IMG/VR virus record: IMGVR_UViG_3300049791_000041
Span: 1 to 27,198 of that record
Strand: one strand, 5' to 3'
DNA from: a virus
Length of the DNA: 27,198 nucleotides
In this document: piece by piece, positions 1 through 27,198 of the stretch
How positions within the stretch are numbered: position 1 is the first letter of the stretch
How the letters are laid out: each line of letters opens with the position of its first letter
Program-made: the position numbers and the translations under genes
Notes under the pieces: generated by a model
Told to the model about the DNA's origin: nothing
What the model saw: only the letters and a program-made list of their open reading frames with translations
Database searches by the model: none

Positions 1-191
1 ATCCGTTGCTCGTCCGGGTGGTTCGCGTCAGGCGTCGGCAGGCGATCCGTCTGCCACCGCAGCGAGAGCCGCCGGACCTCGCGCGCTTCGTCGTCGGTGA
101 GCGGCTCGTCCCACTTGCGTATGGAGTAGATGACGTCCGCGATCACGGCGAGTCGGGCGCGGCGGGTGATGATGTCGGCTCGTTCACCCAC
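1..191 (-). CDS. Hypothetical protein, 3' end outside window
   Basis: Last visible gene of the leftward operon; it runs off the left edge, so only the first 63 codons are seen. The protein starts MGERADIITRRAR and continues with an acidic/basic helical stretch (WDEPLTDDEAREVRRLSLRW). I chose the GTG at 191-189 because the competing GTG at 187-185 meets a stop after 14 codons, whereas this frame stays open with strong G/C third positions to the edge. It overlaps the previous gene by 8 nt, an overlap length used repeatedly in this operon. A weak purine-rich ribosome site (GAGGTGCGG) precedes it. No family recognised. Confidence 0.6.
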   Translation of the reverse strand, partial: MGERADIITRRARLAVIADVIYSIRKWDEPLTDDEAREVRRLSLRWQTDRLPTPDANHPDEQR

Positions 192-327
192 CCCGCACCT
201 CGATCCTCGCCCACTCGTCGCGGGCATCCTCGAGTTTCCACCGCCACGCGACCAGGCAGACCCGGCACGCATGGCCGCCTTCGACGTACCGGAGCGGACG
301 ACCGCCGCAGGAGGCGCAACGGGTCAT
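184..327 (-). CDS. Small zinc-ribbon protein, 47 aa
   Basis: A 47-residue protein with two Cys pairs, CASC at residues 4-7 and CRVC near residues 21-24, followed by a Trp-rich acidic helix (VAWRWKLEDARDEWARI). This is the pattern of a minimal treble-clef or zinc-ribbon fold; metal binding is inferred from spacing only. The start is an ATG in a 4-nt ATGA overlap with the stop of the upstream gene. Function unknown; such proteins in phage early operons are often nucleic-acid or protein binders. Confidence 0.65.
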   Translation of the reverse strand: MTRCASCGGRPLRYVEGGHACRVCLVAWRWKLEDARDEWARIEVRGG

Positions 328-608
328 CGCACCACCATCCTAACCGGCCCATCGAAACCCGCCGCGTTGTCCCACGCCTCGTTCGGCGTCTCGCCTCCCG
401 CGACGAATCGATCGCCTGACCAGATTTGGTAGGGCCTCTCGGTGACGGCGTTGCGTTTCAGGACGCCTTGGCGCGTGCCGTTCATCGCGGCGACGATGGC
501 CTCCGCGAGTTCGCGCGACCATGCGCGGGCCACCAGGTTCTCAGAGGCGTCGCGAACGTCCCAGTTCGTGCCGACGCACCACGGCAGGCGGAGATCGGGA
601 TCGGTCAT
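324..608 (-). CDS. Hypothetical phage protein, 94 aa
   Basis: The product begins MTDPDLRLPWCVGTNWDVRD and contains a segment resembling small phage proteins that report a value plus name and location (ELAEAIVAAMNGT, then RPYQIWSGDRFVAGG). I chose the ATG at 608 rather than an upstream in-frame ATG (635). It lies in a TGATG one-base overlap with the upstream stop and has GGAGGAG about 8 nt before it. The two-part layout (residue/location fragment, then an IWSGDRFVA fragment) suggests an internal repeat of a small beta-alpha unit, but this is weak. No known function. Confidence 0.75.
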   Translation of the reverse strand: MTDPDLRLPWCVGTNWDVRDASENLVARAWSRELAEAIVAAMNGTRQGVLKRNAVTERPYQIWSGDRFVAGGETPNEAWDNAAGFDGPVRMVVR

Positions 609-817
609 CAGCTTGGCTCCTCCGTGCCGATCCATGATGTGAATCCGTCGCGCGTCGGCCGAATGCCGCCGACGATCTGCCCGTTGTGGCGGACGTCGAT
701 CCGAAGCGGGTCATCGCCTTCCGGGTCCATTCGCAGTCCGACGGATGATTTTCGCGGCAGACGTGCCCCTAGAATGAGGTGCCGCAGCGCGTCCTCTAGC
801 GTTGCGTGCAGGATCAC
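608..817 (-). CDS. Hypothetical phage protein, 69 aa
   Basis: The protein starts (GTG) ILHATLEDALRHLILGA and ends in a beta-rich part, DPLRIDVRHNGQIVGGIRP. The longer in-frame extension to 934 is rejected because it would cover the upstream gene and is Arg-rich shadow sequence. The GTG at 817 forms a GTGA overlap with that gene's stop and has GGAGGG 6 nt upstream. No family recognised; a small phage-specific protein translated by coupling. Confidence 0.7.
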   Translation of the reverse strand: MILHATLEDALRHLILGARLPRKSSVGLRMDPEGDDPLRIDVRHNGQIVGGIRPTRDGFTSWIGTEEPS

Positions 818-1020
818 GCCTTCACCCTCCGCAGCGCCTTCATCGCCGCTTGCAACGCGCGAGCTCGCTCGGTGAGATCGGCGGCGTCGGCGAGGTAGAG
901 TTCCCGCTCTCCACCGCTCACGTGACGCGCGCATTCACACGCGTACACCACGTCCTCCCTCGCCTCCGCTCTCGCCTCGTCGAGCACCGCCAGCGCGATC
1001 TTTTTCTGGGCGGGGGTCAT
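814..1020 (-). CDS. Hypothetical helical protein, 68 aa
   Basis: A mostly alpha-helical, Ala/Arg/Glu-rich protein: MTPAQKKIALAVLDEARAEA, then VVYACECARHVSGGERELY and a second helix to the end. The CEC triplet in the middle could contribute to metal binding but there is no second clear pair. The ATG at 1020 overlaps the previous stop by 4 nt (ATGA). No homologous family recognised. Confidence 0.7.
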   Translation of the reverse strand: MTPAQKKIALAVLDEARAEAREDVVYACECARHVSGGERELYLADAADLTERARALQAAMKALRRVKA

Positions 1021-1220
1021 CGGCTTTTCCTTCTGTTGCTGCGTCGAACAGCTTCGCGCGCCCTGTGAATGGTCACGATCGAGTCGTAGAGTTCCTTCGC
1101 CCGATACTCGTTGGAGTGGAGCACGCCACCAGCGGCAACGGATTGGATGTGCTTCACCCCAAGATCCCGAAGCATCTCGTCGGTGGTCGCCGTGGTGAAT
1201 GTGAGACGGTGGCGCTTCAT
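1017..1220 (-). CDS. Hypothetical basic protein, 67 aa
   Basis: The product starts MKRHRLTFTTATTDEMLRDLG and finishes with a strongly basic tail (REAVRRSNRRKSR), which would suit nucleic-acid contact. It overlaps both neighbours by 4 nt and is read as part of the same message. No catalytic motif or known family seen. Confidence 0.7.
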   Translation of the reverse strand: MKRHRLTFTTATTDEMLRDLGVKHIQSVAAGGVLHSNEYRAKELYDSIVTIHRAREAVRRSNRRKSR

Positions 1221-1543
1221 CGCATCCCTTCCATTTCCAGCCGCTCGATCTCGGCTCGCATCTCGCGTCGTTCCGCGATCACGTCTTTGTCCGTCTTGCG
1301 CCCGAGCATCGTCCGAAGTTCACGGATGCGGTGTTCGCGTTCGCGAGCCTCTTGCGCCCGTCGCGCCCGGATCGTGGCGTCGTACGTCGCCACCTCGCGA
1401 GCCTTCACGAGCATTCGGCTGACGAGGTAGCGCGTGGTCTCATCGGGGAACGCCTCCGAGACGCACTTGCATCCGCCGTTGGTGTGCATGCCGAGACGCG
1501 AATAGAACGGGCAGGACCCGTCAGCGCAGCCGAAGTCAGACAT
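1217..1543 (-). CDS. Hypothetical protein with N-terminal Cys cluster and coiled coil, 108 aa
   Basis: The first 28 residues carry four Cys (FGCADGSCPF, then GGCKCVSEAF), compatible with a small metal site. Residues about 45-105 are a highly charged helix (ATIRARRAQEAREREHRIRE and on), likely a coiled coil. The ATG at 1543 has GAAGGAGG six bases upstream and overlaps the end of the ASCH gene by 8 nt with the sequence ATGTCTGA, seen at three other junctions of this operon in the same or nearly the same form. Function unknown. Confidence 0.75.
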   Translation of the reverse strand: MSDFGCADGSCPFYSRLGMHTNGGCKCVSEAFPDETTRYLVSRMLVKAREVATYDATIRARRAQEAREREHRIRELRTMLGRKTDKDVIAERREMRAEIERLEMEGMR

Positions 1544-2177
1544 CCGAAGCCTCCTTCACGAACGAGACACACCACACCCACGGATTCGCGGTCCACGACT
1601 CGGGGCCGTACGTCGCCGACCAGAGCGACGCGAAGCCGACGCGGAAGTCCTCGCGCGCAGGGCCATCGAAACGCAGCGTCGCAGGCCCAACGCCCTCGGC
1701 CTTGGCGTCCGCCTCCGTGATGTCCCGCACCCTCTCGACGCGAACATCGGTCACGCGCAACGTCAGGCGCGAGGCCCAACGCGGCATGTGGATTGAGGGC
1801 TTCCAGCGGTTGACGTCGATCGCGGAGAGCGTCCCGTCCGAGTGCACATAGTCGAACCGATCCGCGTCACATGATGCTCGGTAGACGACCACGTCTTTCC
1901 CGGGCTCCAGATCGACGAGGACGTTGAACGCCTCCCGCACCCACAGCCGGTCGCCGGGGACGCCGAAGGGGCAACGGACGACGCCGCCGCGCACGTCGCG
2001 TTCGACCATGTAGACCCACACGTCGTCGTGCGGGGGCAGGCATCGCCACGTCCCCTCGGTACGGTCGTGGTGAACGGGAGCGCCACCGGGCGCAACGGGC
2101 CTCCTCGTTTGCGTCTTCGTGCCCGCGAGGATCGCGCGGACCATCTCGCCTGAGAACAGAATCGGACGGTCAGACAT
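1536..2177 (-). CDS. ASCH/PUA-like domain phage protein
   Basis: 213 residues. The N-terminus MSDRPILFSGEMVRAILAGT followed by KTQTRR is the hallmark of the phage ASCH-domain group, a PUA-like beta-barrel predicted to bind RNA or modified nucleotides. Further typical parts are GDRLWVREAFNV near residue 75, RWKPSIHMPRWASRLTLRVTD in the middle, the DITEADAKAEGV segment, and a C-terminal FASLWSATYGPESWTANPWV. Length is normal for the family. I chose the ATG at 2177 (GGGAGG seven bases upstream) over a 66-residue upstream extension that would overlie the neighbouring gene. Family identification is confident; the biological role is not known. Confidence 0.88.
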   Translation of the reverse strand: MSDRPILFSGEMVRAILAGTKTQTRRPVAPGGAPVHHDRTEGTWRCLPPHDDVWVYMVERDVRGGVVRCPFGVPGDRLWVREAFNVLVDLEPGKDVVVYRASCDADRFDYVHSDGTLSAIDVNRWKPSIHMPRWASRLTLRVTDVRVERVRDITEADAKAEGVGPATLRFDGPAREDFRVGFASLWSATYGPESWTANPWVWCVSFVKEASDV

Positions 2178-2394
2178 CGTTACCTCCCATGAGTCGCGCC
2201 AACTCGGCGTCGACGTCGGACCAGTCGATTGAGCAGTTGTCGCAACACCGATCGATCTCGATCTTCGCTTGCGCCATCTCCACGCCCGCACGAATGCCGC
2301 GACGGTACGACCACGCAGCAGCGGCACACACGAGAGGAGGCCCGCAATCGGTATCGCCTGGGAGAAACGGCCTCCCACATTTTTCGCAGTTCAT
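2170..2394 (-). CDS. Small zinc-finger-like protein, 74 aa
   Basis: Starts MNCEKCGRPFLPGDTDCGPP: a CxxC knuckle at residues 3-6, further Cys at 17 and 23, and a later CCDNC cluster near residue 50. This makes two potential metal sites around a helix (WSYRRGIRAGVEMAQAKIE). The start at 2394 is an ATGA overlap with the upstream gene; a GGGAGCG ribosome site lies just before. The 8-nt ATGTCTGA overlap couples it to the ASCH gene. Function unknown. Confidence 0.75.
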   Translation of the reverse strand: MNCEKCGRPFLPGDTDCGPPLVCAAAAWSYRRGIRAGVEMAQAKIEIDRCCDNCSIDWSDVDAELARLMGGNDV

Positions 2395-2528
2395 GATCGC
2401 TCCCGAAGTCGGATGTAGAGGGGGATGAAGCCGAGCAGAAACCACCCGTCCCAGTGGCGGGTCTCGCGGCGCACGACGCTCTGCGGATCCCACTTGTCGC
2501 GGGAAGTCCAGAATCGATAGACGATCAC
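2391..2528 (-). CDS. Very small hypothetical protein, 45 aa
   Basis: A 45-residue, aromatic-rich product starting at GTG (IVYRFWTSRDKWDPQS) and ending in a hydrophobic stretch FLLGFIPLYIRLRERS, which could be a short amphipathic or membrane-touching helix. The GTG at 2528 forms a GTGA overlap with the upstream stop, and the end overlaps the next ATG. No family recognised. Confidence 0.6.
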   Translation of the reverse strand: MIVYRFWTSRDKWDPQSVVRRETRHWDGWFLLGFIPLYIRLRERS

Positions 2529-2989
2529 GTCGCCTCGCTTTCTGGATATGCCGCGTTGAATGCGGCGAGGCACGAATCAACTTCGCGTACACGCAACGTC
2601 CAGCGGCGCTCGCGGTGCATCGCATTACGAATCGTCTCCACCACCTCAGCGGGCAGACGCAGGCGGGCGACCTCTGCTTCAAGCACCGCCTCCCGGTGCG
2701 CCTCCGATCGATGCGCCGTCCGCTCGCGATACAGATCCTCGATCTGCGCCACGATCCGATCGACGAGAGGCGGGCAGCCCGGCGGAAGATCGATCGGCTC
2801 CATCACGCAGGATGCGATCCGGGCGACCTCAACGCGGAGGGCGGCGAGTTCGGCGTCGCGGGGGTCCGCACGCTCAGCAAGTAGCCGCGTCACCCGATCG
2901 TTGAACGGCGGAAACTCGACGCTGCATTCCGGGCAGTCTCGATCCGGGAACTTCTCGCAGCCGCACTCGTCACAGACATCGCTAGACAT
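2525..2989 (-). CDS. Zinc-ribbon plus coiled-coil protein, 154 aa
   Basis: The N-terminus MSSDVCDECGCEKFPDRDCP has a compact Cys array (C6, C9, C11, C19, C22) typical of a zinc ribbon. Residues about 45-125 form a long charged helix (RDAELAALRVEVARIASCV, then YRERTAHRSEAHREAVLEA), a probable coiled coil. The start is the ATG at 2989 with GAGGGG upstream and an 8-nt overlap (ATGTCTAG) with the preceding gene; a longer in-frame start would cover that gene. The zinc head plus coiled-coil layout recurs in a neighbour at 3152-3631. Role unknown. Confidence 0.72.
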   Translation of the reverse strand: MSSDVCDECGCEKFPDRDCPECSVEFPPFNDRVTRLLAERADPRDAELAALRVEVARIASCVMEPIDLPPGCPPLVDRIVAQIEDLYRERTAHRSEAHREAVLEAEVARLRLPAEVVETIRNAMHRERRWTLRVREVDSCLAAFNAAYPESEAT

Positions 2990-3152
2990 CGGTCCCCTCT
3001 TCCAGCGCGGCGTCTTCCTCGTCATCCCGGGTTCGCCGAAAGGCGCGAAGCTCGGCGTATCCGCCGTGAGCAAAGGCGTCCGCCTCTCCCTCGTCGAGGG
3101 AAATACAGAAATCGCATGGGGGGCTGATGTGGCACCGGCACTCGTCTTCCAT
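2982..3152 (-). CDS. Small Cys-pair protein, 56 aa
   Basis: MEDECRCHISPPCDFCISLD: four Cys and one His in the first 16 residues give a candidate metal site; the rest is acidic (DDEEDAALEEGTDV). It starts in a TGATG overlap with the upstream stop with GAGGGG before it. Unknown function; one of a series of Cys-rich small proteins in this arm. Confidence 0.65.
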   Translation of the reverse strand: MEDECRCHISPPCDFCISLDEGEADAFAHGGYAELRAFRRTRDDEEDAALEEGTDV

Positions 3153-3631
3153 CACGTCCCCTCTTTCAGCGCGGCGGCTACTCGGTCGAGCCAGTCGATC
3201 GCCGTGTACTTCCACGCGCTAGTTTCTGGTTGCTTCACGGGCATCCGCTTCACGCACATGTCGAGAGCAAACTTCTCGTCTTCGCTCGGCATCGCAGCCA
3301 GAAGCCTCGCGATCTCGCGCCGAAGTTCCCACGTTGCGACGCGGCGGAAGAATTCACGGACACGGATCGCGACGGCCGCGGCAATACGCGCATCGTCCAC
3401 AATGTCGGCCGGAACGTCCCTCACTCCCCAGCGATTCGACCCGCCGGTCACGTCGTCGTTCCAATCGACTTGGAATTCGTGGTCCGCGCGACCTTTGAGC
3501 CTCGCCACCTCGGCCTCCAGGGAGGCGATGCGGGAGTCCTTGCCGCGCGCGCATTCGCGACACACGACGGCCGGATCTTCCCAGCCGACTGGGAGGCTAT
3601 GCGGGCAGAACATCACGACGCGCTCAGACAT
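3152..3631 (-). CDS. Hypothetical protein with N-terminal Cys/His motif, 159 aa
   Basis: Begins MSERVVMFCPHSLPVGWEDP with CPH and a downstream CREC, compatible with a metal-binding head. A coiled-coil segment (SRIASLEAEVARLKGRA) follows, then a helical body (REFFRRVATWELRREIARLL) and a terminal amphipathic helix DWLDRVAAALKEGT. The ATG at 3631 follows AGGTGGGG and overlaps the upstream gene by 8 nt with ATGTCTGA. No family recognised. Confidence 0.72.
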   Translation of the reverse strand: MSERVVMFCPHSLPVGWEDPAVVCRECARGKDSRIASLEAEVARLKGRADHEFQVDWNDDVTGGSNRWGVRDVPADIVDDARIAAAVAIRVREFFRRVATWELRREIARLLAAMPSEDEKFALDMCVKRMPVKQPETSAWKYTAIDWLDRVAAALKEGT

Positions 3632-3911
3632 CCCCCACCTCCCCCTTCGCATGAACCACCTTCATCGCCGTGTACGACGGCACCATCTCGGCGCACACGC
3701 GAACCACGAACACCTCGGACGATCCGACCTCGGCAACGTGGATGCGCGCGTAGTCGTCAAGGTCCGTGTACCCGTCGCCGGATCCGTCGAAGTCGCATTG
3801 CCCGCAGAACAGTTCGGCGGCTTGCTGGTGATCGTCGGCCTCCACCTGACCAAGTTCGTTTCCGATGCGCGTCTCTCCGCGCGACTCGTCCCAAACGTCG
3901 AAGAGTCTCAT
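3624..3911 (-). CDS. Hypothetical acidic protein, 95 aa
   Basis: Starts MRLFDVWDESRGETRIGNEL. The middle reads FCGQCDFDGSGDGYTDLDDY: a CxxC next to an Asp-rich DxDGSGDGYxD loop that resembles an EF-hand-like calcium loop, though a single short loop is not proof. The C-terminal half is beta-like (EVFVVRVCAEMV). The start at 3911 is an ATGA overlap. Function unknown. Confidence 0.7.
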   Translation of the reverse strand: MRLFDVWDESRGETRIGNELGQVEADDHQQAAELFCGQCDFDGSGDGYTDLDDYARIHVAEVGSSEVFVVRVCAEMVPSYTAMKVVHAKGEVGDV

Positions 3912-4204
3912 CGGGGGACCTCCCCCTTCGCGGCGGCGCTCTTCCCTTTCACCACGCCCGCGCTGATCGCCGACTGCATCCACTCGTCGAACGAGTACCC
4001 GCAGAACGGGCAGAACTTGATCAGCACGCCACGGTCTCGGCTGGACGTCTTGTAGACGACGCCGATCTTTGTGCGCACGCCGGTCCTGAAGTTCGTCACA
4101 ACGAACCGGGCCAAGCCGGTCTTGTCGGCGTTGTCCAGGTGCAGCTTCTCGTCGAGAAGCCAGCAGAGTCCGTGCGCATCACACTTCGCCTTCTTGTCGG
4201 GCAT
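3908..4204 (-). CDS. Hypothetical phage protein with CPFCGY zinc knuckle, 98 aa
   Basis: Residues near 64-70 read FCPFCGYSFDEW, a zinc knuckle common in small phage proteins that close with a rubredoxin-like CxxCG. Upstream it is rich in beta strands (FVVTNFRTGVRTKIGVVYKT) and has CDAHGLCWLLDEK near the N-terminus that could complete the metal site. The ATG at 4204 lies in a TAATG overlap with the coiled-coil gene and follows GGGAGG. Role unknown. Confidence 0.75.
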   Translation of the reverse strand: MPDKKAKCDAHGLCWLLDEKLHLDNADKTGLARFVVTNFRTGVRTKIGVVYKTSSRDRGVLIKFCPFCGYSFDEWMQSAISAGVVKGKSAAAKGEVPR

Positions 4205-4728
4205 TACTTGCCTCCCTTCGCGGCGTGGAGTCGGAGGGCGGCTTCGACACGCTTCCGCGCCGCGTAGTTCCCCGTGTCGTCGGCCTGGAGGTTGAGGAAA
4301 TGCACCGCATCCTCGCGCGTGATCGCCGGTCGCGACTTTGCGCGAGCGATCGCCTCGTCCCTCTGCTCATTCGCATCGGCCAGCGCGTTGCGAATCGCAT
4401 CGGCCAGCGAACCGCCCGACTCGTACCAGCCCGCGACGAGATCGGAACACTCGGCGATGACGGCCCGCGCCTCGTCCCGCTCCATCTCCGCCGTGCTCGC
4501 TCGCTTCTCGGCCTTCTCGATCGCGTCCTCGCGGGAGCGGTGCGCAGAGATCGCTTCGGAGCGGAGGCGCTTTGCTTCGGCGAGATCGGCGACGATCCGC
4601 TCCGTCTCCGCGAGGAGGAATGCGATGTCGATCTCCGCCTCGCGCCACAGCGCGCGCGGATGGCGCGCATCGTCTTCGTGGTCCATGACGCGACCGCGCG
4701 CGCGGGACTTGATTGCGTCGAAGTTCAT
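4204..4728 (-). CDS. Coiled-coil phage protein, 174 aa
   Basis: Starts [20 protein letters not shown]. Residues about 30-130 are a long Glu/Ala/Arg helix (AEIDIAFLLAETERIVADLA and onward), followed by ITREDAVHFLNLQADD and a helical end. Long coiled-coil proteins with this composition occur in many phages without a defined role. The start overlaps the pentapeptide gene by 4 nt (ATGA). Confidence 0.75.
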   Translation of the reverse strand: MNFDAIKSRARGRVMDHEDDARHPRALWREAEIDIAFLLAETERIVADLAEAKRLRSEAISAHRSREDAIEKAEKRASTAEMERDEARAVIAECSDLVAGWYESGGSLADAIRNALADANEQRDEAIARAKSRPAITREDAVHFLNLQADDTGNYAARKRVEAALRLHAAKGGK

Positions 4729-5471
4729 CGCCCGGCCCTCGCTCGCATGTCGGCCAGCGCAGCATCATCCGTCGCGTAGAAGTCCGGCACAGGATGGCTC
4801 CCGCTCGCGGCGTAGATGAGCGCTCCGGCCGCAGCAGCACCGACCCGATCCTCCAAGGCGCGCCCGGCCTCCCCCGCCAGATGGACGGCCCATCCGGCCC
4901 GGCAATGCGTCGTCTCGCAGGTGTGCCACGAGCCCATGTCGAGCGAGCATCCGGGGCGATCGATGGCGGCGAGGATCGCAGCGTCGATATTGGGGATTGA
5001 TGGGATGGCGACGCCGCCGAGGTTGGCGCCCGTGAGGTCGGCGTCCGTGAAGTTGGCGCCGTAGAGGTTGGCGCCGTAGAGGTACGCGCCCGTGAGGTTG
5101 GCGCGCGTGAGGTTGGCGCCGTAGAGGTTGGCGCCGTAGAGGTACGCGCCCGTGAGGTCGGCGTCCGCGAGGTTGGCGTCGTAGAGGTCGGCGTCCGCGA
5201 GGTTGGCGCGCGTGAGGTCGGCGTCCGCGAGGTTGGCGCCCGCGAGGTTGGCGCCCGCGAGGTTGGCGCGCGTGAGGTTGGCGCGCGTGAGGTTGGCGCC
5301 CGCGAGGTTGGCGTCCGCGAGGTTGGCGCCCGCGAGGTTGGCGCCCGCGAGGTTGGCGCCCGCGAGGTTGGCGCCTACTTTCGCCGCCGCTTCACACGCC
5401 TCCCTGACGCTCGTTGCGTCGGCGGAACGGTAGAGGACGGCTCGGGTGTATCGGTGAAGGATTTCGATCAT
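4725..5471 (-). CDS. Pentapeptide-repeat protein with [12 protein letters not shown] C-terminal domain
   Basis: 248 residues in three parts. Residues 1-32 are a lead-in ([20 protein letters not shown]). Residues about 33-157 hold some 24 tandem pentapeptides of type A(G/D/R/Y)(A)(N/D/Y)L, which fold as a right-handed quadrilateral beta-helix in this superfamily. The C-terminal part contains [20 protein letters not shown], a Cys/His motif found after such repeats in other phage proteins. Some pentapeptide proteins mimic DNA and protect gyrase (Qnr, MfpA), but the repeats here are far simpler than Qnr. A ribosome site AGGAGA lies five bases before the ATG. Family certain, function not. Confidence 0.9.
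5018..5378. repeat. 15-bp tandem repeat array inside the pentapeptide gene
   Basis: About 24 copies of a 15-bp unit, on the plus strand of the form gcg(c/t)ccgcgaggttg with changes confined to a few positions. Several neighbouring copies are identical at the DNA level, so the array was probably made by recent unequal exchange or slippage. Because the unit is 15 bp, gain or loss of copies stays in frame and alters only beta-helix length. There are no unique spacers, so this is not a CRISPR array. Confidence 0.9.
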
Positions 5472-5494
5472 GGGGTTCTCCTGGTGGAATCTCT

Positions 5495-5568
5495 TGGCAA
5501 ATCGGACGTGAATCGAACACGCATCTTCGGATTTGGAATCCGAGGCCCTACCGTTGGACGACCGACTT
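5495..5568 (-). tRNA. tRNA-Trp (CCA)
   Basis: Read on the minus strand, the gene folds as a complete cloverleaf. The acceptor is AAGTCGG paired to CCGATTT (one G-T wobble), the D stem is GTCC/GGGC, and the anticodon stem is TCGGA/TCCGA with loop TTCCAAA and anticodon CCA. The T stem is GCGTG/CACGT with loop TTCGATT; the discriminator is G and the CCA end is encoded. Total 74 nt. It sits between SSB (28 nt away) and the pentapeptide gene, in the leftward transcript, so it must be cut out of the message by host RNases. The anticodon reads UGG in the standard way; it is not a stop suppressor. Confidence 0.93.
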
Positions 5569-5596
5569 AGAAGGCCCGTTGCGCACGGGTGGGCGG

Positions 5597-6064
5597 CTAA
5601 AACGGGATGTCGTCGTCCCCGAACGAGCCCCCGCCGAAGTCGTCACCGCCCGCGTCGGCATCGCCCCCGGTTCCGTTGCCGTTCGCGCGGTCGTACTCGC
5701 CGCCCGATCGCGACTCGGCCGATCGGTTGCCGCCGCCGAGAAGAATGATCTCGCTTGCCTTGATGTCGGTCGCGTACCGCTTGTCGCCGTTCGCGTCCTC
5801 CCACTGGCGATACTGGATCGAACCTTCGACGCAGATCGTGCGGCCCTTCGAGAGGATCTTGTTCAGCGCTTCGGCGCGCTTTCCCCAGACGATCACGGTG
5901 TGCCACTCGGTCGTCGACTTGCGCTCGTTGGACGCCTTATCGAAGTACGATTCCGTCGTCGCGAGACGCAGTTTCAGAACGGCTTGGCCACCTTGCGTGT
6001 ACTTCAGTTCGGGGTCGGCACCGAGGTTGCCGATCAGGATCACCTTGTTCATTCCATCGCTCAT
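5597..6064 (-). CDS. ssb: Single-stranded DNA-binding protein
   Basis: 155 residues. An OB-fold spans residues 5-110: MNKVILIGNLGADPELKYT at the start, then TTEWHTVIVWGKRAEALNKI, GRTICVEGSIQYRQWED and YATDIKASEIILL, all diagnostic of bacterial SSB. It is followed by a Gly/Asp-rich linker and the acidic tip DDDIPF that docks partner proteins. The ATG at 6064 overlaps the RecT stop (ATGA); MNKV at 6052 is an alternative start. Lying just after RecT, it most likely coats single strands made by the YqaJ nuclease during recombination and also serves replication. Confidence 0.96.
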   Translation of the reverse strand: MSDGMNKVILIGNLGADPELKYTQGGQAVLKLRLATTESYFDKASNERKSTTEWHTVIVWGKRAEALNKILSKGRTICVEGSIQYRQWEDANGDKRYATDIKASEIILLGGGNRSAESRSGGEYDRANGNGTGGDADAGGDDFGGGSFGDDDIPF

Positions 6065-7002
6065 CGCGAGCCTCGGTCGATCTCGTCGAGCGCGGCGCGG
6101 TCGGAGGGGGAGGGGTCGGAGGGATCGGAGACTGGCTCCGCTTCGACTTCGATCGAGTCCTCTTTCAGTCCGGCGCCGAGAAGCGCCTCACCGATCTCGG
6201 GCATCGCGAACGAGAGCGTGCGTCCCTGCTCTTGCGCTTCGTCCGCGACGACTGCGCGGATCATCTCGGGCGACTTCGGGATCCACTTGAAGAGGGCACG
6301 CACCGCGCTCTTCATCGCCATCGCCTCATAGTCGTCGTCCCACGGCGTCTTCACGCGGTTGCCGTCCGGGTACGTCTTGCCGCTCGCGCCACGCTTTCGG
6401 CGGGCCTCGATCTGAGGGAACGAGAGCACCCAGAAGATCGGCTCTTCGCCCTTCATCTCGGCGATCGCGTAGGCGTGCGTGACCGGCTGCTCTTCGCGAT
6501 CCGGGGCCGACGAAGGCTCGTGCTCCAGCCGCTGCTTCAGTCCGTGGCAGAAGTGGAAGACGTCGCCCTTGCGAACCACCATCGCGCGCACCGAGGCGAC
6601 GCGCCCCGATCGGTATGCCAATTCGATCATCCCGGCGTAGCCGATGATGAGTTGGCAGTTCATCTCGTACTTCTTCGTCTGCTTGTTGTAGGCGTTGTAC
6701 GGGACGAAGTACGCCATCCCGAGCGGGCCCGGCTCGAGTCCGAGCTGTGCGCTCGCAAGCACCGACGCCATGAATGATGCGGGAGTGCACTCGGCCAGCT
6801 TCGGCGTTGTCCGAAGCGACGTCAGGCATGCGCGCATCATGCGATCCGGGGTGACGTGCTTCGGGAGCGCGCGCGCGATCTCCGGTCCCATTTGCTGCAA
6901 GAGCGCCGGGAGTCCGCCCTCCTTCTTCGCCGTCGTGACACCGCCCGCCGCCCTCGGCTGAATCTGCCCCGAACCGTTCGTGGATGGACCTGACATGATC
7001 AC
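6061..7002 (-). CDS. recT: RecT-family single-strand annealing protein
   Basis: 313 residues with the RecT signature: LPKHVTPDRMMRACLTSLRT, then PASFMASVLASAQLGLEPGP, LGMAYFVPYNAY and CQLIIGYAGMIELAYRSGRV, followed by TPWDDDYEAMAMKSAVRALF and a helical end. RecT anneals complementary single strands and works with a 5'-3' exonuclease, here the YqaJ protein encoded just upstream. The GTG at 7002 gives a GTGA overlap with that gene; an ATG two codons later is equally possible because AAAGG precedes both. The C-terminus is rich in Glu/Ser/Pro, likely disordered. Confidence 0.95.
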   Translation of the reverse strand: MIMSGPSTNGSGQIQPRAAGGVTTAKKEGGLPALLQQMGPEIARALPKHVTPDRMMRACLTSLRTTPKLAECTPASFMASVLASAQLGLEPGPLGMAYFVPYNAYNKQTKKYEMNCQLIIGYAGMIELAYRSGRVASVRAMVVRKGDVFHFCHGLKQRLEHEPSSAPDREEQPVTHAYAIAEMKGEEPIFWVLSFPQIEARRKRGASGKTYPDGNRVKTPWDDDYEAMAMKSAVRALFKWIPKSPEMIRAVVADEAQEQGRTLSFAMPEIGEALLGAGLKEDSIEVEAEPVSDPSDPSPSDRAALDEIDRGSR

Positions 7003-7931
7003 GCTGCCTTTCGCTTGGATGGTTTCGCGCTCGCTCGGAGCACTCGGAACGTCGACTCTCTCGTCACGGACGCGGCGCGGGTCTGTGTGCGGTACGTATA
7101 CCCGCTGCCGTCATCGAAGCGGCCTTCGCTGGCCGAGCCGAGCGCGGCGATCACTTCGTTCTTCAGCCGTTGCTCGACGGATTCGAGACGCTTGATCTCG
7201 GCCCTCGTCGACTCCAGTTCGATCGCGAACTTGCGAAGGTCGTCCCCGAGCTCCACGACGCCGCCCGTCTCGGGATTCGCGACGGCGAACACGCGAGCCC
7301 ACTCGGGAGACGAGTCGATCGGGGGCATCTTGCCCGCCTCGACCAGCGCCCAGAAGCGCGAGCCCGCGAGAACGATCCGCGCGATGGCCGCTTCGTCGCG
7401 CTCGACGTCGCACCACACGAGCCGATTGCCGCCGATGGTGCACGCGACCGCTGCGCACGCCGCGCCCGTCACGAGCATCTGTGTTTGGACCTGGTAGCAG
7501 ACGCGCTCGGGAGGGCCGTCCTGCCACGTCTCCGCGCGGAATGCGTCGAGTCCCTTGACCTCGAGCGGGATGACGCCGTGAACCGGGTGGACCGTCGTAG
7601 CGTCGAGCGTCGCCATCGCCCACGGATGCGTCTTCGATCGGTACATCACGCCCGAGCGAGTCGCCTCACGCCCGGAGTAGTACGGCTTTGCGTACTCCGA
7701 GATCGTGATCGGCTCCATGACGTTGCCCCAGCGCACGCGCTCGACGTCATCGATCGATTCGGGCAGGCCGAGATCGCGCTTGGACGCCCAGACTTCGGCG
7801 GGGGAGAGGAATCCGCAGCCGAGGATCGACGGGATGTCCGACGCCCCGAGGCCGGTCGTGCGCGCGACAAGCCACGCGTCGCGATCGGACGAGTCGCATA
7901 CGATCTCGCAGTGGTCGAGGAAGTGGGTCAT
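6999..7931 (-). CDS. YqaJ-family viral recombinase (exonuclease)
   Basis: 310 residues. The YqaJ domain occupies roughly residues 15-205: WLVARTTGLGASDIPSILGC, VRWGNVMEPITISEYA, the active-site Asp in WAMATLDATTV, and the catalytic EVK in VIPLEVKGLDAF, followed by CYQVQTQMLVTG. These are the Glu/Asp/ExK/Gln positions of the lambda-exonuclease-like PD-(D/E)XK fold. The protein degrades one strand of duplex ends to give substrate for RecT, next in the operon. A C-terminal helical region (ELESTRAEIKRLESVEQRLK) is probably a coiled coil. It starts in an ATGA overlap with the ATPase gene. Confidence 0.95.
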   Translation of the reverse strand: MTHFLDHCEIVCDSSDRDAWLVARTTGLGASDIPSILGCGFLSPAEVWASKRDLGLPESIDDVERVRWGNVMEPITISEYAKPYYSGREATRSGVMYRSKTHPWAMATLDATTVHPVHGVIPLEVKGLDAFRAETWQDGPPERVCYQVQTQMLVTGAACAAVACTIGGNRLVWCDVERDEAAIARIVLAGSRFWALVEAGKMPPIDSSPEWARVFAVANPETGGVVELGDDLRKFAIELESTRAEIKRLESVEQRLKNEVIAALGSASEGRFDDGSGYTYRTQTRAASVTRESTFRVLRASAKPSKRKAA

Positions 7932-9256
7932 TCCGCCGCCTCCGCGCTCGCGACGATCTCGCCGTCCTCGATCACGACCCCGAGGGAATCGCCCTTGCCG
8001 ACGCGCTCGACGATGATCTGCAAACCCTCGTCCTCGGCGACCTTCGCAACGAGGGCGAGCGCGTCATCGTCCAGGAACGCGCCTTGGCGAACGAGCATGA
8101 GCCCGAGGTTCGGGTGCAGCGCAGCCCCGATCGAAATCGACGCGCGAAGCTGTTCGGCCTGCGACGCTTGATCGAACGGCAACCCGTCGAGCGTCACGCC
8201 ATCGTCGTCGATCGAGAGCCCTGCGAGCGGGAACTTCGCTTCGGCGAGAGCCTTCGCCTTCGCAGCGTCGGCGGCCGCAATCGCCACCGTCATGGCCTCT
8301 GCTTGCTCGCGACGCTTGGCGAGTTCTGCCTTCGTCTCGGCGTGTCGCGCGTTCGACCGGACCTTCGCGTTGATCGCGTCAGCCCCGGCGATGCGCGCTT
8401 CGACGGCCGCGACATCGGGCAGGAGCGAAGCTGCGGCTTCGGCCTTGGCCTCCTTCTCGCGGCCCGCGTTGTCGTGGTCCGTCGCCTCGGAAGTCATCTT
8501 CGCGCACGCCGCTTCGTACTTCGCGATCTGATTCTGGCGCTCGACGATCTCGGCGCGGAGCCGTTCGATCTCGACGAGGCCCGCGCCGGATCGCTCGTTC
8601 AACCGGCGAGCCTCGGAGCGGGACGCGTCGGCGTCGGCGAACATGCGCTGCACGTCGGCGTGCGCCGCGTTCGCGTCGCGCAGATCGGCGATGAGATCCG
8701 CGCTCGACACCTCCGCGTCCGGCGCGTCGTCGTACTTCGCGATCCCCGCGAGTTCGCCCTCCAAGCGCTTGACCTCGCGGTTGACGACAGTGCGCGAGTC
8801 GAACGCCTTGGCGCGATCCGCGTCGAGCCCGGAGAAGTCGAGGCCCGCGAGGCGTCGGAGGATCTCAGACTGGCGCTTCGGCTCGTAGCCGGTGAACGCG
8901 AGCGGGTCGAACGAGAGATCCCCGAGCAACGCGTCGAGCATCGACTGTGGGCTACCGTACTTCGCGCCGTCCTTGCTCTTGACGGTGAGCGTCGAGCCGT
9001 CGCCCTTGAAGACGCGCGTCACCACGTAGTCGGTCGTCTCGACCACGATCCGCGCAGACTCCGCGCCCTTGCGGATCGGCTTCGACGGGATCGAGTTCTT
9101 CCCGCCGAGCGCCGCCTCGATCGCGTCGAGCGTCGACGACTTGCCCTGACCATTGCGGCCCGAGACCGTTGTCACGCCCGCGTTCGGAGATAGGCTGATC
9201 GCGCGGACGCGCTTGAAGTTTTCGACTTCGAGACTGATCACTGATTGCTTGCCCAC
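7928..9256 (-). CDS. SbcC/RecF-like P-loop ATPase
   Basis: 442 residues. The N-terminal head carries VISLEVENFKRVRAISLSPN and the Walker A motif GRNGQGKSS at about residues 33-41. A long coiled-coil middle (about 130-320) follows, then the C-terminal head with the ABC signature-like QASQAEQLRASISIG and the Walker B region LGLMLVRQGAFLDDD. This is the arrangement of a compact SMC/SbcC-type ATPase, common beside RecT/YqaJ in phages and thought to help process DNA ends. I chose the GTG at 9256, four bases after AGGAGG; the GTG at 9241 (GTGA overlap) is the alternative. No SbcD-type nuclease gene is seen next to it. Confidence 0.9.
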   Translation of the reverse strand: MGKQSVISLEVENFKRVRAISLSPNAGVTTVSGRNGQGKSSTLDAIEAALGGKNSIPSKPIRKGAESARIVVETTDYVVTRVFKGDGSTLTVKSKDGAKYGSPQSMLDALLGDLSFDPLAFTGYEPKRQSEILRRLAGLDFSGLDADRAKAFDSRTVVNREVKRLEGELAGIAKYDDAPDAEVSSADLIADLRDANAAHADVQRMFADADASRSEARRLNERSGAGLVEIERLRAEIVERQNQIAKYEAACAKMTSEATDHDNAGREKEAKAEAAASLLPDVAAVEARIAGADAINAKVRSNARHAETKAELAKRREQAEAMTVAIAAADAAKAKALAEAKFPLAGLSIDDDGVTLDGLPFDQASQAEQLRASISIGAALHPNLGLMLVRQGAFLDDDALALVAKVAEDEGLQIIVERVGKGDSLGVVIEDGEIVASAEAAE

Positions 9257-9450
9257 GCTGCCTCCTGTGCCGCTTCCGGCCGAAACGATTTCGCGATCGA
9301 CGCGACCCACGCCGCGCCCATCGTCGGGTACTCGTTGCCCTCGAATCGGTAGACCGACTTCGATCCGCGCTTGATGCGATGGAAGACGCGGCCCCGAATC
9401 TCCGCGACGTCGACCGTTGGGATCGCAGTGGGTTGCCAGGGGATTTTCAC
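9238..9450 (-). CDS. Hypothetical protein, 70 aa
   Basis: The product starts (GTG) KIPWQPTAIPTVDVAEIRGR and has a beta-rich core FHRIKRGSKSVYRFEGNEYP, ending in a helix rich in Ala. The upstream extension is discarded: it is shadow sequence of two other genes. The GTG at 9450 forms a GTGA overlap with the tiny upstream gene. The core looks like a short phage protein that reports an amino-acid replacement value, but no family is assigned. Confidence 0.65.
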   Translation of the reverse strand: MKIPWQPTAIPTVDVAEIRGRVFHRIKRGSKSVYRFEGNEYPTMGAAWVASIAKSFRPEAAQEAAWASNQ

Positions 9451-9557
9451 AACGGCCTCTGGGCGAGACGCATCGCCAACTCGCCGAACGTCATCTCGGG
9501 GAACATCGCTGCGAGAGCGAAAAACTGGGCGCGGGTCATGCGCTTGCGGCTGGGCAT
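9447..9557 (-). CDS. Tiny protein, 36 aa
   Basis: A 36-residue product MPSRKRMTRAQFFALAAMFP plus a short helix (EMTFGELAMRLAQRPL). Two helices joined by a turn resemble half of a helix-turn-helix domain. Starts at ATG 9557 (GGTGGCG upstream) or at ATG 9539, the latter in a 4-nt overlap with the upstream stop. It exactly fills the interval between its neighbours with coupled overlaps on both sides, the best argument that it is translated. Confidence 0.5.
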   Translation of the reverse strand: MPSRKRMTRAQFFALAAMFPEMTFGELAMRLAQRPL

Positions 9558-10018
9558 GACGCCACCATCTTTCTCGGCGCGTACATCCGCGCGGCTCGCT
9601 GGTACTCGTCGTCAAGGCACGCCTGACAGAACCCGTTTCCGTCGGCGTCGCTGACCATCCCGTCCAGGTCGCGCTGGCCACACGCATCACACGTCGGCTC
9701 GGCTGCGAGCGTCCGCGCGACCATCACCCACGGCTCGGCGTCGCAGTCGCGGCACGTCGCGATCGTCGTGAGCGCGCGGCTCTCGACGGTCTGGTTGTCG
9801 ACGTCCGCGCAGTCGTCGGGATCGCGGAGGCAATCGCACACGACGCAGCGGCACCACGACTCCGACCAGTAGCCATCCGAGACGACCTTGCCGAGCGACG
9901 TCTCGGTGACGTGCACGTCGTAGCCGTCGCCGACTTCATCGCAGCCGAAGCGGCCTGGCATCGCGTCGATCCAGACCTCGCGGCGGAAGGTGCGATCCGC
10001 GTAGGGGTGGCGGCTCAC
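9536..10018 (-). CDS. Cys-rich multi-zinc-knuckle protein, 160 aa
   Basis: Starts (GTG) SRHPYADRTFRREVWIDAMP. It has at least five Cys pairs: WCRCVVCDCLRDPDDC in the middle, then CRDC, CDAC and CQAC toward the C-terminus. The final CDACGQRDLDGMVSDADG leading to FCQACLDDEYQRA is a typical treble-clef pattern. A metal-binding scaffold with two or three zinc sites is likely; no catalytic residues identified. The GTG at 10018 follows GGAGG and overlaps the upstream stop (GTGA). Confidence 0.75.
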   Translation of the reverse strand: MSRHPYADRTFRREVWIDAMPGRFGCDEVGDGYDVHVTETSLGKVVSDGYWSESWCRCVVCDCLRDPDDCADVDNQTVESRALTTIATCRDCDAEPWVMVARTLAAEPTCDACGQRDLDGMVSDADGNGFCQACLDDEYQRAARMYAPRKMVASCPAASA

Positions 10019-10254
10019 GCTGCACCTCCGAAGTCCGCGAGCGCAGAGCGGAGGGCAACGCCGATCGGCGAGCCGTGGCGACGCGGGATGACCTCTCGAC
10101 CGTCGATGAAGCGGGCCATCTGGCAATCGTAGAGATCGCCGAGAAGCATCACGTCGGCGGACGATCCGACCGACTCGCGGCGGGCCGTTGCGCGGGCGTC
10201 GAGCGCCGAGACGCAAACGATGCGGGACGCTGGGGTGAGGACGCACCAGGTCAT
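10015..10254 (-). CDS. Hypothetical protein, 79 aa
   Basis: The product begins MTWCVLTPASRIVCVSALDA and ends with MARFIDGREVIPRRHGSPIG followed by a short helix. Predicted as small alpha/beta; no motif recognised. The ATG at 10254 overlaps the upstream stop by 4 nt. Confidence 0.65.
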   Translation of the reverse strand: MTWCVLTPASRIVCVSALDARATARRESVGSSADVMLLGDLYDCQMARFIDGREVIPRRHGSPIGVALRSALADFGGAA

Positions 10255-10631
10255 GAGGACACCGCCATCGATCCGTCCCGGAGCGCCGACCACGCCTCGT
10301 GCGCGGTCATGTCGCCGACGATGCGACCCGATGCGACGTCGTAGATCCGGCGCTTGCCGTAGGCGCCGCACTCGACGCTGGAGTACCCGCGAAGGGCGAG
10401 CGCCTCATGGAGGGTCGGGTCAGCCGGCTCGTCCAGTTTGCGCGTCACCGACCACTCGCCGCCCGCCCCGCCGTCGCGGTACGTCTGGCCCTCGGGCAGC
10501 GCGCGAAGGGCGGCGACCGTTTCGGCGTCGAGCGTCTCGTTGTCCGCGAGGAACGCCGAGAGCGTGGTCGTGATGATCTCGTCGTTGCAGACGATGATTG
10601 CGAAGTCGGGGGATGGGGAAGTCGTTGGCAC
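10251..10631 (-). CDS. First gene of the leftward operon, hypothetical, 126 aa
   Basis: Starts (GTG) PTTSPSPDFAIIVCNDEIIT and contains FLADNETLDAETVAALRALP and later SVECGAYGKRRIYDVASG. No family recognised. There is no other in-frame ATG/GTG for many codons, and the GTG at 10631 lies only seven bases past the -10 hexamer of the PL-like promoter, at the expected transcription start. The AGGGGG just before the GTG is too close to act as a normal ribosome site, so leaderless translation is likely. As the first gene expressed from PL, it would be among the earliest products after derepression. Confidence 0.75.
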   Translation of the reverse strand: MPTTSPSPDFAIIVCNDEIITTTLSAFLADNETLDAETVAALRALPEGQTYRDGGAGGEWSVTRKLDEPADPTLHEALALRGYSSVECGAYGKRRIYDVASGRIVGDMTAHEAWSALRDGSMAVSS

Positions 10632-10637
10632 CCCCTA

Positions 10638-10679
10638 GAGATAGTGACCCGAGACTACATCGTCAAGTCTCGGGACAAC
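10638..10679 (-). promoter_or_regulatory. PL-like promoter with overlapping operator
   Basis: On the minus strand: -35 TTGACG (10666-10661), 17-bp spacer, -10 TATCTC (10643-10638). On the plus strand a perfect 9-bp inverted repeat CCCGAGACT (10648-10656) / AGTCTCGGG (10666-10674) covers the spacer and -35. Viewed as direct repeats, two GTCYCGRG boxes lie 21 bp apart, two helical turns. Residues 10679-10647 match the element at 11557-11589 in 26 of 33 positions. It must drive the leftward operon and be controlled by the same regulator as PR. Confidence 0.82.
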
Positions 10680-10688
10680 GTTTTCGTG

Positions 10689-10970
10689 TCATGCACCAAA
10701 AATAGTTCCGGCGAGGGCCTCAGGGTCGCCGTCTTCGCCGCGCATGAGGAGCGCCAAGAAGGCCAACTCATGAGCGACGACCCGTCGCCGGTCCGCTTCT
10801 GGCAGGTCCCGATCGATCCAGATCGTGTCGTAGATGCAAAGGCCCACGGCCGATCCGGACTGGCGTACTCGAACGCGAAAACCCCACCGTCTTGCAACAA
10901 TCTCCGGATCGTGGCGTTCGCCAAGATGAAGGTTCACGGACTCCAGGAACCAACGTGCGACGTGCTGCAT
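10689..10970 (-). CDS. ImmA/IrrE-like protein with degenerate active site
   Basis: 93 residues: MQHVARWFLESVNLHLGERH, a strand segment (GFRVRVRQSGSAVGLCIYDT), IWIDRDLPEADRRR, then VVAHELAFLALLM and a final PEALAGTIFGA. The order matches the zinc metallopeptidase ImmA/IrrE core, including HE at residues 67-68 and a Glu in the PEALA segment. However, the second His of HEXXH is Phe (HELAF), and the usual downstream extension is missing. In the ImmR/ImmA type of switch this peptidase cuts the repressor, and here it lies directly downstream of the repressor gene. It has GGAGGG before its ATG. Peptidase activity is doubtful. Confidence 0.7.
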   Translation of the reverse strand: MQHVARWFLESVNLHLGERHDPEIVARRWGFRVRVRQSGSAVGLCIYDTIWIDRDLPEADRRRVVAHELAFLALLMRGEDGDPEALAGTIFGA

Positions 10971-11016
10971 TCGCCCTCCGAGGGTGAACGGCGTATCACG
11001 TCATAGGTGAGCGAGG

Positions 11017-11544
11017 CTACTTACCGCGCATCCTACGTACACGTACGGCGGCCGGGCCGTCTTGGACTCGGTCGCCGTTCAATGGGGTCAGATATTCGAT
11101 CGCGTTGATGAGGGCATACAGATCCTCCCGTGTCGCGGGCTCGAAAAGCTCGTACGGGATTGCGTGTAGCGCTTCCCTGTGGGGGCCTTCCACCGACTTC
11201 GCTGCAAGGGCGTTCTCGAGCTCGCGCCGCTCTCGCGCGGGAGGGCGTGCGCGGAAGGTATCGGGGTCGGGGTCGGGGCCGCCCGGATGGTCGAGGAAGT
11301 ACGCCGCGGAGATCTTGAAGGTCTTCATCGCCCCTTCGATCGCTTTGAGTCCGATCATGGTCCGCGTCCTGTCCATGAGACGACCGACGTAGCCCGCGTC
11401 AACTCCCATGCTCGTCGCGGTCTGGCGCGGGAATCCCCGCTCGCTCCCGTGCTTCTCGACGTGCTTCGCCTGCTCTACCTCGAGCAGGCGGACCAGGCGT
11501 CGAGCCGCCACGATGGAGCCATGTTCAGCCATGGCCGGAGGCAT
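11017..11544 (-). CDS. HTH repressor, CI/ImmR-type
   Basis: 175 residues. An XRE/Cro-like helix-turn-helix lies at residues about 38-63 (PRQTATSMGVDAGYVGRLMD), followed by KAIEGAMKTFKISAAYFLDH, the standard end of such domains. A Pro/Asp linker (GGPDPDPDTFRARPPARER) and a short helical C-terminus come after. There is no S24/LexA-type self-cleavage domain. It lies between the two matching operator elements and is transcribed toward PL. ATG 11544 is chosen because it falls eight bases after a CATAAT -10 box; ATG 11532 (MAEHG) is the alternative. Neither has a ribosome site. The likely role is lysogenic repressor of PL and PR. Confidence 0.8.
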   Translation of the reverse strand: MPPAMAEHGSIVAARRLVRLLEVEQAKHVEKHGSERGFPRQTATSMGVDAGYVGRLMDRTRTMIGLKAIEGAMKTFKISAAYFLDHPGGPDPDPDTFRARPPARERRELENALAAKSVEGPHREALHAIPYELFEPATREDLYALINAIEYLTPLNGDRVQDGPAAVRVRRMRGK

Positions 11545-11551
11545 AACGCAG

Positions 11552-11557
11552 ATTATG
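11552..11557 (-). promoter_or_regulatory. Possible -10 box of the repressor promoter
   Basis: CATAAT on the minus strand, eight bases before ATG 11544. No good -35 is present at 16-18 bp, where the operator boxes of PR lie instead, so the promoter would be weak and could be activated or blocked by protein bound there, as at lambda PRM. Inference only. Confidence 0.4.
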
Positions 11558-11598
11558 TTGTCTCGGGCCTTGACGATGTTGTCCCGAGGCCATATCAA
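11557..11598 (+). promoter_or_regulatory. PR-like promoter with overlapping operator
   Basis: -35 TTGACG (11570-11575), 17-bp spacer, -10 TATCAA (11593-11598). Two GTCYCGRG boxes 21 bp apart (CTCGGG at 11562-11567, CCCGAG at 11583-11588) flank the -35, one upstream and one in the spacer. The element is the counterpart of the one at PL in the opposite orientation. The ATG of the first rightward gene begins eight bases after the -10. Confidence 0.82.
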
Positions 11599-11605
11599 TC
11601 ACGAC

Positions 11606-11842
11606 ATGGCTCACGAACGACTCGCAGCATTCATGACGTGGATCGGCTGGAACGATTCCGAACTCGGTCGCCGGGTCCCGTGCCACCAGACCTACGCGCG
11701 CCATGTGCGACGCGGCGAGAAGCGGGCAGGCCTCGTCTTCGCCGTCGCCGTCGAGCGACTGACGACGGAATTCGCATGGCCTGACGGACCGATTCGCGCC
11801 GCCGAATGGCTCGACGTCGAGACCAAGTCTTCCGCCGCCTGA
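11606..11842 (+). CDS. Cro/YdaS-like HTH regulator, 78 aa
   Basis: First gene from PR. MAHERLAAFMTWIGWNDSEL, then GRRVPCHQTYARHVRRGEKR and FAVAVERLTTEFAWPDGPI. A small helix-turn-helix spans about residues 16-50, in the size and style of Cro or YdaS antirepressors. Its position opposite the repressor fits a Cro role: binding the same GTCYCGRG operators to turn off the repressor. There is no ribosome site and the ATG lies at the predicted transcription start, so a leaderless message is likely. The upstream in-frame extension is rejected because it reads through the promoter and the antisense of the repressor. Confidence 0.75.
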   Translation: MAHERLAAFMTWIGWNDSELGRRVPCHQTYARHVRRGEKRAGLVFAVAVERLTTEFAWPDGPIRAAEWLDVETKSSAA

Positions 11843-11911
11843 TCCCCCGCTCTCCCGTGTCCGCTCTGCGGATGTCTTGCCGCGTCCGCAATCCGAAAGG
11901 TCCGTCATCGC
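11843..11911. other. Short untranslated gap
   Basis: Sixty-nine bases between the Cro-like and P63C genes with no ORF, hairpin or promoter I can support. It ends with AAAGG twelve bases before the next ATG. Confidence 0.4.
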
Positions 11912-12841
11912 ATGAACACTTCCGAATCCCTGCCACGCGCCGCCAACCCCGGGAAGATCCGCGTCGGCGACATCGAACTCGACGTCTGCATCATCGCGGA
12001 TGGCACGCGAGTCGAGCGACTCATCACGCAGCGCGCGGCGCTGGCGCAACTCATGCCAGGCACGAAGCCGCGTGAAAAGCCCGCCGATGGCATGTCTGAT
12101 TTCCTGGTCGATTACGTCGCCAGAATCAGCGGAGCTGTCTTGATTCATGGCGGATCGAGCATGCCTCATTTCTCGCCGGTGCGCTTCGTTCACCCGAGCA
12201 ACGGCAAGCCCGCGATCGGCTACCGAGGCGAAGACTTCATCGCGGTCTGCAAGTTCATGCTCCGTGCTCGCCGTCTCGATGCACTCACGCTCCCGCAACT
12301 CCGCGTTGCTGAACGCGCCGAAGTGATCGTCGAGTCGTTCGCCGAACTCGGCGTGGTCGCGCTCATCGACGAAGCCACGGGCTACCAGCGCGAGCGCGGA
12401 TCCGATGCGCTGCAACGCATCCTCGATCGGCTCATCGCGTCGAAGGCGCAACCGTACGAGGTTCGATTCAAGAAGGAATTCTACGAGGAGATTTGCCGTC
12501 TTCGCGGGTGGGAATTCGATCCATCGAATCCGGCCGGGGGCTTCGCGCACCTCACCAACAACATCGTGTATTCGCGCCTCGCCCCGGGAGTGCTCGACGC
12601 GCTTCGCGAAGCCGATCCGCTCGTTGCCCCCGGAGTGCGCGAGCGGAAGTTGCACCAACACCTCTCCGCTGACGAAGGCGTCCGACTTCTCGACGCGCAC
12701 ATCAACAGCGCGATCGAACTCGCGAAGGGTGCCGGAAGTTGGCCCGCGTTCATGCGCTCGATCGATCGGCGCTTCCCGAAGTACGGCACGCAGGGCTGCC
12801 TGCCCGTGATGGCCGAAGACATCGGGGACGCCGCCGAATGA
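11912..12841 (+). CDS. P63C-domain phage protein
   Basis: 309 residues. The first 60 are variable (VGDIELDVCIIADGTRVERL), then DFLVDYVARISGAVLIH and NGKPAIGYRGEDFIAVCKFM. The P63C domain (about residues 185-275) is recognised by KKEFYEEICRLRGWEFDPSN, the VYSRLAPGVLDALREADP segment, RKLHQHLSADEGVRLLDAHI and AGSWPAFMRSIDRRFP. VVALIDEATGYQRER, just before the domain, is also typical of the family. These proteins are widespread in phages and prophages near the regulatory region; their function is not established. Normal length and intact. Confidence 0.88.
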   Translation: MNTSESLPRAANPGKIRVGDIELDVCIIADGTRVERLITQRAALAQLMPGTKPREKPADGMSDFLVDYVARISGAVLIHGGSSMPHFSPVRFVHPSNGKPAIGYRGEDFIAVCKFMLRARRLDALTLPQLRVAERAEVIVESFAELGVVALIDEATGYQRERGSDALQRILDRLIASKAQPYEVRFKKEFYEEICRLRGWEFDPSNPAGGFAHLTNNIVYSRLAPGVLDALREADPLVAPGVRERKLHQHLSADEGVRLLDAHINSAIELAKGAGSWPAFMRSIDRRFPKYGTQGCLPVMAEDIGDAAE

Positions 12842-12849
12842 TCCTCCGC

Positions 12850-13107
12850 TCACGTCTCCCTTCCGATCTTGGCTCGCGCTTGCCCATCTGGCGCGAGGGG
12901 ATTCCGAGTCGATTCCTCGATTCCTCGACGGACATCCGCGTCCCATTTGCCCGCGAACTCCACGCGCTGCCCGATGCGCAGCCCGTCGATCTCATGCGTG
13001 ACGATCGCGAAGGGCGTGTGCGCGAAACGCGCGCCGCACAGGCACTCGATCTCGGACTCCGAGACGTGGGTGCAGATGCCGCAGATCAGATGCGTGAGGG
13101 TTTGCAT
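12850..13107 (-). CDS. Minus-strand Cys-pair protein inside the rightward operon, 85 aa
   Basis: Starts MQTLTHLICGICTHVSESEI and has a CxxC (9-12) plus ECLCGARF (CxC about 24-26), a zinc-knuckle arrangement. The rest is a compact beta/alpha sequence (FAIVTHEIDGLRIGQRVEFA). G/C at third positions is about 90 % in its first 55 codons, well above the antisense frame, which argues for coding on this strand. It fits exactly between the P63C stop and the next plus-strand start. No ribosome site or clear promoter is seen before its ATG, and a plus-strand ORF (12838-13152) with coupled overlaps at both ends competes. Confidence 0.55.
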   Translation of the reverse strand: MQTLTHLICGICTHVSESEIECLCGARFAHTPFAIVTHEIDGLRIGQRVEFAGKWDADVRRGIEESTRNPLAPDGQARAKIGRET

Positions 13108-13151
13108 GACCAGAGTTTGGCAACGGAATCAACCCTTGGGGAGGTGTGGTG

Positions 13152-13511
13152 ATGGATTCGAAAACGCCTGAACAAATGCGTACGGATTGGCGCGTCGAGT
13201 TGTCGAAGCTGCTCTACGCGTGGCTGCCCGAGAGCCGACTGACGCATCGCCAGTTCGCGGATCTCGTTGGCGTCTCCGAGCAGAAGGTTCAGCGGTGGTG
13301 CGACCATCGCAACAAGGAAGTCCCGAGCCTCTCCGATGTGCGGCTGTTCCCGCGCGACCTCGCGGCCAAGGCGTTCCGCTCGCTCGCGGCCCTCATCGAA
13401 GCATCGAAGACCGACGATGACGCGAAGGCCATCCTCGCCATGCCGTTCTACTCGCGCGTCATCCGCAACCGCCCGCGACTGAAGGCGATGCTCGTTGGGG
13501 GTGCGTCGTGA
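13152..13511 (+). CDS. HTH DNA-binding protein, 119 aa
   Basis: MDSKTPEQMRTDWRVELSKL leads into LTHRQFADLVGVSEQKVQRW with CDHRNKEVPSLSDVRLFPRD: a helix-turn-helix at about residues 32-55 where the second helix is SEQKVQRWC. The C-terminal half is helical (LAALIEASKTDDDAKAILAM). The start is the ATG at 13152, seven bases after GGGGAGG; two in-frame GTG codons upstream are too close to it. By position it may be a CII- or replication-type regulator, but this is inference. Confidence 0.75.
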   Translation: MDSKTPEQMRTDWRVELSKLLYAWLPESRLTHRQFADLVGVSEQKVQRWCDHRNKEVPSLSDVRLFPRDLAAKAFRSLAALIEASKTDDDAKAILAMPFYSRVIRNRPRLKAMLVGGAS

Positions 13512-13810
13512 TCCCCTTTCGCAAACACCTCGACCTTCTCGGTATGCGCGTCCGCGATCGCGTCACCGGGTACACCGGAGTCGTCGCCTCGATCTCATTC
13601 GACCTGTACGGATGCGTGCAGGCCATCGTGAACCCTGGCCTCGACAAGGACGGCAAGCCGATGGATTCGGGTTGGTTCGACGTCGGCCGCCTCGAGGTTG
13701 CCGATCCGACTCCGGTGATGGACCGCCCGAGTTTCGACTGGACGCCGGAAGCGATCGCGAGCGGACGCAAGGGACCGGCCGAGAAGCCGAAGCGCGGAGG
13801 GATCGCGTGA
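13508..13810 (+). CDS. Phage protein with KOW-like LGMRVRDRVTGYTG motif, 100 aa
   Basis: Contains LLGMRVRDRVTGYTGVVASI followed by SFDLYGCVQAIVNPGLD and GWFDVGRLEV. This compact beta-rich pattern is shared by many small phage proteins of unknown function and looks like an SH3/KOW barrel. The GTG at 13508 overlaps the previous stop (GTGA). The basic C-terminal tail (KGPAEKPKRGGIA) is probably flexible. Confidence 0.75.
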   Translation: MIPFRKHLDLLGMRVRDRVTGYTGVVASISFDLYGCVQAIVNPGLDKDGKPMDSGWFDVGRLEVADPTPVMDRPSFDWTPEAIASGRKGPAEKPKRGGIA

Positions 13811-14370
13811 CCCTCCAACCGATCCATCTGGCCCTCGCCACCTTCATCGTCGGCCTCACCCTCGACCAGTGCTCCCCCGGCTTGCCCGCTCATGCGCAGG
13901 CTCCCGACGTCGGGCTGATGCTCGCTCGCGTGTTCGTTTCCGAGTCCGGCTTCGATGGCGCTGCGGACCATCTGCCGATCGCGAACTACACGCGGAGCCT
14001 CGCTCGGTACTGGCGCGTCCCGATGGGCGTCGCTCTGCCACGTCGCTACACCCGAGCCCTCGCGCCCGAGTCGGAACGACGAAGCCGACCGTGGCTCGCG
14101 AACCTCATGCGCAACGGGGCCGAACCGAGGTCGTGGCCACACGGCCCGAACTCGCAACCGTGGCCGGAGCGTCGTCAGCAATGGCTCGACACGTTGGCTC
14201 GCGCGGATGCGTTCCTCGCTGGCGAAGTCGATGCGCCTCCGGGCTGTCGTCCGCATTCGTGGGGGTCGCCGGAGTACGACCGCGAAGCCATCGAATCGAC
14301 CATCGCGAACGGCGGATTCGTCATCGACTGCGGACCAACCAAGAACGTTTTCCTGAGGTGGCATCCATGA
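13807..14370 (+). CDS. Putative exported hypothetical protein, 187 aa
   Basis: The N-terminus (GTG) TLQPIHLALATFIVGLTLDQ followed by CSPGLPAHAQA is a probable signal sequence with an AxA-type cleavage site near residue 31; the Cys could instead mark a lipobox, which is weak. The mature part has LARVFVSESGFDGAADHLPI, repeated Trp/Pro patches (SWPHGPNSQPWPERRQQWLD), CRPHSWGSPEYD and a final VIDCGPTKNVFLRW. The Glu-containing SESGF segment near the start of the mature part recalls the catalytic SESG of lytic transglycosylases, but the rest of that fold is not evident. Cell-envelope action is plausible; function unproven. Confidence 0.7.
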   Translation: MTLQPIHLALATFIVGLTLDQCSPGLPAHAQAPDVGLMLARVFVSESGFDGAADHLPIANYTRSLARYWRVPMGVALPRRYTRALAPESERRSRPWLANLMRNGAEPRSWPHGPNSQPWPERRQQWLDTLARADAFLAGEVDAPPGCRPHSWGSPEYDREAIESTIANGGFVIDCGPTKNVFLRWHP

Positions 14371-14666
14371 GCAAAACCAACTGCCCAGAAACGCTCGCGA
14401 AGACAACCGACGATCAGAAAGCGTTCCTCGCCAATCTCGCGGAGTCGTTCGTCGCGATGATGAACACACCGCCGCTCGCACCAAACTACATCGAATTCAC
14501 GATGGTTGGCGCGGACGGGCTGCCCGCGTGCTTCATCGAACTGCGACGCCCCGAAGCAATGCGCGTCATCGACAAGTTGGCGAAGGCCGAAGCGGAAGTG
14601 GAGCGACTTCGCGGCGTGCTCGCTTCGGTTGGCAAACTCGCCGACCAGCGATGGGGTGCCCGATGA
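14367..14666 (+). CDS. Hypothetical protein with C-terminal coiled coil, 99 aa
   Basis: MSKTNCPETLAKTTDDQKAF, then YIEFTMVGADGLPACFIELR and a charged helix VIDKLAKAEAEVERLRGVLA. The start overlaps the previous stop (ATGA) with GAGGTGG seven bases upstream. No family recognised. Confidence 0.7.
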   Translation: MSKTNCPETLAKTTDDQKAFLANLAESFVAMMNTPPLAPNYIEFTMVGADGLPACFIELRRPEAMRVIDKLAKAEAEVERLRGVLASVGKLADQRWGAR

Positions 14667-14914
14667 TCTCCCCCTCCCCCGAATCCATCGCAGCCGATCG
14701 CGGCATGCGCCGTGACGCCTCCTACGTCCGCGAAGGCGAGACGCGCGACGGCGTGAAGTGGACCGCGACGTTCCTAGAAGATCGCGCCGCGTTCGTCTGC
14801 GGAACGATCGAGCACCACTTCCTCACCCACGAGCAAGCCAACGCGATCTGCCTCTGGGCGAACGCGGTGAATGTCGAAGGCGTCGAAGCGGCGATTGCGA
14901 GGGTGATCGGATGA
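14663..14914 (+). CDS. Hypothetical protein, 83 aa
   Basis: Starts MISPSPESIAADRGMRRDAS; the centre EGETRDGVKWTATFLEDRAA is beta-like and the end THEQANAICLWANAVNVEGV helical. ATGA overlap with the upstream gene. No family recognised. Confidence 0.65.
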   Translation: MISPSPESIAADRGMRRDASYVREGETRDGVKWTATFLEDRAAFVCGTIEHHFLTHEQANAICLWANAVNVEGVEAAIARVIG

Positions 14915-15147
14915 CCGGCTCTTCTTTCACCACCCGCGACGGCCTCGCCATCGCATGGGCCGAGGGCTCACGAATCGGCGTCTACGCGACGGGACCAAGC
15001 GAGGACGCGGCGATCATCACCGCGCGCGAGACGGTGCGATTCCTCGAGTCGCAGACCGAAGTGGAGGGGTTCCACCGGACGCAAGTCAGCGCGGGGCGAG
15101 CGGTCACAAATGGCCCAGTGCGCCGAGCGGCTTGGAGGGTGCGATGA
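14911..15147 (+). CDS. Hypothetical protein, 78 aa
   Basis: MTGSSFTTRDGLAIAWAEGS, then RIGVYATGPSEDAAIITARE and a basic C-terminus. Small alpha/beta protein, ATGA-coupled to both neighbours; precedes the deoxyribosyltransferase-like gene. Function unknown. Confidence 0.65.
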   Translation: MTGSSFTTRDGLAIAWAEGSRIGVYATGPSEDAAIITARETVRFLESQTEVEGFHRTQVSAGRAVTNGPVRRAAWRVR

Positions 15148-15566
15148 CCGAACTTCTCAAGGTCGCGCTCGCGGGGCCGAGCGCCGATCTGTCGCGTTGC
15201 GAATCGGCTGTCTGGGCGCTGCGCAAGTTCGCGATCGTCACCGAGGATTGGCCGGCGAAGGTCCGTCGCAACCGCGACGCAAACATCACCGACGCGATGC
15301 TCTCGCCCACCGAGCGGCTCATCGCGCGCCGTGAATGCGAGTGCGGGATTCGCGAATCGAACGTCGTCCTGTGGCTCGCGGCCGGCAGCGAAGGCGCCTC
15401 GTACGAGTGCGGACTCGCGGAGGGCATCGGCCGCCCGATCGTCGTCGCCGGAACGAAGCGGCACCCGATCTACGGCGAGACGATCGAGGACTCGGTGCGC
15501 TTCGATACGGACGATATGGCGATCGCGTATTTGCGCGGCATCGCCGAGAGGATGGCGAAGTCGTGA
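15144..15566 (+). CDS. Nucleoside 2-deoxyribosyltransferase-like protein
   Basis: 140 residues. LLKVALAGPSADLSRCESAV opens a Rossmann-like fold; then DANITDAMLSPTERLIARRE, SNVVLWLAAGSEGASYECGL and AEGIGRPIVVAGTKRHPIYG. The order (strand, substrate loop, 'S-D/N-V-V' strand, Gly-Ala-Ser-x-Glu loop, 'G(R/K)PIVV') matches the nucleoside 2-deoxyribosyltransferase superfamily, with Glu88 in the position of the usual nucleophile. Members exchange or hydrolyse bases on deoxynucleosides, and phage relatives are common. Next to an SNF2 helicase and methyltransferase, a role in nucleotide supply or base modification is possible. Fold call fairly sure; substrate unknown. Confidence 0.75.
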   Translation: MTELLKVALAGPSADLSRCESAVWALRKFAIVTEDWPAKVRRNRDANITDAMLSPTERLIARRECECGIRESNVVLWLAAGSEGASYECGLAEGIGRPIVVAGTKRHPIYGETIEDSVRFDTDDMAIAYLRGIAERMAKS

Positions 15567-16978
15567 GAAAGAAAGCAACCAAACCGAGCACGTATCAGGA
15601 CTTCGTTTCGACGAAGCTCGTGCGTACCCCTCCGGTCGGATTCGACGCGACGGTCGACGACGATCACCTGTTCCCGTTCCAACGCGATCTCGTTCGGTGG
15701 GCTCTCGCTCGCGGACGGTGCGCGATCTTCGCGTCGACCGGACTCGGCAAGTCGCGGATGCAAGCGACATGGGCCGCGCGCGTGGCGCATCACGTCGAGC
15801 GTCCCGTGCTCATCCTCGCCCCGCTCGCGGTGGCTCGGCAGACGGCGGACGAGGGCGCGAAGATCGGGATTCGAGTCACGGTCTGCCGTGAGCAGTCGGA
15901 CGTGCAACCCGGCGTCAACATCACGAACTACGACCGGATCCACCTGTTCGACCCCTCGGCGTTCGGCGGCGTCGTTCTCGACGAGTCGAGCATCATCAAG
16001 CATCACACCGCGAAGACGCTTGCGACCTTGATCGAGTCGTTCGGTGACACGCCGTTCAAGTTGTGCTGCACCGCGACGCCATCGCCGAATGACTACGTGG
16101 AACTCGGCACGCACGCGGAGTTTCTCGGCATCTGTTCGCGTGCCGAGATGCTCGCCGAGTACTTCGTGCACGACGGCGGCGAGACGCAGAAGTGGCGACT
16201 GAAGGGCCACGCACGATCGGTGTTCTGGCGGTTCGTCGCATCATGGGGTGCGCTCGTCCGGTCGCCCGAGGATCTTGGCTACGACGGGTCCGCGTACGTC
16301 CTGCCGAAACTCACCGTCACGCATCACACGATCGCGGCGAGCGAAGAGTCGGTGCGTGAGTCGGGCCTCTTGTTCGCCGCCCCGGCGAGCGGACTCATGG
16401 AGCGACGCGCGGCCCGCAAGGGGAGCATCGGCGATCGGGTCGCCCAGTGCGCCGAGCTCGTGAACTCGACCACCGAGCCGTTTGTTGTGTGGTGCGATCT
16501 GAATGCGGAGTCCGACGCGCTCGCAAAAGCCATCCCGGACGCCGTCGAGATTCGCGGCTCGATGACGAGCGAAGAGAAGGAAGCCGCGCTCATCAAGTTC
16601 GCGTCGGGCGATGCGCGCGTTGTGATCAGCAAGTGCTCGATCACGGGGTTCGGCCTCAACTGGCAGCACTGCGCGCGCATGGCGTTCGTCGGCGTCACCG
16701 ACTCGTGGGAGGCGTACCACCAAGCGACCAAGCGCATCCATCGATTTGGGCAGAGGCGCGAGTGTGAAGTGCACGTATTCGCGTCGGAGCTTGAAGGCGC
16801 CGTCATCGCGAACCTGGCGCGCAAGGAACGCGACGCGGCGGCGATGGCTGAGGAGCTTTCGCGCGAGGCGGGCGAGAGCGTTCGTGAGGCGGTTCGCGGC
16901 TCGCGGCGCATCTCGAATTCGTACGAGGCAACCAAGGTGATGACGATCCCGTCGTGGATCGTCGAGGAGGCAGCATGA
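15563..16978 (+). CDS. SNF2-family helicase/ATPase
   Basis: 471 residues. Q-like motif HLFPFQRDLVRWALARG, Walker A ASTGLGKSRM (about 57-66), motif Ia VLILAPLAVARQT, motif II VVLDESSIIK (DESS at 140-143), motif III CCTATPSPNDYVELG (about 168-182), and in the second lobe ISKCSITGFGLNWQHC and the arginine-finger motif ATKRIHRFGQRRE (about 388-400). This is the compact phage SNF2/DEAD-like helicase. It probably translocates on duplex DNA; phages often place it beside a DNA methyltransferase, as here. The GTG at 15563 overlaps the previous stop (GTGA). Confidence 0.92.
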   Translation: MRKKATKPSTYQDFVSTKLVRTPPVGFDATVDDDHLFPFQRDLVRWALARGRCAIFASTGLGKSRMQATWAARVAHHVERPVLILAPLAVARQTADEGAKIGIRVTVCREQSDVQPGVNITNYDRIHLFDPSAFGGVVLDESSIIKHHTAKTLATLIESFGDTPFKLCCTATPSPNDYVELGTHAEFLGICSRAEMLAEYFVHDGGETQKWRLKGHARSVFWRFVASWGALVRSPEDLGYDGSAYVLPKLTVTHHTIAASEESVRESGLLFAAPASGLMERRAARKGSIGDRVAQCAELVNSTTEPFVVWCDLNAESDALAKAIPDAVEIRGSMTSEEKEAALIKFASGDARVVISKCSITGFGLNWQHCARMAFVGVTDSWEAYHQATKRIHRFGQRRECEVHVFASELEGAVIANLARKERDAAAMAEELSREAGESVREAVRGSRRISNSYEATKVMTIPSWIVEEAA

Positions 16979-17154
16979 GTCGGATGGGGTCAACGGAACG
17001 GTACGAGGGATCTGGCTCTGGCCTGATCAACGCGTCGCTCGATCTTCTCGAATTGCTCGACGGCTTCCTGCCGCCCGAGTCGTCCGAGGAATCGCTCGAC
17101 GTTCACAATGTCCGCATGGCGATGCGCGATTTGCGAGCGGAGGTGAAATCGTGA
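16975..17154 (+). CDS. Small acidic protein, 59 aa
   Basis: MSRMGSTERYEGSGSGLINA followed by an acidic helix SLDLLELLDGFLPPESSEES and a final AMRDLRAEVKS. It is ATGA-coupled to the SNF2 gene and GTGA-coupled to the methyltransferase gene, so it may be a partner of one of them. No family recognised. Confidence 0.65.
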   Translation: MSRMGSTERYEGSGSGLINASLDLLELLDGFLPPESSEESLDVHNVRMAMRDLRAEVKS

Positions 17155-18092
17155 AGGTGCTCAACCAGCTCGTCGGCGATCGCTTCGCCGCCTACCACGG
17201 CGACTCGTGCGAGGTGCTCAAGGGCATCCCATCGAACTCGGTCCACTACTCGATCTTCTCGCCGCCGTTCTCGTCGCTCTACACCTACTCGGCGTCCGAG
17301 CGCGACATCGGCAACGTGAAGGACGACGAAGAATTCTTCCGGCACTTCGCGTTCATGATCCCCGAACTCTTCCGAGTGCTGAAGCCGGGTCGTCTGCTTT
17401 CGATGCACTGCATGCTCCTGCCGACGTCGAAGGAACGGCACGGATTCATCGGCCTCAAGGACTTTCGCGGCGACCTTATCCGCGCATTCCAGGCGGCCGG
17501 ATTCATCTTCCATTCGGAGGTGTCGATCTGGAAAGACCCCGTGACGGCGATGCAGCGGACGAAGGCGCTCGGTTTGCTCCACAAGACGATCCGCAAGGAC
17601 TCGGCGATGAGCCGCCAGGGCATCAACGACTACCTCGTGACGATGCGCAAGCCTGGCGCGAACGACGAACCCATCGCGCACACAGCGGAGGAATTCCCCG
17701 TCGCGCTCTGGCAGCGCTACGCGTCTCCGGTGTGGGTGACGACGAGCGGGTACGACCCGGATGGATTCGGGATCTGCGCGCCCGACATCGATCCGGGCGA
17801 CACGCTCCAGTATCGCAGCGCTCGTGAGAACGATGACGAGAGGCACATCTGCCCCCTGCAACTTGAAGTCATTCGGCGCGCGGTTCGACTCTGGACGAAC
17901 CCGAACGACGTCGTGCTCTCGCCGTTCGGTGGCATCGGATCCGAAGGCGTCGTCGCGCTCGAGGAGGGCCGCCGCGCGTGCCTCATCGAATTGAAGAAGT
18001 CCTACTACGAGCAGATGGCTCGCAACCTCTCGGCGGCGTCGCCGTCAGGAACCAAACAACTCGACATGTTCTCGATGGAGGCGGCCCAGTGA
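17151..18092 (+). CDS. DNA methyltransferase (N4-cytosine/N6-adenine type)
   Basis: 313 residues. Catalytic motif IV is SPPF (about 37-40) in the context SVHYSIFSPPFSSLYTYSAS. The motif X/I block near the C-terminus reads WTNPNDVVLSPFGGIGSEGV (SPFGGIGSEG about 257-266) followed by the acidic LIELKKSYYEQM. Motif IV before motif I is the beta-class order, and S-P-P-F is usual for N4-cytosine enzymes, though N6-adenine is possible. The middle (DFRGDLIRAFQAAGFIFHSE) is the target-recognition area. The GTG at 17151 overlaps the previous stop. It probably protects phage DNA from host restriction; no cognate nuclease of a restriction pair is obvious. Confidence 0.92.
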   Translation: MKVLNQLVGDRFAAYHGDSCEVLKGIPSNSVHYSIFSPPFSSLYTYSASERDIGNVKDDEEFFRHFAFMIPELFRVLKPGRLLSMHCMLLPTSKERHGFIGLKDFRGDLIRAFQAAGFIFHSEVSIWKDPVTAMQRTKALGLLHKTIRKDSAMSRQGINDYLVTMRKPGANDEPIAHTAEEFPVALWQRYASPVWVTTSGYDPDGFGICAPDIDPGDTLQYRSARENDDERHICPLQLEVIRRAVRLWTNPNDVVLSPFGGIGSEGVVALEEGRRACLIELKKSYYEQMARNLSAASPSGTKQLDMFSMEAAQ

Positions 18093-19168
18093 AGTTCACG
18101 ATCCAAAAGAAGGAATTGCTCCGAGTCACCACCATCGCCGCCGGATCGGTCGCGAAGAAATCGGCGACCCCCGCGCTCGGGAACGTGAAGATCGATGCTC
18201 GCGCGTCGGTGTCATTCTCGGGCACGGATCTTGTGACGGGCGCGCACGTCGTCGCCGATGCGAAGGTCGACAAGCCAGGGGCCACGCTCGTTCCCGCAAC
18301 GCAATTCCTCGCGGCGGTTCGTGGTCTCGCGGACGGTGAAGTCACCGTGACGATCGACGGCGGACGCGTCGAGATGCGGAGCGGCAAGAGCAAGCAGCGG
18401 GTCGTCAACTCCGACGCGGATGACTACCCGACGCTCCCGAAGTGCGACGACTCGCGCCTCGTGGACGTGCCCGCCGCGACTCTCGCGGGCTGCATCGCAA
18501 CGGTGGCGCACGCGATGAGTACGGACGAGTCGCGCGCACACCTCGCGGGTATCTTCCTGACGCACAAGGGAGGCAAGATCCGCGCGGTCGCGACGAACGG
18601 CCACACGCTCGCACAGTCCGACGCGGCGTGTCCCGTTGGTGTCGAGGTGCTCATCCCGTCGCAGTCTGTGAGCGAGATTCGCAAGGCTCTCGCGGGCGCG
18701 GAAACGGCCAGCATCGCGACGCACGACGGGATGCTTTTCGTTCGCGTCGCGGGCACCACGATCTCGGCAAAGCTCACGGGCGATACGTTCCCCGCCGCGT
18801 ACGAGCAACTCATCCCGACGAAGCCCGACCATCGTCCGATCGTTGCGCGCGAGGCGATGCTCGACGCCGTCAAGCGCGTGATGAGCACGGCGGACGGCGA
18901 CTCCGTTTTCGAGCTTCGACTCTCGGACGGACAGATCGCGCTCGCGTTCCACAGCAAAGACGGCGGGGAGGCTGCGGATGTTGTCGAATGTGACTACGCC
19001 GGATCCGGCATCGCCCTGGGCATTCGTGGCGCGTACGCGATCCTTGCGATCGCGGCGCTCGATTCCGACGACATCGCGATCGAAATGGGCAACGAACTCG
19101 CTCCGGTGATGTTCGTGGCGGCTCACTCGCGCGACACGATCCAACTCGTCATGCCGAGCCGGTTGTGA
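18089..19168 (+). CDS. dnaN: DNA polymerase III beta sliding clamp
   Basis: 359 residues, the full three-domain length. Evidence: FTIQKKELLRVTTIAAGSVA, then TPALGNVKIDARASVSFSGT, DADDYPTLPKCDDS, the second domain HLAGIFLTHKGGKIRAVATN followed by GHTLAQSD, LIPSQSVSEIRKAL, and the third domain LTGDTFPAAYEQLIPTKPDH, ending in QLVMPSRL, the usual MPxRL-type C-terminus that forms part of the partner-binding pocket. A phage-encoded clamp would load the host Pol III or a phage polymerase onto phage DNA. GTGA overlap with the methyltransferase. Confidence 0.95.
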   Translation: MKFTIQKKELLRVTTIAAGSVAKKSATPALGNVKIDARASVSFSGTDLVTGAHVVADAKVDKPGATLVPATQFLAAVRGLADGEVTVTIDGGRVEMRSGKSKQRVVNSDADDYPTLPKCDDSRLVDVPAATLAGCIATVAHAMSTDESRAHLAGIFLTHKGGKIRAVATNGHTLAQSDAACPVGVEVLIPSQSVSEIRKALAGAETASIATHDGMLFVRVAGTTISAKLTGDTFPAAYEQLIPTKPDHRPIVAREAMLDAVKRVMSTADGDSVFELRLSDGQIALAFHSKDGGEAADVVECDYAGSGIALGIRGAYAILAIAALDSDDIAIEMGNELAPVMFVAAHSRDTIQLVMPSRL

Positions 19169-19846
19169 TCGCCGCGCAGGAGATTCTCGTGGATGGGTTC
19201 TGTGGCGGTGGCGCTGCCGACGTCGACTCGTTCGCGGCGGGTTACTCCGAGGTTCCGCGGCTTCGCGCTCGAGACTACGCCGTGACGGTCGCTCCGTTCT
19301 CCGAAGCCCGAGCGTTCATCGTCGAGCACCACTACGCGCGCGGAGCATCGAACACGGCGAGCGTGTGCCACGGACTGTACCGGGGGGGGGCAACTCGTGG
19401 GCGCGGCGCTCTGGCTCCCGCCGACTCGCGTTTGCGCCGAGTCCGTAGCTGGCCCGTCATGGCGAACGTGCCTCTCGCTCTCGAGGCTCGCTGTGCATCC
19501 TGACGTTCCGAAGAACGGCGCCTCGTTCCTTGTCGGCCGGTCGATCCGACTCATCCGCCAAGGGCGACGCTGGACGCATCTCGTCACCTTCGCAGACGAG
19601 TCGCAGGGTCACGCTGGCGGCATCTATCGCGCGACCAACTGGACGTACGTGGGCCGCACGAAACCGGAGGCGCGGTTCGTCGACGGGTCGGGTAAGCAAG
19701 TGGCTCGCAAGGCCACGACGTCGCGCACTCGAGCGCAGATGGAAGCGATCGGGTGTCGCATGGTCGGTCGGTTCTCGAAGCACAAATTCGTGATGGCGCT
19801 GACCGAAGCAAACACCCGCCCCGCAGATCGGGAGGTGGCGGCGTGA
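19165..19846 (+). pseudogene. mom: Mom-family DNA modification protein, frame broken at a G9 tract
   Basis: The N-terminal half is in frame from GTG 19165 (ARDYAVTVAPFSEARAFIVE then HHYARG). The C-terminal half is in the next frame: LSRLAVHPDVPKNGASFLVG, THLVTFADESQGHAGGIYRA, TNWTYVGRTKP. Together they match the Mom family, GNAT-like enzymes that convert adenine to N6-(1-acetamido)adenine (methylcarbamoyl-type). The two frames join at nine G (19382-19390): with eight G the reading is LYRGGQLVGAALWLPPTR, unbroken. Either the base run is miscounted, or the gene is off, phase-variable, or rescued by slippage. Residues 6-12 (ILVDGFC) resemble a C5-methyltransferase start and may not belong to Mom. 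Confidence 0.85.
19382..19390 (+). repeat. G9 homopolymer in the Mom gene
   Basis: Nine consecutive G on the plus strand at codons for Arg-Gly-Gly; one base too many for a continuous Mom frame. I see no other G or C run this long among the coding sequences I read closely (a run of eight C is at 26007-26015). Confidence 0.85.
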
Positions 19847-20364
19847 ACCACTCTCAACTCTGCATCCTCGCATGTCGGTGGCTCGTGAAATCACAGCGGT
19901 GCATCCATGCATTCGCTGACGTAACGACAATGAACGTGTTTGAGTTTCCCGACGCCATCGGCTATCGGAACTCGCTTCACAAGATCACGATCGTGGTCGA
20001 GGTCAAAACCTCAGTCGCCGACTTCAAGCGCGACGCCCACAAGCCATGGCGGCGGATCGCTGCGGGTGGTTGTGGCGGGATGGGGCGCCTCCGGTACTAC
20101 CTCGTGCCGGAAGGGCTCATCACGCCCAGTGATATCCCGGACGACCACGGACTGCTCTACGCGAAAGCGGACGGGAAGATCCGCGTCGTTCGCGACGCCC
20201 CTCCACGCGAGAACCGAGACGCCGACTCCGAGCTTTCGATCCTCTCCACGATGATGCGCCGGCACGCGCTCGGCATTCCGTGGATCGCTGAGCAATTCCG
20301 ATTTGAGACGACGCTTGAAACCAAGCGGCGGACGGCGCCGGAGAAGCGGGAGGTGGCGGCGTGA
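19843..20364 (+). CDS. PD-(D/E)XK nuclease-fold protein, 173 aa
   Basis: MNHSQLCILACRWLVKSQRC, then FPDAIGYRNSLHKITIVVEV and KTSVADFKRDAHKPWRR; the pattern P-D37 ... E53-V-K55 is the PD-(D/E)XK active-site signature, and GGMGRLRYYLVPEGLITPSD plus DDHGLLYAKADGKIRVVRD follow. This family is widespread in phages; a nuclease role is predicted from the fold but has not, to my knowledge, been defined for it. The GTG at 19843 overlaps the Mom stop (GTGA). The GGAGGTGGCGGC leader that precedes it is repeated almost exactly before the next gene. Confidence 0.75.
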   Translation: MNHSQLCILACRWLVKSQRCIHAFADVTTMNVFEFPDAIGYRNSLHKITIVVEVKTSVADFKRDAHKPWRRIAAGGCGGMGRLRYYLVPEGLITPSDIPDDHGLLYAKADGKIRVVRDAPPRENRDADSELSILSTMMRRHALGIPWIAEQFRFETTLETKRRTAPEKREVAA

Positions 20365-20651
20365 GTAGCAATCAAACGGAGGTTCCCATGGAAGCGATGA
20401 CCGGTCTTCAGCGCGCCCAAGAGGCGATGCGTTTGCGACGTGAGCAGGGGATCGAAGTGGAGCGGCTCGACCCGATCGAGAAGGCGCGACGCAACCCGAA
20501 GTCTCTGCGCCTCGCGATCAACGCGAAGTGCTGGGATTGCCAGGGCGCGCAGTCGGATCCGGGTGTGCGCGAGCGCATCGGAGCGTGTCCTATCTCGGTG
20601 TGTTCGCTGCATCCGGTGCGGCCGTATCAACGCGGGGGTGAGGAGGGATGA
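20361..20651 (+). CDS. Zinc-knuckle phage protein, 96 aa
   Basis: LRLAINAKCWDCQGAQSDPG, then RERIGACPISVCSLHPVRPY: a CxxC / CxxxxC pair with the Leu-His-Pro-Val-Arg-Pro-Tyr ending typical of a small phage family found beside replication genes. GTG 20361 (GTGA overlap, GGAGG six bases upstream) or ATG 20388 (its own GGAGG) may be the start; I prefer the first for coupling. Function unknown. Confidence 0.8.
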   Translation: MSSNQTEVPMEAMTGLQRAQEAMRLRREQGIEVERLDPIEKARRNPKSLRLAINAKCWDCQGAQSDPGVRERIGACPISVCSLHPVRPYQRGGEEG

Positions 20652-21694
20652 GCCGCGAGTATTCCAGGGTCGCACCGGAGTTCTGGACGGGCCGGACGGG
20701 CAAGGCGATCCGCGCCCTCGGGTGCGAGTGCCAGGTGCTCGCGCTGTACCTGCTCACGTCGCCCCACTCGACGGCGATCGGGCTCTACTCACTCCCTCTC
20801 GCCTACGTCTCGGCCGACACCGGCTTGACCATCGAAGGGGCATCGAAGGCCCTTCTAAGCCTCCGCGACGTCGGCTTCTGCGAGTACGACCCGGCGCTCG
20901 AGGTTGTGTGGGTGCCCGAGATGGCACGGTTTCAGATCGGGGAGGTGCTGAAGCCGAACGACAAGCGCGGGACATGGATCGCGTCGACCGCATCGAAGTT
21001 CCGAAAGCATGGATTTTACAGGCTTTTCGTCTCGAAATACCGAGCGCCGTTCGCGCTTCGGATCGTCGCCGAAGACGCCCCGTCCGACATCAACCCACCA
21101 AGCCCCTTGGAAGGGGCATCGAAGCCCCTCCGATGCCAGGAACAGGATCAGGAGCAGGAACAAGAGCAGGAACAAGCAGCCGCTCGACGCGGCGGCGAGG
21201 CTCGTCCGGTCGTCGGAACCAAGCCCAGGTGGCTCGCTCATGCCGAGGGGCCCGACCCGCTCACCGTCCGATGCCTCGAAGCGTTCGACGCGGGGTACGC
21301 ATCGGCGTCTCGCGGCGGCAATCCGCTGGGCGTGCGCAACCGCCACGCCGACCTCGGGGCTCTGGTCGAAGATGCGAAGGCGTTCGGCGATCCGATCGAT
21401 GTGTTCCGACGTGCCGGTGCTAGCGTCGCCCGTCGCGTTGCCGAGTCGAAGAAATCCGAATACCCGATCTCGCACCCCTGGCGAGCGTTCTGCGCGGCGC
21501 CCATCGGGTCATGGCTCGACGATGCCGATTGCAGCGCCCCGTCTGCCCCTTCCCGGCGTTCCGAAGCCGAGTCCAGGGTCAAGGCCGCCGAGACCGCCTA
21601 CCGGGCAGGATTGGGCGAGGAAGGCACCACGGCGCGCAAGGCCGCGCTCGACGCTGCCAGGGCCGACCTTGCCCGGGTCCAGGTGCAGTCATGA
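20648..21694 (+). CDS. Replication initiator, O-like
   Basis: 348 residues. The N-terminal 120 (YSRVAPEFWTGRTGKAIRAL, then LALYLLTSPHSTAIGLYSLP, then DTGLTIEGASKALLSLRDVG) are the winged-helix domain of phage replisome organizers such as lambda O. Next comes a Glu/Gln linker (EQDQEQEQEQEQ, about 165-176), then a domain with RCLEAFDAGYASASRGGNPL and HPWRAFCAAP and a charged helix at the end. It lies directly upstream of dnaB, the classical initiator-helicase pair. ATGA overlap at its start. Identification rests on domain order and position. Confidence 0.8.
   Translation: MSREYSRVAPEFWTGRTGKAIRALGCECQVLALYLLTSPHSTAIGLYSLPLAYVSADTGLTIEGASKALLSLRDVGFCEYDPALEVVWVPEMARFQIGEVLKPNDKRGTWIASTASKFRKHGFYRLFVSKYRAPFALRIVAEDAPSDINPPSPLEGASKPLRCQEQDQEQEQEQEQAAARRGGEARPVVGTKPRWLAHAEGPDPLTVRCLEAFDAGYASASRGGNPLGVRNRHADLGALVEDAKAFGDPIDVFRRAGASVARRVAESKKSEYPISHPWRAFCAAPIGSWLDDADCSAPSAPSRRSEAESRVKAAETAYRAGLGEEGTTARKAALDAARADLARVQVQS
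21095..21180. repeat. Repeat cluster inside the initiator gene, candidate origin
   Basis: An inverted repeat CCCCTTGGAAGGGG (21104-21117), then GGGGC...GCCCC (21113-21128), then imperfect direct repeats of caggaacaggat / caggagcaggaac / caagagcaggaac up to 21178. GAAGGGGCATCGAAG here (21110-21124) also occurs at 20834-20848. Lambda-like initiators carry their origin in just this place. The protein linker alone could also explain the repeats. Confidence 0.45.
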
Positions 21695-23142
21695 GCCCGC
21701 CACCCGGAGCCGCAGCGATGCGCGTCCCACCTCACGCGATGGACCTAGAGCGCGCCCTGCTCGGCTGCGTGCTCGTAGAGTCGCATCTGTTCGGCCTGGT
21801 CGACGGCATCGTGTCGGCCGATGCGTTCTACGCCCCCGCTCACCAACTCGTGTGGTCCGCGTTCGCCACGCTCTCGGGGCGCGACCAACCGCTCGACCAC
21901 GCGACGGTGCGCTCCGAGCTCCACGACGCGGGACACCTCGCGCGAGTCGGCGGCGACGAGTGGCTCATGTCGCTGACCGACGTCATCCCGACGACCGAGT
22001 CGGCGCTCTCGTACGCGAAGAAGATCGCGGCGTTCGCGACGCGCCGAACGATCGTCGCGGTCGCGCACGAAATCTCCGCGATGGGCTACGACACATCGAT
22101 CCCCACGGGGGAATTCATCGACCAGGCTGAGGCGCGATTCCTGGGCGTGATCGAGCGGTCGGCGTCGAGCGACGGGTTGCGCCACATCGCTGGCGCGCTC
22201 GCGAAGGTCGCCGAGCGGATCGACCGAATCGCCAAGGCCAAGGGCGGCGGCGTCACGGGTCTGCGTACGGGTCTCGCGAAGCTCGACGAGTGGACGACCG
22301 GGATGCACCCCGGCGAGTTGATCGTGGTCGCCGGACGCCCGGGCATGGGCAAGAGCGGGCTCACGAGCAGCTTGATCCTCACAGCCGGAGCGATTGCGGC
22401 GCGCGAACGGGACGGCGTCGTCGCGATCTTCTCGCTCGAGATGGACGAGGAGAAGGTCGGCTCACGTCTCGTCGCGGCGGACGGCTCGATCAACATCAAG
22501 TCGATGCGTGCGGCCCGACTCGATCGCGACTCGACTGCGCGCATGGTCCGCAGCTTCGGCAAGGTGAGCGACCTGCCGATCTACGTGGACGACACGCCGG
22601 GCACATCGATCTCATCGGTGCGGTCGAAGGCGCGACGGCTTCGGGCATCGAAGGGCCGGATTCGTCTCGTCGTCCTCGACTACCTGCAACTCGTCGAAGG
22701 CACGAACAAGCGCATGTCACGCGAGGAAGCGATCGCGGCGACGTCGCGCGGACTGAAAAACATGGCGCGCGAATTGGGATGTCCCGTCGTCGCGCTCTCG
22801 CAACTCAACCGCAAGGTCGAAGAGCGCCACGACAAGCGCCCGCAGATGGCCGACATCCGCGAGTCGGGCGCGATCGAGCAGGACGCCGACACGATCTGGC
22901 TCCTCTACCGCAAGGGCTACTACGCCGCGCTCGCGTCGAAAGAGGCGCCCCCGCCGAAGTCGCGATCGAAGTACGCGCCCGAGTCGAGCATCGAACCGGG
23001 CATCGACGACGGCATCGCCGAGATCATCATCGCGAAGCAACGCGAGGGTGAGGTCGGATCGGTGTTCGTTCGGTTCAACGCAGAGAGCGCGCACTTCGTC
23101 GACCAGGACCAGGACCGCCCCCACTGGAGCACCCATGAATGA
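21691..23142 (+). CDS. dnaB: Replicative DNA helicase DnaB
   Basis: 483 residues. The N-terminal DnaB domain (PPHAMDLERALLGCVLVESH to about residue 110) is followed by the RecA-like motor: GVTGLRTGLAKLDEWTTGMH, Walker A GRPGMGKS (about 215-222), VVAIFSLEMDEEKVGSRLVA, Walker B IRLVVLDYLQLVEG (about 325-337), LGCPVVALSQLNRKVEERHD and MADIRESGAIEQDADTIWLL. This is a complete replicative helicase, delivered to the origin by the initiator encoded just before it. No helicase loader or primase gene is visible. ATGA overlap with the initiator. Confidence 0.96.
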   Translation: MSPPPGAAAMRVPPHAMDLERALLGCVLVESHLFGLVDGIVSADAFYAPAHQLVWSAFATLSGRDQPLDHATVRSELHDAGHLARVGGDEWLMSLTDVIPTTESALSYAKKIAAFATRRTIVAVAHEISAMGYDTSIPTGEFIDQAEARFLGVIERSASSDGLRHIAGALAKVAERIDRIAKAKGGGVTGLRTGLAKLDEWTTGMHPGELIVVAGRPGMGKSGLTSSLILTAGAIAARERDGVVAIFSLEMDEEKVGSRLVAADGSINIKSMRAARLDRDSTARMVRSFGKVSDLPIYVDDTPGTSISSVRSKARRLRASKGRIRLVVLDYLQLVEGTNKRMSREEAIAATSRGLKNMARELGCPVVALSQLNRKVEERHDKRPQMADIRESGAIEQDADTIWLLYRKGYYAALASKEAPPPKSRSKYAPESSIEPGIDDGIAEIIIAKQREGEVGSVFVRFNAESAHFVDQDQDRPHWSTHE

Positions 23143-23309
23143 CCCCCGACCCATGCACACCGCTTCAGGAACGGATCGCGATCATCATGGAGGGCTGCCA
23201 GGCCTCCGAGGCGAAAGCGACGGAGATGGCCCGCCGACAACTCGCGACGAAGACGGGCGAACAGACGGAAATGATCGGGCTCGGCAAACCGGGAAGGCGG
23301 TCGGCATGA
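23139..23309 (+). CDS. Small hypothetical protein, 56 aa
   Basis: MTPDPCTPLQERIAIIMEGC, then a helix QASEAKATEMARRQLATKTG and a basic end MIGLGKPGRRSA. It fills the gap between dnaB and the next gene with ATGA overlaps at both ends (23139 and 23306). No family recognised. Confidence 0.65.
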   Translation: MTPDPCTPLQERIAIIMEGCQASEAKATEMARRQLATKTGEQTEMIGLGKPGRRSA

Positions 23310-23905
23310 ATGGTGCTTCCAAGCCATCTGCCCGGCGATACGGGTTCCCGGTCAAACCAGGATCGACGCTCCCGCCCGGCAAACCCTGGGAGTCATACGG
23401 CGCGGGCCTGCTCATCACGAACACCCGCGAGCTCCGCCGCCTCTCAGCCGCTCGGGACCGCGCCGAAGCGCTCGCGCAACGTCGCGCCTACGAGGCCGAG
23501 CGACGCGCGACGAAGGCCGAGCGTCGCCAAGCGTCCGCGCTGGAATCGGCCCTTGCGCACGACTCCTGGCGATTCGTCACCCGTCGCGGCGTGGAGGGCC
23601 TGGAGCAACTCGTCGAGCACGTGCCGTGGGAGGTGCGACGCATCATCTTCGGCGCACCCGTCGACCGCGATCCGATCTACCCGATCTTGCAGTCGATCCG
23701 CCGATTGGGTGGCGACTCCCGGACTGCGACCGTTGGACGGCGACGTGCGAGCAGTGACGAGGAAGGCGAGTTCACGCTCGGTCTCATCGGGGTTTGCTAT
23801 GGACTTTCACGCGAGAGAATCAGGCAGATTCAGGTTGAGGTGATTGGGATGCTCCGCAAAAACAAGCGGATAATCGAAATACACGCAAACCTTGCAGACG
23901 ATTGA
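23306..23905 (+). CDS. Sigma-70 region 4-like DNA-binding protein
   Basis: 199 residues. A basic N-terminus, a charged coiled coil (RELRRLSAARDRAEALAQRR to about residue 85), a middle part (FVTRRGVEGLEQLVEHVPWE), and at 154-199 FTLGLIGVCYGLSRERIRQI followed by QVEVIGMLRKNKR, which matches sigma70 region 4.2, where 'SRERIRQI' is the recognition helix. No region 2 exists, so it is not a full sigma factor. It may bind DNA at -35-like sites or RNA polymerase, for example as a late-gene activator. The start is ATG 23306, in an ATGA overlap. Confidence 0.75.
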   Translation: MNGASKPSARRYGFPVKPGSTLPPGKPWESYGAGLLITNTRELRRLSAARDRAEALAQRRAYEAERRATKAERRQASALESALAHDSWRFVTRRGVEGLEQLVEHVPWEVRRIIFGAPVDRDPIYPILQSIRRLGGDSRTATVGRRRASSDEEGEFTLGLIGVCYGLSRERIRQIQVEVIGMLRKNKRIIEIHANLADD

Positions 23906-23937
23906 ACGGGTGGAGTAAACGGGGAAGTGGAGGACAG

Positions 23938-24276
23938 ATGAGCGACTACACCGAGAACGAATTGGAAACGATGCGCGCCGGCAAGATCGGGTGTCTCGTG
24001 GTCATCCTTTCCGCCCCGATCGCAGCCCTCCGCGCGTGGGCCATTGTGACTGTCTGGCCTTGGTTCCTGCCGGGCCACATCACAATCCACGCTGCCGTCG
24101 GAGCGATCTTCATGTTCCGGTTCGTGACGGCGGCGTCGACCATCGGGAAGAAGAGCGAGATCGACACGAAGGAATTTACGCTGGCGAAATTCCTCGGCGA
24201 AGCGTTGCTCGCGCCGTTCATGTTCATCGGCATGGCGTGGGTTCTTAGCGCGTTCGCGTGGTGGGTGGAGCGATGA
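23938..24276 (+). CDS. Small membrane protein, 112 aa
   Basis: MSDYTENELETMRAGKIGCL, then a first transmembrane helix (CLVVILSAPIAALRAWAIVT), a second around PGHITIHAAVGAIFMFRFV, and a third at the end (LLAPFMFIGMAWVLSAFAWW). Three predicted helices in 112 residues suggest a small inner-membrane protein. The ATG at 23938 follows GTGGAGG by four bases; an upstream TTG in frame at 23902 is less likely. Role unknown. Confidence 0.75.
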   Translation: MSDYTENELETMRAGKIGCLVVILSAPIAALRAWAIVTVWPWFLPGHITIHAAVGAIFMFRFVTAASTIGKKSEIDTKEFTLAKFLGEALLAPFMFIGMAWVLSAFAWWVER

Positions 24277-24485
24277 AGGACCTAATCGCAGCGTTGCAAA
24301 TCTTCGCGAAGTACACGGACGCGGACGCGCCGACCCATTGCGAGCACGACGTGTTGCTGGTGGCAGTCCAAGCGGACGCCGTGTCGCCGGAGGACACCGC
24401 CGAACTCGACCGACTCGGGTTCTTCGTGTCCAGCGACCCGGACAACGATGGATGCTTCATCTCCTTTCGCTTCGGGAGTTGCTGA
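24273..24485 (+). CDS. Small phage protein, THCEHDVL family, 70 aa
   Basis: MKDLIAALQIFAKYTDADAP, then THCEHDVLLVAVQADAVSPE and DTAELDRLGFFVSSD with a C-terminal CFISFRFGSC. This pattern is common in small phage proteins of unknown function, with conserved His/Cys (THCEHD) that may hold a metal. ATGA overlap with the membrane protein gene; full length. Confidence 0.75.
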   Translation: MKDLIAALQIFAKYTDADAPTHCEHDVLLVAVQADAVSPEDTAELDRLGFFVSSDPDNDGCFISFRFGSC

Positions 24486-24661
24486 TGACCGAAGCCGAAA
24501 CAGCGTTGTGGTCGCGGGTGTATGCGGACTCCTTGCGGGACGTGAACGCCGCGATCCTGCAAAGCCGATCGCGATCACCCATCTCCACGTGTGAGATCCG
24601 CGAGACATGCGCGGCCGAAGCCGATGCGGCCGTCGCGATGCTGCGTGAGCGAACACAATGA
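24485..24661 (+). CDS. Small helical protein, 58 aa
   Basis: MTEAETALWSRVYADSLRDV followed by TCEIRETCAAEADAAVAMLR. Entirely helical; starts in a TGATG overlap and ends in ATGA overlap with the next gene. No family recognised. Confidence 0.65.
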   Translation: MTEAETALWSRVYADSLRDVNAAILQSRSRSPISTCEIRETCAAEADAAVAMLRERTQ

Positions 24662-24918
24662 TCCTTCTCGCCCTCACCTTCGCTCTCGGCGCTCTCGTCG
24701 GCGCGTGGATCGCCTTTGCCGTCGAAGGCCGCGAGCACACGAAAACGCTCGACGCGTGGCAAGCGTCGAACGAGCACTACTGCGAGATGCTCCACACCCA
24801 GAACGAGTCGTGGGCCAAGATCGCGCGAGACCAGTCGAACCGATGGGCCGATACGTGGAAAGCGTCGGCCGTAGCCCTGTTCTTCGCCGAACTACGAGAG
24901 TGGGAACGCACGCGATGA
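24658..24918 (+). CDS. Single-span membrane protein with helical tail, 86 aa
   Basis: An N-terminal transmembrane segment (MILLALTFALGALVGAWIAF) is followed by a periplasmic- or cytoplasm-facing helix (ESWAKIARDQSNRWADTWKA). The shape resembles an i-spanin, but no adjacent o-spanin or holin is present, so I do not assign lysis. ATGA overlap. Confidence 0.65.
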   Translation: MILLALTFALGALVGAWIAFAVEGREHTKTLDAWQASNEHYCEMLHTQNESWAKIARDQSNRWADTWKASAVALFFAELREWERTR

Positions 24919-25103
24919 TCTACCTCGCCACCCTCATCACCTGGTCCGCGATCTTCGGGATCGCTGCCTACCTTCTCGGCCACGCGAAGGGCGTCTCGTT
25001 GGAGCGGTCGCGCCGAGTCATCACGTCGACCGAGATGCTCATGCAAGCGAAGCGTGAGGAGTCCGGCCCGGTCTGCATCACGTGCCGCCGGAGGTGTGCG
25101 TGA
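24915..25103 (+). CDS. Small membrane protein with C-terminal Cys pair, 62 aa
   Basis: MIYLATLITWSAIFGIAAYL is a transmembrane segment; then a helix (SLERSRRVITSTEMLMQAKR) and a CITCRRRCA end. It pairs with the upstream membrane gene in tandem. ATGA overlap. Function unknown. Confidence 0.6.
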   Translation: MIYLATLITWSAIFGIAAYLLGHAKGVSLERSRRVITSTEMLMQAKREESGPVCITCRRRCA

Positions 25104-25570
25104 AGGTTCTGTTCCTCGACATCGACGGCGTGCTGAACTCGACGCCGTTCTTGGATTCGATTCGCGAGACCGACGATCGCGTCTTCGCTGGCCACGAGTC
25201 GGATCGATGGTGGCTCACCATGATCGATGGCGCGGCGGCCGAGAGGATCTGCCGCATAGTCTCCGCGACTGGTTGCATGGTCATCGTCTCGTCGTCGTGG
25301 AGACGGTCGATGCCCCTCGCGCAACTGCGGCGCATCCTCGCGGTTCACTCGATCGCGATCGCGGGCATCACCCCAGCGATCCAGGAGTGCCAACGCGGCG
25401 ACGAGATCACGAAGTGGCTCGACGCGAACCCGACCGATTCGTACGTGGTGATCGACGACTACGACGACGCGGGCAACGGACACGAAGACCGCTTCGTGCA
25501 GACGGATTGTTTCGAGGGGCTACTCGACTCGCATGTCGAGCGGGCGATCGAAATCCTGGGGGCAGCGTGA
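25100..25570 (+). CDS. HAD-superfamily phosphatase-like protein
   Basis: 156 residues. Motif I VKVLFLDIDGVLNSTPF (DxD at residues 7-9), motif II MVIVSSSWRRSMPLAQL, and a motif IV region YVVIDDYDDAG. These residues and the order fit the small HAD group with 'SSSWR', found in phages and in RNA-repair multidomain proteins. It likely removes phosphate from a nucleotide or nucleic-acid end. The GTG at 25100 overlaps the upstream stop (GTGA) and follows GGAGG by five bases; a longer start (MPPEV) would extend the domain without matching residues. Confidence 0.85.
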   Translation: MKVLFLDIDGVLNSTPFLDSIRETDDRVFAGHESDRWWLTMIDGAAAERICRIVSATGCMVIVSSSWRRSMPLAQLRRILAVHSIAIAGITPAIQECQRGDEITKWLDANPTDSYVVIDDYDDAGNGHEDRFVQTDCFEGLLDSHVERAIEILGAA

Positions 25571-25770
25571 AAGTCATCATCGAACAACATGGCGAACTGA
25601 CGCGGGTCATCGTCGAAGGTCGTGCGATCTGCTTCAACGAGTGCCAGCTAGACGGGTTTCTCGACGCGCTCGACTACGAGTCCGCGCGCCTCTCGCGCGA
25701 GAGCCACGCCGTCTACGAGATCCCCGATTCGTGGGACGAGCCGGAGCCGGAAGGGCCGACCATCCAATGA
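25567..25770 (+). CDS. Hypothetical protein, 67 aa
   Basis: (GTG) KVIIEQHGELTRVIVEGRAI, then CFNECQLDGFLDALDYESAR and a Glu/Pro-rich end. Small beta-alpha protein; GTGA overlap with the HAD gene and ATGA with the next. No family recognised. Confidence 0.65.
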   Translation: MKVIIEQHGELTRVIVEGRAICFNECQLDGFLDALDYESARLSRESHAVYEIPDSWDEPEPEGPTIQ

Positions 25771-26006
25771 CCGCCTCCGCATCCATCCTCGGCGCAGACA
25801 AGATCGTCGTCCGGTTCTTCGACAAGATGATCGCGCTCGATCTCCCCGAGGCCGAAGCGCTGCACGAGGATCTCTCCCGCATCCTCGGGCGCGCGCAGTC
25901 TCAGAAGGCGCAGAAGGCGGACGAGGCGTTGACCGCAACGTCGCAGGAACTGGACCGACTCTCAGCGTCGATCATGCGGCTACTGCGGGAGGTGCGTGAT
26001 GCGTGA
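25767..26006 (+). CDS. Coiled-coil hypothetical protein, 79 aa
   Basis: MTASASILGADKIVVRFFDK, then MIALDLPEAEALHEDLSRIL and a long charged helix to the end. ATGA overlap. No family recognised. Confidence 0.65.
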   Translation: MTASASILGADKIVVRFFDKMIALDLPEAEALHEDLSRILGRAQSQKAQKADEALTATSQELDRLSASIMRLLREVRDA

Positions 26007-26142
26007 GCCCCCCCCGGAGAAGCCGATCGTCATCGCGCCGAAGTGCCGCCTATGTCGCAAGAGGCCACGCATGAACGGACATCGCGAGTGCGAGCAATGC
26101 GCCGCCGTGCGGATGCAGATCATGGGGGCAAATGATGCGTGA
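25999..26142 (+). CDS. Zinc-ribbon peptide, 47 aa
   Basis: MREPPPEKPIVIAPKCRLCR and then CEQC near residues 31-34: two CxxC pairs separated by 11 residues, a minimal zinc ribbon. It overlaps the upstream gene by 8 nt (ATGCGTGA). Unknown function; a counterpart of the Cys-rich small proteins in the leftward arm. Confidence 0.65.
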   Translation: MREPPPEKPIVIAPKCRLCRKRPRMNGHRECEQCAAVRMQIMGANDA

Positions 26143-26614
26143 GTCGCGCCTACCAGCCCCACGCAAAGCCCCGCGTCGACACGTCGCGAAGGCGTCGACC
26201 GTCACGATCGGCGACCAGACGTTCTACGCGCGGAGCAACGCCGAGAAGGCGCACGCGAACTACCTGGAGACGCTGAAGCGCGCGCGGCTCGTGATGCGAT
26301 GGGAGCATGAGCCGATGACGTTCTACTTCCCGAACGTCAAACGCGGATCGGTCTCGTACAAGCCTGATTTCGCGTTGACCTACTTCGATGGATCGACCGC
26401 CTACCACGAGGTCAAAGGCTACTGGGATCGCAAGTCGATCCAGAAACTCCGGCTCATGGCGCGGCACTATCCCGAGGTTGCGATCCTGACGTTCGGCTCG
26501 CCGATGAAGCCCGACGATCGCGAGAGCATCGAACGTGCACGAGGCGTCGGAAGGCGGGCGGCGTTCAAGGCCGCGATGGTGGCAAAGCGTGAGACGAAGA
26601 AAGCGAGGGCGTGA
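26135..26614 (+). CDS. PD-(D/E)XK endonuclease-like protein (DUF1064-like)
   Basis: 159 residues. SNAEKAHANYLETLKRARLV, then VMRWEHEPMTFYFPNVKRGS, then YKPDFALTYFDGSTAYHEVK and GYWDRKSIQKLRLMARHYPE. D78, E92 and K94 are the PD-x(n)-ExK triad of this family, related to T7 endonuclease I-like resolvases. Such enzymes can resolve branched DNA. ATG 26132 or 26135 are equivalent starts (GGGGG three to six bases upstream). Probably acts on replication or recombination intermediates; not proved. Confidence 0.8.
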   Translation: MRESRLPAPRKAPRRHVAKASTVTIGDQTFYARSNAEKAHANYLETLKRARLVMRWEHEPMTFYFPNVKRGSVSYKPDFALTYFDGSTAYHEVKGYWDRKSIQKLRLMARHYPEVAILTFGSPMKPDDRESIERARGVGRRAAFKAAMVAKRETKKARA

Positions 26615-27198
26615 TGCGAAGCGAAGAACTGTTCGCGTTGAACGTGGGCGATCGGCTAGAGCAAGGGTCGCATCGGTACGAGGTCGTCAAGGCGTCGCCG
26701 ACCATGATGGTCCTTCGCGAGTCGCGCGGGCTCGGCTACCCGATCTATCCGTTCGACAACATCGCTGGTCTGCGCGGGGTCGACTACGAGATCTATCCGT
26801 TCGACAACGTCGCTGGTCTGCGCGTCGTCGGCCGTGCGATGGAATCCGCCCCCGCCACGACGTTCGACCATGCGGCGTGGGTCGAGTCGCTCGCAGTCGG
26901 AGCCGAAGTCTACGCGTTCAATGCGCTCAAGGGCGCGCGCGGCGAGTGGCAGACCGCCATCATCGCGGGCGCCGTGGAGACCACACTGGACCGCCGCCGA
27001 TGCATCCCGATCTCGTTTAGGCCAGGCGACGATCGGTGCATGTGGGAGGCCAACTGGTCGAGGCAGATTCGGCCCGCATCATTCGCGCCACGCACGAAGC
27101 CGAGCGTTGCGCCGGAGGAATACGTATCCGACATCGAATGGGTGCGATTCCCGCCGGTCCTCACGGTCGATCCGAACGCCTCCATGCTCACGCGAGAC
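26614..27198 (+). CDS. Hypothetical protein with internal duplication, 3' end outside window
   Basis: MRSEELFALNVGDRLEQGSH opens the product; residues about 41-76 contain YPIYPFDNIAGLRGVD followed by YEIYPFDNVAGLRVVG, an obvious duplication of 16 residues. The remainder, 195 codons in view, is alpha/beta with no motif recognised. The GTG at 26611 (GTGA overlap) is the alternative start. The gene is open at the right edge. Confidence 0.7.
   Translation, partial: MRSEELFALNVGDRLEQGSHRYEVVKASPTMMVLRESRGLGYPIYPFDNIAGLRGVDYEIYPFDNVAGLRVVGRAMESAPATTFDHAAWVESLAVGAEVYAFNALKGARGEWQTAIIAGAVETTLDRRRCIPISFRPGDDRCMWEANWSRQIRPASFAPRTKPSVAPEEYVSDIEWVRFPPVLTVDPNASMLTRD
26743..26824 (+). repeat. 48-bp-period direct repeat within the last gene
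   Basis: Two 34-bp copies beginning ATCTATCCGTTCGACAAC at 26743 and 26791, differing at one base (A/G), with period 48 so the frame is kept. A recent in-frame tandem duplication. Confidence 0.85.

Follow-up and report, generated by a model that had tools for sequence, protein, structure and literature searches.

A putative lambda-like switch with a phage-specific operator in an IMG/VR virus record

Two promoter-like elements in opposite orientation enclose a candidate repressor gene in the IMG/VR virus record IMGVR_UViG_3300049791_000041, and this arrangement raises the question of whether the locus is the immunity region of a phage organized like lambda and, if so, which protein occupies its operators. 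In lambda, the immunity region has the order OL/PL, rex, cI, OR/PRM/PR and cro. The window analyzed here is the whole stretch of 27,198 nucleotides (positions 1 to 27,198 of the record), and the features discussed below are collected in Table 1.

Table 1. Coordinates of the features in and around the putative switch (positions of the window unless a locus is named)
Feature	Position	Strand	Remark
PL recombination block	5597..9310	-	AAA ATPase, YqaJ/RecE-like exonuclease, RecT, SSB
First PL-operon gene (P0004)	10251..10631	-	GTG start 6 nt after -10; probably leaderless
PL promoter/operator element	10638..10679	-	-35 TTGACG 10666-10661, 17-bp spacer, -10 TATCTC 10643-10638
PL spacer operator GTGACCCGAGACTA	10644..10657	.	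Between -35 and -10; centre about -19.5 of GTG at 10631
PL upstream operator AAGTCTCGGGACAA	10665..10678	.	Top score of the four; centre about -40.5 of GTG at 10631
Short M78/IrrE-ImmA-like protein (P0002)	10689..10970	-	HELAF in place of HEXXH
Candidate repressor (P0001), 175 aa	11017..11544	-	Weak HTH GFPRQTATSMGVDAGYVGRLMDRTR; no S24 or other domain match
Putative PRM -10 CATAAT, 5/6	11552..11557	-	Poor -35; repressor ATG 7 nt downstream
PR promoter/operator element	11557..11598	+	-35 TTGACG 11570-11575, 17-bp spacer, -10 TATCAA 11593-11598
PR upstream operator TTGTCTCGGGCCTT	11558..11571	.	Centre -41.5 of PR, -20.5 of putative PRM
PR spacer operator TTGTCCCGAGGCCA	11579..11592	.	Centre -20.5 of PR, -41.5 of putative PRM
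Cro-like 78-aa HTH protein (P0003)	11606..11842	+	First PR-operon gene; probably leaderless
PR operon	11912..23142	+	P63C protein, CII-like, helicase, methyltransferase, beta clamp, DnaD-like loader, DnaB
CII-like HTH regulator	13146..13511	+	PR operon; phrog_4779, phrog_191, Phage_CII weak
Mirror elements in other phage loci	L150:3004-4208, L088:3992-6084, L089:4817-5955		GTAGC palindromes or TTGACT, unrelated sequence

The mirror elements and their operators

Read in the direction of their own transcription, PL (GTTGTCCCGAGACTTGACGATGTAGTCTCGGGTCACTATCTC, leftward) and PR (GTTGTCTCGGGCCTTGACGATGTTGTCCCGAGGCCATATCAA, rightward) are identical at 26 of 33 positions, and at 31 of 40 when 10640-10679 is compared with 11557-11596. 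The two intergenic gaps compared with each other in 1000 dinucleotide shuffles gave maxima of 20/33 and 23/40, and the control on the 1-kb region gave maxima of 24/33 and 27/40 (100 shuffles). PL and PR form the single best inverted 40-mer pair in the whole window among arms at least 60 bp apart. The bare score of 26/33 was also reached by two other pairs when the 27 kb window was compared all-against-all with itself; without context this score is therefore not unique in the window, and it is the position of the elements and the extension to 40 bases that carry weight. The PL and PR of lambda itself scored 26/33 in the same comparison.

An earlier note on this DNA had described two GTCYCGRG boxes in each promoter, 21 bp apart. 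The number and the spacing were borne out, and each box is better read as part of a near-palindromic 14-bp operator, TTGTCYCGRGACAA, of which there are four, two per promoter. The coordinates of the two elements, their 26/33 identity, the TTGACG at the same place, the 17-bp spacer and the TATC-type -10 (TATCTC and TATCAA) likewise proved correct on re-measurement. On the other hand, the boxes do not cover the -35 as had been suggested: in PL as in PR, one operator shares two bases with the -35, the first two of the hexamer, and the other lies within the spacer. The repressor gene indeed lies between the two arms, but not as the sole occupant, as a second gene (10689-10970) is found there too.

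The 8-mer GTCYCGRG by itself occurs 10 times in the window, against 10.4 times expected, and so shows no enrichment. The palindrome TTGTCYCGRGACAA, allowing up to 3 mismatches, was found in the 27 kb window at the four sites in PL and PR only. Confined to the two promoter gaps, these sites are the best matches of the window scan; they also rank as its top four by a weight matrix, a ranking that is circular and descriptive only, as the matrix was built from them. No third operator was found near PL or PR in the window scan, leaving two sites per promoter. Separately, a weaker operator-like site, AAGTCCCGAGCCTC, was noticed at 13318 inside the CII-like gene, and a search for CII-type TTGC-N6-TTGC sites found none. 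The operator letters gave only unrelated matches among the literature matches listed. The operator can be called new, as the earlier note had it; yet this is expected for a new immunity group, since every phage immunity group has, to our knowledge, its own operator.

Promoter geometry and gene arrangement

The candidate repressor and the Cro-like gene diverge from a 61-bp gap (11545-11605) with overlapping promoters, of which PRM was recognized by a -10 only. The cro and repressor genes start at 11606 and 11544, and the centres of the two PR operators fall at 11564.5 and 11585.5; measured from either start codon, one of the operators is thus at -20.5 and the other at -41.5. Both central operators would accordingly be placed to serve PR and PRM symmetrically, and the poor -35 of PRM is as expected of an activator-dependent promoter.

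The promoter match was 9/12 for PR, whose -10 ends 7 nt before the start codon, and 8/12 for PL, where this distance is 6 nt. At random places in the window, the chance of such a match at that spacing was 0.00025 for PR and 0.0017 for PL, and no other gene among the 23 tested for a promoter at leaderless spacing exceeded 6. A simple sigma-70/terminator scan returned no matches at its threshold. Shine-Dalgarno sequences are absent from the three promoter-proximal genes (starts at 11606, 10631 and 11544) and present in several inner genes (10970, 13146, 17151 and 20648). The lack of a Shine-Dalgarno sequence, together with the distance of only 6-7 nt from the -10 to the start codon, suggests that the mRNAs of all three promoter-proximal genes are probably leaderless. 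Leaderless mRNAs have precedents in lambda cI and the CI-like PaaR2 (PMC8630535), as well as in PY54 cI and cro (PMC4488713).

Judging from codon usage, the genes left of the switch run nearly all leftward and those right of it nearly all rightward, the exceptions being a few short doubtful ORFs. Recombination genes lie on the PL side, and the CII-like gene, whose match is weak (E 0.0057 in PHROG, 0.016 in Pfam), lies with the replication genes downstream of cro. Besides these genes, the PL operon carries a phage-borne tRNA-Trp (CCA) gene (5495-5568, minus strand) and a gene for a pentapeptide-repeat protein (4725-5471, minus strand). The early operon on the right encodes the phage's own DNA polymerase III beta clamp (18089-19168, plus strand), neighboured by an N6/N4 DNA methyltransferase (17151-18092) and a SNF2-type helicase.

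Candidate operator-binding proteins

We ranked 293 ORFs of the window with an HTH profile built here, in which the CII-like gene came first, the Cro-like protein P0003 second and the candidate repressor P0001 third. P0003 scored 12.5 bits, a value attained by none of 2000 shuffles, while the score of P0001 was weak (7.3 bits, with 3 shuffles out of 2000 as high). P0001 matched no family in Pfam, PHROG or NCBIfam, and its structure model, with a pLDDT of 39, was not used. The model of the Cro-like protein is helical (pLDDT 71); this protein had no library match, and Foldseek with its model gave no clear match. The position of 11017-11544 and its weak HTH signal support, but do not prove, its assignment as the repressor. 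As no S24 autocleavage domain was detected in it, it is unlikely to mediate SOS induction by cleaving itself.

The second gene between the arms encodes an M78-like protein and is probably cotranscribed with the repressor. Its M78 match is below the cut-off (E 0.0067 in Pfam, 4e-5 in PHROG), and it carries HELAF, in which the second His of HEXXH is missing; the matches in other loci read HELGH, HEQAH and HELVH at this place. A single sequencing error was discarded as the cause of HELAF, since the change from His to Phe at this TTC codon takes two base changes. The missing His and the short length make proteolysis by this protein doubtful. It is possibly a non-proteolytic antirepressor and, though its motif is broken, the best candidate for the inducer.

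The stronger HTH signal of P0003 invites another reading, in which the mirror elements serve the Cro-like protein alone, early genes are autorepressed without true lysogeny, and 11017-11544 is accessory. No integrase was recognized among the proteins scanned, which fits this reading; the record is, however, a fragment. Moreover, 11017-11544 takes the cI position: it diverges from cro, and a -10 of its own overlies these operators. Its location upstream of the ImmA-like gene and opposite the CII-like gene suggests a maintained repressor. We regard the Cro-like protein acting alone as improbable. Some phages borrow host LexA as a regulator, and duplicated phage promoters with palindromic boxes read by a host regulator, rather than by a phage repressor, would agree with boxes flanking the -35, as with many host repressors, and with the weak support that the phage repressor draws from its sequence. 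Nevertheless, the site is flanked by a pair of phage HTH genes, and the exact, fully specified pattern of the operator pair matched no viral contig (0 matches), so that a host regulator appears very improbable. Chance likeness of two GC-rich intergenic stretches, in favor of which the unenriched 8-mer and the two further 26/33 pairs could be cited, is effectively refuted by the shuffles, the top-ranking 40-mer and the promoter-spacing statistics, with -35, spacer, -10 and start codons all in register, and deserves next to no weight.

Altogether, we consider it highly likely, judging from sequence, that the region is the immunity region of a lambda-organized phage, in which a repressor dimer, most likely of the 11017-11544 product, would bind the four TTGTCYCGRGACAA operators.

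Comparison with known switches and proposed mechanism

Pattern searches in viral contigs retrieved no relatives for the repressor, the Cro-like protein or the P63C protein, a tblastn search of phages with the repressor and the M78-like protein as queries found none, and blastn of the switch region gave no match. P0001, P0003 and P0004 had no relatives in the collections searched, and P0002 had marginal partial matches only. Alignment-based searches with the P63C protein and the AAA ATPase recovered 160 viral and 80 genome loci, at only about 26-51% identity, and none of these loci contained a homologous switch or operator. Mirror 40-mers scoring at least 31 occurred in 7 of 162 viral loci retrieved for distant relatives of the neighbouring genes, vs. 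0 after shuffling. In three of the seven (L088, L089 and L150), the elements are of the TTGAC type or GTAGC palindromes and resemble mirrored promoter/operator pairs; those of L150 surround a divergent Cro-like/repressor pair. Thus, the architecture recurs with unrelated operator sequences.

The proposal of the earlier note that this is a lambda-like switch gains support from gene order, strands, promoter geometry, operator palindromes, and the placing, as in lambda, of the CII-, Cro- and recombination-like genes. As in lambda, divergent PL and PR with related, opposed operators at and beside the -35 are mirrored around the repressor and a further gene, the repressor and Cro-like genes diverge with the latter first in the PR operon, a CII-like gene follows, and recombination and replication genes lie to the left and right, respectively. 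In contrast to lambda, there are two operators of different sequence per promoter instead of three, the repressor is shorter and without a detected S24 domain, the arms are about 0.9 kb apart (2.3 kb in lambda), and all three first genes appear to be leaderless. The three-operator OR and OL of lambda itself were not found here; operator number does not define lambdoid switches. We take the region, on the present analysis, to be supported as a lambdoid switch with a phage-specific operator.

ImmR/ImmA repressor-metalloprotease modules are known from ICEBs1 and phi105. The order of a small repressor gene and an IrrE/ImmA-like gene in one operon is similar here, whereas the 10689-10970 protein is short, carries HELAF without the second His and lacks the HEXXH metalloprotease domain that a module of this type requires. 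The immB regions of PY54, N15 and phiKO2 share with the present locus, where the repressor and Cro-like mRNAs are probably leaderless, the leaderless cI and cro of PY54 (PMC4488713) and the two OL operators of N15, but N15 has three operators between repressor and cro, and the sequences are unrelated. The PaaR2/YdaS/YdaT system of CP-933P has a divergent CI-like/Cro-like pair, a CII analogue, a leaderless repressor mRNA and a PRM activated by the repressor PaaR2 (PMC8630535), features that the switch described here would share. The CP-933P repressor operon contains a toxin-antitoxin pair in contrast to the M78-like protein in this phage.

In the lysogenic state that we propose, repressor dimers would sit, perhaps cooperatively, on all four operators, two each at PL and PR and on one helix face given the 21-bp distance. 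Bound in the spacer between -35 and -10 and just upstream of the -35, they would turn off both divergent early operons. The dimer at 11579-11592, at -41.5 from the repressor start, could activate PRM, as CI does in lambda when bound at OR2. The other operator, 11558-11571, lies at -20.5 inside PRM, and its occupation by the Cro-like protein, or by the repressor when abundant, would turn PRM off. Repressor bound at PL and at PR, about 0.9 kb apart, could bridge the two and form a loop, as lambda CI loops the DNA between OL and OR (PMC5880393). A more specific version, i.e., a minimal lambda-like switch with two operators twofold-symmetric for PR and PRM (-20.5/-41.5), three leaderless transcripts, and induction by a protease-dead M78 homologue that would unseat the repressor through binding rather than cleavage, is put forward tentatively, and we hold it to be rather unlikely in this full form.

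This phage, for whose switch proteins no relatives could be detected, repeats the mirror layout of lambda; its operator specificity is new, and its design, with two operators, is apparently simpler. The locus would offer a compact system for studying the minimum number of operators needed for bistability, and whether ImmA-like proteins that have degenerated can act without proteolysis.
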